Position numbers and translations under genes: made by a program
NCBI GenBank assembly: GCA_019638595.1
Contig: JAHBTJ010000013.1
Location: forward strand, 62,001-126,000
Source of the DNA: Chitinophagaceae bacterium
Lineage (GTDB): Bacteria; Bacteroidota; Bacteroidia; Chitinophagales; Chitinophagaceae
Reading direction: 5' to 3'
DNA: 64,000 bases
Shown: positions 1 to 64,000 of the stretch, piece after piece
Layout: each line of letters starts with the position of its first letter
How positions within the stretch are numbered: position 1 is the first letter of the stretch
The notes under the pieces: model-generated
Database searches by the model: none
Seen by the model: the letters and a program-made list of their open reading frames with translations, nothing else
Told to the model about the DNA's origin: nothing

Positions 1-2173
1 TGTTCCTGACATCTGCTTTCTCAAACAGATTCTGGATATGTTTAGTGACCGTTTTTTCAGAGATAAACAGATCTTTGGCGATCATCTTATACGTTCTGCC
101 TTTCACAATCAGGCGGGCTATTTCGATTTCCCTTGTGGTAAAATGCAGCAGCTTACAGTTTTCCTCAAACTTTGTCTGGCTGGAAGCGGAAACACCTTCT
201 TGCCCCAGGTTTTTTAAGGTTTGAAGTTGGGCTATGGAGGAACTTAAGATAGCCTTTTGCTGTTTGTTGATACTATCCAAGATGGTTTCAATCTTTTGGC
301 TCAATTCTTCAAAGGAAAAAGGTTTTGAAATAAAGTCTATTGCGCCCAACTTCAGGCCCTTCAGTTTGTCAACCTGTGTGGATTTAGCCGTTAGGAAAAT
401 TAAAGGTATATGTGAATATCTTCCCTGTTCTGCCAGTTTCCTGGCGAAAGCAAAACCATCCATTTTGTCCATCATTACATCAGAAAGAATAAGGTCGGGA
501 ATGACCGTTATTTCGTGGAGCTTTTTCAAAGCCTCCGCACCATTTCTTGCGCAGAATACATTATACACCGTACTTAATTTCTGAAGCAGGAAATTAATCA
601 TTGTAATATTATCTTCAATCAAAAGCAAAGTGCGCCTGCCCGCTTTAAATTCACTGTCGGCAATGGTATCATAACTGTATTCGTAACTGAGCTTACTGAT
701 AGCTGTACCTGATTTAGCAATTTCTTCATTGCTACCTAATGTATGTTGAGTGAGCGTGATTGTAACCGTTGTTCCCGGAACTACTTCCGGCTGGCTTTGA
801 ATAGCAATAGTTCCTCCAAGCCCATCCACTACTTTTTTGACAATAGGCAAGCCTAACCCCATACCCTGAAGTCCCGTATTTTTATGCCCTATCTGGTAAT
901 AAGGCTCGAATATTTTCTTTTGTAATTCAGTGGGTATTCCGTCGCCGGTATCCTTAACCGCAAATACAATTTTATCTTCCTGCTTCGTCAGGGATATAGC
1001 TATCTGACCGCCTTCGTCTGTAAACTTTATTGCGTTTTCAATAATGTTGTTGACTATACGGTTAATCGCATTGGGATCAGCTTTTATCAGCAGCCCATCT
1101 TCTATGTCAACAAAGCAGGTAATCTGTTGCATATAACAATAATGCTGGAACAAAGAAAGGCTGTTGCTTAAGATAGCACTGAAGTCAGATATACGAGTGT
1201 GTTTGTAAGTATCTATACCCTTTGTAAACCGCTCAATGTCGAACAGGTTTATCACGTCGGCTGTTAGTTTATCAACGCCGCCTTTTATTACATCCAGTTC
1301 CTGGACAGAACCATATTTGGATATGTATTCATCGAGATAATTTTTGATCAGCGTAAGTGGTGTCTTTGTTTCATGAACGAGGTTAATAAAGTTGTTAGTC
1401 TTCTGTTCATTGATCTTTTCCAGTTCTTTGGTGCGTTTATTCACTTCATCCTGCAAATCGGCATTCCAGCTTCTTAGCCGTTGCTCCGATTCAATCAGCT
1501 TTCCATGTTCTATCCGAAGCTGCGTTACGTTTCTATGCACCTGCAAGCCGAACAGTAGCAGGAAGCCGATATTAGTAATTGATGCTTCGATTGCCTGTCC
1601 GAATTTAAAATAGTCAATGATCGGTAACCCAATCCACGGTGTCAGACTGAACAGTAATACGACCATCTCCTGCCTTGCTTCAAGGCTGCTAAAATTATTA
1701 TTATACTTGTAGCGAATAGCTTTAAACAAAGAGATAATGACCCAAATTGCATAGAGAACTGGAATGACCAGAAGATTTTGAGCATTCCGTAGGTCGTTTG
1801 AAATCCAAAAAATAAATACGAAAATCAGATAAGGTATAACCAGGAAAAAGTACACGCCACGGTAAGCGTGAAATTTCAATTTTGTAAGACCGAATCCCTT
1901 ATATACATAATATGGAAAATAACAGGGTGTAATAAATCCGGTAGCGTATGCAATTACCTCCTGTGTGAAAAATGAGCCTGGCAAATTAGGATCAGGAAGC
2001 AAACCACCGGTCACGTTATACGTGATCAGTAAAAGCAAAAGAATGATGTTCAGGAATGTTGTCTTATCACCTGGTCGGGATAATTTAAAAATGACCAGAT
2101 AGAAAAAGAAAACAATTTCTATGCTCACAAAAGCGAATGTGACAATGTGCATCTGTGTCCCGAACACTAACAT
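1..2173 (-). CDS. Hybrid sensor histidine kinase / response regulator with LuxR-type HTH (partial)
   Basis: Membrane-bound two-component hybrid: it autophosphorylates on His, passes the phosphate to its own receiver, and a C-terminal helix-turn-helix should bind DNA. The frame is open from an ATG at 2173 to the window edge, so about 724 residues are visible and the end of the HTH is missing. Order seen: about seven hydrophobic segments (residues 1-225), coiled linker, H-box NLVHETKTPL (His near 267), N-box, G-boxes DTGDGIP and GLGLPIVKK, receiver with phospho-acceptor in LILSDVMM, then HTH TTREIEIARLIVKGRT. It lacks the large periplasmic propeller of classic Bacteroides hybrid sensors. It starts 3 bases after the acetyltransferase stop, so the two are probably one operon. 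An ATG at 2152 is an alternative start. The signal is unknown; copper is only suggested by the neighbourhood. Confidence 0.88.
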   Translation of the reverse strand, partial: MLVFGTQMHIVTFAFVSIEIVFFFYLVIFKLSRPGDKTTFLNIILLLLLITYNVTGGLLPDPNLPGSFFTQEVIAYATGFITPCYFPYYVYKGFGLTKLKFHAYRGVYFFLVIPYLIFVFIFWISNDLRNAQNLLVIPVLYAIWVIISLFKAIRYKYNNNFSSLEARQEMVVLLFSLTPWIGLPIIDYFKFGQAIEASITNIGFLLLFGLQVHRNVTQLRIEHGKLIESEQRLRSWNADLQDEVNKRTKELEKINEQKTNNFINLVHETKTPLTLIKNYLDEYISKYGSVQELDVIKGGVDKLTADVINLFDIERFTKGIDTYKHTRISDFSAILSNSLSLFQHYCYMQQITCFVDIEDGLLIKADPNAINRIVNNIIENAIKFTDEGGQIAISLTKQEDKIVFAVKDTGDGIPTELQKKIFEPYYQIGHKNTGLQGMGLGLPIVKKVVDGLGGTIAIQSQPEVVPGTTVTITLTQHTLGSNEEIAKSGTAISKLSYEYSYDTIADSEFKAGRRTLLLIEDNITMINFLLQKLSTVYNVFCARNGAEALKKLHEITVIPDLILSDVMMDKMDGFAFARKLAEQGRYSHIPLIFLTAKSTQVDKLKGLKLGAIDFISKPFSFEELSQKIETILDSINKQQKAILSSSIAQLQTLKNLGQEGVSASSQTKFEENCKLLHFTTREIEIARLIVKGRTYKMIAKDLFISEKTVTKHIQNLFEKADVRN

Positions 2174-2176
2174 TCC

Positions 2177-2758
2177 CTACTGATTTTTGACTGCCCTGCT
2201 GAAGAAATAAAGATGATAGGTTAGATACTCCTCATGGTAGGATTGAAAGCCGAACTTATCGTACCACGGCAAGTTCCTGACTGTTGATGTTTCAAGATAA
2301 ACGGGGCGATTCTGCTGATCGCTGTAGTCAAGCACTGATTGGAGCAACTTGCTTCCTGCGCCCTTATTCTGATCTTCCGGTGCAACACCGATAAACCACA
2401 GATAACTAAATGGTGCTTTAGGATGAAGGCTATTTATCAGTTTTTCCCTTTTAAGCGTTTTCATAATATTGCCAATGCCCACGCATTGGAAGATCAATTT
2501 GAGGTCTAATGAGATTGATTTCAGGGTAGTTTTCTTCTTGTCGGGATATACAATAAGAGCGCAAGCCTTGTTATCGTTGGAGAGAAAAATTTCACCGAAC
2601 AGGTAGCATACCTCAAAAGAATAGTCCATCAGTGCACGTATTCGTTTCTCTCTATGTTTATCCTGTTTAATAATGTAGTTAACACTTGCGTTGGTGTCAA
2701 ATGACGATGCAAGAATTTCAATAACTAAATTCTTGTGGGTGTAATTTGCTTTTTTCAT
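2177..2758 (-). CDS. GNAT family N-acetyltransferase
   Basis: A 193-residue acetyl-CoA-dependent acetyltransferase of unknown substrate. The acetyl-CoA loop is visible in the second half (LWFIGVAPEDQNKGAGSKLL, near residues 121-140), followed by the typical PVYLETSTVRNLPWYDKFGF segment that closes the fold. The start is an ATG. It lies upstream of the sensor kinase with a 3-base gap, which suggests translational coupling. The multicopper oxidase ends about 100 bases upstream. No substrate can be inferred; related proteins act on small metabolites or on protein N-termini. Confidence 0.8.
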   Translation of the reverse strand: MKKANYTHKNLVIEILASSFDTNASVNYIIKQDKHREKRIRALMDYSFEVCYLFGEIFLSNDNKACALIVYPDKKKTTLKSISLDLKLIFQCVGIGNIMKTLKREKLINSLHPKAPFSYLWFIGVAPEDQNKGAGSKLLQSVLDYSDQQNRPVYLETSTVRNLPWYDKFGFQSYHEEYLTYHLYFFSRAVKNQ

Positions 2759-2861
2759 AAATATTGGTTATACAGTTTTATATTATTTTACAAGGATCTA
2801 ATCGCTTCGGTGAGAAGATTACGCATCAGACCAGTAAATATCGTCGTTATGTTTATCCATC

Positions 2862-5135
2862 TTAATAGGTCAATGATAATCCGACACCCCATCCCATATC
2901 ACTGTCGTAGTGAGTGCGGATGCCGATGTTTTTGTTGATGATGTAACTAAGTTCCCCCATGTATTCAAAGTCCGTATTCACCATAAAGCCGCCCCGTAAT
3001 CTTTTGGATATAGGAATATCCTCTCTCATCATTTGCAACCGGACGATTCCATCGTGATATACCTCTGCCTGGAAGTTAACCAGCATCGGCAGCGTATAGA
3101 TAAATCCTAAACTAAACTGTCTGCGGGTGTCTTTCTCATTTCTTTGCCCAAACAAATTCTTTTCGTGCTCATCAATACCGAGTCTGCGGTAACGCCAGTC
3201 AAAACCTATGAATGGCATAAACCATTGCATTCTGCCCAAATACCTGCCTAAATGTGTTTCTACCTCGTAGCCGTGCATATCATTGTAACCTAAACGCCAT
3301 TCCGAACTCAGGTTCCACCTGGTGTTTTGTAGCATTGCCGTTCCGTCATTTCCATTGGTGGCAAAATCATTCTGCGCCATGAAATGTGGCATATTGCTTT
3401 CCCGCTGTAAGGCTCTATAGGCTTTAGCCTTATCGGGTAAGTTGGGATTTTGGTAATCGCCTACGGCAAACACCCTGTTCATGCCCGACATCATGTGATA
3501 CAAAATATGACAGTGAAAAAACCAGTCGCCCTCCGTATTAGCCGCGAACTCAAGGGTGTCTGTTTCCATCGGCATGATATCAATGATATTTTTAAGCGGT
3601 GAATGCTCACCTTTTCCGTTTAGCACCCTGAAATCAAACCCGTGCAGGTGCATGGGATGGCGCATCATGGAGTTGTTGTAAATCGTAATGCGCAGTATTT
3701 CTCCTTTCTTGACAGGTATTTTATCCGTTTCAGAAAGTACCCTGTTGTCCATGCTCCATACATAGCGGTTCATATTCCCGGTAAGGGTGAATTTTATGTT
3801 TTTTACAGGCGCATCTTTAGGTAGTGATGTGTTATAGGGAGATTTGAGCATGGCATAATTTAAAGTAACAATATCTCCTAAAGCATTCGCATTATAACGG
3901 TTGGGATCATTATCCATATTCATTCCGCCATGCTTACTATGGTCAGCCTTTTTTCCTGCTTCTCCTGTAATTTCGGGGTACATGACCACATTCATATCCA
4001 TTTGGTTCAGGCTCATCTTCATACCCATGTCGTCCAGGTCGCCGTTCATCTTCATCATGTCGTTCATCATCTTCATCCCTTCAAAATATTTCAATCTTGG
4101 CAGCGGTGAAATAAGCTGCTTTACCCCGTTACCAATGAAATAGCTTGCCGATTGTGTCCTGTCTTCGGTTGTCGCTAAAAATTCATACGCCAAACCATCA
4201 TCAGGTATGGTGACCACTATATCGTATGTTTCGGATACGGCAATAATTAACCTGTCCACCTCTACTGGCTCCACGTCGTTACCGTCATTTGCCACTACGG
4301 TAATTTTACCACCGGCGTAACGCAGCCAGAAATAAGAAGATGCACCGCCATTGGAGATACGAAGACGGACTTTATCCCCAGCCTTCAATGTTTTTCCATC
4401 CACCGATTTTAACTCCGGCGAATTGTGGCCATTCATAAGGATCTTATCATAATACACATCACTTACGTCCATTGCCAGCATCCGTTTCCACTCATTCTTT
4501 ACTTTTACGCCTAATTTTCCTTCTCTGATAGCTTCAACGTATGACTGCGTTGCATTCTTTTTGATGGCAGCCCAATCATTGGCGTTGTGCAACATCCGGT
4601 TAATGTTATTAGGGTTATAATTTGTCCATTCGCTCAGGACAATGGGTAAGGTGGGCAAATCGTCAATTCCTTTTCTAAAGGTCTTATCGTCTGCACGCTT
4701 GTTCATTACAAAACTGCCGTACATCCCTATCTGTTCCTGCAATCCTGAGTGGGAATGATACCAGTGTGTACCGTGCTGAATAATCGGGAAACGGTAGGTA
4801 TAGGTAGTACCGGGCTTAATCGGCTGTTGCGTAAGATATGGTACGCCATCTTCTTTATTGGGCAGGAATACGCCATGCCAGTGCAATGATGTACTTTCCT
4901 TTAACAGGTTGTGTACTACAATTTCGGCAGTATCTCCCTCGGTAAATGTAAGCGTGGGCATGGGTATTTGCCCGTTTACCGCAATCGCTCTTTTTTGTTT
5001 TCCTGCATAGTTTACAAGGGTATCTTTTACATACAGCTCGTAATGCACCACCTTCTGTGCAAACAGGGTTTGTGTGCAAAGCAGTATCAGCACTGTTTGC
5101 AGTATTTTTATGGGTATGTCTTTATATCTTTTCAT
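2862..5135 (-). CDS. Multicopper oxidase (CopA/PcoA type) with C-terminal barrel-like extension
   Basis: Exported copper oxidase expected to oxidise Cu(I) to the less toxic Cu(II) in the periplasm. It has a signal peptide (residues 1-26). Copper ligands are HWHG (85-88), HWYHSH (124-129), HPMHLHG (about 490) and HCHILYH (about 541), so all type 1, 2 and 3 sites look intact. A Met/His-rich stretch (about 345-410) resembles the methionine-rich insert of CopA and PcoA. After about residue 615 the protein continues for roughly 140 residues of alternating strands ending in Tyr (LSLTY), which look like a CopB-type outer-membrane barrel domain rather than a cupredoxin. At 757 residues it is longer than an ordinary CopA oxidase (about 600). 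It probably heads the run of small copper proteins that extends upstream. Confidence 0.92.
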   Translation of the reverse strand: MKRYKDIPIKILQTVLILLCTQTLFAQKVVHYELYVKDTLVNYAGKQKRAIAVNGQIPMPTLTFTEGDTAEIVVHNLLKESTSLHWHGVFLPNKEDGVPYLTQQPIKPGTTYTYRFPIIQHGTHWYHSHSGLQEQIGMYGSFVMNKRADDKTFRKGIDDLPTLPIVLSEWTNYNPNNINRMLHNANDWAAIKKNATQSYVEAIREGKLGVKVKNEWKRMLAMDVSDVYYDKILMNGHNSPELKSVDGKTLKAGDKVRLRISNGGASSYFWLRYAGGKITVVANDGNDVEPVEVDRLIIAVSETYDIVVTIPDDGLAYEFLATTEDRTQSASYFIGNGVKQLISPLPRLKYFEGMKMMNDMMKMNGDLDDMGMKMSLNQMDMNVVMYPEITGEAGKKADHSKHGGMNMDNDPNRYNANALGDIVTLNYAMLKSPYNTSLPKDAPVKNIKFTLTGNMNRYVWSMDNRVLSETDKIPVKKGEILRITIYNNSMMRHPMHLHGFDFRVLNGKGEHSPLKNIIDIMPMETDTLEFAANTEGDWFFHCHILYHMMSGMNRVFAVGDYQNPNLPDKAKAYRALQRESNMPHFMAQNDFATNGNDGTAMLQNTRWNLSSEWRLGYNDMHGYEVETHLGRYLGRMQWFMPFIGFDWRYRRLGIDEHEKNLFGQRNEKDTRRQFSLGFIYTLPMLVNFQAEVYHDGIVRLQMMREDIPISKRLRGGFMVNTDFEYMGELSYIINKNIGIRTHYDSDMGWGVGLSLTY

Positions 5136-5146
5136 TATTTCAAATT

Positions 5147-5602
5147 TTATTTAATACTGTCTTCCATCGTGCCAAACCAATTAATCAAAACCTGCTTATC
5201 ATCCTGTGATAATACTGCGTTGCGATGAATCAACGTATATGACGACAACGGCATTTCCCCGTCCTTGACCTGACCCGCCATTGCCCTGAACTTATTTCGC
5301 TGCTTGCGGGCGGAATAATCCCCAAAAGTGCTAAAGTTGAGTTCCTCTTTGCCTTTTTTGATATGCCGTGCCATATACCATGCTCCGGGCTGGATACGGC
5401 TATACCACGGATAGCGGGTATTATTGCTATGGCAGTCATAGCAGGATTGGGTAAGGATGGCCTTTACGTTTTGGGGTACGGCGTAAACCCTTTCAATATG
5501 AGAGGCGGTTACTTCATCCGACTGGTTTCGTAACGGCTGAAAAAACTGCATGCCGATTAAGATAACAGCCAACCCCAATATGATTTTCTTTTTTAAGGAC
5601 AT
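5147..5602 (-). CDS. Heme-binding domain protein (Haem_bd type)
   Basis: A 151-residue protein with an N-terminal membrane anchor or signal (residues 5-20) and a single cytochrome c-like heme motif, CYDCH, near residue 54. The motif is followed by SNNTRYPWYSRIQP, which is typical of the haem-binding domain family found in Bacteroidota. It is expected to sit in the periplasm with covalently bound heme. Its stop lies 11 bases before the oxidase start, so it is probably co-transcribed. An electron-transfer partner role for the oxidase is inference from position only. Confidence 0.85.
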   Translation of the reverse strand: MSLKKKIILGLAVILIGMQFFQPLRNQSDEVTASHIERVYAVPQNVKAILTQSCYDCHSNNTRYPWYSRIQPGAWYMARHIKKGKEELNFSTFGDYSARKQRNKFRAMAGQVKDGEMPLSSYTLIHRNAVLSQDDKQVLINWFGTMEDSIK

Positions 5603-5629
5603 AATATTGTGGCTTCATTTAAAGTGTGA

Positions 5630-6049
5630 CTACTGTTTTTTTAAATAATTGTCGTAATTATCCTTGTTCTCAAAGTAGGATACTTCGCCGTTGTTTCCCG
5701 TTACGGCAATCACCGCTACAGCTTTGTCCACTTGCTTGTGGGAGTACGGGTCCGTTGCCACCCGAACGCTGGCATCTTTTGGAATACGCTCTTTGCACAT
5801 ATCACAGCAGCCATAGTATGTTTTACCTTGAAATTTTACGTCAAATTGCTTTTTACCCATATAGGCATCGTTGACCATGCAGACTTCATCTGAGGGGACC
5901 AATTCGCCTTTTTGGATATGATGTTCGTGGCCTGTTGCAACTGCCTCCGGGTGATGGTGTGTTGCTTCCTCCTTATTGGACCCTGCCTGCCCGCAAGCGG
6001 TGCATAGCAGGGTTAACAGGGAAAGCAAGCCGATTAATACTTTGCTCAT
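5630..6049 (-). CDS. Metal-binding lipoprotein with YHS/TRASH-like motif
   Basis: A 139-residue lipoprotein with lipobox LCTAC at residues 15-19. A His-rich stretch (about 30-45) is followed by VCMVNDAYMGKK and then YYGCCDMCKERI. This spacing of cysteines recalls YHS/TRASH metal-binding domains, which bind Cu or other soft metals. It is likely a periplasmic copper-binding protein. It lies between the heme protein and the DUF305 gene on the same strand with short gaps, consistent with one operon. The domain assignment rests on pattern similarity. Confidence 0.7.
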   Translation of the reverse strand: MSKVLIGLLSLLTLLCTACGQAGSNKEEATHHHPEAVATGHEHHIQKGELVPSDEVCMVNDAYMGKKQFDVKFQGKTYYGCCDMCKERIPKDASVRVATDPYSHKQVDKAVAVIAVTGNNGEVSYFENKDNYDNYLKKQ

Positions 6050-6081
6050 GTTGAAATTATTTTTTGAATTTTATCATCGTC

Positions 6082-6606
6082 CTATTTATCATTTTCAAAC
6101 TCTTTTAGTTTGCGCTTCATCAGTTCAATTTCTTCTGCCTGAGTTTTAAGTATGTTTTTTTGCAACTGTATCAGTTCCGGGTCGGTCAGGTGTGCCTTTT
6201 CAGACATCAATATGGCTGCTGCGTGATGGGGTATCATACCCTTTGCAAACTGCTTATCGCCGACATTGATTTGTTCCCTGATACCAAACCATGAAAAAAT
6301 GCCAACGGCGACTGAAATTATTGCTATCAACCAGTTCATCTTTCTGTTGGGGTACATCATTTTCATGATCAATAATTCAATAAGCAACATTGCCGAGGTC
6401 ATCAGCAAGGTCATATACAAATTGTTGATATTGAGTAGAAGGTTCTGCCACCCGTCTATCATGGCGTACATAATAAAATACATAACTCCGAACATTGCGA
6501 CAGCCATCACCGCAAAGCGTTTGTACATGCCAGAAGCATGTTTTGAATTGTGCACACCATGCGCTGAAGCATGGTGTGCATTGTGACTGTTTTCCATATT
6601 TTCCAT
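6082..6606 (-). CDS. DUF305 domain membrane protein
   Basis: A 174-residue protein with a His-rich N-terminus (HNAHHASAHGVHNSKH), three predicted membrane segments (about residues 30-110), and a C-terminal DUF305 core. The DUF305 signature KGMIPHHAAAILMS is near residue 122. DUF305 folds are ferritin-like helical bundles often found in metal-resistance loci. The His and Met residues could bind copper. It lies 11 bases downstream of the DUF3347 gene. A biochemical role is not established. Confidence 0.85.
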   Translation of the reverse strand: MENMENSHNAHHASAHGVHNSKHASGMYKRFAVMAVAMFGVMYFIMYAMIDGWQNLLLNINNLYMTLLMTSAMLLIELLIMKMMYPNRKMNWLIAIISVAVGIFSWFGIREQINVGDKQFAKGMIPHHAAAILMSEKAHLTDPELIQLQKNILKTQAEEIELMKRKLKEFENDK

Positions 6607-6617
6607 ATAACTGATTT

Positions 6618-7274
6618 TTATTTGCTGTTAATTGTTTGCTGCACCTTACCGCAGGTCAGCATTTTCGAGCCATAATAAGGGTTTTTGATTTCCTTGTTTT
6701 CACTGAACCAAACCGCTCCCTTATTGTCGTTGAACATCGGGCAATGATCTTGATACAATGTTTGTGATGTACCAAACAAATCAATCAGGTCTTTCAAATC
6801 TTCGCTAAGCGAGGATAAATGTTCGCGTTGATGGTGGATGTTACCAACATTTGCCCCGATATGCTCTGCATGTTCTTTAGCATCATCCGCTATGTCCATG
6901 TATTTTTTGTGCTTATCGGCAGGAATGGCTTTCATGTCTACCTGGTTCAAAGCAGCTAAGAGTTTTTTACCGGCTCCGGCAGCAGCTTTGTCATCGTCTG
7001 AAACAAGAGCATTCTTTAATGACAGGTAGCCGGTAATGATGGGCGCAATGGAAAATCCTTTGGCTGCGGCATTTACTGATTCGCCTGGCTGTTTACCGTT
7101 TGATGTATCGATAGCGGCAGGGGCGGTTAAGGTATCATTTGATTGGGAAGTCGCCTGCCCGCCCGAAACCGCGGTGGTATCCGTTCCAGATTGGTTTTTG
7201 TTTGAAGACTCAGTACAGGATACTGCTACAAATGTTATGATAACTGCGAAGATTGATAATGCGAAATTTTTCAT
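6618..7274 (-). CDS. DUF3347 domain lipoprotein
   Basis: A 218-residue exported protein with lipobox AVSC near residue 20 and a low-complexity Ser/Thr/Gln-rich linker. The DUF3347 domain follows (about residues 75-218), with the conserved YQDHCPMFNDNKGAVWFSE and the terminal motif NPYYGSKMLTCG. The Cys, His and Met residues in these motifs are candidate metal ligands. It is a paralogue of the C-terminal half of the protein at 10922-11827. About 120 bases without a gene separate it from the propeller gene upstream. Confidence 0.85.
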   Translation of the reverse strand: MKNFALSIFAVIITFVAVSCTESSNKNQSGTDTTAVSGGQATSQSNDTLTAPAAIDTSNGKQPGESVNAAAKGFSIAPIITGYLSLKNALVSDDDKAAAGAGKKLLAALNQVDMKAIPADKHKKYMDIADDAKEHAEHIGANVGNIHHQREHLSSLSEDLKDLIDLFGTSQTLYQDHCPMFNDNKGAVWFSENKEIKNPYYGSKMLTCGKVQQTINSK

Positions 7275-7396
7275 TTTATTAATTTTTAAATTGAATAAGT
7301 ATTTTAAGTTAGGGTTACCACCGTACCATGCAGTACCGGCAACCGGTAAGAGTTATTGTTAGCGGTATAGATGATAGCATCTATGCCACCTTTCTT

Positions 7397-8455
7397 TTAC
7401 ATTTTTATCACGAGGCCATTGGGCTTTTTACCAACGTTGAGCGTCTTTGTTACGGCATGTGATGATACGTTGATTACTGAAACCGTATTGCTTTCCTGGT
7501 TGGTGACATAAGCGGTATTCCCGTCCTGTGTGAATACAATGGCGTGCGACCCTGCACCGGTATTAAATACACCCGCGTGCATCCACATACTCATGGCATT
7601 GTCCCAAGTCCAGTAATGAACTTTCCCATTCATAGGGTCAGTTACCCATAGTTCATTTTTTGACGCGTTATGGGCGGCAAATCCGGGCATAAAACCTAAA
7701 CTAACAGTTTCGCTTACCGTATTGGTAGCTACATCAATTACGGAAATGGTCTGTGAAGCTTCATTGTCCACATACATTTTACCGTTACCGGCAGGCCAGG
7801 CTCCGACAGGATCGTCGCCTACGGTCAGGGTAGCTACCACAGTTTTTGCAGAAGGACTGATCACTGAAACTGTACCACTGCCACCATTGCACACGTAGGC
7901 TTTTGTGCCATCCGTGCTAAAGGTTACTTCCGCCGGATCTTCACCTACGGAGATTGTATTTTTGACAGCATAGGTGGTGGCATCGTAAACCAACACCTTT
8001 CCATCCATCGCCATTTGCGTTGTCCATATTTCTGTACCGTCCGGTGAATAAACGGCATTGTGGTTCATTGCCGGTGTTTCGATATCCTTTAAAATGGTTC
8101 CTTTCTTTGCATCCAGAATCAGGATACGCCCTTTCATACCTGCCATGCCACCAGTATGACCTGCACTCAAATCCATACCCGGCACGCCGATGCTTAAATG
8201 ATCTTGATGGCTATAAATGTGATGCGGCCACATAATCATATTACCACTGGAGTTCATGATGTCAAAGGTTTCGCTCAGGGTATTATCGCTTAGCTTGATA
8301 ATTGAAACGGTGGCGCTTTCACCATTGACCACGTATGCTGCGGGGTAATCAATATTTTTGTCCATTGGCATGTCTCCCTTATCATCTTTGTTACAAGAGG
8401 ACAAGGTGGTAAAGGAACCGGCAGCGATTACTACAAAAAATGCTATGTTTTTCAT
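7397..8455 (-). CDS. YncE-like beta-propeller lipoprotein
   Basis: A 352-residue lipoprotein (lipobox LSSC, Cys21) made of repeated propeller blades of the YVTN/YncE type, such as GEDPAEVTFSTDGTKAYV, SPSAKTVVATLTVGDDPVGA and NVSSHAVTKTLNVGKKPNG. Such propellers act in the periplasm as binding scaffolds; the family name of cytochrome D1-like propeller is also used. Met- and His-rich patches (DMPMDKN, HTGGMAGMKG) fit a copper setting. Its ATG overlaps the stop of the copper ATPase by four bases (ATGA), so the two are translationally coupled. Confidence 0.85.
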   Translation of the reverse strand: MKNIAFFVVIAAGSFTTLSSCNKDDKGDMPMDKNIDYPAAYVVNGESATVSIIKLSDNTLSETFDIMNSSGNMIMWPHHIYSHQDHLSIGVPGMDLSAGHTGGMAGMKGRILILDAKKGTILKDIETPAMNHNAVYSPDGTEIWTTQMAMDGKVLVYDATTYAVKNTISVGEDPAEVTFSTDGTKAYVCNGGSGTVSVISPSAKTVVATLTVGDDPVGAWPAGNGKMYVDNEASQTISVIDVATNTVSETVSLGFMPGFAAHNASKNELWVTDPMNGKVHYWTWDNAMSMWMHAGVFNTGAGSHAIVFTQDGNTAYVTNQESNTVSVINVSSHAVTKTLNVGKKPNGLVIKM

Positions 8456-10584
8456 TTTAGATTTAATTTTTTGATTTTTAAGAAACTTGCGTTAATAGCC
8501 ACTACAATGGTGCTTACGCTCATCAGCACAGCACCCATAGCGGGACTTAAAATAAATTTTGGATAGAGGACACCTGCTGCAAGTGGAATTGCCACGACGT
8601 TGTAACCCACCGCCCATATCAGGTTCTGCACCATTTTTTTGTAGGTGAGTTTACCGAAGTCAATCAGCTTAACTACATCCCTGGGATCACTGTCCACCAA
8701 TATGATGTCCGCTGTTTCGGCAGCCACATCCGTACCGGAACCTACGGCAATACCCACGTCTGCCTGCGCCAGTGCAGGCGCATCATTGACACCATCACCT
8801 GTCATGGCAACCACTTCACCTTTATCCTGGAACTCTTTTACCTTTTCCTGCTTGTTATGGGGCAGCACATTTGCCAAATAACCGTCCATTCCTAATTTTC
8901 CGGCCACCGCAGCAGCGATCCTGTCATTGTCCCCGGTGAGCAAAAAGGACTTAATGCCCATTTTTTTGAGTTCATCAACTGCCTGTCCGGAACCCTCCCG
9001 GATGCTGTCTGCCAAAGTGATGATGCCGATTACCTGATTTTCGATGAGAACGAAGTTGACCGTTTCGGCTTCCTGGTTGATTTCTGCTGGAATTTCCGGT
9101 AAGGAAAGGTGGTTTTCTTTGAAATAATTTGGCCCCGCAGCTACTACATTTTTCCCTTTGACAACACCTTTAACACCGATGCCCTGCATATAGCTGAAGT
9201 TTTCAGACTTCCATAAGGCAAGGCCCTTTTCTTTTAATATTGCCATGATGCCTTTTGCTATATGGTGTTCCGAATTTTGCTGTACTGCGGCAGCATACTG
9301 GATCACTTCATCAGCCTTATACTCGTCCGTTAACGGGATCACTTTTTCCACTGCATGGGAACCTTTAGTGAGCGTTCCGGTTTTATCAAAAATGACGGTA
9401 GATAGCTTCCGGGTTGTTTCAAATGCCGTCCGGTTGCGAATGAGCAGACCATTGGTTGCCGAAAGTGTGGTGGAAATGGCGACCACCAACGGGATAGCCA
9501 CACCCAATGCGTGCGGGCAGGCGGTTACCATGACCGTCACCATCCTTTCAAGGGCAAAGGCAGTATCACCACTGCTGGCAAACCAATAAACGAATGTGCC
9601 TATGCCAACGGCAATGGCAATAAAGGTGAGCCATTTGGCTACTTTGTCAGCAAGGTTCTGCGTATTGGACTTAGTGGCCTGCGCCTCCTGTACCAGGTTA
9701 ATCACCCGGTTCAGGTAGCTGTCTTTTCCTACTGCTGTTACCTTTACCTTCAACGCACCGTCGCCATTGATAGATCCTGCGATCACCTTACTGTTCGTTT
9801 CCTTTTTTACGGGAACACTTTCCCCGGTAAGCATACTTTCGTTGATGTAAGAAACACCCTCCAGTACCAAGCCGTCCGCCGGAATTTTTTCCCCCGGCTT
9901 TATGATAACCGTTTCATTGCTTTGCAACTCTTCGAGCTTTATTTTTACGGCTTCTCCGTTTCGTTCAACGGTGACATCGTTTGGCAGTAAGGCCACCAGT
10001 GATTGTAATGCCCGGGAAGCAGCCATCTGGGAACGCATTTCCAGCCAATGCCCCAAAAGCATGATGTCGATAAGGGTTGCCAGTTCCCAAAAGAAATCCA
10101 TGCCCTGCAGGCCAAACACCACGGCCACCGAATAGATGTAGGCTACGGATATGGCGATGGCAACAAGTGTCATCATCCCTATGGCTTTTGCTTTCATCTC
10201 GCCCATCATTCCCTTCAGGAAGGGGAAGCCTCCATAGAGATAAATTGTTGTTCCGAGTGCCAGCAATACATATTTATCGCCGGTGAAAGCAAGGCTGAAA
10301 CCCAACCATTGCTGTATCATATGTGATAACAGCAGGATAGGAACTGTAATGACCAGGCTTACCCAAAAGCGTTTCAGGAAATCGCCGGTATGATGCCCTG
10401 CATGCTTATTAAAGCCCTCTTTTTCATGATCATGAGAAGAATGCTCAGCATGCCCATGTCCTGATGTATGCTTATGAGAAGCTGATGTACTGCCAACTGG
10501 CACCAATGTCATACCGCAGAGCGGGCATTTGCCCGGTTCGTCTTTTAGTACCTGCGGATGCATCGGACAAGTGTATTTATTCAT
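8452..10584 (-). CDS. copB: CPH-type P1B ATPase, copper exporter (CopB-like)
   Basis: Cytoplasmic-membrane P-type ATPase, 710 residues, that uses ATP to export copper. The N-terminus carries a heavy-metal-binding domain (YTCPMHPQ...CPLCGM, residues 4-25) and then a His-rich stretch. The transmembrane metal motif is TACPHALG (about residue 355). This CPH form marks the P1B-3 CopB group, usually assigned to Cu(II) or Cu(I). Phosphorylation motif DKTGTLTKG (about 398) and hinge MTGDGVNDAPALAQADVG are intact. It differs from the CPC-type pump at 14016-16436, so the locus encodes both classes. Start ATG; its stop overlaps the propeller start. Confidence 0.95.
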   Translation of the reverse strand: MNKYTCPMHPQVLKDEPGKCPLCGMTLVPVGSTSASHKHTSGHGHAEHSSHDHEKEGFNKHAGHHTGDFLKRFWVSLVITVPILLLSHMIQQWLGFSLAFTGDKYVLLALGTTIYLYGGFPFLKGMMGEMKAKAIGMMTLVAIAISVAYIYSVAVVFGLQGMDFFWELATLIDIMLLGHWLEMRSQMAASRALQSLVALLPNDVTVERNGEAVKIKLEELQSNETVIIKPGEKIPADGLVLEGVSYINESMLTGESVPVKKETNSKVIAGSINGDGALKVKVTAVGKDSYLNRVINLVQEAQATKSNTQNLADKVAKWLTFIAIAVGIGTFVYWFASSGDTAFALERMVTVMVTACPHALGVAIPLVVAISTTLSATNGLLIRNRTAFETTRKLSTVIFDKTGTLTKGSHAVEKVIPLTDEYKADEVIQYAAAVQQNSEHHIAKGIMAILKEKGLALWKSENFSYMQGIGVKGVVKGKNVVAAGPNYFKENHLSLPEIPAEINQEAETVNFVLIENQVIGIITLADSIREGSGQAVDELKKMGIKSFLLTGDNDRIAAAVAGKLGMDGYLANVLPHNKQEKVKEFQDKGEVVAMTGDGVNDAPALAQADVGIAVGSGTDVAAETADIILVDSDPRDVVKLIDFGKLTYKKMVQNLIWAVGYNVVAIPLAAGVLYPKFILSPAMGAVLMSVSTIVVAINASFLKIKKLNLK

Positions 10585-10595
10585 AACAAGGGGTT

Positions 10596-10907
10596 TTAAA
10601 ATTTATGTGCATTTAATTTTTTTGCCATCTCATGGGTCATCACACCGGCATAAGTACCATAGGCATCAACAAGTACCCCTTTGTTCTTACCGTCATTGGA
10701 CGATATCGCGTACACGACTGCATTGTTATCAGGACTGCTGTCGAGGCTTTCAAACCTATGTGTTTCCGTTACCGTAAAATCCTTCGGTTTTAGCTTCAGG
10801 CTCCTTGATGCACAGTACAGGCAGTCCGGTAACAGACTAAAGTCCATACTGTACCCACGTTGTCTCAGTTCTTTGAGCGCCTGCACCATGTCATCGTACT
10901 GTACCAT
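10596..10907 (-). CDS. Small conserved protein (often labelled phosphoribosylpyrophosphate synthetase-like)
   Basis: A 103-residue soluble protein. Its pattern (YDDMVQALKELRQRGYSMDF, PDCLYC, ETHRFES, GVLVDAYGTYAG) matches a small family widespread in Bacteroidota. Databases often name that family phosphoribosylpyrophosphate synthetase, although it lacks the length and PRPP loop of a true synthetase. The two cysteines in CLYC could bind metal. It lies between the copper ATPase and the HMA-DUF3347 gene with gaps of 11 and 14 bases. Function unknown. Confidence 0.7.
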   Translation of the reverse strand: MVQYDDMVQALKELRQRGYSMDFSLLPDCLYCASRSLKLKPKDFTVTETHRFESLDSSPDNNAVVYAISSNDGKNKGVLVDAYGTYAGVMTHEMAKKLNAHKF

Positions 10908-10921
10908 AGCGTTCAGATCTG

Positions 10922-11827
10922 TTATTTAATGGTTTCTACCGTACTGCCGCAGCTAAGCATTTGTGAGCCATAGAATGGATTTTTAATTACATTCTCCTTA
11001 CTCAGCCAATTGGCTCCCTTGCCTCCATTATACATAGGGCAATGCTGGTAGTAAACGGGAATGTCCTGCTTGGAGACTTTCGCCAGTTCGTAGATATTAC
11101 CTGAAAGTGCTGCGAAGCCATTTCTTTGTTTGGCTACATCTTTTGATGTTGAAATACTCGTTGCATTGGCCGCTAAGTCTTTCATTACTTTCATCCAGGC
11201 AGTATGTTCCTGTGCCGACAGCTTATTCATATCTACTGCTTTGATGGCTGCTGCCAATTCAGTGGCTTTGGCGGACGCGGTGGCAGCGTCGGTCTTTACC
11301 AGGGCATCTTTCACTGAAAAGTAGCTGTCAAATACCGGTTTTAGCGGTGACTGATCCTGGGGGTCCGTCGTTTTAGCTGAGGCATCCATTTTACTGTGAT
11401 CATGATTGCCGTGCTCTGTTTTCATGCCGGTCATATCCATACCCGCCATATCCTTACCCGCCTCTTTATTTTTGGCAACCGTCTTCAAGGGTCTATCGTA
11501 CTGGCAGCAGCCAGCCAGTTTTGCATATACGTCATCGGGAGCGCGGAACTTCTCATTGTCATACCCGGCTAAAGCAATACGCTTCAGGATTTCATCCTGG
11601 TTTGTTCTGTCGCTGTCGTAAGTGAGTGTAGCCACTTTGGTGTCTTTATTCCAGTCCACGCTGGCTACCTTCTTTACATTACCTGCTTTTTCGATGGTGG
11701 TTTTACACATTTCACAATTACCGTAGATCTTCACGGTTTCCGTTTTCGCATTCTTTATCTGTGCAAAACCGTTAATTGATGATAGTAATACAGCGATTAC
11801 CATCACCATTTTCGATAATGATTTCAT
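10922..11827 (-). CDS. Exported HMA-domain plus DUF3347 fusion protein
   Basis: A 301-residue protein with a signal peptide (1-22, cleavage near GFAQ). A heavy-metal-associated domain follows, with ligand motif GNCEMC (about residues 36-41). Then come a Met/His linker (MAGMDMTGMKTEHGNHDHSK) and a DUF3347 domain ending NPFYGSQMLSCG. The fusion places a CopZ-like fold in the periplasm next to the DUF3347 domain, suggesting periplasmic copper capture or transfer (inference). It resembles the lipoprotein at 6618-7274 but carries the extra HMA module. It is the first gene of the downstream run and has an inverted repeat 82-107 bases upstream. Confidence 0.88.
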   Translation of the reverse strand: MKSLSKMVMVIAVLLSSINGFAQIKNAKTETVKIYGNCEMCKTTIEKAGNVKKVASVDWNKDTKVATLTYDSDRTNQDEILKRIALAGYDNEKFRAPDDVYAKLAGCCQYDRPLKTVAKNKEAGKDMAGMDMTGMKTEHGNHDHSKMDASAKTTDPQDQSPLKPVFDSYFSVKDALVKTDAATASAKATELAAAIKAVDMNKLSAQEHTAWMKVMKDLAANATSISTSKDVAKQRNGFAALSGNIYELAKVSKQDIPVYYQHCPMYNGGKGANWLSKENVIKNPFYGSQMLSCGSTVETIK

Positions 11828-11908
11828 AATAATTACTTTTTTAGAAACGGGGTATTAGCAACCCCTTTCCTGGTTAAAGTTTTGAATAAATGATACAAAT
11901 AGGGGAAG

Positions 11909-11934
11909 TTCAAAAGCGGAGAGTTGCTTTTGAA
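11909..11934. promoter_or_regulatory. Inverted repeat upstream of the HMA-DUF3347 gene
   Basis: TTCAAAAGC, 8-base spacer, GCTTTTGAA: a perfect 9-bp inverted repeat, 82-107 bases upstream of the ATG at 11827. No T-run follows on the minus strand, so it looks more like a protein-binding site than a terminator. The binding protein is unknown. Confidence 0.4.
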
Positions 11935-11941
11935 AGGGCAC

Positions 11942-11965
11942 ACCTATGGCTATCAGGCCATAGGT
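11942..11965 (-). terminator. Hairpin after the Cys-rich gene
   Basis: ACCTATGGC, six-base loop, GCCATAGGT: a perfect 9-bp stem that begins directly after the stop codon of the gene ending at 11966. The T-tract is poor, so termination is likely but not certain. Confidence 0.45.
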
Positions 11966-12355
11966 TTAGCTTATTTTAGGCGGTAGCCAAATGGAGTAAT
12001 AGCCCGAAGAATAACAGGCTTCTTTGAAACCGAATTTTTGCTTTTTAGCTGCTGCAAAAGGATATTTTGCTTTTAAGTCGATGGGGGTTGGTATGCTTAA
12101 AGAAGTTACAGAAGCGCCGCACCTGCAAGAGTTATGTTTACAATTGCCCCCGCAGCCTTTGCCATGCTTGCACTTTTCACAGGATTTATCTTTACAACCT
12201 GCCTGGTGTTCTGCTTTGATGGACTTTTTCTTGGAACACGCAGCTTTCTCGGCCGTTGTTGCATTTTTTGGACAGGCATAACTTAGGTTGGGCATCAGAA
12301 AGAAACCCAAACACAACAGTGTTAAAATGCCTATATGTATTCTCAAATTTTTCAA
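11966..12355 (-). CDS. Exported cysteine-rich small protein
   Basis: Encodes about 130 residues with a hydrophobic signal (KNLRIHIGILTLLCLGFF) ending near SYA. The mature part is very rich in Cys and Lys (CKDKSCEKCKHGKGCGGNC and CRCG) and ends in SIWLPPKIS. The cysteine spacing suggests a periplasmic metal-binding or sequestering protein. No ATG lies before the signal sequence; the likely starts are TTG at 12355 or GTG at 12361, and the frame is open further upstream to 12421. I do not recognise a named family. Confidence 0.6.
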   Translation of the reverse strand: MKNLRIHIGILTLLCLGFFLMPNLSYACPKNATTAEKAACSKKKSIKAEHQAGCKDKSCEKCKHGKGCGGNCKHNSCRCGASVTSLSIPTPIDLKAKYPFAAAKKQKFGFKEACYSSGYYSIWLPPKIS

Positions 12356-12536
12356 CGCCACAAAGTTACAAAGAAGATTCGTTTTTTTAATCGTTTTACA
12401 TCTTTTTGTTATATAAACCAAAAAAAATTACTTACCCTGCTGCCTGTCTTTCTTTAATACGGAAAAAATGCCCTTACCTGAAAACCTAATATATTGAAAG
12501 TCATTGGTAAAATGGGCATTTTTCACCTTTTTATGC

Positions 12537-12758
12537 TTAGGCATTCAACGGCTCTATTGTGAAGCCTGCCTTTTGTACTGTCGATATCACTTCCTGCTCT
12601 GTAATGCCCTCTGACTTCACAGTAAGTACTTTGTCCTTATTGGCTGTGTCCACTTCCCAATGGCAAATGCCCTCTGCATTATCCAAATGCGGCTTTACTG
12701 ATGCGATACAACCGCCACAATTAATGTTTGTCTTGAATTGAAATTCTTTATTTTCCAT
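12537..12758 (-). CDS. copZ: CopZ-like heavy-metal-associated chaperone
   Basis: A 73-residue cytoplasmic HMA-fold protein with metal site NCGGC (residues 13-17) in place of the more common MxCxxC. Hydrophobic pattern and length match copper chaperones that deliver Cu(I) to CPC-type ATPases or to a regulator. It starts at an ATG. Its 5' region is clearly homologous to the 5' region of the copA ATPase gene, so both are probably controlled by the same regulator. The remnant of a second copA lies immediately upstream. Confidence 0.85.
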   Translation of the reverse strand: MENKEFQFKTNINCGGCIASVKPHLDNAEGICHWEVDTANKDKVLTVKSEGITEQEVISTVQKAGFTIEPLNA

Positions 12759-12774
12759 TGCTTAAAAATTTTTA

Positions 12775-12850
12775 CAGTTATCTGATACTGCAAATTTCCA
12801 TAAAATGCTGCATGGCTGTATTACGTAATTTCGGGTTTAATTTATAAGAT
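12775..12850 (-). promoter_or_regulatory. copZ upstream region shared with copA
   Basis: In minus-strand reading this segment shares the blocks AAAT-TTATAAAT, CGTAATA, GCCA, GCATT, AAATTTGCA and TAT, in order and with nearly the same spacing, with the segment upstream of copA at 16451-16530. AAATTTG resembles the end of a TAnnTTTG -7 element. The shared CGTAATA block is a candidate binding site for a common copper regulator. Confidence 0.55.
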
Positions 12851-12900
12851 TTACGGATTTCTTTTCCCCTCTCAACCGCAAGCTATAGCGTTCTATTTCC

Positions 12901-13200
12901 GATCCTGCATTCTTTTGGTTAAGCAGGAGGCTGCTTACGCGGTTAACGGATATATTCCGTTACCGGAAAGCTGATTACATTGTAAAGAAATACCTAAAGC
13001 AGGGCTTGCTTTTGTCTGACAACCTTATGGCTTACGGGATCTCGGCAAGGTCAGAAGAAATGAAGGTATCTGCTAACATCCATTGCGATGTTAATGCCTT
13101 TGTTTTTTGAAGTACTTACATGCTGTCTAAATTCGGTGTTGTTATTATGCACCTTGATAAAGTTTCCTTTTTAGTGACAGCGCTTTTATCAATAATCAGT
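12901..13200 (-). pseudogene. Decayed 3' part of a second copA-type ATPase gene
   Basis: This stretch has no long frame but aligns base by base with the 3' end of the intact copA at about 14085-14380. Shared blocks include GGTTAAGCAGGA, ATTACATTGTAAA, GGTAAGGTC/GGCAAGGTC, AACATCCATTGC and TACTTACAT, in the same order, with an internal deletion of roughly 16 bases. It therefore encodes what was the C-terminal hinge and last membrane segments of a CPC-type ATPase. It sits directly before the copZ promoter, so a copA-copZ tandem probably existed and its copA died. Confidence 0.75.
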
Positions 13201-13205
13201 AGCCA

Positions 13206-13814
13206 TCAACGTTTGTTTGATTTTATCCAATTGCTTAACTCTTGAATTTCTTTTGTCTGGTCGTCAATCATCATCTGTGCCATCGACTTCAATTGAGCGT
13301 TATTGCCAAACATAATGTAGGCTTCTGCGTCTTCAATCGCACTGTTGTGATGTAGAATCAACAGCGTAGCATAGTCATTGTCCAGATCACCGGTTATAAG
13401 CTGAACATCTGCCATCTGATCCATTTTCTTCATGTGGGCCATGTGCTCGGCTGAATGGGCCGGTACAGCGTTATTTACTGACTGTGTGGTTAAGAAATCT
13501 TTCAATTCCTGTATTTCCAGGGTTTGAGCACTAATTACCTTTTGAGAAAACCGCTTTAAAGAGTCATTCTGTCCTTCCTGGCTTTGAACGGTACTCATGT
13601 TTATTGCTCCATCATGGTGCATAATCATCATTTTCGCGAAGTCGATCTCAGGATCGTCGGTCATAGGCATAGCTTCCATTCGGCTCATCATGGCGTGCAA
13701 ACTATCCATCATGCGGTTTTCGTCATGGCTTTGCAGGCGCAGTTCATCACTATTTTTGTTGCAGGCAGCAAGAATGAATATTATCAATGCGGCAATGGGC
13801 ATAATTTTTTTCAT
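13206..13814 (-). CDS. Double DUF305 lipoprotein
   Basis: A 202-residue lipoprotein (lipobox LAAC, residues 15-18) with two tandem DUF305 units. The first has FAKMMIMHHDGAINMS and the second YATLLILHHNSAIEDAEAY. DUF305 proteins are ferritin-like four-helix bundles of unclear chemistry often found beside copper and silver pumps. The paired HH motifs could bind metal. It lies 200 bases downstream of copA. A TATTACG block in that gap recalls the copA/copZ upstream motif, so it may have its own promoter. Confidence 0.85.
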   Translation of the reverse strand: MKKIMPIAALIIFILAACNKNSDELRLQSHDENRMMDSLHAMMSRMEAMPMTDDPEIDFAKMMIMHHDGAINMSTVQSQEGQNDSLKRFSQKVISAQTLEIQELKDFLTTQSVNNAVPAHSAEHMAHMKKMDQMADVQLITGDLDNDYATLLILHHNSAIEDAEAYIMFGNNAQLKSMAQMMIDDQTKEIQELSNWIKSNKR

Positions 13815-14015
13815 AACATAGATTTTAGTAAGGAGGGTAAAAACTGTGCCATTAGCCAGCTTGAGGCTCTATTTAGTTTAATTACGTGTCCTGCGTTGAT
13901 AATGAGCAAACAAGTCCCTGCCTTTTTTAAAAGTTGGACCCAAATATCCCCAATGCCAGTAGATTTATTTGCACATTGTATGTTTTTATGTACGGTTATA
14001 TTACGCGTTTTATCC

Positions 14016-16436
14016 TTACCTATTTTTCCATTTCAGTAGCAGGCTATTGCTGACTACACTTACGCTGCTGAGTGCCATTGCCGCCCCTGCAATCATGGGG
14101 TTAAGCAGGAAGCCATTCACAGGATAAAGGATACCTGCGGCTATCGGAATGCCAATTACATTGTAAATAAACGCCCAAAACAGGTTTTGTTTGATAGTGG
14201 CTACAGTCTGTTTTGACAAGCGTATTGCCTGCGGTATCTTGGTAAGGTCTGAGGAGATGATGGTCATCTTGGCAACATCCATTGCTATATCGCTGCCTTT
14301 GCCCATTGCGATACTTACATCGGCTGTTGCCAAAGCGGTGCTGTCATTAATGCCATCGCCTACCATCGCCACTGTTTTACCCTGCTGTTGCAGTTCTTTC
14401 ACAAAATCGGCTTTGTGCTGTGGCAATACCTCGGCCTTGTAATGCCTGATGCCTGTCTGCTCTGCAATGGATTTTGCGGTAGCGTCATTATCCCCGGTGA
14501 GCATATACAGGTCAATGCCCATATCCTGCATTTCTTTGATGGCCTGTACTGATGTGTCTTTAATCTTATCGGCTATGGCAATGACAGCAAGAGCCTGTTT
14601 GCTGTTTGCAAACCAGATAACGGTTTTGGACTGTTTGCCCCATTCTTCAGCTTTGTCTTGTAATTCGCCGGCAATGGCAATCTTGTTTTCTGCCAACAGC
14701 TTTTTATTTCCTACAAAATAGGTTTCGCCGTTGTGATTGGCTTTTGCCCCTTTACCCGTAATACTGTCGAACAGGGACAAAGAGGTGTTCCCTATCCCTT
14801 CATAGTGTTTTGCCACTGCTTCTGCCAATGGATGCTCCGATTGCTTTTCAATGCTCAACAGCACATTTTTGGCAGCGTCGTCATTATTCAGCCATTGGAT
14901 GCCGGTTACCTGTGGTTTTCCTTCGGTAATGGTTCCCGTTTTATCCAGTACGACGGCATTTATTTTCTTGGCCAGTTCGAGGCTTTCCGCATCTTTAATG
15001 AGGATACCCTTTTCTGCTCCTTTGCCTACGCCCACCATGATAGCCGTAGGCGTGGCCAGTCCCAATGCGCATGGACAGGCAATGACGAGTACGGTGACGG
15101 CTGCCAGTAATCCCTGTACGATCCCGTCATCGCCACCCAGCACCAGCCACAGCAAAAAGGCCAGGATGGCAATGCCCATGACAACCGGAACAAAAATGCC
15201 CGCAATTTTATCTACCAATTTCTGAACAGGCGCTTTGCTTCCCTGTGCATCCTGCACCATTTTGATGATGTGGGCAAGCATGGTCTCTTTACCTACCTTC
15301 ACTGCTTTAAACTGGAAGCTGCCTTTTTGGTTGATCGTTCCTGCAAACACTTTTTCGTTTTCATTTTTAAGTACCGGGACCGGCTCTCCGCTTAACATGC
15401 TTTCATCCACATACGAGCTGCCTGATGTTACCATACCGTCTACAGCAATTTTTTCACCGGGCTTTACCAGTATCACATCACCCGGGTTTACCTCTTCAAT
15501 GGCGGTCTGCTTTTCTGACCCGTCGGCCTGGATCACCATTACGGTTTTAGGTTGTAAGCCCATCAGTTTTTTAATGGCCGATGATGTATTTCCTTTGGCT
15601 TTTTCTTCCAGCAATTTCCCTAACAGGATAAATGCTATGATAACGGCTGCGGCTTCAAAATATACGTGCGCATGCAACCCTCTGTGATGCCAAAAGTCAG
15701 CAAACAGCATATTGAATACGCTGAAGACATAGGCAATCCCCGTACTTAACGCCACGAGCGTGTCCATATTGGCGGAACGGTGTCTGGCCTGTTTCCAGGC
15801 ATTGATAAAGAAATCCCTGCCCAGCCATGCCACAACAGGCGTAGCGAATGCCCACATGATCTGGTTGGCATAAGGTATATCCATGAAGAACATCCCTATC
15901 ACTACCACAGGTAAAGACAGGATGATTGCCCATACGGTTTTAGTCTTCAGCTTGCTGAAGTTTTGGGCGTGGATGGCTTCCAATGTTTCCTGCTGCCTGG
16001 TTTCATCTTCAATCAGTAAATCGTACCCTACGGATTGTACCGCTTTTTGCAACGTTGAAGCGCTGGTCATATTCGGAAGATATTCCACGGTAAGATTCCC
16101 GGTAGCAAAGTTGACGGATGCACTGACTACGCCGGGTTGGTATTTTACGATACTTTCAGCACTTCCTGCACAGGATGCGCAGGTCATTCCCAGGACAGGA
16201 AAAGCTCCCTTAGTGGTGGTAATGTTATACCCGAGATCCTTTACTGCCTTCACCGCTTCGGGTATTGCCTCATGGTCATTTACCGTTATGGCGGCCCTGC
16301 GGTTGTTCAGCTCTACTTTATGGGTGGTGATCCCCTTGACTTGTGCCAGCCCCCTGTCAACGATGGATGCGCAATGGTCACTCTCTACGTTTTCCAAAGG
16401 CAGATAGATGATTTCTTTATTATTATCTGTCGTCAT
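14016..16436 (-). CDS. copA: CPC-type copper-exporting P1B ATPase
   Basis: Cytoplasmic-membrane Cu(I) exporter of about 806 residues. Two HMA folds lie at the N-terminus: the first has only DHCAS and has lost the CxxC site, while the second has GMTCASC (about residues 82-90). The metal gate is ACPCALG (about 453), phosphorylation motif DKTGTITEG (about 497), hinge VGDGINDS. These place it in the P1B-1 group. The frame is open upstream to a TTG at 16463, but the ATG at 16436 is the better start, because alignment with the copZ 5' region puts the promoter between the two. It is the upstream neighbour of the DUF305 lipoprotein. Confidence 0.95.
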   Translation of the reverse strand: MTTDNNKEIIYLPLENVESDHCASIVDRGLAQVKGITTHKVELNNRRAAITVNDHEAIPEAVKAVKDLGYNITTTKGAFPVLGMTCASCAGSAESIVKYQPGVVSASVNFATGNLTVEYLPNMTSASTLQKAVQSVGYDLLIEDETRQQETLEAIHAQNFSKLKTKTVWAIILSLPVVVIGMFFMDIPYANQIMWAFATPVVAWLGRDFFINAWKQARHRSANMDTLVALSTGIAYVFSVFNMLFADFWHHRGLHAHVYFEAAAVIIAFILLGKLLEEKAKGNTSSAIKKLMGLQPKTVMVIQADGSEKQTAIEEVNPGDVILVKPGEKIAVDGMVTSGSSYVDESMLSGEPVPVLKNENEKVFAGTINQKGSFQFKAVKVGKETMLAHIIKMVQDAQGSKAPVQKLVDKIAGIFVPVVMGIAILAFLLWLVLGGDDGIVQGLLAAVTVLVIACPCALGLATPTAIMVGVGKGAEKGILIKDAESLELAKKINAVVLDKTGTITEGKPQVTGIQWLNNDDAAKNVLLSIEKQSEHPLAEAVAKHYEGIGNTSLSLFDSITGKGAKANHNGETYFVGNKKLLAENKIAIAGELQDKAEEWGKQSKTVIWFANSKQALAVIAIADKIKDTSVQAIKEMQDMGIDLYMLTGDNDATAKSIAEQTGIRHYKAEVLPQHKADFVKELQQQGKTVAMVGDGINDSTALATADVSIAMGKGSDIAMDVAKMTIISSDLTKIPQAIRLSKQTVATIKQNLFWAFIYNVIGIPIAAGILYPVNGFLLNPMIAGAAMALSSVSVVSNSLLLKWKNR

Positions 16437-16450
16437 ATTTTGCTGCTTTA

Positions 16451-16530
16451 TTGAATAATGCAAATTTGACCATAATGCCAGTGGCTACTATTACGAAATT
16501 TTGGAATTGATTTATAAAATTTCATGGAAC
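16451..16530 (-). promoter_or_regulatory. copA upstream region shared with copZ
   Basis: Homologous to the copZ upstream region over about 80 bases, including TTATAAAT, CGTAATA, GCATT and AAATTTGCA blocks. This supports co-regulation and also fixes the copA start at 16436. Confidence 0.55.
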
Positions 16531-16589
16531 AGGGTTAACCTTGCCAGGGATACTGTTCGCTGCTATTCCGTTTCATGTTGCCAAAGCAA

Positions 16590-16623
16590 AAACAGGCTGA
16601 TCCGCACGGGAAACAGCCTGTTT
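16590..16623. terminator. Terminator of the first Cus operon
   Basis: AAACAGGCTG, 14-base loop, CAGCCTGTTT: a perfect 10-bp stem. On the minus strand it is followed by a short T-run, and on the plus strand by TGTTTTAAC. It lies after the last adaptor gene and before the copA promoter, the right place to end the Cus transcript. Confidence 0.75.
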
Positions 16624-16642
16624 GTTTTAACTTCTTCACTGG

Positions 16643-16751
16643 TTACCAGTTAAAGTTCAGTGGCACGTTTATTTTGAAACCAAAATTCCTGCCCATAGCA
16701 AATACACCCTGCCTGATAATAACCCGCACAGGCGCACCATCGCCATTAATG
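16643..16751 (-). pseudogene. C-terminal scrap of an outer-membrane receptor-like gene
   Basis: A minus-strand frame that enters from the end of the adaptor gene and stops at 16643 reads INGDGAPVRVIIRQGVFAMG and then RNFGFKINVPLNFNW. The alternating hydrophobic, aromatic-ended tail looks like the last strands of an outer-membrane barrel, such as a TonB-dependent receptor. No start or body remains, so this is a remnant. The family call is tentative. Confidence 0.4.
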
Positions 16752-17957
16752 GTCATGCATCTTGCTTGCTCCCTTTTTGAGGATAAACTCACTGCTCAGC
16801 AGGTAGGCACCATCTGTAACCACTACTTCTCCGGGTTGCACTCCTGATGTAATCTCGATCCATAGTGCGTTTTCGGCACCTGTTTCCACCATCCTCGGTT
16901 CAAACTTTCCGGCACCTGTTTCTACCCAGATGTGAGCGCCTTTACCGTCATGAATGACCGCATCTACCGGTACGGTGACGGCTCGGGATGTATTGGCCAC
17001 AGGTAGTTCCACCACGGCCTGCATGCCTGCTCTTAGCTGGTTGTGCAGGTTGGGTATATTGCCCCTGATCGTGAGCAACTGGCTGCCTTCCTGTAAGGCC
17101 GGTGCGATAAATTCAACCCGCATTTTTTGCGGTTCGTTCTCAAAGCCGGCTACGGTCACATTTACCAGGTCACCCGTTTTTACCAGGCTTGCTTCGGCAG
17201 GATACAGATCTGCTTCTACCCAGATGTTATGGTAGCCTTCCAGGCTCATAATGGGGGAACCTTCTGCTACATATTGCCCTTCGGTAACCAACACTTCAGC
17301 AACAATACCATCTACCGGAGCCATATAGGTAATATAAGGGCTGGTTTTTTTGCTGGTTTTTAACTGGTGTACCTGCGCTTCACTTTGATCATAGAGCAAC
17401 AATTTCTGCCGGGAAGCATCCAGGAGTTGCTGAAATTTTTTGTCTTCCGGAAACTGTGATGCCTGCGCAACGGCAACCAGGTATTCCTGTTGCAATGCTG
17501 CGAGTTGTTCTGAATATATTTTATACAAGGGCTGCCCTTTACGCACCGGAACGCCTGTCTCTTTCACATACAGGGCTTCTATTCTGCCCGCTGTCCGGCT
17601 GGATATCATATCCGTTTGTGAAGGGTTTACGGCAAGCCTGCCGTTTAGTTGTTTAAAGGAGGAAAAGGAACCCGTTCTCACCGTGTCTGTATTGATGTTT
17701 CCCAGCATCTGTTGTGGGACGCTAAGCGTTAAGAAATCACCGGCATTGGTTTTATCAAACGGAACCAGATCCATTCCGCAAATCGGACAGCTACCAGGCT
17801 TGTCGCTTACGATCTGCGGGTGCATGGGGCAGGTATAGGTTTGTTTTTGGGTGGTTTCCGTTTGTGTTTTCGTGTCCTTGTTTTTACACGAACCCAAGCC
17901 CAACATGGCGATAGCGGCAAGTAGGAAAACGGAGAGGATGTTTATTTTCTGGTTCAT
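16746..17957 (-). CDS. RND periplasmic adaptor (CusB-like) with metal-binding N-terminus
   Basis: Membrane-fusion protein of 403 residues that links an inner-membrane RND pump to a TolC-type outer-membrane channel. It has a lipobox (LGSC near residue 24) and then a heavy-metal-binding domain TCPMHPQIVSD with CPICGMDLV. Lipoyl-hairpin and barrel segments of the HlyD/CusB type follow (APVDGIVAEVLVTEGQYV, IWVEADLYPAEASLV, RGNIPNLHNQLRAGM). It ends with Met/His (SKMHDH). Its ATG overlaps the stop of the other adaptor by four bases. Two adaptors per operon is the arrangement in both Cus operons here. Confidence 0.93.
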   Translation of the reverse strand: MNQKINILSVFLLAAIAMLGLGSCKNKDTKTQTETTQKQTYTCPMHPQIVSDKPGSCPICGMDLVPFDKTNAGDFLTLSVPQQMLGNINTDTVRTGSFSSFKQLNGRLAVNPSQTDMISSRTAGRIEALYVKETGVPVRKGQPLYKIYSEQLAALQQEYLVAVAQASQFPEDKKFQQLLDASRQKLLLYDQSEAQVHQLKTSKKTSPYITYMAPVDGIVAEVLVTEGQYVAEGSPIMSLEGYHNIWVEADLYPAEASLVKTGDLVNVTVAGFENEPQKMRVEFIAPALQEGSQLLTIRGNIPNLHNQLRAGMQAVVELPVANTSRAVTVPVDAVIHDGKGAHIWVETGAGKFEPRMVETGAENALWIEITSGVQPGEVVVTDGAYLLSSEFILKKGASKMHDH

Positions 17958-19291
17958 TTTGAATAATTTGATGTCAGTCTGATAAAGCTTTCACTGTCCA
18001 CCAGGAAACTGGCATTTTTTGCTATCTGCCAATAGCCAATGGAATCTTTTATTTCTATCATGTCATTGATTTTGATGCCTGCCTGCACCTGCCTGGGAAT
18101 AAACACGCCCTTTTCTTTTTTAAATACCACGGCTTTTGTCCCCAGTTGAAGCACGGCATTTTGAGGCAGCCAGTAGGTACCGTCTTTTATTACGTGCATA
18201 TTGGCAGTGAGTAACTGCCCCGGCTTTAAATCACTACCCGACAGGTACACCCGTGCTACCGTAAAATTTTCGCCATTTTTCTGCGTGGGTTCAATCAGGC
18301 CAATGCTGCCGGTTTTTATATCGCCGGGGTTGGCATCGGTATGATACGTCAGTTGTTGACCCCGTTTTAGGGTTGCTGCAATGGAAGGGGCAAACGAAAA
18401 CGCTGCTATCAGGCTATTGCTTTTGTAAATGGTGAAAACCGTTTCTCCGGCACCAACATACTGCCCTTCCCGGATGAGCACCGGCGTTGGATTAATGGCT
18501 TGCTGCGCTGCGGTAGTATTTGACAAAGCGGTACCACCGCCCATTGCGCCCATACCATCTGCAGCGGCGGCGGGTGAGGGTGGCATCGCCGTATTGGCGG
18601 GCGATGCGTTGGCAGCTACCTTTTTTTCTACGATGTAACCATCGACACTGCTGTACACGGGCACACGGTACAAAGGCTTTCCGGTTTTAATGACCTGGTT
18701 GATCTGTGCCGTTTGCATGCCCAACAAATTAAGCCGTTGCGTTGCCCTTTGCAGCAATAAAGCATTGTCATCGCTGCTGCTGATGTAAATCAATTCTCGT
18801 TGTGCGGCGGCCAGGTCAGGTGAATAAATTTCCATAATGAGCTGTCCTTTGCGTACCGGCTGGTAATTGTACCTGATATACATTTTTTCAATTCTTCCGG
18901 CAACACGGCTGGAAATGCTTTCCTGGTGCCTGATATCATAGGTAACGATGCCCTGCACCGGGACGGCAAAAGCCTGGCGGCCGCTGTCCGGAGTGATCGT
19001 GCTGATACCGGAAACCACCTGTTCGTTCACCGGCTTCAGCAACGGCAAAATGCTGCTATCTACATGAAGCTCATTGGAATGGCTCATGGGTACCAGGTCC
19101 ATGCCACAGATAGGACATTTACCCGGATGATCCCGCACAATTTCCGGGTGCATGGGGCAGGTATAGGCCGTTGCTTTGTCGTGGGCATGCATTGAATCCG
19201 CAGTGGCTGTTCCTGTTTTTTCCTTGCAGGAAAAAAGCAATAGTGAGAACAGCAGCGCGATGAGCAGTTTATCTGAATAATTCCTTTTCAT
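17954..19291 (-). CDS. cusB: RND periplasmic adaptor (CusB-like), larger paralogue
   Basis: A 445-residue membrane-fusion lipoprotein (lipobox LLFSC). It has an N-terminal YTCPMHPEIVRD/CPICGMDLVPM metal-binding domain, a SSRVAGRIEKMYIRYNYQPV hairpin entry, a coiled hairpin, and an Ala/Gly/Met-rich loop (AAAADGMGAMGGGTA) that interrupts the lipoyl half. CusB proteins pass Cu(I) or Ag(I) to the CusA pump. The gene overlaps TolC upstream by 23 bases and the second adaptor downstream by four, so the operon is tightly packed. Confidence 0.93.
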   Translation of the reverse strand: MKRNYSDKLLIALLFSLLLFSCKEKTGTATADSMHAHDKATAYTCPMHPEIVRDHPGKCPICGMDLVPMSHSNELHVDSSILPLLKPVNEQVVSGISTITPDSGRQAFAVPVQGIVTYDIRHQESISSRVAGRIEKMYIRYNYQPVRKGQLIMEIYSPDLAAAQRELIYISSSDDNALLLQRATQRLNLLGMQTAQINQVIKTGKPLYRVPVYSSVDGYIVEKKVAANASPANTAMPPSPAAAADGMGAMGGGTALSNTTAAQQAINPTPVLIREGQYVGAGETVFTIYKSNSLIAAFSFAPSIAATLKRGQQLTYHTDANPGDIKTGSIGLIEPTQKNGENFTVARVYLSGSDLKPGQLLTANMHVIKDGTYWLPQNAVLQLGTKAVVFKKEKGVFIPRQVQAGIKINDMIEIKDSIGYWQIAKNASFLVDSESFIRLTSNYSK

Positions 19292-20522
19292 AATCGACGA
19301 TCATTTGATATAATTTTTGTTTTTCGTCCAGCACATCAAGTCGCATCATGTTCAGGGCGTCCCAGTTATCCAAAACCACTGTGAGGGTGAGCTTATTTTC
19401 CTGGTAGGTAATGAAGCTGGCATCAAAGGTTTTTTGCAATGCCGGTATCACTTTTTCTTCTATGGATTGAATGCGCTGCTGCATCGTTTGAATTTCTGCC
19501 TGCATGCCGTACAACATGCCCTGTGTCTCCTGGAGCATGGCAGCACGTTCCTGTTCCATCGCCTGGATATTGGACCGCATGGATTTGATTTCCGACTGAT
19601 ACATTTTTTTTGACCACGGCGCAATAGGAATAGAGACCATGCCCATCACACTGAATGCCTGTGGCATCATGGAAGACAACGGCGACATGTGGTCGTATTG
19701 AATGCGAAACGAGGGCTTCCGTTCCAGTTTCATGGCTTCGATATTGAGCTGCATGGCGTGGATGCTTTCATTCATCCGCAGCACATCTTTTCGCTGGGTG
19801 GCAAGACTGGCCGTGTCATAGAATGTTGCGGCAACAAAGCGTGGTTCATACACCGTATCTATCTGAAGATCTGCATTGCCCGGACGGTTCATTAAAGCAT
19901 TCAGATAGGCTTTTGCCTTCGCAATTTCGCTCTGTGGCATAAAGAGCATATTGCGGTTCTTTTCGATGGATGCTTCTGCCCGGTAAACTGTGCTTAGCTG
20001 CGACTGGTTGTAAGGATAGCGTACCTCTTCAATCTTCTTCATCATCTCCAGCACTTTTTCGTTTTGTTGGATGATCCTGATTTTCTCCAACGCTACCAGC
20101 CAGTTAAAATACTGTGATTTTGCCTGTGCTTTCAGCTCATTAAGCGTTACCGCACGATTGGCATTTTCCACATTGCCCTGCGACTGGATGTATCTTTTTT
20201 TCGCCTGCAATTTTTTGCCGTTCGGAATTTCCTGTTCCAGCCGCAGCATAAGGGAACCTTTGTCCCTGGCCTCCATTATTTTCTGAAAAGGATAAGGCGT
20301 CATAAACGACCCTAAGCCCACCATCGGCGGCATCCAGGCAGTGGCGGCATCGGCGCTGTACTTGTATCCTTCCGCTTTTAATCCGTAGGTTCTGAGCAGG
20401 ATATTATTGCTGTCTATTTTTTGCAGCACATCGGGCAGGCTCAGCACTTCCTTTTGTTGTGCAAGGGCACTGAAAGGAAGCAGTACGAGCAGCCACAAAC
20501 ATTTTTTAATGGTGAACATCAT
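19269..20522 (-). CDS. cusC: TolC family outer-membrane channel (CusC-like)
   Basis: A 417-residue outer-membrane efflux protein with signal peptide (1-21, ALAQ). Two long helical repeats follow, with Met-rich segments (MSPLSSMMPQAFSVMGMV) that suit a copper route. It forms the trimeric exit duct for the CusA-CusB pump. It overlaps the C-terminal CusA gene upstream by 17 bases and the adaptor downstream by 23. The same order (CusA-N, CusA-C, TolC, two adaptors) recurs at 35-42 kb. Confidence 0.92.
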   Translation of the reverse strand: MMFTIKKCLWLLVLLPFSALAQQKEVLSLPDVLQKIDSNNILLRTYGLKAEGYKYSADAATAWMPPMVGLGSFMTPYPFQKIMEARDKGSLMLRLEQEIPNGKKLQAKKRYIQSQGNVENANRAVTLNELKAQAKSQYFNWLVALEKIRIIQQNEKVLEMMKKIEEVRYPYNQSQLSTVYRAEASIEKNRNMLFMPQSEIAKAKAYLNALMNRPGNADLQIDTVYEPRFVAATFYDTASLATQRKDVLRMNESIHAMQLNIEAMKLERKPSFRIQYDHMSPLSSMMPQAFSVMGMVSIPIAPWSKKMYQSEIKSMRSNIQAMEQERAAMLQETQGMLYGMQAEIQTMQQRIQSIEEKVIPALQKTFDASFITYQENKLTLTVVLDNWDALNMMRLDVLDEKQKLYQMIVDYEKELFR

Positions 20523-22440
20523 ATACCTCCAGTTTTCCGTATTTTTTTAATTCGTACTCTTTTGCCATTAAGAAGATGAGCGGCGTTACCAGCAGGATGT
20601 GAATGGCTGAAGTAAACACACCGCCAATCATTGGCAGCACTACCGGTTTCATCACATCGGTTCCCACGCCGGTGGCCCACAGCACCGGCACCAACCCAAA
20701 CAGCGAAACACAAACCGTCATGATCTTTGGACGCAGCCTTTTGGCGGCACCCTGAATGACATACTCCCGCAGATCTTCCCTGGTAATGGCTTCACTGGAA
20801 TTGCCTTTGCGTTTGATCAATTGCTGCATGGCATCGTTGAGGTAGATCACCATGACGATACCGGTTTCCACCGCAATACCAAATAAGGCGATAAAGCCCA
20901 CGGCAACCGCTACCGAAAGGTTGACGCCCCAGAAATAGATGATATAGGCTCCGCCGATCAACGCAAACGGAACGGTGATCAGGCTTAAAAACGCTTCACG
21001 GATGGAGTGAAAGGCGAAGTACAGGGAGAAGAAGATAATCACCAGCACAATAGGCGCGATCCACATCAGCGTTTGCTGCCCCCTGATCAAACTTTCATAC
21101 TGCCCGCTCCATTCCAGAAAATAGCCTGCCGGTAAAATGCCTTTTTGCTGATTGAGCTTTTCTATTGCTTCTTTTACCGTGCTGCCCAAATCCCTGTCTC
21201 TTACATTAAACAATACAGCTCCTCGCAGCAAGGCGTTTTCGGAGTTGATCATGGGTGGGCCGTCTTCAAATTTTACATCGGCTACGGCGCTCAACGGCAC
21301 TTCGCCGAAACCGGCTGACCGAAGTGGTATGCGTTTAATGTTGTCTACACTGTTGCGGTAATCCTGCGCCAGCCGTACATTAATGCTAAAGCGCTGCCTG
21401 CCTTCTACTGTTTGCCCGATGGGCGCACCGCCCAATGCCGTTTCTACGGTTTGGTTGACATCGTCCACGCTCAGACCATAGCGACCTAAATCTGCCCGGC
21501 GTGTGTCAATAGCCAGGTATTTGCCGCCTGTGATCGGTTCAACATACAGATCAGCTATACCGGCCGTGCCTTCAAGTGCTGTTTTTACCCGCTCTGATAC
21601 GACGGCAATCGTATCGAGGTTTTGTCCATAGACCTTTACACCCACATCCGTGCGGATACCAGTAGAAAGCATATTGATACGGTTGATGATTGGCTGCGTC
21701 CAGCCGTTTACCACGCCGGGAATTTGCAGTTTGGCGTCCAGTTCGTTAATGATCTTCGCTTTGGTGATGCCTTCCCGCCATTCTTTGTGCGGTTTGAGCA
21801 TAATGATGGTTTCAATCATGCTGATAGGCGAATTATCGGTGGCGGTACTGGCCCTGCCAGCCTTCCCCAACACCTTGTCCACTTCCGGAACGGATTTGAT
21901 GATCTTATCCTGCACCTGTAATATCCTTTTCATCTCGGAGTTGGAAACATCCGGTAGCGTAACAGGCATGAACAAAATGCTTTGCTCATCCAGCGGCGGC
22001 ATAAACTCTGTGCCCAAACTTCTGAGCAGGGGAATGGAAACCAGCAATGCCAGAATATTGATGGCAAGGGTGGTCTTTCTCCACTTCATCACCCATTGGA
22101 TCACCGGGGTATAGATCCGCTCCAGAAAGCGGTTTACCGGATTAGCACTGTCGGGGCGGAACTTTCCTTTCATGAAGAAGGAAATCAGCACCGGCGCAAG
22201 GGTTAATACCAATAGCGCATCCACTATGAGTATAAAGGTTTTGGTGTAGGCCATCGGGTGAAACATTTTCCCTTCCTGCCCGGTGAGTAAAAACACCGGA
22301 AGAAAAGAAGTAATGATGATAACCGTGGCAAAGAAGACACCCCTGGATACCTGCTTGCTGGATTTTTCAATAATGGATAACCGCTCTTCCTCGGTGATCC
22401 ATTTTTCTTTTGCTTTTTTATTTTTTTTGTGCCAGATCAT
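20506..22440 (-). CDS. cusA: CusA-type RND pump, C-terminal half (split gene)
   Basis: About 644 residues covering the second half of a CusA/CzcA heavy-metal pump. It begins in the cytoplasmic loop between TM4 and TM5 (EERLSIIEKSSKQVSRGVFF), then contains TM5-6, the second periplasmic porter domain (FMPPLDEQSILFMPVTLPDV), and TM7-12. The ATG at 22440 overlaps the stop of the N-terminal half (ATGA), which gives coupled translation. The frame is also open upstream to 22473, but that would lengthen the overlap. Together the two halves equal one normal CusA of about 1,050 residues. The second Cus operon is split at the same place. Confidence 0.92.
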   Translation of the reverse strand: MIWHKKNKKAKEKWITEEERLSIIEKSSKQVSRGVFFATVIIITSFLPVFLLTGQEGKMFHPMAYTKTFILIVDALLVLTLAPVLISFFMKGKFRPDSANPVNRFLERIYTPVIQWVMKWRKTTLAINILALLVSIPLLRSLGTEFMPPLDEQSILFMPVTLPDVSNSEMKRILQVQDKIIKSVPEVDKVLGKAGRASTATDNSPISMIETIIMLKPHKEWREGITKAKIINELDAKLQIPGVVNGWTQPIINRINMLSTGIRTDVGVKVYGQNLDTIAVVSERVKTALEGTAGIADLYVEPITGGKYLAIDTRRADLGRYGLSVDDVNQTVETALGGAPIGQTVEGRQRFSINVRLAQDYRNSVDNIKRIPLRSAGFGEVPLSAVADVKFEDGPPMINSENALLRGAVLFNVRDRDLGSTVKEAIEKLNQQKGILPAGYFLEWSGQYESLIRGQQTLMWIAPIVLVIIFFSLYFAFHSIREAFLSLITVPFALIGGAYIIYFWGVNLSVAVAVGFIALFGIAVETGIVMVIYLNDAMQQLIKRKGNSSEAITREDLREYVIQGAAKRLRPKIMTVCVSLFGLVPVLWATGVGTDVMKPVVLPMIGGVFTSAIHILLVTPLIFLMAKEYELKKYGKLEVYDVHH

Positions 22441-23735
22441 AATTGAGGATTGTCTTTTTGTTCTTGTTGCCAATGTGCGTAGCGGTCTGCCAGGTGCTTG
22501 TAAGCATTTTCACTCATCACAATGCCATTATCCACAATTACCCCGATGGCCAATGCGATACCGGTAAGCGACATGATATTAGAGGAAATACCAAAAGCGT
22601 TGAGCAGGATGAAGCTGATGGCAATGGTGACGGGAATTTGAATAATAATGCTCAGCGCACTGCGCCAGTGAAACAGGAAGATGATAACGATCAATGAAAC
22701 CGCTATGATCTCTTCGATAAGTGTGCCTTTGACGGAGGAAATGGATTGCTTTATTAGTTGGCCACGGTCATAAACAATATCAAATTTTACCCCTTCTGGA
22801 AAGCCTTTGGCTACTTCCTGCATTTTGGCCTTCACGTTTTCAATTACCTCCGCGGCATTTTCGCCATAGCGCATGACCACAATGCCGCCGACCCGTTCTC
22901 CTTCGCCATTCTGGTCAAAAATCCCTAATCTTGTTTCACCGGAAGTTTGCACACTGGCTATGTCCGATACTTTAACGGCAATACCGTTACTGCTTTTTAC
23001 GGCAATGTTTTGGATTTCCCCGATGGACTGTAAATAGCCGGAGGTCTTGATCACATAGCCGATATCACTTAACTCAAACTTACTGCCGCCCGTTTCGTTG
23101 TTATTGGCACGAACGGCGCTGATGACATCACTTACAGCAAGTTTATAGTATAAAAGCTTGTTGGGATCGAGCGTGATCTGATACTGCTTTTGGAACCCGC
23201 CAAAGGAAGCGATCTCGCTTACGCCTCGTACATTTTGCAGCGCGAACTTGATATACCAGTCCTGCAAGGCTCTTTGTTCACCGAGATCCATGCCCGGTGC
23301 ATCGAGGGTGTACCACAGGACATGCCCAACGCCGGTACCATCGGGGCCTAACTGCGGGCTGACGCCTGGCGGCAGGTTGCGGGAAATAGTGCTAAGCCGT
23401 TCCAGCACCCGTTCCCTTGCCCAATAAATGTCTACGTTGTCTTCAAAAATGATGTAAATAAAGCTCATGCCGAACATGGACGTGCCCCGCACGTACTTGA
23501 TCTTAGGAAGGCCCTGTAAATTGGTAACCAGCGGGTAGGTTACCTGGTCTTCGATCAACTGCGGTCCCCGTCCCATCCATTCGCTGAAAACGATGACCTG
23601 GTTTTCGGAAAGGTCGGGAATGGCATCTATGGGGTTGTTTTTAACAGCAAAAACGCCCCACGCAAAAAAAGCTGCCGCCAGGACTAACACGATGAAACGG
23701 TTGCGCAGCGACCATTCTATAATACGATGTACCAT
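22437..23735 (-). CDS. cusA: CusA-type RND pump, N-terminal half (split gene)
   Basis: A 432-residue protein with TM1 (FIVLVLAAAFFAWGVFAV), the first porter domain (NPIDAIPDLSENQVIVFSEW, GPDGTGVGHVLWYTLD) and TM2-4. The TM4 proton-relay Asp is present (IGVIVDNGIVMSENAYKHL). After a short charged tail it stops at 22437, where a complete pump would continue. The stop TGA overlaps the start of the next gene. It is the first gene of the operon and lies about 100 bases after the HYC_CC_PP gene. Confidence 0.92.
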   Translation of the reverse strand: MVHRIIEWSLRNRFIVLVLAAAFFAWGVFAVKNNPIDAIPDLSENQVIVFSEWMGRGPQLIEDQVTYPLVTNLQGLPKIKYVRGTSMFGMSFIYIIFEDNVDIYWARERVLERLSTISRNLPPGVSPQLGPDGTGVGHVLWYTLDAPGMDLGEQRALQDWYIKFALQNVRGVSEIASFGGFQKQYQITLDPNKLLYYKLAVSDVISAVRANNNETGGSKFELSDIGYVIKTSGYLQSIGEIQNIAVKSSNGIAVKVSDIASVQTSGETRLGIFDQNGEGERVGGIVVMRYGENAAEVIENVKAKMQEVAKGFPEGVKFDIVYDRGQLIKQSISSVKGTLIEEIIAVSLIVIIFLFHWRSALSIIIQIPVTIAISFILLNAFGISSNIMSLTGIALAIGVIVDNGIVMSENAYKHLADRYAHWQQEQKDNPQL

Positions 23736-23841
23736 AAATGATAAATAAGGAACGATAAGTAATGCTGATGGTAGATCAGCGGTGGATAGAAATGCCTTTA
23801 GCCCAACAGCATACTGTCAGGCTCAAAATGTGGAGCGGAGT

Positions 23842-24240
23842 CTAAATACGGAAAACGCAATTTCGCTTGTAGATCGGAGTTCCGGTGCTGTAGGGTGGTG
23901 CGTTACTGGTGGGATTTTCCTCAGTAATAGAAGAAAAGGTGATAGCTGGAATGTCAATGAAAGAATCAGGCAAGGCTACCGCCATCAAATACAATCCCTG
24001 GAAAGCCGTTTCTGTTATGCTGTGATCATTGGTAATTTTGAGCTGCTTGTGTTCATCCTTGCAGCAGCCCTTTTCCACCATTTTGCCCTTGTCGCTGCCG
24101 CAAATCGGGCAGTTTTCCTCTTCATTGTCTGATACACTCCATTCTACCATTTTGCCCATACAATAATGCAAATGCAGGGTAGCGCCTGAAGTAGAGGCAA
24201 AGTAAGTAAAGGCTAATATGAAAAGGAAAATCTTTTTCAT
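23842..24240 (-). CDS. HYC_CC_PP family small metal protein
   Basis: A 132-residue exported protein: signal peptide (1-19), then HLHYCMGKMVEW, CPICGSDKG, GCCKDEHK, and a PP element (NAPPYS) near the C-terminus, which ends in CVFRI. These are the features that name the HYC_CC_PP family of Bacteroidota. The His/Cys/Met residues suggest a periplasmic metal-responsive role. It precedes the Cus operon, and a paralogue (43232-43621) precedes the second Cus operon. A TATATTTG at 24258-24251 could be a -7 element but would leave almost no leader. Confidence 0.82.
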   Translation of the reverse strand: MKKIFLFILAFTYFASTSGATLHLHYCMGKMVEWSVSDNEEENCPICGSDKGKMVEKGCCKDEHKQLKITNDHSITETAFQGLYLMAVALPDSFIDIPAITFSSITEENPTSNAPPYSTGTPIYKRNCVFRI

Positions 24241-24356
24241 TTTGTCGTTGCAAATATATAAACATTTTTTTTGAGAATGTAGCGTAATAATTTTTTAGCC
24301 CGATGATACATGATAAGATAATTGGATTTGGCGTGCTATACGGCTAAGTCTCCGGG

Positions 24357-24853
24357 CTAATGTATGTCCCAGATTCCGGCCGACCTTTCCAGGTTGATCA
24401 GGGCGGAGGCATAGTTCAGCAGCGCCTGGTAATAATCTGTTGTACATCATTATAGGTTCGTTGGGCATTTAATACTTCCAGCAAAGAAGTTTCACCACGC
24501 TTGTAACTGTAGATCTTGCCCTCTAAAACTTCTTTTGCATCCGTTAGCATTCCATTGTCGAACTGCTGCACTTGCTTTTGGGCAGCCTGGTAGTTAATGA
24601 AGGCTTGCGTAACCTCTACCTGGATTTGCTGTACTACCTGTTGGTACTGCACTTCTGCCTGCTGCATAGAAAATGTTGCTGCTTTGATGTCGCCTTTATA
24701 ACGATTGGAGAACTTTACAGGAGTGCTTAACCCGGCACTCAGGGAACGGTAAGCCGGTGTGGGCGGCAATATCATTAGTGGACACACCGCTATATAAGTA
24801 TCTTCATCTGCATGTGTCCAACTGCTTTTAGTTGTATCCAAATCGTTTGACAT
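24357..24853 (-). pseudogene. TolC family gene remnant, truncated and frameshifted
   Basis: The frame from 24853 to 24416 contains LSAGLSTPVKFSNRYKGDIK and VEVTQAFINYQAAQKQVQQF, the conserved C-terminal half of a heavy-metal TolC channel. It runs out of frame near 24418. The true ending (DYYQALLNYASALINLERSA, GIWDIH) continues in another frame to a stop at 24357. The signal peptide and first half are missing. It is thus the broken remains of a third channel gene. Confidence 0.8.
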
Positions 24854-24897
24854 AATAGCACAACCGGAAGGGCATTATTAGGAACTGATTTATAAGT

Positions 24898-24960
24898 TTA
24901 CACCTGATCCAACGATTTGCGTTTATCTTCCCTGATTTGTTTACAATGACTGGGTGTAGA
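24898..24960 (-). pseudogene. Scrap of an AraC regulator C-terminus
   Basis: Minus-strand codons 24960-24898 read STPSHCKQIREDKRKSLDQV then stop. The intact regulator at 26461-27048 ends TPSHFRQIREEKRKPLDKV, so this is the end of a close paralogue. The nuclease gene begins its 3' end seven bases away, and no other part of this regulator remains. Confidence 0.75.
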
Positions 24961-24966
24961 GCAGGC

Positions 24967-26223
24967 TTACCTGGTTGCCACGTTTCTTGCAATTTTTTCC
25001 ATGATCAGGTGGCTGTCGCCAAATTTGCAGAGCGCGTCGCAATGTTGGCGCAAATCGGAAAAAAGAATATACTTGATCATTACCTTGTTCTGTTTTATGG
25101 CCGGCCGTGACAATTGCCCCACCACATCTTTTTCTCTTTTATCGGGTACGATCAGATAAAATACTTCGTCATCATCGGCGATCGTGTAACTCAAATCTGT
25201 AAGCCGTAAGATACCGGAATAGATGCTGGTACTTTTTTCCACCTCAAAGGCAGCAATGACATTATTGGTTGCTTTTTGAAACCATAATACATCAATCAGT
25301 TTTACGGTATTCAATGTTTCCCGGTCTAAATCAATCTCCGGAAATGCCTGCAAACAAATAAAAGAAAAATTGTTGCCGCAATGTGATTTGGAGCGGTCAT
25401 TGGAAGCTGCAATGACATCATACCCCAAAGCGTGACCAATTTTTAGTAAGTGATACTGCATTTCTGTATGCAGATCCTCTTCCTGTTTTTCATGTTCTAC
25501 TTCTTCTCGTCTTTTTTCAATCAGCTTTTCCAATTTCTTTCTCTCTGGTTCTGACAAATATTCATCTGTACCCAATATGATTTTTTGGGTGCCTATTTCA
25601 AAAAGCAATCCTGCAATCGCTCCCAAATCCAGCGAAAGTTCCGAGCGGTATTGCTTATTGGTATCGATCAACACTTCCCGCAGCGCCAGGTACTCGCTCC
25701 AACTTCCTAATTTCTTCCTGTCTTTGAACAGATAATTGAATCCATTCAGGATGGCTGTATTAAAGGGTGGTACAATGGTGGGATGCAGGAAATAAAGAAT
25801 GTTCGATACGGCAGGCCCCAGTCCTTTTATCTTGTAGCTGTCCAGCCGGATAATTTCTTTAATGATTTGCGCCTCTGCTTTTGCATTCAGGCAATTTTCA
25901 AGGAACTGGCCAAAGTGCTGCTTATTTGTTTCATTTTCGTAAATGTCGGGGATTCTCAGCTTGGGCTTCCAATAGAAGGGGTGCGCAGCTCCCTCAAACA
26001 CCTGCTTTTGTTCGGTTATACAGGTGAGCACAAATTCAAGAGAAGATCCTTTAAAATCATTTCCGAATTTCTTGTTTTTAATATCATCCACTATCTGCTG
26101 TACGCCTCTGCGGATGGAGCGGAATGCTTTCAAACGTTCTTCGTTATTAGTAAACCAGGTATTATAAACTGATTCCCTGTCAGCTTTATACTGTTGGATG
26201 ATTGAATGAAGATGGCTATTCAT
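24967..26223 (-). CDS. PD-(D/E)XK-like nuclease, restriction-endonuclease type
   Basis: A 418-residue cytoplasmic protein. The first 250 residues are mainly helical and end in a charged coiled stretch ([20 protein letters not shown]). The last 150 residues contain KLIDVLWF and then [18 protein letters not shown]; the spacing of D and ExEK fits a PD-(D/E)XK nuclease core. It may be a type II-like or Mrr-like endonuclease, but the target is unknown. Its ATG lies inside the last codons of a methyltransferase remnant (ATGAATAG overlap), as expected for a former operon. It now sits between two copies of an AraC C-terminus. Confidence 0.6.
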
Positions 26224-26395
26224 CTTTGATGGCTTTAATGAGTTTTACGGTACCGAACAGGGTATTAAAATAGCGTGTTTCTTCCACATTTTTACATCCA
26301 GCTTTTTCGATATAGCCAGGTAACAGATCCTGCAAAACAATCCTTTTATTGGCGGTGGAGATAGGAGAAAAACATGGGAAGAAACACCAGTCCAT
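26216..26395 (-). pseudogene. C-terminal remnant of a class I SAM methyltransferase
   Basis: Minus-strand frame reading [58 protein letters not shown] then stop. The ending LFGT-hydrophobic-KA resembles the terminal strand of small Bacteroidota SAM methyltransferases. There is no SAM-binding N-terminus, and a stop lies just upstream in frame. The end overlaps the nuclease start by eight bases. Confidence 0.5.
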
Positions 26396-26460
26396 CTTTT
26401 GCTTTTGTCATTTGCGGAAGGCCGCTACTTCGTAACACCAATTTGTTTTACCCTATAAAA

Positions 26461-27048
26461 TTAGACTTTATCCAACGGTTTCCGCTTTTCTTCCCTGATT
26501 TGTCTGAAATGGCTTGGCGTAAGACCGGTAACTTTTTTGAATTGGTTGCTCAGATAGGCAACACTGGAGTAATTCATACGCAAAGCAATTTCACTTAATG
26601 AAAGCTCGTCGTACACCAGTAATTCTTTAACCTTCTCAATTTTTTGAGCGATAAAGTATTTTTCAATAGTGATACCTTCCACTTCCGAAAACAGATTGGA
26701 CAGGTAATTGTAATCATGATGCAACGCTTTGCTTAATAAATCGGATAAATTGGTTTTTTCATCATGGTCGCTATGATGTACCATGTTTATGATCACCGTT
26801 TTTATTTTTTCAATGATGCGTCCCTTCTTACTGTCTATAGGTTCAAACCCCAGGTCAAGTAAAGCTTGATGAAGCTGCTCCTTTTGATCGGCCGTAAGTT
26901 CCTTTTCAAGGGTCACTTCTCCCAACGTGATTTTTTGGGCATTTATGCCAATTTTCTTTAACTCACCGGCTACGACCAGTACACAGCGGTCGCAAACCAT
27001 GTTCTTGATAAATAAGGTAACCATACTAAAGGGTTCATTTACAGACAT
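26461..27048 (-). CDS. AraC family regulator with N-terminal metal-binding (HMA-like) domain
   Basis: About 195 residues. The N-terminal 70 residues form an HMA-like fold with the metal motif MVCDRC followed by KITLGEVTLEKEL. The C-terminal half is an AraC helix-turn-helix pair (LSLSEIALRMNYSSVAYLSN, QFKKVTGLTPSHFRQIR). No sugar-binding cupin is present. The layout suggests direct sensing of copper or another soft metal by the Cys pair and control of the neighbouring efflux genes. Possible starts are ATG 27048 or 27024; the frame is open to a TTG at 27075. A paralogue lies at 43687-44289. It ends the co-directional run that starts at 35342. Confidence 0.82.
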   Translation of the reverse strand: MSVNEPFSMVTLFIKNMVCDRCVLVVAGELKKIGINAQKITLGEVTLEKELTADQKEQLHQALLDLGFEPIDSKKGRIIEKIKTVIINMVHHSDHDEKTNLSDLLSKALHHDYNYLSNLFSEVEGITIEKYFIAQKIEKVKELLVYDELSLSEIALRMNYSSVAYLSNQFKKVTGLTPSHFRQIREEKRKPLDKV

Positions 27049-27077
27049 TGAATTTGTTACGATTATCCTTGCCAAAG

Positions 27078-27968
27078 TTACGAAAGGAAAATCTTGTTTA
27101 GGGAAGCAGCCATTAGTGCTGTTACATCCAGTGCATTGGAGGCATGCGCAATAGTATTACAGGTAATAATGCTGTCTACTCCGGCATTTTGGAGTTCCTC
27201 ATAAGCGTTACCGGCAAAAACGGCATGTACACCAATACAGACCGGCGGCTTCATTCCTGCTTTTTTCAGGTGATTCACCGTTTCTATCATGGTACGTGCA
27301 GTGGAAATGATATCATCCACCAATACCGGGGTGTGATCCTTGTATTTTTCAACCTGCGGAACGGTTACATTTACTTCCGTATCGCCCTTTCTTACTTTTT
27401 CCAGCACTATGTAAGGAGCATTGGCATCTTTAGCTACCTGCGAAACCCATTGCTCGCTTTCACTATCAGGCCCTATCAACAGGGGATTGCCGATATGATC
27501 GCGGATATAATCCGAAATAAGAGTTGATGCGTGCAGTACCATGCAGGGAACCGAATAAATTTCGGCCATTGAAGTTCTGCGGTGTAAATGCGGATCAATC
27601 GTAAAAAGTCTTTCTGCAAAACCGGAAATCAGTTTGGCAAAATATGCAGAGGTTATTCCCTCCCCTGGATGGAAGACCTTATCCTGCCGCATGTAGGCAA
27701 GATACGGGGCTACAATACAGGTGCATTTTGCGCCCAGCGATTTTAGCGTATGAGAAAGAAAATATAATGGCAGCAATTTGCCATCAGGGTGATCAAGCGT
27801 ACAGACCAAGATCACCTCCCTGCCATTTACATCGGTCAATACGCGGACGTATGTTTCCCCATCAGGGAAATTGCGTATGGTGGTTTCCCCGGTATCAGCT
27901 TCTAAAGCTGTAGCAAGTTGCTGTGCAAATGTTTCGTTTCCCGGTAGGGCAAATACAATGGGTTTCAT
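27078..27968 (-). CDS. prs: Ribose-phosphate pyrophosphokinase (PRPP synthetase)
   Basis: A 296-residue enzyme that makes PRPP and AMP from ribose 5-phosphate and ATP. The flexible ATP region FPDGETYVRV, the metal/ATP motif TIDPHLHRR and the PRPP-binding loop VLVDDIISTARTM are all present. It is slightly shorter than the housekeeping enzyme (about 310 residues) and probably a second, accessory copy (inference). It sits at the end of a set with an AMP/thymidine-phosphorylase-like enzyme, which releases or uses the same ribose phosphate pool. The regulator starts 30 bases downstream. Confidence 0.92.
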   Translation of the reverse strand: MKPIVFALPGNETFAQQLATALEADTGETTIRNFPDGETYVRVLTDVNGREVILVCTLDHPDGKLLPLYFLSHTLKSLGAKCTCIVAPYLAYMRQDKVFHPGEGITSAYFAKLISGFAERLFTIDPHLHRRTSMAEIYSVPCMVLHASTLISDYIRDHIGNPLLIGPDSESEQWVSQVAKDANAPYIVLEKVRKGDTEVNVTVPQVEKYKDHTPVLVDDIISTARTMIETVNHLKKAGMKPPVCIGVHAVFAGNAYEELQNAGVDSIITCNTIAHASNALDVTALMAASLNKIFLS

Positions 27969-28049
27969 TGACTCAATAGTTTTAAAAAAATAAAGATCAT
28001 TTTCTATAACAGTATGCTTTGCTGGCAGCAGTTCAGGTTAACCGCTGTG

Positions 28050-28805
28050 TTACTGAGCGCCCCAACCGCCGTCAACGGTCATAGCGTTGCCGGTCACAAA
28101 GGAAGCGGCATCAGCACACAGCCAGATAGCGGCCTCGGCCACTTCTTCCGGCTGTCCCATTCTGCCTATCGGTTCCATGCTCTCAAACTGCTTCACGGTT
28201 TCCTGATCCGCTCCGGTAAAACGGTCGATCATCGGGGTTTGAATAACTCCCGGACAAACTGCATTTACCCGGATACCTGATTTGGCATATTCCAGCGCAG
28301 CAGTTCTGGTCAGACCGAGTACGCCGTGTTTACTTGCCACGTAAGCGGGAGATCCGGGGAATCCGCCCAGCCCGGCGATGGAAGCATTGTTCACGATAGC
28401 GCCTTTTCCCTGCTTCAGCATTTCCTGTATCTCATATTTCATGCAAAGCCAGACACCTTTCAGGTTGATCCCAATGGTTTTTTCCCAGTTCTCTTCCGTG
28501 CATTCATGGGTGATGGCAGTAACCCCTTCAATACCGGCATTGTTGAAAGCATAATCCAGGCGGCCAAAGGATTTAATTGTTGTAGCCACCATTTCCCTGA
28601 CCTCTTCGGTGCTGGATACGTCGCATTTTACAAACAGGGCTTCACCTCCTAAAGCCTGAATAAGATGGAGTGTTTCAGTATCTTCCACCCAGTCGGCAAT
28701 AACTACTTTGGCTCCCCGTTTGGCAAAACCTATGGCGGCTGACCTGCCAATGCCAAAGCTTCCCCCGGTCACTATGGCTACTTTATCTTTAAATGTTGTT
28801 TCCAT
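28050..28805 (-). CDS. SDR family NAD(P)-dependent oxidoreductase
   Basis: Classical short-chain dehydrogenase of 251 residues. The Rossmann motif TGGSFGIGR (about 15-23), NNAG, the catalytic YVASK with upstream Ser (NNASIAG), and the C-terminal VDGGWGAQ are intact. Such enzymes reduce or oxidise alcohols and sugars; the substrate cannot be told. It lies 14 bases downstream of the phosphorylase gene and 81 bases upstream of prs on the same strand. Confidence 0.93.
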   Translation of the reverse strand: METTFKDKVAIVTGGSFGIGRSAAIGFAKRGAKVVIADWVEDTETLHLIQALGGEALFVKCDVSSTEEVREMVATTIKSFGRLDYAFNNAGIEGVTAITHECTEENWEKTIGINLKGVWLCMKYEIQEMLKQGKGAIVNNASIAGLGGFPGSPAYVASKHGVLGLTRTAALEYAKSGIRVNAVCPGVIQTPMIDRFTGADQETVKQFESMEPIGRMGQPEEVAEAAIWLCADAASFVTGNAMTVDGGWGAQ

Positions 28806-28818
28806 TGTTTTGATTTTT

Positions 28819-30324
28819 TTATTCGATAGTAATGATGTTATCTGTTTTTAAATAAGTAAGGGCGTACTCCAGTTCTCCTTTTGTATGGGCGTACAGGGTA
28901 AACAGCGTGTCGCCCACGCTCACCTGTTTGCCGAGGGGCGCATTGAACAGGATGCCGGCTGAGGCCGACTGCGGCGCTCCTGCCAGCTTCGCTACCCGCG
29001 CCAGTTTACGATTGTCTATTGCGGTAACAACGCCCTCCTTGTCCGAGCAGACTTCAAAATGGTAGGGTGCAAATGCAGGTTCCCTGAAACCGCCCTGACT
29101 TTGACAAATGGCCTGGAATTTTGCCCAGGCACTTCCGGTTTCAAGAATGCTTCTGGCCATATTGTTACCGGTTCCAGGTGCATATTCGCCCGATAATTCC
29201 AGGAGCGCACCTGCAAGCGTAATAGCCCTTTCCTTCAAATCCGTTGGAGCCGTTTTCTCGTTGCGCAAAACAGCCAGCACATCCATTGCCTCCAATGCAG
29301 GACCAATACCTCTTCCTACCGGCTGTTGTCCATCGGTGATAATGACCTGTAATTGCAGGCCAATGGCCTGTGCCACCGATTCAAAATCATGTTGCAGTTG
29401 GAGGGCGATTTCATGCGTGCGTACTTTGGCTGTTTTACCGACCGGGAGATCTATGACCACGTGCGTGGCACCGGCTGCCGATTTTTTTGACAGTACGGAG
29501 GCAATCATCTGCCCCTGGCTGTCTACGTCCAGCGATTTCTCCACTGAAATCAATATGTCATCTGCGGGGCTTAGTTTTACAGCACCGCCCCACACAATAC
29601 AGCCATTTTCTTTTTCAACCACTTTTTTGATCTCATCCATATCCAGGTCAACCGGTGCTATCACTTCCATCGTGTCGGCAGTTCCTGCGGGGGAAGTAAT
29701 GGCTCTTGATGAGGTTTTTGGAATCGTCAGCCCGGCTGCGGCAACAATGCTGACAACAATAGGTGTGGTACGGTTACCGGGCAGTCCGCCCACGCAGTGC
29801 TTGTCCAGTACCACGGATTTTTCCCAGGAGATACTTTGTCCTGCATTGATCATCGCCTTTGTAAGCCCGATGATCTCAGGTACTGAAAGGTTATCGTCAG
29901 AACAGGCTGAAATAAACGCAGCCAGTTCAATGTTAGAATATTTCCCTGCAACGATATCCTTCATGATCTCGTTGAACTGTTGCTCCGTCAGTTGATCGTG
30001 ATACATTTTTGCCCGTACATAGCTCAGGGAATTGATGTTCTCCAGGTGGGAGAACGTGAGACAGTCCCCATCAACAACGCCCAGCCTTTTCATAGCTTCC
30101 ATTGACAATGCCGCTTCATCCACGGCAAGCAGATCTGAGTGAACCACGTTGAGGGTCGCTACAATGGTTTTTTCATGGTGGTGTATCACTATGCGGGTGA
30201 GTGCTGTAAAGCCTTCTGACTGGCATATGTGGCAATCAGCACGCATGTAGACAATGTTCTCCCGGTACGTATCAATACCGATAGATTTAACCCTTAACGT
30301 GTTGTAGGAATGATGATGTTCCAT
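28819..30324 (-). CDS. AMP phosphorylase / thymidine phosphorylase family protein
   Basis: A 501-residue enzyme of the long archaeal-type thymidine phosphorylase family. An N-terminal extra domain of about 80 residues is followed by a DeoA-like core with KHCVGGLPGNRTTPIVVS, SSRAITSPAGTADTME, and GRGIGPALEAMDVL. The extra domain and length fit AMP phosphorylase (NMP plus phosphate to base plus ribose 1,5-bisphosphate) better than bacterial DeoA (about 440 residues). Its ATG directly abuts the stop of the metallo-hydrolase. Pairing with PRPP synthetase suggests a nucleotide salvage route. Specificity towards AMP is inferred. Confidence 0.88.
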   Translation of the reverse strand: MEHHHSYNTLRVKSIGIDTYRENIVYMRADCHICQSEGFTALTRIVIHHHEKTIVATLNVVHSDLLAVDEAALSMEAMKRLGVVDGDCLTFSHLENINSLSYVRAKMYHDQLTEQQFNEIMKDIVAGKYSNIELAAFISACSDDNLSVPEIIGLTKAMINAGQSISWEKSVVLDKHCVGGLPGNRTTPIVVSIVAAAGLTIPKTSSRAITSPAGTADTMEVIAPVDLDMDEIKKVVEKENGCIVWGGAVKLSPADDILISVEKSLDVDSQGQMIASVLSKKSAAGATHVVIDLPVGKTAKVRTHEIALQLQHDFESVAQAIGLQLQVIITDGQQPVGRGIGPALEAMDVLAVLRNEKTAPTDLKERAITLAGALLELSGEYAPGTGNNMARSILETGSAWAKFQAICQSQGGFREPAFAPYHFEVCSDKEGVVTAIDNRKLARVAKLAGAPQSASAGILFNAPLGKQVSVGDTLFTLYAHTKGELEYALTYLKTDNIITIE

Positions 30325-31701
30325 TTATTCATTGATTGTTATGGTGTCATTTAATGCCGGTATTTCGCATGTCCATCCGTAAACCTCTTTCACTTTATCC
30401 CTGAGCGCCTTTGCAGATGGCGGCTCTCCATGTACGATAAATATCTTTTCAGGCTGTTGCTTCAGCTCTTGCAGCCACTCAATGAGTTCCTGCTGATCAG
30501 CATGGCCGGATAAGCCTTCGATGTTTTCTATGGCTGCGCGGACCGCGAAATATTTGCCATACAACTTAACTTCCTTTGCGCCCTCCAGTAAAGCGCGGCC
30601 CCGTGTTCCCGCTGCCTGGTAGCCCACCAGCAGTACCGTGGCATTCGTATCGCCCAGGTACTTTGCAAAGTAGCTCAATACCCGTCCGCCGGTTGCCATA
30701 CCACTTCCTGCGATCACAATTTTCGGCTGCTTGCTGTTTATCAGTGCAGTTGTTTCTTCCAGCGTTGTTATACGCCGGATCGTATCGCACATTTGCGAAC
30801 ATTCTTCGACAGACAGCTTATGCCAGGTGCCATTTTTGTGAAATACCTCCAGTACATTTTTCCCCATCGGGCTATCCATGTAAATCGGTATATCGGGCAA
30901 TCTGCCTTTTTGTTTCAACTGCCAGAACAGGTACATCAGCAACTGTGTGCGCTCAACAGCAAAACTTGGTATGACGATGGTGCCTTTTTTTAATGCAGCC
31001 CGAATGATAATGCGTTCTAAAATATCCATTGCCGGTTCCTTCGGGTGGAGCCGGTCACCATAGGTCGATTCGATAAACAGGATATCCGCCTTCTCAGGTT
31101 TTTCCGGTGGGAAAAGCAGCGGATCTTGTTTGCGGCCGATATCGCCTGAAAACACAATCGTTTTCTCCCCGATCCGCAGCTCGATAAAGGTTGCTCCCAG
31201 GATATGTCCATTATACCTGAACCTGTAACTGATCTGTTCACCAAACGGCACCCACTGGTTCAATGGCGCCGTCTGAAAAAGCGGCAGTGTACGGTCCACA
31301 TCCTGCAGCCCGTAAAGCGGAACAGCGGGGCTATGCTTAGTGTATTTATGCTTATTAGCCCGCAAGGCATCCTCTTCCTGGATTTTTGCGCTGTCCTTTA
31401 AAATAATTTCCGCAATCTGGACTGTAGGGGCCGTAGCGATGATCTTTCCTGAAAAACCTTCCTTTACAAGACGCGGGAGGAAACCGGTATGATCTAAATG
31501 CCCATGCGTCAGTAAAACGATATCAATGTCTTTAGCAGGAAAAGAGAGCGGTTGCCAGTTAAGCAGCCGGAGTTCCTTTAGTCCCTGGAACATGCCGCAA
31601 TCCACCAGTATGTTTTTGCCATAAGCGGAAACAAGGTGCCTGGAGCCGGTTACTGTTTGCGCAGCACCTAAAAATTGTATTTTTAAACCTGATTTTTCCA
31701 T
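30325..31701 (-). CDS. MBL-fold beta-CASP metallo-hydrolase (RNase-like)
   Basis: About 458 residues. The metallo-beta-lactamase motif THGHLDHTGFLP (near 57-68) gives a two-zinc site, and FSGDIGR, the beta-CASP domain (DSPMGKNVLEVF, AGSGMATGGRVL) and LSGHADQQELIEW follow. This family includes RNA exo- and endonucleases and CPSF73-like enzymes. The ATG at 31701 is preferred because the conserved fold starts at LKIQFLGAAQTVTGS; the upstream extension overlaps the previous gene. It is coupled to the phosphorylase. A role in RNA breakdown feeding NMPs to that enzyme is inference. Confidence 0.9.
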   Translation of the reverse strand: MEKSGLKIQFLGAAQTVTGSRHLVSAYGKNILVDCGMFQGLKELRLLNWQPLSFPAKDIDIVLLTHGHLDHTGFLPRLVKEGFSGKIIATAPTVQIAEIILKDSAKIQEEDALRANKHKYTKHSPAVPLYGLQDVDRTLPLFQTAPLNQWVPFGEQISYRFRYNGHILGATFIELRIGEKTIVFSGDIGRKQDPLLFPPEKPEKADILFIESTYGDRLHPKEPAMDILERIIIRAALKKGTIVIPSFAVERTQLLMYLFWQLKQKGRLPDIPIYMDSPMGKNVLEVFHKNGTWHKLSVEECSQMCDTIRRITTLEETTALINSKQPKIVIAGSGMATGGRVLSYFAKYLGDTNATVLLVGYQAAGTRGRALLEGAKEVKLYGKYFAVRAAIENIEGLSGHADQQELIEWLQELKQQPEKIFIVHGEPPSAKALRDKVKEVYGWTCEIPALNDTITINE

Positions 31702-31711
31702 ATCTGTTGTA

Positions 31712-32581
31712 TTAGTATCTATATGATTTTTCAAGCGCTTGACACAGTGCAGCACATTCTTCCAACACCTTTTGCAACCTGGGTGGTCTTACGCCGATGC
31801 TTTCCAAAATACCCTCACCATGGTGCAGGGCCTTGCATAAAACAATCTTCCTGTTGAGCAGCGCTTGCTTTTCCTTTCCGGTGAGCGTGGTAAGACTTGT
31901 TATGGGATGGAGACCAGACAGGTTGATCCAGTCTTTTATGCCGTTATTTTTAGGATAATCCCAACTGACCAGGTTCATTTTCATACACCTGCCATACTGG
32001 GCGGCATCGTCTGAGAAACGCGTGTTGGTAACCACCCAGCCCTGATGGATCTTCTTGTCATGCCCGTCGATCTGTTTCCATTGGCGCTCCACATCCAGGA
32101 ACCGGGCTTGTATGTACAGGGGAATCTTGACATCGCATATATAACCCTGTTGATTATGAAACTTGCACTCGATCATAAAGTGCTGGTCATCCTTTTCAGC
32201 TATAACATCTATTTCGTGCTTCACACAATGCCCCTGTATGGTTACGCCAACTTCAGTTTTATACCCTTTGTATGTCAGTAATTCAGCTACAAACTGCTCA
32301 AAGGGGAAACCCGAAGGTCCCAATTCCATCAGCGCACGCTTCAGTTTATACCTTGCAGCCATTGGACGCGACCTGTCTTTCAATAACCGGAAAGCTTTCC
32401 TGTAGATTTCCTTAGTAGACATATTATCTACCAGCCTGTTCACAATTTCATTGGCAATACCCTCAGCCTGCTGGCCGCTGGCTCCTGAGCGGAGCAGCGA
32501 CTGTTTCAATTTGTTCTTATTGAAGGGCACCCTGATACCCGATGCCTTTGTAACATTTATATTTCTGTTGTTATCCCGCAT
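31712..32581 (-). CDS. ATP-cone domain fused to Mrr-like restriction endonuclease
   Basis: A 289-residue protein. Residues 1-95 form an ATP-cone (nucleotide-sensing) domain (GIRVPFNKNKLKQSLLRSGA, NMSTKEIYRKAF). Residues 100-180 form a PD-(D/E)XK nuclease core (PFEQFVAELLTYKGY, HEIDVIAEKD, FMIECKFH). The combination suggests a nuclease gated by ATP or dATP level. It begins 61 bases after the ATPase stop, and its end is 10 bases before the metallo-hydrolase start, inside one transcript. Target unknown; it could cleave foreign or damaged DNA, or RNA. Confidence 0.8.
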   Translation of the reverse strand: MRDNNRNINVTKASGIRVPFNKNKLKQSLLRSGASGQQAEGIANEIVNRLVDNMSTKEIYRKAFRLLKDRSRPMAARYKLKRALMELGPSGFPFEQFVAELLTYKGYKTEVGVTIQGHCVKHEIDVIAEKDDQHFMIECKFHNQQGYICDVKIPLYIQARFLDVERQWKQIDGHDKKIHQGWVVTNTRFSDDAAQYGRCMKMNLVSWDYPKNNGIKDWINLSGLHPITSLTTLTGKEKQALLNRKIVLCKALHHGEGILESIGVRPPRLQKVLEECAALCQALEKSYRY

Positions 32582-32642
32582 GTGCTATTGAGTTTTTGCT
32601 GTTGTCTTTAAGGTTGCTTACAACCTGTTATCCGTTCACAGC

Positions 32643-35342
32643 TCATATAATCCAGCGGCTTCTTTTTAAAGCCTGGTTGATAATGAGTGAAAGAAAGGAG
32701 AACACAATGACGATTGACCAATCCTGCCATCCGTAAATTGAAACTTCAAGGACTTTTCTTAAAGGAACAACGAAGTAAGAGAGCAACGCTATAACTATAC
32801 ATCCCAGCACTGCATACCATACATACCTGTTGCGGAACACTTCTGATTTATAAAATGCAACGCCCTTTTCAAATGACATATTAAAGACGTGGAGTATCTG
32901 CGAAAAAATAAGGGTATAGAAAAGCATATTGTTACACAGCTCACCGTTCCAACCTTCCTGCTTGTGCAGCCACTCGTGACTGGTAAGTACCGCACCGATG
33001 GTGGTAATGGAGATCACCGTAGAATAGGCAAAAATGGCTGTCCATCTTTTTTTATCAATGATCAGCGTACCGGCCGAATAAGGTTTTCGCTGCATGATAT
33101 GCGCAGGCGCTTCGGTGACACCCAGGGCAAGCGCCGGCAATACATCTGTTACAAGATTGATGAAAAGTATCTGGAGCGGAAAAAGCTGAAAATGCAAATT
33201 CAGAATGGATGCAGTGGCAATGATCAGCAGTTCACTGAGATTGCAGGAAAGCAGGTAGATCACAAATTTCCTGATATTATCGAAAATTACCCGTCCCTGT
33301 TTGATGGCCAGGACGATGGATGAGAAGGCATCATCTTTCAGGACCATATCTGCTACTTCCTGCGCTACCTGCGTACCCCTTTGTCCCATTGCAATACCGA
33401 TATCTGCTTTCTTCAGGGCCGGAGCGTCATTCACGCCGTCGCCGGTCATCCCTACGACCATTTTATTTGCCTGGAACAGGGTCACCAGGTCCAGCTTGTG
33501 TTCCGGAGATACACGCGCAAATACGGGGGATTGCAGCCACTTTTGCTTGTCCTCCGGCGTCAGTTGATCGTAGGGCTTCATGCTGTTTCCGTGAACTACC
33601 TCATCGCTTTCTTCTGCCAGCCCCAATTGCATGGCAATGTTCTTAGCGGTGGCCGGGTGGTCTCCGGTGATCATCACTACTTTTATGCCTGCTGATCTGC
33701 ATTCCTGAATGGCTGCACGTACCTTGGGGCGGGGCGGATCTAAAAAGCCGACCACGCCTACCAATGTAAGATGATGCAAGAAATCTTCTTCTTCCGTATC
33801 AGCGCTTCTAAAAGCAAAAGCAAGCATTCTTAACCCGGATTGCGCGTGCTTTTCAGCATTGGATAGCCATGTTGTTTTTCTTTCTTCAGTCAGTGCAACA
33901 ACATCACTTCCTTCCAGTACGGATGAACAGCAGGATAATAGTTCTTCCACTGCTCCTTTTGCGGCTACATAATAGTCACTGTCTTTGTGGTGAAGGGTAG
34001 CCATGACCTTCGTATCGGAAGAAAAAGGCACTTCATTTATTTTTGAAAAAGCCCGCTGGTATTCATCCGGTTTAACGGGTGAACAATAGACCATTTTGAG
34101 TAGTCCCACTTCCAGCGGGTCACCTGATTCTTTGGCCGAGGTAGCATCATACTGATACGTTGCGGTGTTACACAGGGCAGCAATCCGATGCAAATGCCCA
34201 TAGGCCGGGTAATGGGGCAACTGATCATTATCCTTAAAGCGTATCACACAGCCTGCAACGTCCACTTCTATGCGGGAGCCGCCCTCCTTAAATTCAATGT
34301 AGGCCGCTTCAATTTTGTTCTGTGTAAGTGTCCCGGTTTTATCGGTGCAGATCACGTTGGTACCACCCAGGGTTTCCACCGATGACAGCTTCTTTACGAT
34401 GACCTGGTGCCTGGCCATCCGTAACATGCCGAATGCCAGCGCTAACGTGGAAACGATGGGCAGCCCTTCAGGAATTGCGGCAACGGCAAGTGCAATGGAT
34501 GTTTCGAGCATCTGTACAAAATCCTTCCCGTTTAATATCCCGGCAGTAAATATGGCAACCAAAAGCCCCACAGTGATCCATAGCAGGTTCTTACTGAGCT
34601 TCTGTATTTTCTTTTCAAGCGGTGTAGCCGATTGCTGCGCCTGTTGCACCATGCGGGCAACGGTTCCCAACTCGGTGGCCATGCCGGTGCGCACCACAAC
34701 GGCAAAACCATTTCCTTTTGTTACAAAAGTGCCTTTGTACAACATATTGTCCCGTTCGGCCAGGGGAACTGTTTCCAGCAATTGGCCGGTCTGTTTTTCC
34801 ACCGGCAAGGACTCGCCGGTAAGTGCGGATTCATCCGATTGTAACTGAGCCGAACTGATCAGCCTGGCATCTGCTGTAACCATGTCTCCGCCTTCCACAA
34901 ATAGAATATCACCCGGTACCAGTTCCTCGGAAGATATTGCACCAAGTGTCCCATCTCGCAGCACGCGGGCCGGTACGGTGGTTAGTTTTTTTAAGGCTTC
35001 CATTGAGCGTTCTGCCTGAAACTCCATCAAAAATCCGATGACGGCATTGATCACGATCACGGCGATGATGGCAATCCCATCGAGCCATTCCTGGAAGAAA
35101 AACGACAGCCCTGCAGCAATGGCCAACAACAGCACAAACGGGCTGATAAACTGGTTGACCAGGATCATGAGCGGGCTTACTTTTTTCCCCGATTCAATCC
35201 TGTTATATCCTGCAATGGAAAGCCTGCGTTCGGCTTCCGCCGCAGTAAGCCCGGCTTCCTGCGTGGTATCCAGTTCATCCAGGATGGTTGAGCGGTCAAC
35301 TGACCAGGGTTTGCTCACTTTATTAAATTCTTGTAGTAACAT
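32643..35342 (-). CDS. P2-type cation ATPase (calcium-transport type)
   Basis: An 899-residue membrane pump of the P2A/P2B group. It has an N-terminal cation-ATPase domain, TM4 motif AAIPEGLP, phosphorylation site CTDKTGTLTQNK, hinge MTGDGVNDAPALKKADIG, and six C-terminal membrane spans. PEGLP is the calcium-site motif, so the ion is more likely Ca2+ or Mn2+ than copper. No CPx motif is present, unlike the two P1B pumps. It is the first gene of the run that ends with the AraC regulator. Its benefit within a metal cargo region is unclear. Confidence 0.92.
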   Translation of the reverse strand: MLLQEFNKVSKPWSVDRSTILDELDTTQEAGLTAAEAERRLSIAGYNRIESGKKVSPLMILVNQFISPFVLLLAIAAGLSFFFQEWLDGIAIIAVIVINAVIGFLMEFQAERSMEALKKLTTVPARVLRDGTLGAISSEELVPGDILFVEGGDMVTADARLISSAQLQSDESALTGESLPVEKQTGQLLETVPLAERDNMLYKGTFVTKGNGFAVVVRTGMATELGTVARMVQQAQQSATPLEKKIQKLSKNLLWITVGLLVAIFTAGILNGKDFVQMLETSIALAVAAIPEGLPIVSTLALAFGMLRMARHQVIVKKLSSVETLGGTNVICTDKTGTLTQNKIEAAYIEFKEGGSRIEVDVAGCVIRFKDNDQLPHYPAYGHLHRIAALCNTATYQYDATSAKESGDPLEVGLLKMVYCSPVKPDEYQRAFSKINEVPFSSDTKVMATLHHKDSDYYVAAKGAVEELLSCCSSVLEGSDVVALTEERKTTWLSNAEKHAQSGLRMLAFAFRSADTEEEDFLHHLTLVGVVGFLDPPRPKVRAAIQECRSAGIKVVMITGDHPATAKNIAMQLGLAEESDEVVHGNSMKPYDQLTPEDKQKWLQSPVFARVSPEHKLDLVTLFQANKMVVGMTGDGVNDAPALKKADIGIAMGQRGTQVAQEVADMVLKDDAFSSIVLAIKQGRVIFDNIRKFVIYLLSCNLSELLIIATASILNLHFQLFPLQILFINLVTDVLPALALGVTEAPAHIMQRKPYSAGTLIIDKKRWTAIFAYSTVISITTIGAVLTSHEWLHKQEGWNGELCNNMLFYTLIFSQILHVFNMSFEKGVAFYKSEVFRNRYVWYAVLGCIVIALLSYFVVPLRKVLEVSIYGWQDWSIVIVFSFLSLIINQALKRSRWII

Positions 35343-35492
35343 ATCTTATTTATTAAGTCAAAGCAGTATTACTGACGTGCTCGGTTTTAGTGACTGTTTA
35401 CAAATTATCCGCACCTGTCTGTCTCAAGTTTTCTTTGGCAATGAAGTCCAGCGCAACATTTTCTTTTTGTTGTTGGCGCTTTGGAGACGCTG

Positions 35493-36623
35493 TTACATCT
35501 TCATTCCCTCCATGCCGGTGCCCTTCTTCAGCACCAATGCGCTGTTTAACAGGTAAGCGCCACTGGTTACCACCAGTTCGCCCTCCTTGAGGCCACCGGT
35601 CACCTCCACTTCCTTTTTATTCTGAATGCCTAATTGAATGACCCGGTTTTCATACATGCCATCGCCTTTTTTCACCCATGCCGTTACCATGTTGCCGACC
35701 AGGATGGACGACTTGGGAATGACCATCGTATATTTTTGATTCCGTTTAATGTTGACGTATGCCATCATACCCGGCTTTAGCGAAGCGCTTTTGTTACCGA
35801 TCAGAAATCTTACAAGGCTGATCTTTTGATCTGGTTCCACGGAAGGATTATCGAACACCGGCGTAACGGAAAATACCTGGTTGGGATAAGCATCAAAATC
35901 CGCAGTAATGATGGGCTGTTCCGTTAACCACCTGAGTTCACCCGTGTACATCTGGGCTTCGATCCATAATTGTGACAGGTCTGCCAACCGGAAAAGCGGG
36001 GTTCCGATCTCTACATACTGACCCTCGCTTACAGAAAGGTCAACCAGCGTGCCCCCGACAGGGCTATGGATGGTAATCAAAGGGGAGGCTTCGCCGCTTT
36101 GTTCGATCTGTGTGATTTGATCCCTCGATAATCCCCACAATAGTAATTTTTTTCTCGCCGCTTCCACCAGTTGCGCCATTACCTGCTTCATATCGGCGAG
36201 TTGCACCTCCTGCCGCAGTACATTGAGCAATTCATTTTCATCAGACAATAACTCTTCACTGTAGATGGCATATAAGGGCATGCCCTTGCTGATGTTTTCC
36301 TGCGGATTGCGGACAAATAATTTTTCCAGCCTTCCCCTGATGCGTGATGTGACAACACTTACATTACGTTCGTCAATGCTGGTAGCGCCTACCAGGGTGG
36401 TATATTCCGAAATAGCCTGCCTCTTCACCGTGTCCACCGCAATGTTGGCATACTGTTCGTCCCGTTTTGAAAGCGTCACCATCTCCATTTGTTCCGGCGC
36501 CGGCCCGTCCGCGCCATGTTGGCTATGTTCCGGCTTTTGTGCATCCCCATCCTTTCCGGTGCATGAAGCAATGGAAACAATGAGCGGTAGCGCAGTAATG
36601 ATCATCCATATTTTCTTGTTCAT
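35493..36623 (-). CDS. RND periplasmic adaptor (second Cus operon)
   Basis: About 376 residues. Signal and lipobox (IASC near residue 21), then a HSQHG-containing linker, lipoyl/hairpin segments (TSRIRGRLEKLFVRNPQENI, IHSPVGGTLVDLSVSEGQYV) and barrel domain. It lacks the CPMHP metal domain found in the first operon. It ends KKGTGMEGMKM, a Met-rich tail suited to Cu(I). ATG 36623 is chosen because the signal peptide starts there; an upstream open frame overlaps the other adaptor. It is the last gene of the operon. Confidence 0.9.
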   Translation of the reverse strand: MNKKIWMIITALPLIVSIASCTGKDGDAQKPEHSQHGADGPAPEQMEMVTLSKRDEQYANIAVDTVKRQAISEYTTLVGATSIDERNVSVVTSRIRGRLEKLFVRNPQENISKGMPLYAIYSEELLSDENELLNVLRQEVQLADMKQVMAQLVEAARKKLLLWGLSRDQITQIEQSGEASPLITIHSPVGGTLVDLSVSEGQYVEIGTPLFRLADLSQLWIEAQMYTGELRWLTEQPIITADFDAYPNQVFSVTPVFDNPSVEPDQKISLVRFLIGNKSASLKPGMMAYVNIKRNQKYTMVIPKSSILVGNMVTAWVKKGDGMYENRVIQLGIQNKKEVEVTGGLKEGELVVTSGAYLLNSALVLKKGTGMEGMKM

Positions 36624-36633
36624 ACCTACAGCA

Positions 36634-37989
36634 TTAATATTTGATAATTGTCTCCCCGTCTGCGAGGTAAGCAGCATCCCTGGCTATCCATTCTCCTTTT
36701 TGCAGTCCTTGCAGTATTTCGACCCGTTCGTGGTCCCGGTGACCGATCCGTACCACCCTTGACTGGAAGATGTTGCTTCCGTCCTTTGTGACACCGGCCC
36801 GCACCCACACAATGGCTACCTTTCCAAGATAAAAGACACTGCCTGCCGGAACCGTAAGGGAACTGGCCGTTACGGATGCCGTGGCTGTGATCAGGGAATT
36901 TTGTTTAAGTATCCCCGAAGTATTGGGTAAATACACCCTTGCCTGGCTGAATTTTTGCCCGCGCTGATACACCAGCTCCAGGAATTGAACAGGGGTTGTA
37001 AAGGTCTTTTCCGGCATCAGCTCACTGGTAACGGACAGCGGTTGGCCTTTGCGGATATACTTTTCATTCTCTTTGGTAAATGCCACTATGCCCCAGGCTT
37101 CCCTGAAATCATTGATCCAAAAAAGGGTCTGGTCTTTACTCACGTACATCCCTTCGCGAATGCTGTTATCGCTTAACCGCGTAGCCGGACTTACCGCCGA
37201 TGAACCAGTACCGCCAGCCATTCCACCACCCATTCCTGCGTCATTACCTGCGCCTCCGGCCATAGCTGACGGTGCCGATGGGTCAAAAAGCACAAATCCT
37301 TCAAAAGGGCTGTAAATGGCTATGGTATAAGGCGCTTCCCCTGATTTTTCAATCTGTTTTACCTGGCTGGAGGTAAGCCCGAGCAATAAGAGCTTTTGCC
37401 TGGCCCTGCCCGCGAGGATACTGTCGCCGGAAGACTTTTGCAGGTAAAGCAATTCTTCGATATAGGTGCTTATGTCGGGGCTGTAGAGTTCCAGTATCTT
37501 TTCGCCTTTGCGCACATACTGGTAATTGTATTTTACATACAGCCTTTCAATCCTGCCGCCAACGCGAACGGGTACTTTCCGGTTGCGCCTGTAGTCAAAG
37601 TCAATATACCCGTTACCGTGAACCGTAAAATTCGCCGGTTGGTCAAGCGGTTCGATTGCCTGTTGGGTAGAGATCACGGTTCGGTTGGTCGGCAGTGTAT
37701 TCCAGTACGTTTCATCCGCTATCGTATCAGTGGACGCCTGTTCACCGGGCATATCCATACCGGCCATACTGCCATGCGCAGCATGGGCGTTGCTGCTATC
37801 CTTTACCCCGCTCATTTTCATGCCGCTGCTGTCCTTCATGGTGGCATGATCTGCTGTGCCGCCGGAATGGGCACCGTGATCTGCGCTGCGATTGTTGCAG
37901 GCAAGCAACACAAAAGCAAACGCGATGCATATAAAATATACCCGGCTTTTGTGCCCGCTGAAGCTGGTATGTTGATTATGATTACACAT
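36634..37989 (-). CDS. cusB: RND periplasmic adaptor (CusB-like, second Cus operon)
   Basis: A 451-residue adaptor with lipobox LLACN, a Met/His-rich linker (MKMSGVKDSSNAHAAHGSMA), VGGRIERLYVKYNYQYVRKG, and an inserted Gly/Ala/Met loop (MAGGAGNDAGMGGGMAGG) at the same place as in the paralogue at 17954-19291. That shared insert shows the two operons are duplicates of one ancestor. It starts one base after the TolC stop region and is followed 10 bases later by the second adaptor. Confidence 0.92.
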   Translation of the reverse strand: MCNHNQHTSFSGHKSRVYFICIAFAFVLLACNNRSADHGAHSGGTADHATMKDSSGMKMSGVKDSSNAHAAHGSMAGMDMPGEQASTDTIADETYWNTLPTNRTVISTQQAIEPLDQPANFTVHGNGYIDFDYRRNRKVPVRVGGRIERLYVKYNYQYVRKGEKILELYSPDISTYIEELLYLQKSSGDSILAGRARQKLLLLGLTSSQVKQIEKSGEAPYTIAIYSPFEGFVLFDPSAPSAMAGGAGNDAGMGGGMAGGTGSSAVSPATRLSDNSIREGMYVSKDQTLFWINDFREAWGIVAFTKENEKYIRKGQPLSVTSELMPEKTFTTPVQFLELVYQRGQKFSQARVYLPNTSGILKQNSLITATASVTASSLTVPAGSVFYLGKVAIVWVRAGVTKDGSNIFQSRVVRIGHRDHERVEILQGLQKGEWIARDAAYLADGETIIKY

Positions 37990-37990
37990 G

Positions 37991-39250
37991 CTATTTTATT
38001 TCCCGTTGATATTCGTATTCAGATTGTATCGTAAACACCTGTCCCAATTTATCGGTACGTTCAAGTTCCTTCATGAGCAGCATGTTCCATGCATCCAGCA
38101 GTACAAAGAAGTTACCTGTGTTCTGGCGATAGGCCAATAGGTTACTTTCCAGGTTCTTTTTGTAGGAAGGCACTACATTTTTATCATAGTTATCCAACTG
38201 CCTCGTCTCATAGATCAACATGGTGATCTTTTCCCTTACCATTTGTGTGGCCATGAGCTGCATGGTTGATTTTTCTTGCCGCATGGCATCAATCTCAAAC
38301 TCCATAGACCGTACATCGGACTTGTACATCTTCGATGACCAGGGCACTATGGGAATGGTCATCATTCCCATGATGGAGAACTGGTTAGGCATGCCGAACA
38401 TCTGCCCGTGTGATATTTGCACACCGAAGTCGGGCCGGGAACCGGTAGCGGCCCATTTCTGATTGAATTTCATAGAACTGATGCGGCTCTCCATAGAAAG
38501 AATGTCGTTTCTCAAAAGTGCTGAGGTATCATTGACCATCAGGTAATCTGCCCAGTAGTCAACAGGCAGCAAGAGCGTGTCAATGGCAAACGGGGCATTC
38601 ACGTCACGGCTCATCAGGGTATTAAGGCCGATGTTGCTTTCCGCGATCTGTGCCAGGCTCATCGTTTCCATGTTTTCCAGTTCGCTCAGCGCGGCTTCCC
38701 CCTTGAATATTGCCGGCAGGTCAGACTGGTTATAGGTGTATTTATCCTTTGCTGTTTGGATCAGTATTTTGAGCAGGTCGCGGTATTGTTGAATGGTCCT
38801 TAGTTTGTTTTCGGCAATAAACCGGCGGTAATAATAAAGCCTTGCGGTAAAATGCAGGGTGTTTCGCTGCCACTCAGCGTCATTGCGCTGTACATTTTCC
38901 AGGGAACCGAGGTAATCTTTTTTTGCATTTAATTTGGCAGCGTTGGGGATCATCTGTTGCACGGACACCATCATACCCGCCTGGTTATCGGGCATCATTT
39001 CCTTTATCAGGGAAAGCCGGTAAGGGAACCGGTCAAAGGCCAGTGACACGGTGGGAGGCATCCATGCTTTTGCACCGTCAACCAGCGAACGAATGGAAGC
39101 TATTTTAGCGTCGTAATACTGAAGCTGTGGATAGGATTTGTCTATAGCGGTAAAAACTTCCTGCATGCTCAGCTTCACGCTGTCTTGTGCCGCAACATTT
39201 ACAGAAGCGATCAGCAGCAGGAAGATTGTATATAGCTTATTACTTTTCAT
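37991..39250 (-). CDS. cusC: TolC family outer-membrane channel (second Cus operon)
   Basis: A 419-residue channel with signal peptide (1-21, VNVAAQ), paired helical repeats and Met-rich HGQMFGMPNQFSIMGMMTIP. The pattern PIVPWSSKMYKSDVRSMEFE parallels PIAPWSKKMYQSEIKSM in the first-operon channel. It is the outer-membrane exit for the second pump. Gaps to its neighbours are 11 bases upstream and one base downstream. Confidence 0.92.
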   Translation of the reverse strand: MKSNKLYTIFLLLIASVNVAAQDSVKLSMQEVFTAIDKSYPQLQYYDAKIASIRSLVDGAKAWMPPTVSLAFDRFPYRLSLIKEMMPDNQAGMMVSVQQMIPNAAKLNAKKDYLGSLENVQRNDAEWQRNTLHFTARLYYYRRFIAENKLRTIQQYRDLLKILIQTAKDKYTYNQSDLPAIFKGEAALSELENMETMSLAQIAESNIGLNTLMSRDVNAPFAIDTLLLPVDYWADYLMVNDTSALLRNDILSMESRISSMKFNQKWAATGSRPDFGVQISHGQMFGMPNQFSIMGMMTIPIVPWSSKMYKSDVRSMEFEIDAMRQEKSTMQLMATQMVREKITMLIYETRQLDNYDKNVVPSYKKNLESNLLAYRQNTGNFFVLLDAWNMLLMKELERTDKLGQVFTIQSEYEYQREIK

Positions 39251-39261
39251 GAATCCGGGTT

Positions 39262-41208
39262 TTAGTCTTTGATTTCAAGCACCACCAGTTTGCCATGCTT
39301 TTTCAGTTCCCATTCTTTTAAAAGATTATAGATTACCGGCAGTACAATCAGGACAAACAGCGTGGAGGTGATCAGGCCGAATACAAAGGGAATCGCAATT
39401 GGCTTCATCACATCACTACCGGTTCCTGTAGCGGTCATTACGGGTATCAGGCCAAGTATATTGGCTAATACGGTCATGAGCAGTGGCCGCACACGTTGGG
39501 TAGCACCCAGCAGGAAAGTTTCTTTCAGATCATCGTCGCTGATGTTTTCAGGGCCGTTCCCTTTAGCTGCTACAAGCTTTTTGATGGAGTCATTCAGATA
39601 GGCGATCATCAGTACGCCGGTTTCCACGGCAACACCGAACAATGCTATAAAACCCACTGCTACAGCCACCGAGAAATTGACATTATAGTAGTACAGGGAA
39701 TATACACCGCCCATCAGCGCCACCGGCACGCTGATAAACACAATCGCCACTGCCTTGAATGAATTAAAGGTGACGTAGAGAATGAAGGCGATGATCAGCA
39801 TCACAATCGGTATGATTACCTTTAACCGCTGCTCTGCTCTTACCTGGTTCTCATACTGGCCGCTCCAGTCTATATAGTAACCCTGGGGAAGTTGTTTGAA
39901 GGTTTCTTCTATCCTTTTTTTGGCATCGTTTACCACGCTACCCATATCCCTTCCCCGCACATTGAAAAGCACTGTGCCCCTGAGCATGGCATTTTCAGAA
40001 TTGATCATCGGAGGCCCTTCCGATACTTTTACATCCGCCACGGAAGAAAGTGGCAATACCCCGTACTTCATCGTTTGGATGGGAATGCGTTTGATCTCGT
40101 CAATATCATTGCGGTATTCCTGCGCCAGTCTCAGGTTTACACTGAACCTTTCCCGGCCTTCAACGGTGGTGGTGAGGATCATGCCGCCCAACGCACTTTC
40201 AATAACCATGTTCACGTCGTCAATATTCAATCCATAACGGGCAGCATCCTTCCTCCTGATCTTAATATCAAGATATTTGCCCCCGGTGAGTTGCTCAACA
40301 TACAGATCTTCCAAACCCTCAATTCCTTTGAGGGACGCTTCTACCTTGCGGCTGATATTATAAATGCTGTCAAGGTTACTTCCATAGATTTTAACGCCCA
40401 CATCTGTCCGGATACCGGTGGATAACATATTGATGCGATTGATGATCGGTTGTGTCCAGCCGACAACAACACCTGGTATCTGCACTTTTTCATTCATTTC
40501 CTTGATCAGTTTCTCTTTGGTCATCCCACTGCGCCATTGACTTTTTGGCTTCAGCACGATGATCGTTTCGATCATGCTGATGGGCGCATTGTCTGTGGCA
40601 GTATAGGCGCGTCCGGCTTTACCAAGTACATTATCCACTTCCGGGAAGTCTTTGATGATCTTGTCCTGTAACTGGGTGATGCGTTTAGCCTCTGAATTGG
40701 ATACATCCGGTAATGTAACGGGCATTAATAACAAAGAGCCTTCATCCAGCGGTGGCATAAACTCTGTACCGAGGTTTATAACCAGGGGTACGCTTCCTGC
40801 AATGAGTACGAAACACATGGCCAGGACTGTTTTGCGCCATTTCAAACACCATCTTGCCAGCGGCTGATAAAGGAGAATAAAGAAATTGGATACGGGATTT
40901 CTACTTTCCGGCACTAAGCGGCATTTCATCAAAGTGCGCGTTAACATCGGCGCAACCGTTATGGCAAGAATGGCCGCACCAATCAGGGAAAACGTTTTGG
41001 TAAGCACCAGCGGTGCAAACAGTTTCCGTTCCTGGCCGGTCAGGAAAAGAATGGGTGCAAAGGAGATGACCATGATCACCACAGAAAAAAATACCGAGCG
41101 GCCCACCGTCCGTGATGATTCTTCTATAATAGCCACTCTTTCCGCTTCAGGGATCTCCCTGGTGTGGCCTATTCGTTCTTTTACTTTCGTTTGTTTTTCG
41201 CTTGCCAT
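39262..41208 (-). CDS. cusA: CusA-type RND pump, C-terminal half (second split pump)
   Basis: A 648-residue half pump that begins with a charged cytoplasmic stretch and EAERVAIIEESSRTVGRSVF (loop TM4-5), then TM5-6, porter domain (FMPPLDEGSLLLMPVTLPDV) and TM7-12. Its ATG at 41208 lies in the same frame as the N-terminal half, separated only by a TAA stop and two codons. Loss of one stop would restore a full CusA. The break falls at the same loop as in the first operon, so it is unlikely to be a chance error. Confidence 0.92.
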   Translation of the reverse strand: MASEKQTKVKERIGHTREIPEAERVAIIEESSRTVGRSVFFSVVIMVISFAPILFLTGQERKLFAPLVLTKTFSLIGAAILAITVAPMLTRTLMKCRLVPESRNPVSNFFILLYQPLARWCLKWRKTVLAMCFVLIAGSVPLVINLGTEFMPPLDEGSLLLMPVTLPDVSNSEAKRITQLQDKIIKDFPEVDNVLGKAGRAYTATDNAPISMIETIIVLKPKSQWRSGMTKEKLIKEMNEKVQIPGVVVGWTQPIINRINMLSTGIRTDVGVKIYGSNLDSIYNISRKVEASLKGIEGLEDLYVEQLTGGKYLDIKIRRKDAARYGLNIDDVNMVIESALGGMILTTTVEGRERFSVNLRLAQEYRNDIDEIKRIPIQTMKYGVLPLSSVADVKVSEGPPMINSENAMLRGTVLFNVRGRDMGSVVNDAKKRIEETFKQLPQGYYIDWSGQYENQVRAEQRLKVIIPIVMLIIAFILYVTFNSFKAVAIVFISVPVALMGGVYSLYYYNVNFSVAVAVGFIALFGVAVETGVLMIAYLNDSIKKLVAAKGNGPENISDDDLKETFLLGATQRVRPLLMTVLANILGLIPVMTATGTGSDVMKPIAIPFVFGLITSTLFVLIVLPVIYNLLKEWELKKHGKLVVLEIKD

Positions 41209-41214
41209 ACCTGG

Positions 41215-42492
41215 TTACTTGTTTTCTACGTTAAGAACTCTGTTGGTTAACATCCTGTAGGCATTCTCTGCCATGACAATTCCCGGATCTACCACATCAC
41301 CAATGGCAAGCGCAATACCGCCCAGTGAGAGGATATTGGCCGTAACCCCGAATAATTTCATGAGGATAAATCCGATAAGTACCGACAGGAGAATGGAAAC
41401 AATCGCGACCAGCCCGCTTTTGCCGCTAAAGAGAAATAAGATGACAACGATACAAACAATCAGTATTTCCTGCCAAAGGGCCTCTTTGAGGGTATCTATT
41501 GCAGCCAATATGAGGTCGCTGCGGTCGTAGGCCGTTTTAAATTTGACACCGGCAGGCAATCCTTTTTCAATGTCTTTCATTTTGGCCTTTGCCCTTTCAA
41601 TCACGTCCTTCGCGTTTTCCCCGAACCTGGCCACAACAATGCCTCCGACCACTTCTCCTTCGCCATTCTCATCAACGATCCCCAGTCTGAGATCGGGACT
41701 CATCTGCACTTCCGCAATATCACTCAGTGTAATCGGTATGGATTTATAGGTGCCGATAGGGATTTCCTTGATGTCATCAAGGCTGGTAATATAGCCCTGA
41801 CCCCGGATCAAATAGCCGGTTGAATTCATCTCATACAAGCTGCCCCCGACATCTTTATTATTGGCGGAGACGGCACGGGTTACATCCATGAGTGAAACCC
41901 CATAGTACACCAGCTTATGCGGATCTATTGTAACCTGGTAGCCTTTCTGGAAGCCGCCAAAGGAAGCTACTTCGCTGACACCTTCCACATTCTGAAGCGC
42001 GAACTTTACGTACCAGTCTTGCAGTGCCCTGAGTTCCCCAAGATTATAACCCTTTCCATCGAGTGTGTACCAAAAAACATGACCCAGCCCGGTACCGTCC
42101 GGCCCCAAAGAAGGCGTAACCCCCTGTGGCAGGAATTTCTGCGCATAATTGAGCCTTTCCAAAACCCTGGTTCTTGCCCAGTAAACATCCACGTCATCCT
42201 TGAACACGACAAATATGAAACTCATCCCGAACATGGATGCCGCTCTGATGGACTTGATGCTGGGTATGCCTTGCAGGTTGGAGACTAACGGGTAGGTGAT
42301 CTGGTCTTCCATGATCTTGGGATTTCGCCCCATGTATTCTGTATAAATGATCACCTGGTTTTCGGAAAGGTCGGGCAATGCATCTACCGGCGTCTCTTTT
42401 ATGGAGTAGATGCCACCAACTACGATCATGATAATCCCGATCCAGACAAAGAACCGGTTCCGTATAGACCATGAAATTATTTTTTCTATCAT
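41215..42492 (-). CDS. cusA: CusA-type RND pump, N-terminal half (second split pump)
   Basis: A 425-residue half with TM1, porter domain (DALPDLSENQVIIYTEYMGR, SLGPDGTGLGHVFWYTLDGK) and TM2-4, including the proton-relay Asp region IGDVVDPGIVMAENAYR. Here the residues after the Asp pair differ slightly from the first pump (VDPG versus VDNG). It ends NVENK with TAA at 41215. It is the first gene of the second operon, preceded by a terminator at 42554-42580. Confidence 0.92.
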   Translation of the reverse strand: MIEKIISWSIRNRFFVWIGIIMIVVGGIYSIKETPVDALPDLSENQVIIYTEYMGRNPKIMEDQITYPLVSNLQGIPSIKSIRAASMFGMSFIFVVFKDDVDVYWARTRVLERLNYAQKFLPQGVTPSLGPDGTGLGHVFWYTLDGKGYNLGELRALQDWYVKFALQNVEGVSEVASFGGFQKGYQVTIDPHKLVYYGVSLMDVTRAVSANNKDVGGSLYEMNSTGYLIRGQGYITSLDDIKEIPIGTYKSIPITLSDIAEVQMSPDLRLGIVDENGEGEVVGGIVVARFGENAKDVIERAKAKMKDIEKGLPAGVKFKTAYDRSDLILAAIDTLKEALWQEILIVCIVVILFLFSGKSGLVAIVSILLSVLIGFILMKLFGVTANILSLGGIALAIGDVVDPGIVMAENAYRMLTNRVLNVENK

Positions 42493-42553
42493 GATATCAT
42501 TGTTTTAGTAGTTGTCTTTTCATAACACTACGATGGTTGTGGTTTTAATCAAA

Positions 42554-42580
42554 GGGCTGCCGCCCGCAAAGAGGCAGCCC
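42554..42580 (-). terminator. Terminator before the second Cus operon
   Basis: GGGCTGCC, 11-base loop, GGCAGCCC, an 8-bp GC-rich stem. On the minus strand it follows the stop of the gene at 42589 and is trailed by TTTGATTAAAA. It should end that transcript and isolate the Cus operon. Confidence 0.7.
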
Positions 42581-42588
42581 CTGAATAA

Positions 42589-42987
42589 TCAGAGATGGTT
42601 TTTCAACACCCAGTTTACTTTATACATTTTGTGGAAACTGTCATATGCGGTAAGTTCACCGTCTTCTTTGAAGGTCTGATCCAAAGCGTCGTGGAAAGGA
42701 TGGTTTTGCGGAAACGCTTTTTTCAGGTTTGTCTTTGTAAGCGGTTGCAGTACGTCGGAATCTCCCGTTGTAAAGAAATAGGTGATCGGATACTTGTCTG
42801 CCTGTTTGGGCGCATGTGCCTTGTGTTCGTATTTATACAGGACGACTTTCTCTCCGGCGTTCAGAACGGTATAGCCGTTCTTTTTAGTAGCGGTTGCAGC
42901 CGTTACTGAATTTTTCTGTGCTACCGAATTTTGTGAGAATGCCAGCAGGCTTCCTGCCAGCATAAAAAAGAAAAGGAACCTTTTCAT
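42589..42987 (-). CDS. Exported small protein of unknown function
   Basis: About 132 residues from the ATG at 42987. It has a signal peptide (FLFFFMLAGSLLAFSQNSVA) and then a mature domain with GEKVVLYKYEHKAHAPKQAD, ITYFFTTGDSDVLQPLTKTN and FHDALDQTFKEDGELTAYD. No cysteines are present in the mature part, so it is not an obvious metal binder. I do not recognise the family. It lies between the HYC_CC_PP gene and the Cus operon and is closed by its own terminator. Confidence 0.65.
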   Translation of the reverse strand: MKRFLFFFMLAGSLLAFSQNSVAQKNSVTAATATKKNGYTVLNAGEKVVLYKYEHKAHAPKQADKYPITYFFTTGDSDVLQPLTKTNLKKAFPQNHPFHDALDQTFKEDGELTAYDSFHKMYKVNWVLKNHL

Positions 42988-43231
42988 TGTTTTTGATTTT
43001 AATTGTGAAATATTGATTAATGAACGAATTGAAATAACAAACGGCTGAGCTGCCTGCGGAAGCTTTGACAACATTTACCACATCAAACAGGACTGGAAAA
43101 TCATTCATGCCAACTGAAGAATAGACATAAGTATATCTTCCGTCTGAATGTAACAGACCGGCAGCGCCGCACACAAGGGGGATCTCATCAACCTGCCTGA
43201 GCCGGGCGTGTTGGTTAATGATTTTGGAACA

Positions 43232-43621
43232 TCAAATCCGGAAAACCCGGTTTAAAACATACAGCCGGGGATGTAGCTGGTCGGGGGGATGATAGAAGGA
43301 TGGTTTGGGACTGGCTGACCAGGAGAATAGTTGAAAATCGGAATGAGAGGCTGGTACCAATGCGATATCAACGTCAAATGTTTTGGACAGGTCGAAGGAT
43401 ACCTGCGTTGATTTTTGATGACCATCATCCAGATGCAGGTAAAAATCTTTGTCATGGCAGCAGTCCTTCATATCCTCGCTGCCACAGGCACATTTATTGG
43501 TATGGTTGTGCCCAAAAGAAACAGAGGCAACGGTATCGCCGCAATAGTGTATGGAGCCGCTGATACCTGATGATGCGATCAGGTAAACGAACATTAACGC
43601 TATGACGGCTATTGGTTTCAT
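43232..43621 (-). CDS. HYC_CC_PP family small metal protein (second copy)
   Basis: A 129-residue exported protein with signal (1-22), IHYCGDTVASVSFGHNH, CACGSEDMKDCCHDKDF, YHPPDQL and the C-terminal NRVFRI. It has the same layout and ending as the copy at 23842-24240, so each Cus operon has one. A TAACTTTG element lies at 43658-43651. The candidate AraC site at 43699-43715 is 78-94 bases upstream, within the 3' end of the regulator gene. Confidence 0.82.
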   Translation of the reverse strand: MKPIAVIALMFVYLIASSGISGSIHYCGDTVASVSFGHNHTNKCACGSEDMKDCCHDKDFYLHLDDGHQKSTQVSFDLSKTFDVDIALVPASHSDFQLFSWSASPKPSFYHPPDQLHPRLYVLNRVFRI

Positions 43622-43650
43622 TGTTTATTTTACAACTATTTCAATTTTAG

Positions 43651-43658
43651 CAAAGTTA
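43651..43658 (-). promoter_or_regulatory. -7 promoter element of the second HYC_CC_PP gene
   Basis: TAACTTTG on the minus strand matches the Bacteroidota -7 consensus TAnnTTTG, 30 bases before the ATG. No good -33 TTG is seen, as expected for a promoter that needs an activator. Confidence 0.5.
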
Positions 43659-43686
43659 GTTTTAGGCGTTTTGAACTTTGTACGCA

Positions 43687-44289
43687 TTATTTTGGATTTT
43701 GTATAAAATTTTGCACCTCTATTTTATCCAGATGAACACGCGCCGGAACCGGACTGAGCCGGTATTGTCCAGGTGTTTTTCCGGTAACCTTTTTAAACTG
43801 GGAGGACATGCTTTGTGACGAACTGTAACCCAAATCGTATGCGATATTGCTGATTGTTGTTTCGTCCTGTAAAAGCAGTTCCTTCACCCGTTCCACTTTT
43901 AACAGGATCAGGAACTTTTCCATTGTTATTTTTTCTGCCTCTGAAAAAATGCGGCTGATGTAGTAGTAACTCATGCCGACTTTTTTTGCTACATAATCTG
44001 ATAATCGCAATTTTGAGCTTTTGCCGATCATTTCATTCATATACTCAAAAATGGCTGTCTTTGCTTTGGCAACTACCTGCTCTGTATGTGAGTTCACCAC
44101 GGTAAAGCCCCAGGTTGCCAGCTTTCGGTTTAATGCCGCTAAATCTTTTTCTGTTAGTTTATTTTCAAGCGTTACTTCGCCGAGGGTTGTTTTCAGGGCC
44201 TTGTAATTTCCTTCACCAAGCAGTTGTTTCACCTTGTCAATACAACGTTCACAGCACATGCCTTTGATATATAATTGATTTTGTTTCAT
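43687..44289 (-). CDS. AraC family regulator with N-terminal metal-binding domain (second copy)
   Basis: A 200-residue protein with N-terminal HMA-like fold (IKGMCCERCIDKVKQLL, TTLGEVTLENKL) and C-terminal AraC HTH (ISNIAYDLGYSSSQSMSS, QFKKVTGKTPGQYRL). The MCCERC motif should bind Cu(I) or a similar soft ion. It is the paralogue of the regulator at 26461-27048 and sits at the head of the second Cus block, so it likely activates HYC_CC_PP and Cus genes. A 17-base sequence upstream of its own gene recurs upstream of HYC_CC_PP, suggesting autoregulation too. Confidence 0.85.
   Translation of the reverse strand: MKQNQLYIKGMCCERCIDKVKQLLGEGNYKALKTTLGEVTLENKLTEKDLAALNRKLATWGFTVVNSHTEQVVAKAKTAIFEYMNEMIGKSSKLRLSDYVAKKVGMSYYYISRIFSEAEKITMEKFLILLKVERVKELLLQDETTISNIAYDLGYSSSQSMSSQFKKVTGKTPGQYRLSPVPARVHLDKIEVQNFIQNPK
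43699..43715. promoter_or_regulatory. Candidate AraC-type operator, copy 1
   Basis: TTGTATAAAATTTTGCA, matching 16 of 17 bases with the copy at 44347-44363. It lies 78-94 bases upstream of the HYC_CC_PP start, a normal distance for an AraC activator. Confidence 0.45.
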
Positions 44290-44346
44290 TCTTTATTACG
44301 CTTGCAATAGACTTCGCATTTTGAACGTCCTGTATCAAAAACCAGG

Positions 44347-44363
44347 TTGTATAAAATCTTGCA
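44347..44363. promoter_or_regulatory. Candidate AraC-type operator, copy 2
   Basis: TTGTATAAAATCTTGCA, 58-74 bases upstream of the regulator start at 44289. A nearby CGCATTTTG block at about 44315 also recurs in variant form beside copy 1. Confidence 0.45.
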
Positions 44364-44507
44364 TAAAGGTAAACCGTGAACAGTCGTTTAAAGAATGACC
44401 GTTATCAATGAAAAAACTGATTTCCGTCATGCGCGAAACCCTGCCTTTATTTCACTGTGCTAAACCATGATGTTATGCTAACATTCAAAGAAATCCGCTT
44501 AAAATTA

Positions 44508-44515
44508 TATCTTTG
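44508..44515 (+). promoter_or_regulatory. -7 promoter element for the structured RNA
   Basis: TATCTTTG, a perfect match to TAnnTTTG. Transcription would start at about 44521, just before the folded segment. The -33 region is not a clear match. Confidence 0.5.
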
Positions 44516-44520
44516 CACAA

Positions 44521-44704
44521 AATATTCTTGAAGCGTTTTAGCTTTAAGTCCCGCACTGAAACTTAGGAACTTTCAAAAAGGCAATGGGACAATAAGTGAG
44601 AACGCTCATGCTACGGCGTGGGCGCACTTATCGTTGCCGGGTTTCCTAAGACCTCAGTGCGGTGAGTTGTTGCCTGCGCTCTTTTTTGTGCAGGCGGCAA
44701 GTCA
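44521..44704 (+). ncRNA. Candidate structured RNA (leader or small RNA)
   Basis: Nested pairings can be read directly. CCGCACTGA (44551-44559) pairs with TCAGTGCGG (44654-44662). CTTAGGAA (44562-44569) pairs with TTCCTAAG (44643-44650). GGCAAT pairs with GTTGCC (44133 offset region, 44633-44638). ATAAGTG (44592-44598) pairs with CACTTAT (44625-44631). CGCTCATG (44603-44610) pairs with CGTGGGCG (44617-44624) around a 6-base loop. A second hairpin joins GCCTGC (44672-44677) with GCAGGC (44690-44695). A -7 promoter element lies just upstream. It may be a cis-regulatory leader for the gene at 44733 or an independent RNA. I cannot assign an Rfam family. Confidence 0.6.
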
Positions 44705-44732
44705 AAAGGGAACCTACTAAAAGCAACATAGT

Positions 44733-44948
44733 ATGACTTCAGCCAACCGCTACCCGGATTTTAAGTACACTGCCGGACAATTAGCAAAGTTTCTTGCTGC
44801 AAGTGACTTCTTCACCATTATGCTCAAAGATGGTGACATCATTCATTTTACCCCTAAAGACGTAGCTGCTTTCCAGAAGTGGTTAGAGCAAAATAACATA
44901 CCGAGCATCCGAACGCAGGAAGGATGGGTGATCACGAAGAAGACTTGA
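44733..44948 (+). CDS. Small conserved-element protein, unknown function
   Basis: A 71-residue soluble protein from an ATG, 29 bases after the structured RNA. The sequence has AGQLAKFLAASDFFTIMLKD, GDIIHFTPKD and a Lys-Thr-rich end. The fold is probably mixed alpha/beta. I do not recognise it. As first gene behind the RNA it is the most likely target if the RNA is a leader. Confidence 0.6.
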   Translation: MTSANRYPDFKYTAGQLAKFLAASDFFTIMLKDGDIIHFTPKDVAAFQKWLEQNNIPSIRTQEGWVITKKT

Positions 44949-45030
44949 CAACGTAGTTTCCCTGTTGCGCTGTTACCTCTCTTCTTTTTTGAAATTCGCC
45001 CCAAATTGTTAATCCGAAACTTCCTTGTTT

Positions 45031-45495
45031 ATGAAATTCAAGATTGTTCCCATTACAGATAACCGCATGATATTGCTTATCCTGATTGCAAGTGCAGTGA
45101 TCTTTGGCGGTGTCATTTTATTGACAGGGTATTGGGAGAAAAGAGCCGATATGTACCTGATACCTGATGGCTTTAAGGGAACCGCTACCGTATTCTTTAA
45201 TGACCCTGATGGTATGCCCGAAAAAAGGGACGCAAAGAGAAGGGTTTTTGAAATTCCCGCTTCAGGTACTTTATATACGCAAAGCACCTATAAGAAGAAA
45301 TGGAATAACTATTACTATGTGCAGCCAGAAGGCAGGTTGCGTCAATTGATGTGTGGCGATGCACGCGCCGGGGGAGTGCCTATTTCTTACAGTGGTATTG
45401 ATAGTATATGGATAGACGAAATAGACGTTATTCAACGTGATACTAATAATAAAAAATTAATGGTTGCCACTTTCACCGTAAAGGAAATTCCATGA
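45031..45495 (+). CDS. Membrane-anchored protein, DUF6843-like
   Basis: About 154 residues from the ATG at 45031 (an upstream TTG at 45025 is possible). One membrane segment (ILLILIASAVIFGGVILLTG) is followed by a domain beginning MYLIPDGFKGTATVFFND, with RRVFEIPASGTLYTQS later. This pattern of YLIP-G-V-plus-IP-SG-L resembles DUF6843-type extracytoplasmic domains. Function unknown. It stands alone, with 82 bases before and a gap after it. Confidence 0.6.
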   Translation: MKFKIVPITDNRMILLILIASAVIFGGVILLTGYWEKRADMYLIPDGFKGTATVFFNDPDGMPEKRDAKRRVFEIPASGTLYTQSTYKKKWNNYYYVQPEGRLRQLMCGDARAGGVPISYSGIDSIWIDEIDVIQRDTNNKKLMVATFTVKEIP

Positions 45496-45597
45496 TAATC
45501 CAGGGTAGTTGAATAATAAAAAAACCATTTGAAGGAATTGCTTATGGTTATGCTGTAAACATCCGTTTCCCTCCAAATGGCTTTGCTGCATTCCTGG

Positions 45598-45885
45598 CTA
45601 CTTTGTACTTAGCGCCTTCAGCTTCTCGCTAAGTTCAGTCAATCCTGCTTTGGTTAGGTATTCATCGGCAATTACGTGTAATTCGTCCAATGCTTCCTTT
45701 GGAATACTTTCCAGCAAGGCAGATGATTTATCATCGTCTTTCGCCATCAACCCACGCTTGAGGACACTATGCAACAACAATACGTTCTTGCGGGAAATCC
45801 TCATGTCAATCTTCACTGTTTCACTCATGCCAGGGATACTGAGAATAGTATCATACACTTTGGCTACATCACTCGTTGTTAGCAT
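45598..45885 (-). CDS. Small hypothetical protein
   Basis: About 95 residues from the ATG at 45885 (GTG 45891 possible). It is helical and charged (DVAKVYDTILSIPGMSETVK, RKNVLLLHSVLKRGL, ALDELHVIADEYLTKAGLTE). No known motif. It is the only minus-strand gene between the small plus-strand genes and the primase-like gene, so it may act as a regulator or antitoxin-like protein, but nothing shows this. Confidence 0.6.
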   Translation of the reverse strand: MLTTSDVAKVYDTILSIPGMSETVKIDMRISRKNVLLLHSVLKRGLMAKDDDKSSALLESIPKEALDELHVIADEYLTKAGLTELSEKLKALSTK

Positions 45886-46041
45886 AATCACACGGTTTTA
45901 ATTTAAACAATACTCACTGCACAAAAGTAAATGACAAAGGTTTTTGCATCCTCATCAAAATATGATGAGGATAGGTTAATGCAATATCGCCTGTTTAACT
46001 TCGCATAGAAGAACTGAATGTGTGTTTGAAAATGTGTGGTT

Positions 46042-46944
46042 ATGAATTTCAGGAATAAAAGGCTTTCCGTTAGTGAAGCCAAAGAAATAGACATAGTTCA
46101 TTTCCTTGCTGACTTAGGGTATGAACCATCAAAAATCAGGAACAACGATCATTGGTATTTTTCACCACTTCGGGATGAAAAAACGCCTTCCTTCAAAGTT
46201 AATCGCAAGCTGAACCGCTGGTATGATCACGGCCTCGGCAAAGGCGGTAACCTGGTTGATTTTGCTATCCTTTATCACGGCTGCACCGTTTCCGAATTGC
46301 TACAGAATTTAAGCGGTAATCTTTCCCTTCAAAAGCCCTCAATTCAGCAGTCTGTCACCAGACCTGAACCTGAGAACCAAATAAAGATTTTGGGAGACTT
46401 CATACTTTCCTCTACCGCCCTTCTACGCTACTTGCAGCAACGCCGCATACCCATTGATATAGCTGACCGCTACTGCCGTGAGGTTCGGTACGAACTTAAC
46501 GGAAAAGTGTATTATGGTATCGGCTTCAAAAATGACCTGGGAGGCTTTGAAATACGCAATCCTTACTTCAAAGCCAGTAGCTCGCCAAAAGGCATCACCA
46601 CCATTGATAACAGTGCCGGTGAGGTCATCGTTTTTGAAGGCTTTACCGACTTCCTTTCCTTCAAGGCTACCCACCAACAAGACCCCGAAGACCGCTTTGA
46701 TTTTGTAGTGCTGAACTCTGTATCCTTCTTTGAAACTGCACGCCCTTTTCTGGAAAAACATAATACCATCAGGCTTTATCTGGACAGAGATGCTACCGGA
46801 CAAAATTGCAGTCGGTATGCACTTTCCCTGAGCAGTAACTACAAGGACGAAAGCAGTCTGTATCAAAACCACAAAGACTTCAACGACTGGATAGTGAATT
46901 TCGGTAAGCCGCAAAGGAAACATCAAAAACAGAAGTTGAAATAA
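46042..46944 (+). CDS. Toprim-domain primase-like protein
   Basis: About 300 residues, starting at ATG 46042 (GTG 46036 also open). The N-terminus resembles a DnaG zinc-finger domain (DHWYFSPLRDEKTPSFKVNR, WYDHGLGKGGNLVDF), although the zinc cysteines are replaced. The C-terminus is a Toprim fold with VIVFEGFTDFLSF and IRLYLDRDATGQ, giving the catalytic E and DxD. Such proteins are standard in Bacteroidota mobilizable and conjugative elements and probably prime replication of transferred DNA. It lies just before the candidate oriT. Confidence 0.88.
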   Translation: MNFRNKRLSVSEAKEIDIVHFLADLGYEPSKIRNNDHWYFSPLRDEKTPSFKVNRKLNRWYDHGLGKGGNLVDFAILYHGCTVSELLQNLSGNLSLQKPSIQQSVTRPEPENQIKILGDFILSSTALLRYLQQRRIPIDIADRYCREVRYELNGKVYYGIGFKNDLGGFEIRNPYFKASSSPKGITTIDNSAGEVIVFEGFTDFLSFKATHQQDPEDRFDFVVLNSVSFFETARPFLEKHNTIRLYLDRDATGQNCSRYALSLSSNYKDESSLYQNHKDFNDWIVNFGKPQRKHQKQKLK

Positions 46945-46967
46945 GTGATAACAGAACTATAAGAGCC

Positions 46968-47022
46968 GCTTTAGCTTCTTAAAGTGCTTTAGCCTCTTAC
47001 ATGCTTTAGAGCCTTATCAATG
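46968..47022 (+). repeat. Three iteron-like direct repeats
   Basis: GCTTTAG occurs at 46968, 46986 and 47003, each followed by a related segment that ends in CTTA or TCTTA, with a period of 17-18 bases. Such spacing suits a protein that binds one face of the helix, such as a relaxosome or replication protein. Confidence 0.55.
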
Positions 47023-47069
47023 TCTGAAGAGGTTCTAAAAGCTGAAAGATTGCAACTTTCCCGCAATCG

Positions 47070-47130
47070 GCCAGATGAACGGTTGTTAAACAACCGGATC
47101 TGGCTGCCCATCACTCGGAACTCGTGGGCA
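47070..47130 (+). other. Candidate origin of transfer (oriT) hairpins
   Basis: GCCAGAT (47070-47076) pairs with ATCTGGC (47098-47104), enclosing CGGTTGTT/AACAACCG (47080-47096), so a long two-step palindrome forms. A second hairpin pairs TGCCCA (47105-47110) with TGGGCA (47125-47130). The pair lies 50-110 bases before the MobC-like gene and just after the direct repeats, the expected oriT site. The nick site itself cannot be named. Confidence 0.5.
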
Positions 47131-47179
47131 GGGCGTCTGAAAGGTGAAAATGAGTTTGAAAACGTGAAAATGATCAGTG

Positions 47180-47569
47180 ATGAAAGAACAAAATTCAAAC
47201 AGGACACGCATTATCGGGCTGCGTCTGACACCCGATGAGTATGCTAAAATTGAAAAGAAGTGGAAGGCTTCTACCTGTCGAAAGCTAAGCGATTATGTAC
47301 GTCGAAGCCTGTTCGATAAACCCGTTGTAACAACCTACCGTAACAGCTCACAGGATGACTTAATGGCAGAGCTTACCCGGCTTCGCAGCGAGCTAAATGC
47401 AGTAGGAAACAACTTCAATCAAGCTGTTAAAAAGCTCCATACACTCAGCCAGATCGCTGAATTTAAAAGCTGGTTGATAGCGTATGAAGTGGAGAAAAAT
47501 ATCCTTAGCAGTAAGGTAGATGAGGTCAGGATAAACGTAAAAAAAATACTGGAAATATGGTTGCAGTGA
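47180..47569 (+). CDS. MobC-like relaxosome accessory protein
   Basis: About 129 residues from the ATG at 47180 (GTG 47177 adjacent). An N-terminal ribbon-helix-helix-like segment (RIIGLRLTPDEYAKIEKKW, RKLSDYVRRSLFDKPV) is followed by the MobC pattern LNAVGNNFNQAVKKLHTL. It would bind oriT and help the relaxase nick. It overlaps the relaxase gene by 13 bases. Confidence 0.85.
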   Translation: MKEQNSNRTRIIGLRLTPDEYAKIEKKWKASTCRKLSDYVRRSLFDKPVVTTYRNSSQDDLMAELTRLRSELNAVGNNFNQAVKKLHTLSQIAEFKSWLIAYEVEKNILSSKVDEVRINVKKILEIWLQ

Positions 47570-48864
47570 TAAAGCCTGGCCACTCTATGCACCGTATTTT
47601 CAACTACAATGAGAACAAAGTTAAAGAAGGTGTAGCAGAGTGCATCGGAGCAGAAAATTTTCCGCTGAATGCTGATGAAATGAGCCTGAAGATTAAGTTA
47701 GGCTATCTGCTGAAAAGGACAGAACTGAGAGGGAATGTTAAACGAAACAGCGTACATATTTCCCTCAATTTTGACCCTTCGGAAACACATTTGAGCAAGG
47801 AAAAGTTGATGGGAATTGCCAACGTTTATATGCAGAAATTAGGCTTTGGTGAGCAGCCCTATCTTGTTTATCAGCACCATGACGCAGGTCACCCGCATAT
47901 TCATATAGTTACTACTAATATCCAGTCTAACGGCAATCGCATTGACCTGCATCACCTCGGCATTCGCAAGTCAGAGCCTGCAAGAAAAGAGATTGAAAAA
48001 ATGTTTGGTCTTGTAGTCGCCGATGCCCATGCAAGAAGGCAGGCATTCAGGTTAAAACCTATTGATGCAAAGAAGGTACAATACGGGCGTACAGAAACAA
48101 AAAGAGCCATCACCAATGTACTCGATTCGGTACTGTTTAAATATCACTACACCAGTCTGCCGGAGCTGAATGCAGTATTGAAACAGTACAATGTACTGGC
48201 GGATCGAGGCAGTGAACATTCAAGAATTTTTCAGGGTGGCGGATTGGTTTACCGCATACTGGATGAGGATGGAAAGCCTGTAGGCGTACCCATTAAGGCC
48301 AGCGACTTTTATAATAAGCCTACTCTGAAATTTCTGGAAGAAAAATTTAACCCGAATGATGCCAAACGACAACCATTTAAAAGCCGCGTAAAAAATGAAA
48401 TAGACAGGTTGTTTATTGGTAAAACGCCAACATTGGACGAACTGGTAAATCAACTCGAAAGAAAGGGCATACACGTTGCCTTGCGTCAAAATGATGCCGG
48501 GTTGATATATGGCATAACCTACGTGGATCATCAGACCAAAAGTATCTTCAACGGAAGTGCATTGGGTAAGCAATACAGTGCCAAAGCCATACAGGAACGA
48601 TGCGGCTTGAAAGAAGTGATGAAGTCAGAGTTATTACCACAGACAGCTCAAAAAGCAGGCAAAGCTACACAGCCTGCGCAAGTGACCGACCGCGACGTTA
48701 AAACGCTTCCCCAGGATCATACGCCAGATCCAATTAGCATCCCTGTTGGCAATGCACTGGATGCCTTGATACAACCCGACCAAGTAGCTGATTATATACC
48801 CGGTCAGCTAAAGAAAAAAGGCAAGAAAAGAAAAAGAAACAAGAACGTTTCCAATAACCAATAA
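47557..48864 (+). CDS. Relaxase / mobilization nuclease (MobB type, MOBP-like)
   Basis: A 435-residue relaxase that nicks oriT and pilots the strand. N-terminal motifs include NPLN-like FPLNADEMSLK, HISLNFDPSETH and the metal triad QHHDAGHPHIHIVTTN (near 110-125). The C-terminus is basic (KKKGKKRKRNKN). The gene directly follows the MobC-like gene and precedes the coupling protein, the standard order for Bacteroidota mobilization regions. Confidence 0.93.
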   Translation: MVAVIKPGHSMHRIFNYNENKVKEGVAECIGAENFPLNADEMSLKIKLGYLLKRTELRGNVKRNSVHISLNFDPSETHLSKEKLMGIANVYMQKLGFGEQPYLVYQHHDAGHPHIHIVTTNIQSNGNRIDLHHLGIRKSEPARKEIEKMFGLVVADAHARRQAFRLKPIDAKKVQYGRTETKRAITNVLDSVLFKYHYTSLPELNAVLKQYNVLADRGSEHSRIFQGGGLVYRILDEDGKPVGVPIKASDFYNKPTLKFLEEKFNPNDAKRQPFKSRVKNEIDRLFIGKTPTLDELVNQLERKGIHVALRQNDAGLIYGITYVDHQTKSIFNGSALGKQYSAKAIQERCGLKEVMKSELLPQTAQKAGKATQPAQVTDRDVKTLPQDHTPDPISIPVGNALDALIQPDQVADYIPGQLKKKGKKRKRNKNVSNNQ

Positions 48865-48875
48865 AACATAAAACA

Positions 48876-50873
48876 ATGGCTGTGCAGACAGGTGAGAACG
48901 AACAGGCGCTGAGGAAAATTCTGGACATGACCAGGTTGATCAGTATCGTTATTTTAGTGATACACTTCTATTATTATTGCTATGCTGCCTTTCAGGAATG
49001 GGAGTTGAGCAGCACTTTCAGCGACCGCATTTTAGGTAATATTTACCGAACAGGTATCTTCAGCAACTTTGTTAAAAGCAAGCTGATTGCTTTAGGCTTT
49101 CTGGCGATTTCGTTGCTCGGAGCCAAAGGCCGAAAGGATGAGAAACTGAATTATAAAACAGCTTTCGCCTACCTCATAACGGGGCTGTTGCTCTATTTTG
49201 CCAGCTACCTTTCCTTGATGCTTCAGTTGCCTGCACATGAGAAGACAATTGTTTATATAAGCATTACCGCAATAGGTTTTTTACTGATACTTTCTGGAGG
49301 CACATTGCTTTCCCGGATCATTAAAAGCAAGTTCAATAACAAGGATATTTTTAACAAGGAAAACGAGACGTTCCCGCAGGAAGAACGCTTACTGGAAAAT
49401 GAATTTTCCATCAACCTGCCGGCACGCTACCGCCTTAAAAACAAGGTTCGCAATAGCTGGATAAATATCATTAATCCTTTCAGGGCGATAATGGTATTAG
49501 GTACTCCCGGAGCAGGTAAATCCTATTTCGTAATCAGGCACGTCATTACCCAACATATCCGTAAGGGGTTTACCATGTTTGTGTACGACTTTAAGTTCGA
49601 CGATCTTTCAAGGATTGCCTACAATTCCTGGTTGAAAAACAAGCATAGGTACGCCAAGCCTCCGCGATTTTTTGTGATCAATTTTGACGACTTAACAAGA
49701 AGCCATCGGTGCAATCCTTTGGAGCCATCAGCCATGACCGATATTACTGATGCTGCGGAATCAGCCCGCACCATTTTAATGGGACTAAATAGAGAGTGGA
49801 TAAAGCGTCAGGGCGATTTTTTCGTGGAATCGCCAATTAACTTCCTAACGGCTGTGATATGGTATCTGAAGAAATATAAGGACGGAGAATTTTGCACGTT
49901 GCCACACGTCATAGAACTGATGCAGGCAGATTATGACAGCCTTTTTACGCTGTTCAGGACAGAAGCGGCTAAAGAATGCGAGGTATTGATCAATCCGTTT
50001 TTAAATGCCTACTTAAATGATGTGATGGAACAACTGGAAGGCCAGATAGCATCTGCTAAAGTGGCTATGGCAAGGCTTTCATCACCACAGTTGTATTATG
50101 TTTTATCCGGCAATGATTTCAATCTCGATGTAAATAATCCTGACGACCCAAAAGTCGTTTGCATGGGCAATAATCCGCAAAAGATACAGATCTATGGAGC
50201 GGTGCTTTCTCTTTATGTAACCCGTCTTGTAAAACAGGTAAACAAAAAAGGAAAATTGAAAAGCAGTTTGGTTTTTGACGAGTTTCCAACGATTTATTTG
50301 AACAACATGGACAGCCTTATAGCCACTGCAAGGAGCAATAAGGTTTCTACCTGCTTAGGCATCCAGGATTTCAGCCAGCTTCGCAAGGATTATGGCCGGG
50401 AGCAGGCAGATGTAATTATGAATATTACCGGCAATATCGTAGCGGGGCAGGTTACAGGCGATACCGCAAAACAGCTCTCCGAACGCTTCGGGAAAATCAT
50501 GCAGGACAGGGAAAGTTATTCCATCAACAGCGGGGATACTTCTATCAGTCGCTCAAAGCAACTGGAGGCCGCTATACCTCCATCAAAAATATCGGCGTTA
50601 AGTTCTGGCGAGTTCGTGGGCATGGTAGCTGACGACCCTGATAATAAAATAGACCTGAAAGCCTTCCATTGTGAAATTATCAATGACCACGATGCACTAA
50701 AAAGAGAGGAGGAAAGCTATAAGGAGATAGAGATGATCCGCAAGCTGGATAATGGCATGGTACAGCGCAATTATTTACAGATAAAGCAGGATATAAAAGA
50801 TATTATTCAATCGGAAATGGAACGATTATTAAATAACCCAAGCCTGAGTCATTTGGTGGTCAATAAAGAATAA
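48876..50873 (+). CDS. Type IV secretion coupling protein (TraG/VirD4, YWFCY type)
   Basis: A 665-residue ATPase that connects the relaxosome to a mating pore. N-terminal membrane spans (residues 15-150) are followed by Walker A GTPGAGKSYF (about 208-217) and Walker B SSLVFDEFPTIYLN. ITGNIVAGQVTGDTAKQLSE is a typical TraG motif. An upstream Tyr-rich helix (HFYYYCYAAFQEW) fits the YWFCY family name. No pore genes are present here, so transfer would need genes outside this window or a helper. Confidence 0.92.
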   Translation: MAVQTGENEQALRKILDMTRLISIVILVIHFYYYCYAAFQEWELSSTFSDRILGNIYRTGIFSNFVKSKLIALGFLAISLLGAKGRKDEKLNYKTAFAYLITGLLLYFASYLSLMLQLPAHEKTIVYISITAIGFLLILSGGTLLSRIIKSKFNNKDIFNKENETFPQEERLLENEFSINLPARYRLKNKVRNSWINIINPFRAIMVLGTPGAGKSYFVIRHVITQHIRKGFTMFVYDFKFDDLSRIAYNSWLKNKHRYAKPPRFFVINFDDLTRSHRCNPLEPSAMTDITDAAESARTILMGLNREWIKRQGDFFVESPINFLTAVIWYLKKYKDGEFCTLPHVIELMQADYDSLFTLFRTEAAKECEVLINPFLNAYLNDVMEQLEGQIASAKVAMARLSSPQLYYVLSGNDFNLDVNNPDDPKVVCMGNNPQKIQIYGAVLSLYVTRLVKQVNKKGKLKSSLVFDEFPTIYLNNMDSLIATARSNKVSTCLGIQDFSQLRKDYGREQADVIMNITGNIVAGQVTGDTAKQLSERFGKIMQDRESYSINSGDTSISRSKQLEAAIPPSKISALSSGEFVGMVADDPDNKIDLKAFHCEIINDHDALKREEESYKEIEMIRKLDNGMVQRNYLQIKQDIKDIIQSEMERLLNNPSLSHLVVNKE

Positions 50874-50934
50874 AAAGGTTGAAACACAATTTCCGTCTGT
50901 ACCAATTTTGCATTCAATTCAATGTTATAGGCTA

Positions 50935-51147
50935 TCAGCAGCAGGAAGTCCCCAATTGTTTAGGAGGGCATTTAATGGTTCCATAACTGCAATAAACGCA
51001 ACAGTCACCTTGTTTGGGTTTTAGTCTTGTTTTGCAGTTTTCACATTCATAAAAAAACTGGCAAGCATCAGTTGGCATTGTTTCTTCTTTTTGGTGCCCG
51101 CAGTTGGGGCAGGTGATTACTGATTGAAGTATTATTGTTGTGCCCAT
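50935..51147 (-). CDS. GDCCVxC domain metal-binding protein
   Basis: A 70-residue zinc-ribbon-like protein with CPNCGH, CENC, QGDCCVYCSYG and a terminal SCC. The GDCCVxC motif defines a small family found beside mercury resistance genes. ATG 51147 is used because the upstream open frame begins with TTG. It follows MerTP by one base and is likely co-transcribed. A role in holding or passing Hg2+ is inferred from its cysteines. Confidence 0.85.
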   Translation of the reverse strand: MGTTIILQSVITCPNCGHQKEETMPTDACQFFYECENCKTRLKPKQGDCCVYCSYGTIKCPPKQLGTSCC

Positions 51148-51148
51148 T

Positions 51149-51769
51149 TTATTTGTTGTCAATGATGGTTGATGAAGTTACTTTATAGCCGATGCTGTTT
51201 ATACTGTTTGCAATAGTGTCAGCAGATGTTTTACTATTGTCAAACTTTACGATTGCATTTCCATTTTTGTAAGATGTATTAGCTTCAATAACTCCGTTTA
51301 CTTTGGAAAGTTCTCCGTTTATGTGAGCTGTACAACCTTCACAGTCCATTCCGCTAATGTTGAGTTGAACCGTTGCAATATTGGCTTTATCAACTATGAT
51401 TACTTTTGTTTCTTGTGGCTTGGAATAAAATATTTTAGCATAGTAAGGAAACGCAATTAGAAGTCCCGCTATAATTGTGACGATGGCTAAAAATGATTTT
51501 GATTGCCAAAATGATTTTTTGTTATCTGCTTCGCAATCGCAATCAACCTGTTTTTGTGGTTTCAATTTTTTATACCAGGCAAATGCGAAAATTGCAATTG
51601 TTAAACAAATTAAGTAAGGTCTGTATGGATCCATCCACGAAAAAGATGAGGCAAGTCCGCTTGCACCACCCAAGAAAGCCAAAACAGGAGTAATGCAGCA
51701 AAGCGAAGCTGCAACTGCCGTCAACAGTCCTGCAATCCAGCTTTTATTTTTTTTTGTTGTCATTGTCAT
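51149..51769 (-). CDS. merT: Mercuric transport fusion MerTP
   Basis: A 206-residue fusion. The N-terminal MerT-like part has membrane helices and a vicinal CC in the first (SLCCITPVLAFLGG). The C-terminal MerP-like HMA domain has ISGMDCEGCTAHI (near residue 140). MerT moves Hg2+ inward. The ATG overlaps the stop of the regulator by four bases. No mercuric reductase gene is seen within the window, so the uptake genes appear alone here. Confidence 0.9.
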   Translation of the reverse strand: MTMTTKKNKSWIAGLLTAVAASLCCITPVLAFLGGASGLASSFSWMDPYRPYLICLTIAIFAFAWYKKLKPQKQVDCDCEADNKKSFWQSKSFLAIVTIIAGLLIAFPYYAKIFYSKPQETKVIIVDKANIATVQLNISGMDCEGCTAHINGELSKVNGVIEANTSYKNGNAIVKFDNSKTSADTIANSINSIGYKVTSSTIIDNK

Positions 51770-52134
51770 ACTGTCGCCAAATTTTGGTGATTGATAATTT
51801 TAAAAAACGGTCTTAAAATTTTCAAATGTTCACTGCGTAATGAATAGAAAATAGTTTGTCCTTCCTTTCTGGCTTCAATAATATTCCTATCTTTTAGTTT
51901 GCGTAAGTGTTGAGAAACAGCCGGGATGCTCATTCGTAAAATATCGCTAAGGTCGCAGGGGCAGAGTTCATTTTCTTCTTCAAGCAAAAATAGGATTTTC
52001 AATCGTGCTTCGTTGCCTGCCAAAGCAAGAACCTGTCCCAACTGTAAAAAGGCTTTTGAATTAGCCTTTAATTTTTCACGGCAACTTTTAATTTGTCCGA
52101 TGTCTGCTTGCAACCTGATGCAGGTATCACCCAT
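51766..52134 (-). CDS. ArsR/SmtB family metal-sensing repressor (mercury operon)
   Basis: A 122-residue winged-helix repressor from ATG 52134. The sensor motif ELCPCDL lies in the recognition-helix region, then IPAVSQHLRKLKDRNIIEAR. Binding of Hg2+ or a related thiophilic ion to the CPC cysteines should release DNA. The operator is visible 42-63 bases upstream. In many Bacteroidota an ArsR-type sensor takes the place of MerR for MerTP, which fits this arrangement. Confidence 0.9.
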   Translation of the reverse strand: MGDTCIRLQADIGQIKSCREKLKANSKAFLQLGQVLALAGNEARLKILFLLEEENELCPCDLSDILRMSIPAVSQHLRKLKDRNIIEARKEGQTIFYSLRSEHLKILRPFFKIINHQNLATV

Positions 52135-52154
52135 TGTCAAACTTTTTGTTTTAG

Positions 52155-52197
52155 CAAATGTAAGAATTATTTACTTATTTAAGCAAATACTTAAATA
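52155..52197 (-). promoter_or_regulatory. Promoter and operator of the mercury operon
   Basis: TATTTAAG, CAAATA spacer, CTTAAATA (52176-52197): a perfect 8-bp inverted repeat of the ArsR/SmtB style. On the minus strand the -7 element TACATTTG is at 52162-52155. A TTTG that could serve as -33 falls inside the operator (52187-52184), 21 bases upstream of it. Repressor bound here would block polymerase. Confidence 0.7.
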
Positions 52198-52262
52198 TAA
52201 TATAGATACTCCATAAGACATACTCACAAAACACCCATTAAAATTCATTTTTCTTTAAAAGT

Positions 52263-52351
52263 GCATGTCCCTTTGGGTCGGGTCATTCCAGGGTACGCTT
52301 CGCTTCCGTCCCTCTTTCATCGTGACCGGCTCGTTCCTCACCGCCTTACAT
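52263..52351 (+). repeat. 89-bp direct repeat, left copy
   Basis: Identical to 57004-57092 except for two bases (CCCTTTGGG versus CCCTTCGGG and CACCGCC versus CACTGCC). The pair brackets the MerR unit and the arsenic operon. Origin and role unknown. Confidence 0.9.
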
Positions 52352-52435
52352 AGCCGCCAGCTATTTCGCATAAGCCAGTCAAAATGAAGATTGATACCGA
52401 TTTTATTACTTCCATTTTTGTACAATTTACGTTAC

Positions 52436-52837
52436 TCAATCAAGATCGAACAAGGGACAGTTTTCTGTAGCTTGAGGCTTGCAGTACGCAGCATTGCAGC
52501 TTTCGATACTGCTTTTTAATAATGATTTCAATGCTTTCAGTTCCTGTATCTTTTCATCTACAATGGCAATTTTATCACTGGCTGTTTTGCTGATAACCTC
52601 GCAGGATGCAAGGTTGTTATCCAGCAAGGCTATTATCTCTGCTGCTTCGTTTAAGGTAAAGCCGTAGGACTTTATTTTTTTGAACAACAGCAGGCGGCGT
52701 AGCACTTCTTCAGAATATTCTTTGTAGTTGTTTACCCGCCTTTCCCTTCGTCCTAAAGAGATTAAGCCCTGCTTTTCGTAAAAGCGGATGGTATCTCTTG
52801 TAAAACCGCTACGTTTTGAAAGCTCACCTATTAGCAT
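52436..52837 (-). CDS. MerR family metal-responsive regulator
   Basis: About 133 residues from ATG 52837 (MLIGELSKRSGFTRDTIRF is the classic MerR start; the longer open frame runs through the promoter and is rejected). The winged helix is followed by a dimer helix with Cys in NNLASCEVI and a C-terminal cysteine cluster (IESCNAAYC, TENCPLF). The cysteine pattern resembles Hg/Cd/Pb/Zn sensors. It is divergent from the gene at 52921 and shares a symmetric promoter with it. Confidence 0.9.
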   Translation of the reverse strand: MLIGELSKRSGFTRDTIRFYEKQGLISLGRRERRVNNYKEYSEEVLRRLLLFKKIKSYGFTLNEAAEIIALLDNNLASCEVISKTASDKIAIVDEKIQELKALKSLLKSSIESCNAAYCKPQATENCPLFDLD

Positions 52838-52857
52838 AATAAAAAAATATTTGACTA

Positions 52858-52897
52858 CAAAGGTACACCGTGGACTATACTCCACGGTTTAGTTTTG
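52858..52897. promoter_or_regulatory. Divergent MerR-type operator with two back-to-back promoters
   Basis: ACCGTGGA, CTATAC, TCCACGGT (52867-52888) is a perfect 8-bp MerR-style dyad. One base beyond each end lies a -7 element: TACCTTTG on the minus strand (52865-52858) and TAGTTTTG on the plus strand (52890-52897). A sigma-70-like TTGACT (52851) and TATACT (52876) with a 19-base spacer is also present. Confidence 0.75.
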
Positions 52898-52920
52898 CTT
52901 ATAAAATAAATTTTACTAAG

Positions 52921-53391
52921 ATGATTATTAGAAACTTACTACTGGCTGGCGTTCTGCTGTGCTGTAGCTGCAATGGTATCTGTCAAACTAAAAAGGCTCA
53001 TGCTTCCTGTACGGATGCTTGCTGCAAGGACGGTAAAAAGGACAAAAAAACAGTTGAAAACAATGTAATAACGATTGCCATGAATGACAGTGCCAAGAAG
53101 AAGCCGATTACCTGCAAGCTGACCACACCTGAATTACAGGAAAGAAAAACAGAGGTGCTGGCATCGCTTAAAGCTAAGGTGATGAAACGGGAAGAATTGC
53201 CCAAAGGTTATTCCTATCTGTTTGCTTCAACGGATAAGAATATTGATGAGGTAACTGCCTTTATTAAGACAGAACGTACCTGCTGCGATTTCTTCAGCTT
53301 TAAGATTGCGATAGAAGACAAAGACCTTTGGTTGACGATAACCGGCGAAGACGGAACAAAGGGTTTTATTACTGGTGAAATGGGGCTTTAG
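52921..53391 (+). CDS. Exported Cys-rich metal-associated protein
   Basis: A 156-residue exported protein. The N-terminus LLCCSCNGICQ can serve as a lipobox or metal site, then SCTDACCKDGKKD. The C-terminal 80 residues (REELPKGYSYLFAS, FIKTERTCCDFFSFKIAIED, LWLTITGEDGTKGFI) form a conserved domain known from metal-resistance loci, with the CC pair near residue 122. It is controlled by the divergent MerR. ATG 52921 is chosen, as the longer frame runs into the operator. Function is probably periplasmic metal capture (inference). Confidence 0.7.
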   Translation: MIIRNLLLAGVLLCCSCNGICQTKKAHASCTDACCKDGKKDKKTVENNVITIAMNDSAKKKPITCKLTTPELQERKTEVLASLKAKVMKREELPKGYSYLFASTDKNIDEVTAFIKTERTCCDFFSFKIAIEDKDLWLTITGEDGTKGFITGEMGL

Positions 53392-53398
53392 CCCCATT
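53379..53398. terminator. Bidirectional terminator between convergent genes
   Basis: AATGGGGC, TTTA loop, GCCCCATT: the stem includes the TAG stop of the plus-strand gene. It separates that gene from the arsenic operon, which ends at 53413 on the other strand. Confidence 0.65.
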
Positions 53399-53412
53399 GC
53401 TGTACTATGTCG

Positions 53413-53790
53413 TTATTGAGTTATTGCCCGGTATGCCGCGGCATCCAGCAACTTAGCTGTTTCGCTTGTGTCGGTCAATTCTATTTGTATCATCCAACCT
53501 TCGCCAAAGGGGTCACTGTTTACCAATGCTGGCTCCTGCCGTAAACCTGAATTGATAGCGGTTACTTTTCCGCTAACAGGCATAAACAAATCGCTTACGG
53601 TTTTGACGGCTTCTACTGTGCCGAAAACTTCATCCTGCTTGTAGCTATTACCGATATTGGGCTGGTCAACGTACACAATTTCGCCTAACTCACTTTGTGC
53701 AAATTCGGTAATGCCTATTGTACCTGTATTGCCTTCTATGCGTAACCATGTATGCTCTTTGTGGTATTTCAGTTGTTCCGGAAAGTTCAT
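53413..53790 (-). CDS. gcvH: Glycine cleavage H protein-like lipoyl carrier
   Basis: A 125-residue lipoyl-domain protein. The lipoylation site is intact: EVFGTVEAVKTVSDLF with Lys63, followed by MPVSGKV. The N-terminus (YHKEHTWLRIEGNTGTIGIT) is normal GcvH. It is the last gene of the arsenic operon, with no glycine cleavage genes (T, P) near. Arsenite poisons dihydrolipoyl groups, so an extra H protein might serve as a lipoyl reserve or arsenic-binding carrier (inference). Confidence 0.92.
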   Translation of the reverse strand: MNFPEQLKYHKEHTWLRIEGNTGTIGITEFAQSELGEIVYVDQPNIGNSYKQDEVFGTVEAVKTVSDLFMPVSGKVTAINSGLRQEPALVNSDPFGEGWMIQIELTDTSETAKLLDAAAYRAITQ

Positions 53791-53811
53791 ATTGATTGTT
53801 TTTTTGTTTGG

Positions 53812-54585
53812 TTAATAGCCTTTCCTTAGCATATCTGCATACTCATCAGGCAATGGGCTTGCTTCTACTGCTCTGGCTGCTTTTTCTACATCGTAATCGA
53901 AACGGATAAATTCTACCTGTATGCTGTCTTTATCCAATATGCTGCTGTTATCGTTGATGTGCAGCATTACATAACCGCCTTGTGGGTTGCCGTCTTTCGG
54001 CTTGCCTACAGAACCTATGTTGATGGCGTGGCGGTGTCTTGTTTTATTTTCTGCTGTTTCCTGCAATGTGCGGTGATAGGGCTTGTGTGTATGACCAAAG
54101 CACATGATGTCTGCATCGGCATCGTGCATGATGCGTAACAGGCTTTTTTCTTCCCTGTCTTCAAACAGGTATTCGTTTATTTTTCTTGGGCTGCCGTGTA
54201 CCAAAAGCAGGTTCAGCTTGTCTTCGTTTAGCTGGTATTCTACTTTAATGTGTGCCGGTAGTGTACGCAGGTAGGCTCTTTCTTCTGGTTTCATTATTTC
54301 GTTGGTGTAGGAAATGGAAATGTTGCCGTTTGATTTTTCGTGGTCGGTTTTGTAAGCACATCCACATTCGTTGCTCATTCGCCCTATGCCAAAATCGTAG
54401 TTGCCTGCAATGGTGGGTATACCCCGTTTTTTTATTTCGTTCACTACTTCATTTGCCCAAACGTTGTAGCCTACCAAATCGCCTAAACAATAGACAGCAT
54501 CGGGCTTGCGGCTGTCAAGGTCTTTAAAAAACGCTTCCAGTGCAGGAAGGTTTGCGTGAATGTCGCTGAATAATGCAATCTTCAT
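53812..54585 (-). CDS. Calcineurin-like metallophosphoesterase
   Basis: A 257-residue enzyme of the YfcE/ApaH-like group with all metal motifs: FSDIHAN, LGDLVGYN, GNYD, VHGSPR and GHTHKPYH. A Cys pair in MSNECGCAYKTD (about residues 71-82) is unusual and could bind arsenic or metal. Its start follows the ACR3 stop by three bases, so it belongs to the arsenic operon. The substrate is unknown. Confidence 0.9.
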   Translation of the reverse strand: MKIALFSDIHANLPALEAFFKDLDSRKPDAVYCLGDLVGYNVWANEVVNEIKKRGIPTIAGNYDFGIGRMSNECGCAYKTDHEKSNGNISISYTNEIMKPEERAYLRTLPAHIKVEYQLNEDKLNLLLVHGSPRKINEYLFEDREEKSLLRIMHDADADIMCFGHTHKPYHRTLQETAENKTRHRHAINIGSVGKPKDGNPQGGYVMLHINDNSSILDKDSIQVEFIRFDYDVEKAARAVEASPLPDEYADMLRKGY

Positions 54586-54588
54586 TTG

Positions 54589-55665
54589 TTATTGTGTTAC
54601 TGTTTTTAGATAATATTTTTTGCGAAGCCAAAAGGCTACGTTCACCAGTCCTATTAATGCCGGTACTTCTACCAACGGACCTATAACGCCTGCAAATGCC
54701 TGTCCGCTGTTGATGCCGAAAACACCTATGGCTACTGCTATTGCCAGTTCAAAATTGTTACCTGCTGCGGTGAATGCGATGGATGCATTTTTAGAATAGT
54801 CTGCCCCTAATGCTTTACCAATAAAGAAGCTGGTTAAAAACATGATGACGAAGTAAACGGCTAATGGTATGGCTATGCGTACAACGTCTAAGGGTATCTG
54901 TACAATCAGGTTGCCTTTAAGGCTGAACATGAGTACAATGGTAAAGAGTAATGCAATGAGTGTAATGGGTGATATGACGGGAATAAATTTTTTGCTGTAC
55001 CATTCTTCTCCTTTTAGCTTTACCAGTATAAAACGGCTTAGTACGCCTGCGGCAAAGGGAATACCTAAATAGATGGCTACGCTTTCGGCTATCTGTGCAA
55101 TGGTAATATTTACATCAAAGCCTTTCAGCCCGAACAATGGCGGCAATACGGTAATAAACAGGTAAGCATATACGCTGTACAATAACACCTGGAATATACT
55201 GTTGAGTGCTACCAAACCTGCGGCATACTCCCTGTTGCCTTCTGCCAGTTCGTTCCATACGATTACCATTGCAATACAGCGGGCAATGCCTATCAATATC
55301 AAGCCTATCATGTATTCGGGATAGTCGTGCAGAAATACTACTGCCAGTATGAACATGAGAATGGGACCAATTACCCAATTGAGCAATAAGGATGCCCCTA
55401 ATACTTTTGTGTTCTTGAATACCTCGCCGATTTTCTCATAACGTACTTTGGCTAAAGGTGGGTACATCATCAATATTAAGCCTATTGCTAAAGGGATATT
55501 GGTTGTGCCGCTGGAATAGGAATTGATGAAGCCGGGGGCGGCAGGTATGAAATACCCTATTGCCACACCCAACGCCATTGCAGCAAATATCCATACGGTA
55601 AGATACCGGTCAAGGAAACTTAGTTTTTTTCTTTCGTGTGCCGGGGCACAATTGTTTGCTGACAT
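54589..55665 (-). CDS. acr3: ACR3 family arsenite efflux transporter
   Basis: A 358-residue permease with ten membrane spans that expels As(III) using the proton gradient. The ACR3 signature [18 protein letters not shown] includes the essential Cys in TM4, and [16 protein letters not shown] is intact. It lies between the methyltransferase gene (20 bases) and the phosphoesterase gene (3 bases). ACR3 is unrelated in sequence to ArsB, and the ArsB-type ATPase ArsA is absent. Confidence 0.95.
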
Positions 55666-55685
55666 GCTTTTGCTTTATGGATTTA

Positions 55686-56534
55686 TTAATTGCAGCATTC
55701 AGGACCGCAACAGGCTTTCTTTGCTTCGGCTGGTTTTTCTGCATAAACGGTTACGCTGAATATGCCTGTGTTGCCTGCTTTGAATTGTTGTAGTTCTTCT
55801 GCATTGAGGTAGTTGCTTAAAATATCGTCTGGTATTACTATCGCTTTTTCTTTTTGCAGGGTAATCTTGGTAAAGCCGTTTGTTTGTATCAGTTCAAGGT
55901 AAACGTCTTTCTGTATGGCTCCAGCTACGCAGCCTGCATACATTTCTGCGGCTTCCTGTAGAGCTTTGGGCAGGTTCCCTTTCAGCACCACATCGGAAAT
56001 ACTGAAGTGTCCGCCGGGTTTTAACACCCGGTAGATGTCTTTTATTACCGCATCTTTATTGGGTACAAGGTTTAATACGCAGTTACTTACAATTACGTCT
56101 GCTGTGTTGGCTGTTACAGGCATATTTTCAATATCGCCCTGCCTGAACTCTACGTTTTTATAGCCTAATTTTTCTGCGTTGGTTCTCGCTTTGTCAATCA
56201 TGGCAGGGGTAAAGTCTATGCCGATGATCTTACCTCCTTCGCCAACTTCTGCCCTTGCTATAAAACAGTCGTTACCTGCTCCACTGCCTAAGTCTATTAC
56301 GGTATCGCCTTTTTTTATCTTGGCAAACTGTGTAGGTAAGCCGCAGCCTAAGCCTAAGTCTGCATCAGGGTTGTAACCGTTCAACTCTGTGTAATCATCA
56401 TTCATGATGTTGTACACTTCGGTACTGCGACAGGTGGAACCGCAGCAGGATGCTTCGTTAGTTTCCTTGTCCTGTAAGGCTATCTCGCTGTATTTCTGCC
56501 TTACAATGTCTTTTAACTCTTGTTCTGTTTGCAT
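55686..56534 (-). CDS. arsM: Arsenite S-adenosylmethionine methyltransferase
   Basis: A 282-residue methyltransferase that turns As(III) into methylarsenicals. The SAM site VIDLGSGAGNDCF and the GDIENMPV loop are present. As-binding cysteines lie in ASCCGSTCR, SNCVLNLV and YAGCVAGAI, and the C-terminus ends in ACCGPECCN. It is the first structural gene after arsR and has its own palindromic operator 26-41 bases upstream. Confidence 0.94.
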   Translation of the reverse strand: MQTEQELKDIVRQKYSEIALQDKETNEASCCGSTCRSTEVYNIMNDDYTELNGYNPDADLGLGCGLPTQFAKIKKGDTVIDLGSGAGNDCFIARAEVGEGGKIIGIDFTPAMIDKARTNAEKLGYKNVEFRQGDIENMPVTANTADVIVSNCVLNLVPNKDAVIKDIYRVLKPGGHFSISDVVLKGNLPKALQEAAEMYAGCVAGAIQKDVYLELIQTNGFTKITLQKEKAIVIPDDILSNYLNAEELQQFKAGNTGIFSVTVYAEKPAEAKKACCGPECCN

Positions 56535-56559
56535 AAAATGAATTTTTAAATGTTGCTAT

Positions 56560-56575
56560 ATCGTAATATCACGAT
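56560..56575. promoter_or_regulatory. ArsR-type operator upstream of arsM
   Basis: ATCGTAATATCACGAT, one base off a perfect palindrome. It matches 14 of 16 bases with the site upstream of arsR. It lies 26-41 bases before the arsM start. Confidence 0.7.
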
Positions 56576-56593
56576 AGATATAAGCAAAAAAAA

Positions 56594-56926
56594 TCAGCAA
56601 CACTCGTTGCCAACTTTCTTATAACTGCTAAATATGTCGTTCAACAATACCTGTGCTGCTTTCCATTGTTTTTCGTCAATGCAATAGCAGATGGTCACGC
56701 CTTCTATCTCTCCTTTAATCAATCCTGCCCCTTTCAGTTCTTTCAGGTGCTGTGAAATAGTGCTTTGTGATAGCGGTAGTTCGTCCACTATATCGCCACA
56801 AATGCAAGCCTGCCTTTTGATAAGTATTTTAAGGATGGCTACCCTTGCCGGATGCGACAATGCTTTAGCAATTTTTGCTATGGTATTGTCTTTTACTGAA
56901 AATTCTCCCGACTTCGTTGCTCCCAT
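56594..56926 (-). CDS. arsR: ArsR family arsenic-responsive repressor
   Basis: A 110-residue winged-helix repressor from ATG 56926. The arsenic motif is [20 protein letters not shown], with CxC in the recognition region, and the C-terminus ends NECC. The open frame runs upstream to 57082 through the 89-bp repeat, but this is a false extension. It is the first gene of the arsenic operon. It likely represses itself and arsM through the two matching palindromes. Confidence 0.92.
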
Positions 56927-56939
56927 ATCTTTAAAATGT

Positions 56940-56955
56940 ATCGCAATATTACGAT
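56940..56955. promoter_or_regulatory. ArsR-type operator upstream of arsR
   Basis: ATCGCAATATTACGAT, the partner of 56560-56575; consensus ATCGTAATATTACGAT is a perfect palindrome. It ends 13 bases before the arsR ATG, close enough to block initiation. Confidence 0.7.
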
Positions 56956-57003
56956 TAATTTTTGGATTTAAAAATTTTTTCAATTCTTTCAAAACAGTAT
57001 AGG

Positions 57004-57092
57004 GCATGTCCCTTCGGGTCGGGTCATTCCAGGGTACGCTTCGCTTCCGTCCCTCTTTCATCGTGACCGGCTCGTTCCTCACTGCCTTACAT
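57004..57092 (+). repeat. 89-bp direct repeat, right copy
   Basis: Second copy of the element at 52263-52351 with two mismatches; the start points are 4,741 bases apart. Beyond the repeat both copies also keep ATAAGCC about 20-25 bases downstream, so the duplicated region may once have been longer. Confidence 0.9.
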
Positions 57093-57398
57093 CCCCCTCA
57101 TGCTTCATTCCATAAGCCGTTAACAAGGTTGCATTGATTGAGATTGCCAACCAGCCTGCTATGGCATTTTCCAACGAAACGGGTAAAAAGGCAGCTAAGA
57201 TAGTTACGCCTTCGTTGCTACGAGCGCATAATGCTGCGCTGCGCTTGCACCCTTCGGGACTTATAGCTCTCCGCGCCTTCGGCTTCACTCTGTCGCTGCT
57301 TTCTTTTTTCCCGTTTTTTCTTTTGGAAAAATGCTTTTAAGGCAGGCGGGTGAAAAAAAGAAGCAAACAAATGGTTTAACAATTAAAAATTAAAAGTC
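57093..57398. other. Spacer between the arsenic module and ssb
   Basis: No supported gene. The stretch has several GC-rich blocks (CTTCGGG, CGCCTTCGG) and ends AT-rich before the ssb ATG. A plus-strand open frame to 57340 looks accidental. Confidence 0.5.
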
Positions 57399-57788
57399 AT
57401 GAACATCATTGGCAGATTAACAAAGGACGCACAAATTAACACCTTGCCGAGCGACAAACAGGTAGTGAATTTTTCCGTAGCGGTCAACGACAGCTACCGT
57501 AACAAACAGGGCGAGCGAGTGGAACACACCGAGTATTTCAACTGCGCTTACTGGATTTCAATAAATGTTGCTAAGGCACTCACCAAAGGAACATTGGTTG
57601 AGCTTACTGGCAGAGTAAGCGCAAGAGCGTGGATTGATGGCGATGGCGAGGCACACGCAGCGCTCAATTTTCACACTTCACAAATCAAACTGTATGGAGG
57701 TGGCAAGCGAACTGAAACCGTAGCAGGTAGTAACAGCAACAATTCCATAGCACCTGCTAACAAAGGCAATGACGATTTGCCTTTCTAA
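57399..57788 (+). CDS. ssb: Single-stranded DNA-binding protein
   Basis: A 129-residue OB-fold protein of the mobile-element SSB type: MNIIGRLTKDAQINTLPSDK, NFSVAVNDSYRNKQGERVEH, and the acidic C-terminal tip DDLPF that docks partner proteins. It opens the plus-strand block that ends with the PRTRC genes and probably protects DNA during transfer or replication of the element. Confidence 0.93.
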   Translation: MNIIGRLTKDAQINTLPSDKQVVNFSVAVNDSYRNKQGERVEHTEYFNCAYWISINVAKALTKGTLVELTGRVSARAWIDGDGEAHAALNFHTSQIKLYGGGKRTETVAGSNSNNSIAPANKGNDDLPF

Positions 57789-57829
57789 TCATTCATTTTT
57801 CATTTATCAACTTTTAAAAATTTTCAATC

Positions 57830-58903
57830 ATGGCACATAATCTTAATTATAACGCAGGTACGGGCAAATACAGCTTCTTTAGCGTACAGCAAAAGGCATG
57901 GCACAACTTAGGGCAGATAGTAGAACAATATCCCACAAGTGCCGAAGCTATCAAATATGCAGGGCTTGACTTCGAGGTAGTCAAATCTCCCTTATATACA
58001 CATGGTAAGGGTGTAAGCATAGGCAATGACGGTGAAATTAAAGAAGGTAGCAGCATTTTACTCCCCGACAATTTCGCCACCATGCGCACCGATACCAATA
58101 AGGTTTTTGGTGTAGTGGGCAGGGAATATCAGATAGTACAGAATGCAGACGCTTTCGCCTTTTTCGATGCCATTGTAGGTGGCGAAGATGGTATCCTATA
58201 CGAGACAGCAGGAGCATTAGGCAACGGGGAACGCATATTTATTACTGCCAAACTCCCTGATTATATCCGAGTAGGTAACGGTGATGATGTTACAGAAAAA
58301 TACATCTTTCTGACCACCTCACACGATGGTACGGGAAGTATTACCGCAGCGTTTACACCTGTACGTATCGTTTGTCAAAACACCCTCAATGCAGCATTGG
58401 GCAATATGTCTAATGTGGTACGCATTCGCCACACATCAGGTGCAAAACAACGTTTGGAAAATGCTCATAAAGTAATGGGACTGGCTAATCAGCTAAGTGT
58501 ACAACTGGAGGGCATATTCAACCAATGGACAAAGGTGCGTATCTGTGATGAAGAAGTAAAGAAACTTATCCAACTGGCACTTTGCCCCAACAAGGAAACA
58601 TTGGACGCACTCAAAAAAGGTGCAGAGGATGAACTGTCAACCGTTTTTAAAAATACGGTGGAAGATGCCTTTGCTTATGCAATGATGGCAGATACACAAC
58701 AGTTGAATACTACCAAAGGAACAGTGTTCGGGGCATACAATGCGGTAACAGGTTACTATCAGAATGTACGCAATTACAAGGATGATGAAAGCAAACTCCA
58801 ATCTATTGTAATGGGAGGCACAGCACAGGCTAAAGCACAACGAGCATTTGAGTTGTGCAGCCAGTTTGCAAAAGACGGAGCAGACGTGCTTGCGCTGAAC
58901 TAA
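57830..58903 (+). CDS. DUF932 phage/plasmid-like protein
   Basis: A 357-residue protein of the DUF932 family (TIGR03299-like). Family features include KAWHNLGQIVEQYPTSAEAI, FGVVGREYQIVQNADAFAFF, YIFLTTSHDGTGSITAAFTP and VRIVCQNTLNAAL. Such proteins occur on plasmids, phages and integrative elements, with no proven biochemical role. It lies 41 bases after ssb. Confidence 0.93.
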   Translation: MAHNLNYNAGTGKYSFFSVQQKAWHNLGQIVEQYPTSAEAIKYAGLDFEVVKSPLYTHGKGVSIGNDGEIKEGSSILLPDNFATMRTDTNKVFGVVGREYQIVQNADAFAFFDAIVGGEDGILYETAGALGNGERIFITAKLPDYIRVGNGDDVTEKYIFLTTSHDGTGSITAAFTPVRIVCQNTLNAALGNMSNVVRIRHTSGAKQRLENAHKVMGLANQLSVQLEGIFNQWTKVRICDEEVKKLIQLALCPNKETLDALKKGAEDELSTVFKNTVEDAFAYAMMADTQQLNTTKGTVFGAYNAVTGYYQNVRNYKDDESKLQSIVMGGTAQAKAQRAFELCSQFAKDGADVLALN

Positions 58904-58959
58904 AGTAACAGGACAGGCAGCAATGCCTGTCCTTATTATCCACTTACAAATACAGGTAT

Positions 58960-59337
58960 ATGAAACCGTTAGATAATTTGATAAACGTAGAGAAGGCAAA
59001 ATTGCTGCACGAACTATTTCCGCAGGAAATTCCTGCCTTACTGGAATACACCGACAATATGTGCCTTACCATACAGGAGGACGAACAGTTGATACGCAGC
59101 CAGTGGGAAAACGGGTTGCTAACAGTAGAAGCCTGGCTATCCTTTGTTGAGGAAGTCAGGAACAAGATAAATAAGTATGGGAAACGTCTGCATACGCACA
59201 GCCGCTTATTTGCAGACCAGCTTTTTGATGGCTATGTCGCATTGTATATGGTGCATTGTATGACCTTATATACTACTGTAAGGAAGCATAGCAATCCCAA
59301 CTTTACATTAGCCATAGACCTATTATTTAACTCATAA
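58960..59337 (+). CDS. Hypothetical element-associated protein
   Basis: A 125-residue mainly helical protein (KPLDNLINVEKAKLLHELFP, ENGLLTVEAWLSFVEEVRNK, LFADQLFDGYVALYMVHCM). No motif recognised. It lies in the same-strand run between DUF932 and PRTRC E, so it probably belongs to the element core. Confidence 0.65.
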   Translation: MKPLDNLINVEKAKLLHELFPQEIPALLEYTDNMCLTIQEDEQLIRSQWENGLLTVEAWLSFVEEVRNKINKYGKRLHTHSRLFADQLFDGYVALYMVHCMTLYTTVRKHSNPNFTLAIDLLFNS

Positions 59338-59348
59338 AATACAAGGTT

Positions 59349-59582
59349 ATGGAAGCGTTGATAAAACTATTACAGGCAATGTCTTACCCGACTATGGTTT
59401 TTGTCGGTTTGGCAATCAGGCTCTTTGTCGGTATGCGACAATTCAACCGCAGGGGCTTAGGGGGATTACAGCATTTCAATAACTATTTCGTGGGTTTAAT
59501 CACACTTGCGATAGAATGGGTGCTGAAGTGGGCAGCATTAGCCCTTTTGATTTGGGGACTGTGGGGATGGCTGTTTAGGTAA
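59349..59582 (+). CDS. Small membrane protein
   Basis: A 77-residue protein with two membrane segments (MSYPTMVFVGLAIRLFVGM and VLKWAALALLIWGLWGWLF) around a short Gly/Arg loop. No family recognised. It starts 11 bases after the preceding stop and is probably co-transcribed. Confidence 0.6.
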   Translation: MEALIKLLQAMSYPTMVFVGLAIRLFVGMRQFNRRGLGGLQHFNNYFVGLITLAIEWVLKWAALALLIWGLWGWLFR

Positions 59583-59643
59583 CGCGGCAAATAAAACTAT
59601 ACAGGACTGTACAGAAATTCTTTTAACAAAAAAACATTTGACA

Positions 59644-60237
59644 ATGGAAACTACAAATTTTTTCAGCAGCATAGCTGCATTGAATATAACAGGCGACCTG
59701 CAAGTAACGATACGGAAAGGAGCAGAAAGTAACTGGATAGTATCGGTTATGCTCAACAATGAGCAGTGCGGGGACGATGCAAGGAAACTGATACCACCCC
59801 TCAATCTAAGAGGAAGCGCCGAAGAACTGGACAACGGTTTCTTTGAACGAATAACAACACCCATACAGACCGCTTCAGGTTTAATGGTGGACATGGAAGG
59901 CTTTATGAAACAGTTGGAAGAAGTGAAAAAGCAATCTGCTATGGAAAAGGAAAAGACAGACAGGGAGCGAAAAGAAAAAGAAGCCAAAGAGAAGAAATAC
60001 AGGGAGGCGATGCAAAAAGTAGATGAACTGGAAAAAGAAGGAAAGCACAGGGACGCATGGATGAAAGTGCCAGACCCATCAGAATATCCCGAACAGGCAG
60101 AAGCCATACGCAAACGAAAATCATCCTTATCCTCAAAGTTTGCCCCTGACTTGTTTGGTGCAACTGCAACACCCTTAACTGTTGAACAGCCACAAAGCGA
60201 TGAAGCGAATGTTGAAGAAGAAGAAACAAATCAATAA
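59644..60237 (+). CDS. PRTRC system protein E
   Basis: About 197 residues from ATG 59644 (TTG 59638 is open upstream). NFFSSIAALNITGDLQVTIR, LIPPLNLRGSAEELDNGFFE and a long charged coiled middle (KEKTDRERKEKEAKEKK) match PRTRC E. The protein is first in the cluster E-C-F-B-ThiF. Its biochemical role is unknown; the coil suggests a scaffold. Confidence 0.85.
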   Translation: METTNFFSSIAALNITGDLQVTIRKGAESNWIVSVMLNNEQCGDDARKLIPPLNLRGSAEELDNGFFERITTPIQTASGLMVDMEGFMKQLEEVKKQSAMEKEKTDRERKEKEAKEKKYREAMQKVDELEKEGKHRDAWMKVPDPSEYPEQAEAIRKRKSSLSSKFAPDLFGATATPLTVEQPQSDEANVEEEETNQ

Positions 60238-60255
60238 CCTGTAAAACGAAAAGTC

Positions 60256-60474
60256 ATGTTAATAGCAAAGCATTTAGACAGGATTTTCCTGCTCAAAGAA
60301 AATGGAACGGATATAAGGCTTACAGACCCTGAACCTTCATGGAGCGTGGAAGCGGTGATGAACTTCTATGCAAATACCTATCCTATACTCACCACTGCCA
60401 AAATATCCGCACCACAAATTGAAGATGATACGGTTCAGTATCGTTTTGAAAGTGTCATGGGAACAAAAGGTTAA
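60256..60474 (+). CDS. PRTRC system protein C (ubiquitin-like)
   Basis: A 72-residue protein: LDRIFLLKENGTDIRLTDPE, MNFYANTYPILTTAKI, ending MGTKG. PRTRC C corresponds to the prokaryotic ubiquitin-like (Prok_Ub) family, with a beta-grasp fold. The final residue is Gly, as required for E1-type adenylation and thioester transfer, with no propeptide to be cut off. It is encoded 18 bases downstream of E. Its target proteins are unknown. Confidence 0.85.
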   Translation: MLIAKHLDRIFLLKENGTDIRLTDPEPSWSVEAVMNFYANTYPILTTAKISAPQIEDDTVQYRFESVMGTKG

Positions 60475-60491
60475 TCTTAAAATTTAAAGCA

Positions 60492-61646
60492 ATGGAATAT
60501 GCAACACAATATTATATCGGGCATCATCCAGATGCCCCAAAAGCAAAGGCAAAGAAAACTCTACAAGCAGTTGGGCGAGTTCACAGCATGGGTACAAAGG
60601 ACAAAAGATGCACACGAAATAAGCAAGGACAAACGGAAGTCAGTACCACAACAGATGTTGCCAATGGTTTTTTAAGAACCACCTTCCTGCCTAAACTGGA
60701 GGCGATGAAAACGGTACAACCTGCTACGGAAGTGGAGAAAATAGAAACTGATTTTTATTGTTCGCTGTGTGCAGTTGCCAGGCATTACAACGGCTTCGAG
60801 CCTATGGATACAAGGACGTTTGGCTATCCCTACAATATCGCCCTTTCGGTATGGGAAGTGGAGAACCATTTAAAACGGAACATTAAAAACTGGAATTGTT
60901 TGCGTTTGGTACAGGACGATAAGGGAAAGACCTTTTTTATAAGCGAGGAACAATATAATACTGGAACAACCTTGTTTTATATTCCCGTTATACCGTTATA
61001 TAAAATGCTCAAAGACCCGAAGACAAAAAGAGCAGCCCGATTATTAATGTCCGTATTTGCTTACCTGTATCATGTAGCGGATATACCTTATTACAGGCAG
61101 GAAGATGCTTACCTCTATTGGCAATACGAAATGATTGCAGATTGGATAGAACAGGACGATGAAGCAGAATTGGACAGCCGTAAAGAAGAATTAAACGTTG
61201 CTCAATGGTGCGGTGAAAAGATGGAACAAAAAATGTTCAACCGAAAAAATCTTGATGTTTTTGCAGAACGGATAAAGGCATTCAAGCCTAAGAACGACTT
61301 TGAACCTGAATGTCTGCATGTAGCGAAAGAAATGTTTGTGCTTTATACTGACTATCCTACAACAACGGTTTTTCAACACGCAAAATATGTACAGGATGAT
61401 GAAGAACAGGAGGACGAAATAATTGCAATGCGAAAGTATATATCCTTTATAGCAGATGCAAAGGGATGGCTTTATGAAACGGTTGCAGAAAGTGTAAACA
61501 ATGAGTTCAATGAATGTGGTGAAACAGAAGAACCCACTTTATTAAAAAAGTTTAACGGTACAGCAATCACCGATTGCAGCCTTGAATTTGAAAACAGGCT
61601 ATTCCCATTGATAGGCGATTTATGTTACCTGCTGAATAACGATTAA
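60492..61646 (+). CDS. PRTRC system protein F
   Basis: Up to 384 residues. The well-conserved part runs from about NGFLRTTFLPKLEAMKTVQP (residue 59) through YCSLCAVARHYNGFEPMDTR, TTLFYIPVIPLYKMLKDPK and SVNNEFNECGETEEP. The first 58 codons look unlike protein and overlap a second frame (60499-60675) with a more natural composition. The true start may therefore be downstream, for example ATG 60705. Role unknown. Confidence 0.8.
   Translation: MEYATQYYIGHHPDAPKAKAKKTLQAVGRVHSMGTKDKRCTRNKQGQTEVSTTTDVANGFLRTTFLPKLEAMKTVQPATEVEKIETDFYCSLCAVARHYNGFEPMDTRTFGYPYNIALSVWEVENHLKRNIKNWNCLRLVQDDKGKTFFISEEQYNTGTTLFYIPVIPLYKMLKDPKTKRAARLLMSVFAYLYHVADIPYYRQEDAYLYWQYEMIADWIEQDDEAELDSRKEELNVAQWCGEKMEQKMFNRKNLDVFAERIKAFKPKNDFEPECLHVAKEMFVLYTDYPTTTVFQHAKYVQDDEEQEDEIIAMRKYISFIADAKGWLYETVAESVNNEFNECGETEEPTLLKKFNGTAITDCSLEFENRLFPLIGDLCYLLNND
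60499..60675 (+). CDS. Possible overlapping small basic protein
   Basis: In the +1 frame relative to PRTRC F, an ATG at 60499 opens 58 codons reading MPQKQRQRKLYKQLGEFTAW from codon 12, then SVPQQMLPMVF and stop. The composition is more protein-like than the overlapping F frame. Only one frame is likely to be used here. Confidence 0.4.
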   Translation: MQHNIISGIIQMPQKQRQRKLYKQLGEFTAWVQRTKDAHEISKDKRKSVPQQMLPMVF

Positions 61647-61656
61647 ACGAATTATT

Positions 61657-62373
61657 ATGAAAGATGTACTGGCAAATATCGGAACGCTTTACCATCCTAA
61701 AACGGCTTTGGTTTTTTATGAAGCGAAGGGATTGGATAAAGAAGTGTATGTGGAATATTTTGATATGGATAAGAACGGCAGTCCTATCAATGCCCATCCC
61801 TTGACCATCAAGGAAGCACAGCGTTTGTCGAAGGCGTTGGATACAACAAGAGAAGGCAGTAAGGCTTTTCTGAAACCCAAAGGCATCATCGCATCAAATG
61901 TCCTTTACACAGACCCTTCGGAAAACGGTTTTGTGATGTGGTTTACAAAGGCGACCTGTAAAAATCTCTTTTTCGTTGAAGTTTTAGGCATTTCAAACGG
62001 TAATGCGAGTGTACCCGCATTACTTTGGATAGCCAATATAGACAAGCTGCATATCTATTCCCTGAAAAGCGACAGGAAACCAACTGAAAACACACCGCTT
62101 TATCATGCTCCTTTTTTCAATGTCTATGCAGACGGAAGCGTATGTATGGGTACGGTGGATGTTAATATCAGGAAGTCATCATCGTTGGAGGAATTTACAG
62201 CCGCATGGGAAGCCTATTTCTTTAACAGCTATTTCAGCCACCTGATGCAAAATCATAACCCCATACACGGTAACTGTGTGAGTCTATGGAAGAAACTGCG
62301 GAAGACTGGAGAGCCATTTCCAAAAGAGGTATTGAAAAAGACAGACAGAACAATAAAAAATATACTACGATGA
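61657..62373 (+). CDS. PRTRC system protein B (E2-like)
   Basis: A 238-residue protein. PRTRC B corresponds to the prokaryotic E2 family D. The candidate thioester Cys is C163 in NVYADGSVCMGTVDV, a position like the active-site Cys after the strand in ubiquitin-conjugating enzymes. A second His/Asn-rich motif (NHNPIHGNCVSLW) is downstream. It overlaps the ThiF gene by four bases (ATGA), showing coupled expression of the E2-like and E1-like proteins. Confidence 0.85.
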   Translation: MKDVLANIGTLYHPKTALVFYEAKGLDKEVYVEYFDMDKNGSPINAHPLTIKEAQRLSKALDTTREGSKAFLKPKGIIASNVLYTDPSENGFVMWFTKATCKNLFFVEVLGISNGNASVPALLWIANIDKLHIYSLKSDRKPTENTPLYHAPFFNVYADGSVCMGTVDVNIRKSSSLEEFTAAWEAYFFNSYFSHLMQNHNPIHGNCVSLWKKLRKTGEPFPKEVLKKTDRTIKNILR

Positions 62374-63176
62374 AAACGGATAAAATAAAAGTACACTTTA
62401 CAGACAAAGACCTGATTGCTCCCACCAATCCCATCGAGGTAAACCTGATAGGTGCTGGAGGTACGGGTTCAAAGGTGCTTACCGCATTGTTGGAAATGAA
62501 CTACAGCCTGAATGAATTGGGACATGCAGGGTTAGCGGTCAGGCTTTGGGATGATGATATTGTAACGGATGCCAATTTAGGCAGACAAAGGTTTGCTGAA
62601 TGTGAGGTAGGGTTATATAAGTCCGTTGCCCTGATAAACCGTTCCAACAGATGGGCTGGAACAAATTGGAAAGCAGAAACTACGAAGTTTGAGAGGGATG
62701 GCTTAGACAGGATGCCGGATCATGCACAGGCAAGTATTTACATTTCCTGCGTTGATAGCGTAAAGGCACGATTTGAAATAGCTGAGATACTTAAAGGACT
62801 GAATAGTTACAGGGCATACCGCAACCAAGCCAAATATTGGATGGATTTCGGCAATAGCCAGTCCACAGGGCAGGTGCTACTATCCACTATTGGAAGTATT
62901 AGGCAACCGCAGTCTGAAAAATATGAGGCGGTTGCAAACCTGCCATTCGTTACGGATGAGTATGGGGAACTGCTGAAACAATCCGAAGAAAACGATAATA
63001 CACCAAGCTGCTCACTTGCAGAAGCTCTGGACAAGCAAGACCTGTATATCAATCCCTCCCTTGCACAAATGGGTTGCTCCCTGCTATGGAGCCTTTTCCG
63101 TAACGGAATGACCGAAAATAAGGGCTTCTTTCACAACCTTGCCAACTTTACCACCCAGCCGATAAAGGTTGCCTAA
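62370..63176 (+). CDS. PRTRC system ThiF family protein (E1-like)
   Basis: A 268-residue E1-like adenylating enzyme from ATG 62370. The ATP-binding motif NLIGAGGTGSK (residues 25-35), LWDDDIVTDANLGRQRF (acidic ligands and Arg72) and SCVDSV (about 126-131) are intact. Cys213 in NTPSCSLAEAL is a candidate thiol. Such enzymes activate the C-terminal Gly of a ubiquitin-like partner, here probably PRTRC C. The upstream open frame to 62286 overlaps PRTRC B and is not used. Confidence 0.9.
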   Translation: MKTDKIKVHFTDKDLIAPTNPIEVNLIGAGGTGSKVLTALLEMNYSLNELGHAGLAVRLWDDDIVTDANLGRQRFAECEVGLYKSVALINRSNRWAGTNWKAETTKFERDGLDRMPDHAQASIYISCVDSVKARFEIAEILKGLNSYRAYRNQAKYWMDFGNSQSTGQVLLSTIGSIRQPQSEKYEAVANLPFVTDEYGELLKQSEENDNTPSCSLAEALDKQDLYINPSLAQMGCSLLWSLFRNGMTENKGFFHNLANFTTQPIKVA

Positions 63177-63431
63177 AGCCCTCCCAGGCGGCGCATCGGC
63201 ATTCCTTTCCCCGTAGGCGGAACACCGCTGCGCTGGAAGCGGTACAGCCACTTATGCAAAACCGTCCTCACTACCTTTTAGTCCGTTCATCCGTTTCCGC
63301 ATAACAGGCTGCGGCATTATTAATCATCTATATTACTGGAGATGGTCTTTAAACGTACCTAACAGGCCATTCTTATTTGAGGCTGCAATTATGAATTTGT
63401 AAATTCTTCAGTTCTTGCTTTCTATGAGCAT

Positions 63432-63836
63432 CTAAGATTCCTCTTCTTCATCTGATTTTGTAGCCCATTCCAGATGTTTTATTATACCTTTTTGTAGGCT
63501 CAAAAGGAAAGGTATTCCATCGCTTCTCACTATGCTATTGGGATTGCAAATCTCAAGAAGAGTGCTTAAAGAATTAGCAAACCAGGCATAATTTCCTCTA
63601 AGTGGAGGAATTGCTTGCACATTCAAATACCTGATAGCACCAATAAGTATCTCATCACCATCCGGCAAACCCTCCACTTGATAATAATTTTGATTTGCGA
63701 TTTCAATAAACTTATTGGTCATTTCATTTAATTCAGAAATATCTTCTGGAAGCCTTTCAATAGGAGCCGAATCCTTATCCCACATTAAGTCTTCCGCTAA
63801 CATAAAGCAAACCTCAAGTAATTTGTTCTCGTCCAT
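63432..63836 (-). CDS. Small acidic protein, possible immunity-type partner
   Basis: A 134-residue, strongly acidic protein (ENKLLEVCFMLAEDLMWDKD, ERLPEDISELNEMTNKFIEI, ending KSDEEEES). It starts one base after the stop of the truncated gene that enters from the window edge. Acidic proteins directly behind a large gene's 3' end are often immunity proteins, but no family is recognised, so this is only a possibility. Confidence 0.6.
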   Translation of the reverse strand: MDENKLLEVCFMLAEDLMWDKDSAPIERLPEDISELNEMTNKFIEIANQNYYQVEGLPDGDEILIGAIRYLNVQAIPPLRGNYAWFANSLSTLLEICNPNSIVRSDGIPFLLSLQKGIIKHLEWATKSDEEEES

Positions 63837-63837
63837 G

Positions 63838-64000
63838 TTATACTTTTAAATCATTACGATTGTCAGAGATTATATTTATGCGTCCGGGAGCTTTATCTAA
63901 GCATTTACTCTGGCATACACCAGCGGTACTATTCCTCGTAATAATTGAATTGCCGGTGACAAAAGTATTTCCTGATATTGATGCAGTCCCTTTTCTCCGT
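63838..64000 (-). CDS. 3' end of an unidentified gene (partial)
   Basis: An open frame enters from the window edge and stops at 63838. It reads SISGNTFVTGNSIITRNSTA, CQSKCLDKAPGRINIISDNR and NDLKV. The visible 53 residues have repeating N-T/S-rich strand-like segments and a Cys pair. Too little is visible to name it; position suggests the C-terminus of a large secreted or toxin-like protein. Confidence 0.55.
   Translation of the reverse strand, partial: RRKGTASISGNTFVTGNSIITRNSTAGVCQSKCLDKAPGRINIISDNRNDLKV

Follow-up and report, generated by a model that had tools for sequence, protein, structure and literature searches.

Gene content of the cassette and its surroundings

The window, the whole 64,000-nucleotide stretch of DNA that was analysed, carries near its end a cassette of five genes in the order E, C, F, B and ThiF (59644-63176; Table 1). 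The first-pass annotation had described this order together with a number of motifs, all of which were found to be present. The C protein has 72 residues and a bare Gly end (GTKG, followed by TAA), Cys163 of B lies within SVCMGTV, and the GAGGTGSK motif of ThiF is intact, with the ATG of its gene overlapping the stop codon of B (ATGA, 62370-62373). Profile searches also placed C, B and ThiF in the families that had been named for them, and the cassette was identified as PRTRC from the models for ThiF (TIGR03736), C (TIGR03738) and E (TIGR03741 and PF19556), all above their cut-offs. The B protein scored 117.8 against the PRTRC_B model TIGR03737, below its cut-off of 131.45, but it lies above that of the broader PF14460. 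B was thus treated as a divergent relative and the cassette filed as a PRTRC variant.

Table 1. Features of the cassette and of the upstream region in the window.
Feature	Position	Strand	Basis of assignment
MobC/NikA-like	47177-47569	+	PF21983, PF19514, PF03432, PF14293 and PF02534, jointly across 47177..50873
MobA-type relaxase	47557-48864	+	Same Pfam set
Coupling protein, YWFCY/TraG	48876-50873	+	Same Pfam set
Single-strand DNA-binding protein and DUF932 protein	57399..58903	+	PF00436, PF06067
PRTRC E, 197 aa	59644..60237	+	PF19556 254.2 bits (cut-off 26); TIGR03741 39.0 (cut-off 37.95)
PRTRC C, ubiquitin-like tag, 72 aa, bare Gly72 end	60256..60474	+	PF14454 Prok_Ub 92.7 (cut-off 25); TIGR03738 PRTRC_C 58.7 (cut-off 45.95)
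F-position protein, 384 aa, fast-diverging	60492..61646	+	Lies after C and before B, the place of PRTRC F in annotated loci
PRTRC B, predicted E2-like; Asn155, Cys163, His195	61657..62373	+	PF14460 Prok-E2_D 116.4 bits (cut-off 25)
PRTRC ThiF, E1-like adenylating enzyme; GAGGTGSK, Cys214 in PSCS	62370..63176	+	TIGR03736 237.6 (cut-off 144.75); PF00899 36.9 (cut-off 28.1)

The protein at the F position gave no Pfam match, no meaningful NCBIfam match and no match to PRTRC_F at E up to 1. It is named "F" from its position only, and both position and length fit PRTRC_F. Its relatives are less similar to the window protein than are those of C, B and ThiF: in 11 relatives present in all three alignments, with ThiF identities of 55-63%, identity was 46-65% for C, 40-48% for B and 21-38% for F, making F, as judged from these alignments, the fastest-diverging member of the cassette. 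When 53 aligned F relatives were compared to Pfam, no family had hits (E up to 1) in more than a single relative, and a sequence search of the PDB with F gave weak matches only (best 0.037).

Mobilization genes had also been placed beside the cassette. Such genes are present, but they lie 9-12.5 kb upstream rather than adjoining it, and of 25 near relatives only 2-3 had such genes within the flanking sequence fetched. Closer to the cassette are genes for a single-strand DNA-binding protein (SSB) and a DUF932 protein. In the 25 near loci whose sequence reaches 4.5 kb or more upstream of C, a relative of the SSB was found in 18 and of the DUF932 protein in 10; in 77 more distant loci without a JAB gene, the figures are 1 and 0, respectively, and these neighbors are not kept. 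No ParB match was found in the subset of window genes scanned as neighbors. Carriers of PRTRC comprise plasmids, integrated elements and one phage. Phage status is not claimed for the IMG/VR contigs, where, in the fetched flanks, only 18 of the 74 bearing a JAB gene match a structural, lysis or helicase gene of the isolate phage, with 17 of these 18 matching its helicase.

Conservation and predicted folds of C, B and ThiF

The comparison set consisted of 228 loci with distinct ThiF proteins, namely the window locus and 227 related loci. A first batch of 254 loci was reduced to 176 (8 without a ThiF match; of the remaining 246, 53 with a repeated ThiF and 17 without a C match) and a second batch of 87 to 52 (1 without ThiF and 23 with a repeated ThiF; of the remaining 63, 11 without a C match).

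The terminal Gly of C and Cys163 of B, singled out in the first-pass annotation, were both found to be conserved. The Gly column of C holds G in 227 of the 228 loci, including all 89 that bear a JAB gene. In B, Cys163 is kept in 174 and Asn155 in 175 of 176 loci, and PF14460 matches each of 46 aligned members. The ThiF column of Cys214 is Cys in 176 of 176 loci, while GxGG[TN]G and SC[SGT] occur in 227 and 225 of the 228 ThiF proteins, respectively. The predicted catalytic Cys residues of ThiF and B and the terminal Gly of C are nearly invariant in these alignments.

The AlphaFold model of C (pLDDT 85.7) comprises two strands, a helix with a short helix, and two further strands. This predicted order is that of a beta-grasp fold and, with the PF14454 match, points to C being a beta-grasp tag with a C-terminal Gly. 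Support from Foldseek was weak, the best match being a NUDIX protein (E 0.04) with forms of ubiquitin appearing from rank 3 (E 0.12, TM about 0.5), and a PDB sequence search with C returned zero relatives. For B (pLDDT 89.8), a Foldseek search of the PDB gave nothing significant for an E2 fold (best E 0.14), with chains of the TSG101 UEV, an E2-like fold, only at E 1-2; PDB sequence matches were weak only (best 0.066). Eukaryotic E1s are among the matches of a profile built from 10 ThiF proteins, the best of them at 8.4e-9.

Occurrence of PRTRC_A and the C-terminal end of C

The cassette had been described as lacking a visible JAB protease, and this was borne out. PRTRC_A (TIGR03735) was not found by a profile search of the whole genome, a run whose own controls gave no match; in a check of the model, it matched six of six records with PRTRC_A according to the JAB profile and none of four without. 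The sole Prok-JAB match in the genome is on another contig, within a ThiF-JAB fusion. For L003, a JAB encoded in another part of the genome could work in trans.

Judged by the JAB profile, PRTRC_A is not universal, being present in 89 of the 228 loci, at least 51 of which were drawn from a JAB-based scan, and absent from 139; a ThiF scan aimed at further proteobacterial loci yielded 7 loci only. Where PRTRC_A is present, 73 of the 89 loci have a C that continues beyond the conserved Gly and 16 a bare C, whereas not one of the 139 loci without it has an extended C (138 end in a bare Gly and one in Ala). Every extended tag is therefore accompanied by a JAB, and these counts support the earlier proposal that, in a cassette without JAB, the tag does not have to be processed. 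As the loci without JAB are mostly from Bacteroidota or viral contigs, the loci are not independent; clustering at 70% identity within each state left 18 extended and 9 bare tags with PRTRC_A, and 0 extended and 79 bare without. The tail is only 1 or 3 residues long in 10 of the 73 extended tags. A hidden JAB in the loci without one was considered and rejected: the gap between B and the ThiF domain has a median of 9 nt, and in the 8 of 139 loci where it exceeds 200 nt the JAB profile remained unmatched.

The link does not run both ways, given the bare tag in 16 of the 89 JAB-bearing loci. JAB is thus not solely a processor, and these loci suggest a second role for it, which is probably deconjugation. 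The JAMM motif is found in 89 of 89 JAB proteins; in one of the 16 loci (L097), the JAB gene is split over two frames.

Phylogenetic support for the link is moderate, with 6-7 inferred tail gains, all on branches bearing or gaining JAB. The FastTree phylogeny requires seven tail gains, each on a branch that bears JAB (such branches make up 24.9 of the total length of 76.2), and five inferred losses of PRTRC_A, with a bare tag at each. With IQ-TREE there are six gains, five on JAB-bearing branches and one where JAB was gained (crude length-based p 4e-4). A strict test on independent pairs was not significant, having too few supported contrasts and lacking power. In evolutionary terms, the association between JAB and tail is evidence that the tag works through its terminal Gly and is trimmed by JAB, and it singles out the form without JAB as the simplest to reconstitute.

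Proposed function and relation to known systems

Building on the genes, their conserved motifs and the association of JAB with the tail, we consider it fairly probable that this PRTRC cassette, which has no JAB, is a small system by which a mobilizable element carries out one-way, ubiquitin-like conjugation. ThiF would adenylate C at its free C-terminal Gly72 and hold it as a thioester on Cys214, from where C would be passed to Cys163 of B and joined to a target protein, the partner being chosen by F and perhaps also by E. No trimming protease would be needed because C is translated already with its Gly end, and with JAB missing from the cassette, removal of the tag would not be built in. It is probably the upkeep of the element itself that benefits, with targets among DNA-processing proteins; the DNA-processing genes among the neighbors of PRTRC loci were counted in favor of this. 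More tentatively, and with somewhat less than even confidence, PRTRC may fall into two classes, one that has a JAB of its own, in many cases with a precursor tag, and tags reversibly, and one without JAB, pre-matured and one-way, to which the window cassette would belong. In the latter class, tagging could permanently mark or inactivate a DNA-processing protein, and F could be a target selector that evolves fast.

The same chemistry may instead serve defence, the cassette tagging proteins of incoming phages or rival elements, a reading we regard as rather unlikely. The presence of PRTRC on plasmids, in integrated elements and on a phage would suit it, as would the antirestriction gene or Phd/YefM antitoxin gene near some loci, and bacterial Ubl-E1-E2-DUB operons such as BilABCD offer a precedent in make-up. 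Addiction or protection against invading replicons was also the purpose proposed, speculatively, in 2006 (Iyer et al., PMC1779556). However, E, C, F and B match no PADLOC model at E up to 0.1, ThiF gives a weak match (an E1-E2 model, best 0.0012), and replication and partition genes are commoner among the annotated neighbors that were read. It is less likely again that C is a sulfur carrier, on whose Gly72 ThiF forms a thiocarboxylate destined for a cofactor or a tRNA, and that no protein is conjugated. ThiF-family enzymes and carriers with a C-terminal Gly act in this manner in thiamine and molybdenum cofactor synthesis (PMC1779556), but a constant partner whose Cys is near-invariant and which Pfam assigns to E2 argues against it here, as do the JAB in 89 of 228 loci (with the share from the JAB-based scan given above) and the absence of metabolic genes among the scanned window neighbors. 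That PRTRC is an accessory partition system whose ubiquitin-like resemblance has no catalytic role is very improbable: a ParB-family gene lies upstream in many proteobacterial loci and PRTRC is listed among partition genes in two papers (PMC7466150, PMC4465626), but ParB is neither annotated in the stretch of Bacteroidota plasmid that was read nor matched among the scanned window neighbors, and ThiF, B and A retain their catalytic residues despite wide divergence.

The E1-E2-Ubl pattern has bacterial parallels in BilABCD and in Cap2/Cap3 of type II CBASS. BilABCD has an anti-phage role, and includes a JAB-family protease. According to PMC11354881, BilA has two Ubl domains and the system a DUB, whereas C is a single domain of 72 residues and the cassette has neither JAB nor other DUB. 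Kinship by sequence is seen only via ThiF (Cap2 2.6e-7, BubCD 9.4e-4). The PRTRC cassette of proteobacterial plasmids (ParB-E-C-F-B-A-ThiF) has the five genes found here in the same relative order, with E, C, B and ThiF belonging to the same families. The window cassette differs in that no ParB was matched nearby, PRTRC_A is absent, F has no match to a family model and B scores too low for the PRTRC_B model. Absence of A is also seen in several proteobacterial plasmids.

The kind of cassette is itself already known, having been predicted to be ubiquitin-like in 2006 (Iyer, Burroughs and Aravind, Table 1 row 6d; PMC1779556), and what the first-pass annotation added is the proposal that tag C has no need of processing. 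This compact E1-E2-Ubl kit has apparently gone untested since, and our literature searches turned up no biochemistry on it. Type 6d consists of Ubl, E1, E2, JAB and a helical protein (PMC1779556). For an E1 that is not a JAB fusion, the paper describes a JAB gene as always adjoining, unlike the window locus and 138 others, where none was found. Shared by the two are a small Ubl ending in a highly conserved C-terminal Gly, an E1-like protein, an E2-like protein with a conserved Cys and a downstream His, and a rapidly diverging helical protein. Bacteroides (Bthe) is among the carriers listed for type 6d, and the same cluster seems to be present in a laboratory strain, B. thetaiotaomicron (BT2645 and BT2647-BT2649 in PMC10434189).

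The PRTRC cassette and its surroundings

The cassette in the window is a real, well-preserved PRTRC cassette of the class in which PRTRC_A, the JAB-family protease partner, is not found. The positions proposed for all five genes (E, C, F, B and ThiF) in the first-pass annotation were confirmed, as were its descriptions of C, the ubiquitin-like tag (Ubl), as a 72-residue protein ending in a bare Gly, of Cys163 within SVCMGTV in the predicted E2-like B, and of an intact GAGGTGSK motif in the E1-like ThiF, whose ATG overlaps B. In a family-model scan, E, C and ThiF exceeded the PRTRC cut-offs, B scored over the Pfam E2-like model PF14460 and below the stricter PRTRC_B model, and F matched none of the family models, its name resting on position. 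Mobilization genes had been placed beside the cassette; they are present but not adjacent, lying 9-12.5 kb upstream. Reading by eye, an arsenic/metal resistance-like module (ArsR-like, methyltransferase, ACR3-like) separates them from the cassette, and the window also holds two different RND metal efflux-like pumps, each in two open frames split at a similar-looking place, a split that may be a frameshift, an error or genuine.

Locations of the cassette and other features discussed
Feature	Sequence	Positions	Strand
PRTRC cassette	Window	59644-63176	+
Arsenic/metal resistance-like module	Window	51149-57082	
RND-like pump, first	Window	20506-23735	
RND-like pump, second	Window	39262-42492	
ThiF-JAB fusion (L003)	Contig C34, same genome	46-2493	
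Second PRTRC locus (L005)	Contig C45, same genome	4111-12393	
Helicase gene of L005	Contig C45, same genome	4111-6393	
Phage PRTRC locus (L095)	OK665841.1	16216-20702	
PRTRC_A gene in two frames (L097)		7284-8023	

The first-pass annotation saw no JAB with the cassette, and a model scan of the whole genome likewise found no PRTRC_A; when checked against our own profile, the model matched 6/6 profile-positive and 0/4 profile-negative records. The only Prok-JAB match of the genome is the ThiF-JAB fusion on another contig. A small protein, membrane-like by eye, comes after this fusion, and together they are perhaps a separate defence-like operon.

A beta-grasp fold for C had been named beforehand as a test, and the AlphaFold model (44 rows, pLDDT 85.7) has this topology, with two strands, a helix and a short helix, and two further strands in a predicted order that is the beta-grasp order. 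The top Foldseek match of C was a NUDIX protein (E 0.04), with ubiquitin and its variants appearing from rank 3 (E 0.12, TM about 0.5). The model of B (pLDDT 89.8) comprises a helix, a strand meander, the Cys loop and two helices, a modelled order that fits what is expected of an E2; Foldseek gave no significant fold match for B, with TSG101 UEV chains at E 1-2.

Survey of JAB and the C-terminal tail of the tag

Loci were collected by ThiF searches of IMG/VR and GTDB contigs (for GTDB, the best 80 of 468), by searching the window's phylum for C, from plasmid and phage records and, finally, by a JAB-based IMG/VR scan (best 80 of 103). Iterated profiles of our own were used to score open frames for C, B, ThiF and A. 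The first count, preceding the JAB-based scan, comprised 176 loci, each with a distinct ThiF plus C and B. With PRTRC_A present, C extended past the conserved Gly in 30 and was bare in 7; with PRTRC_A absent, it was bare in 138 and did not end in Gly in one. With later scans added (228 loci), JAB-bearing loci with an extended or bare C numbered 73 and 16, and JAB-less loci with an extended, bare or Ala-ended C numbered 0, 138 and 1, the JAB-based scan hardly informing the JAB-less side because its loci were found through their JAB. An extended C thus occurs in 0/139 JAB-less versus 73/89 JAB-bearing loci, which upholds the earlier proposal that where JAB is missing the tag requires no processing, and the terminal Gly is conserved in 138/139 JAB-less loci. 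The sole Ala-for-Gly case, L039, has a C ending in GTKA, which could mean a non-functional or altered protein or an error in the sequence. By source, loci with and without JAB numbered 74 and 66 in IMG/VR, 2 and 64 in GTDB contigs, 13 and 7 in plasmid and phage records, and 0 and 2 in the window's own genome.

Tails range from 1 to 100 residues (one residue, n=8; three residues, n=2) and differ by eye between lineages, which suggests that they arose separately. Of the 16 bare-tag loci that carry JAB, 15 have a PRTRC_A that matches nearly the whole length of the model. In the remaining one, L097, the PRTRC_A gene lies in two overlapping frames and may be broken; a full-length match occurs on another contig of that genome.

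As related loci are not independent, the counts were also placed on trees. Parsimony on a FastTree tree of 228 ThiF proteins gave 7 tail gains and 3 losses, every one of them on branches bearing JAB, which account for 24.9 of the 76.2 length units; PRTRC_A itself was gained 3 times and lost 5 times. When 106 clusters were placed on an IQ-TREE tree, the tail was gained 6 times, 5 times on branches bearing JAB and once on a branch that gains it, and was lost 4 times; as JAB-bearing branches make up 27% of the tree's length, the crude chance of such gains is 4e-4. The treekit independent-pairs test was not significant, with only 1 and 5 supported pairs in two runs. The rule that an extended C occurs only with JAB is exceptionless in this sample and mechanistically sensible, but its formal phylogenetic support is moderate.

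The catalytic residues are highly conserved. Across 176 loci, ThiF Cys214 is present in all, B Asn155 in 175 and B Cys163, as anticipated, in 174. B His195 is conserved at 90% or more in two alignments, a looser pattern finding a His of this kind in 190/223. In the 228 loci, ThiF carries GxGG[TN]G in 227 and SC[SGT] in 225, and all 89 JAB proteins have the JAMM motif. The Asn155-Cys163 spacing of the window, which equals that of HPN...C in classical E2s, recurs in 159/228 loci; in 64 it is reduced by one or two residues or increased by one, and 5 are off pattern. Where JAB is lacking, B and ThiF mostly lie directly next to each other, with a median gap of 9 nt.

Distribution of PRTRC loci

PRTRC C matches number two in the 7.06 Mb assembly and occur in 5/247 genomes sampled from its phylum (own genome counted) and in 3/369 sampled from the class to which a Sideroxydans assembly belongs (that assembly counted), two of these three being over the cut-off. 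The closest relatives of the window's ThiF are from Bacteroidota, taken here as the phylum of the window, both among the best 80 of 468 GTDB contig matches and in the clustered ThiF tree. In 72,556 plasmid records, a ThiF relative, not always PRTRC, was present in 375 and a relative of one PRTRC_A protein in 120. JAB-bearing relatives were seen at 74 IMG/VR loci, and one locus, L095, lies on an isolated phage, Burkholderia phage BgVeeders33; its C (extended), B, A and ThiF were assigned from profiles and its E and F from position, the record listing hypothetical proteins and a dinucleotide-utilizing enzyme.

Predicted mechanism and relation to known systems

In the most likely reading, ThiF would activate Gly72 of C, which would then be handed to B and attached to a target protein, with F and E choosing or holding the target. 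F diverges fastest among the four proteins compared, as a target selector would. DNA-processing genes often adjoin PRTRC loci: SSB and DUF932 are found in the window and in 18/25 and 10/25 near relatives (1/77 and 0/77 in farther JAB-less loci), and on plasmids the neighbours include genes for ParB, DnaN, topoisomerase and replication initiation. The second PRTRC locus of the genome, L005, has its E domain fused behind an N6-adenine DNA methylase adjoining a DnaN-like sliding-clamp gene. The L005 helicase gene has, by eye, an apparent intein-like insert. A reasonable first guess is that the targets lie in the DNA metabolism of the element. With JAB absent, the predicted tagging would have no built-in reversal, and it is this that makes the JAB-less cassette of interest.

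In the portions of the literature consulted, PRTRC by name serves to label genes in plasmid or chromosome annotations, and some occurrences of the string are chance likenesses to a plasmid or promoter name. The portions on bacterial Ubl systems, PRTRC family names and Ubl/JAB/C-terminal glycine did not describe a rule linking JAB and the tail in PRTRC. Neither the JAB-less class nor this rule was found in the literature searched; the kind of cassette is already known. Iyer et al. (2006; PMC1779556) described an E1 without a JAB fusion as always having an adjoining JAB gene, and predicted two jobs for JAB, namely processing of the Ubl and its removal from targets.
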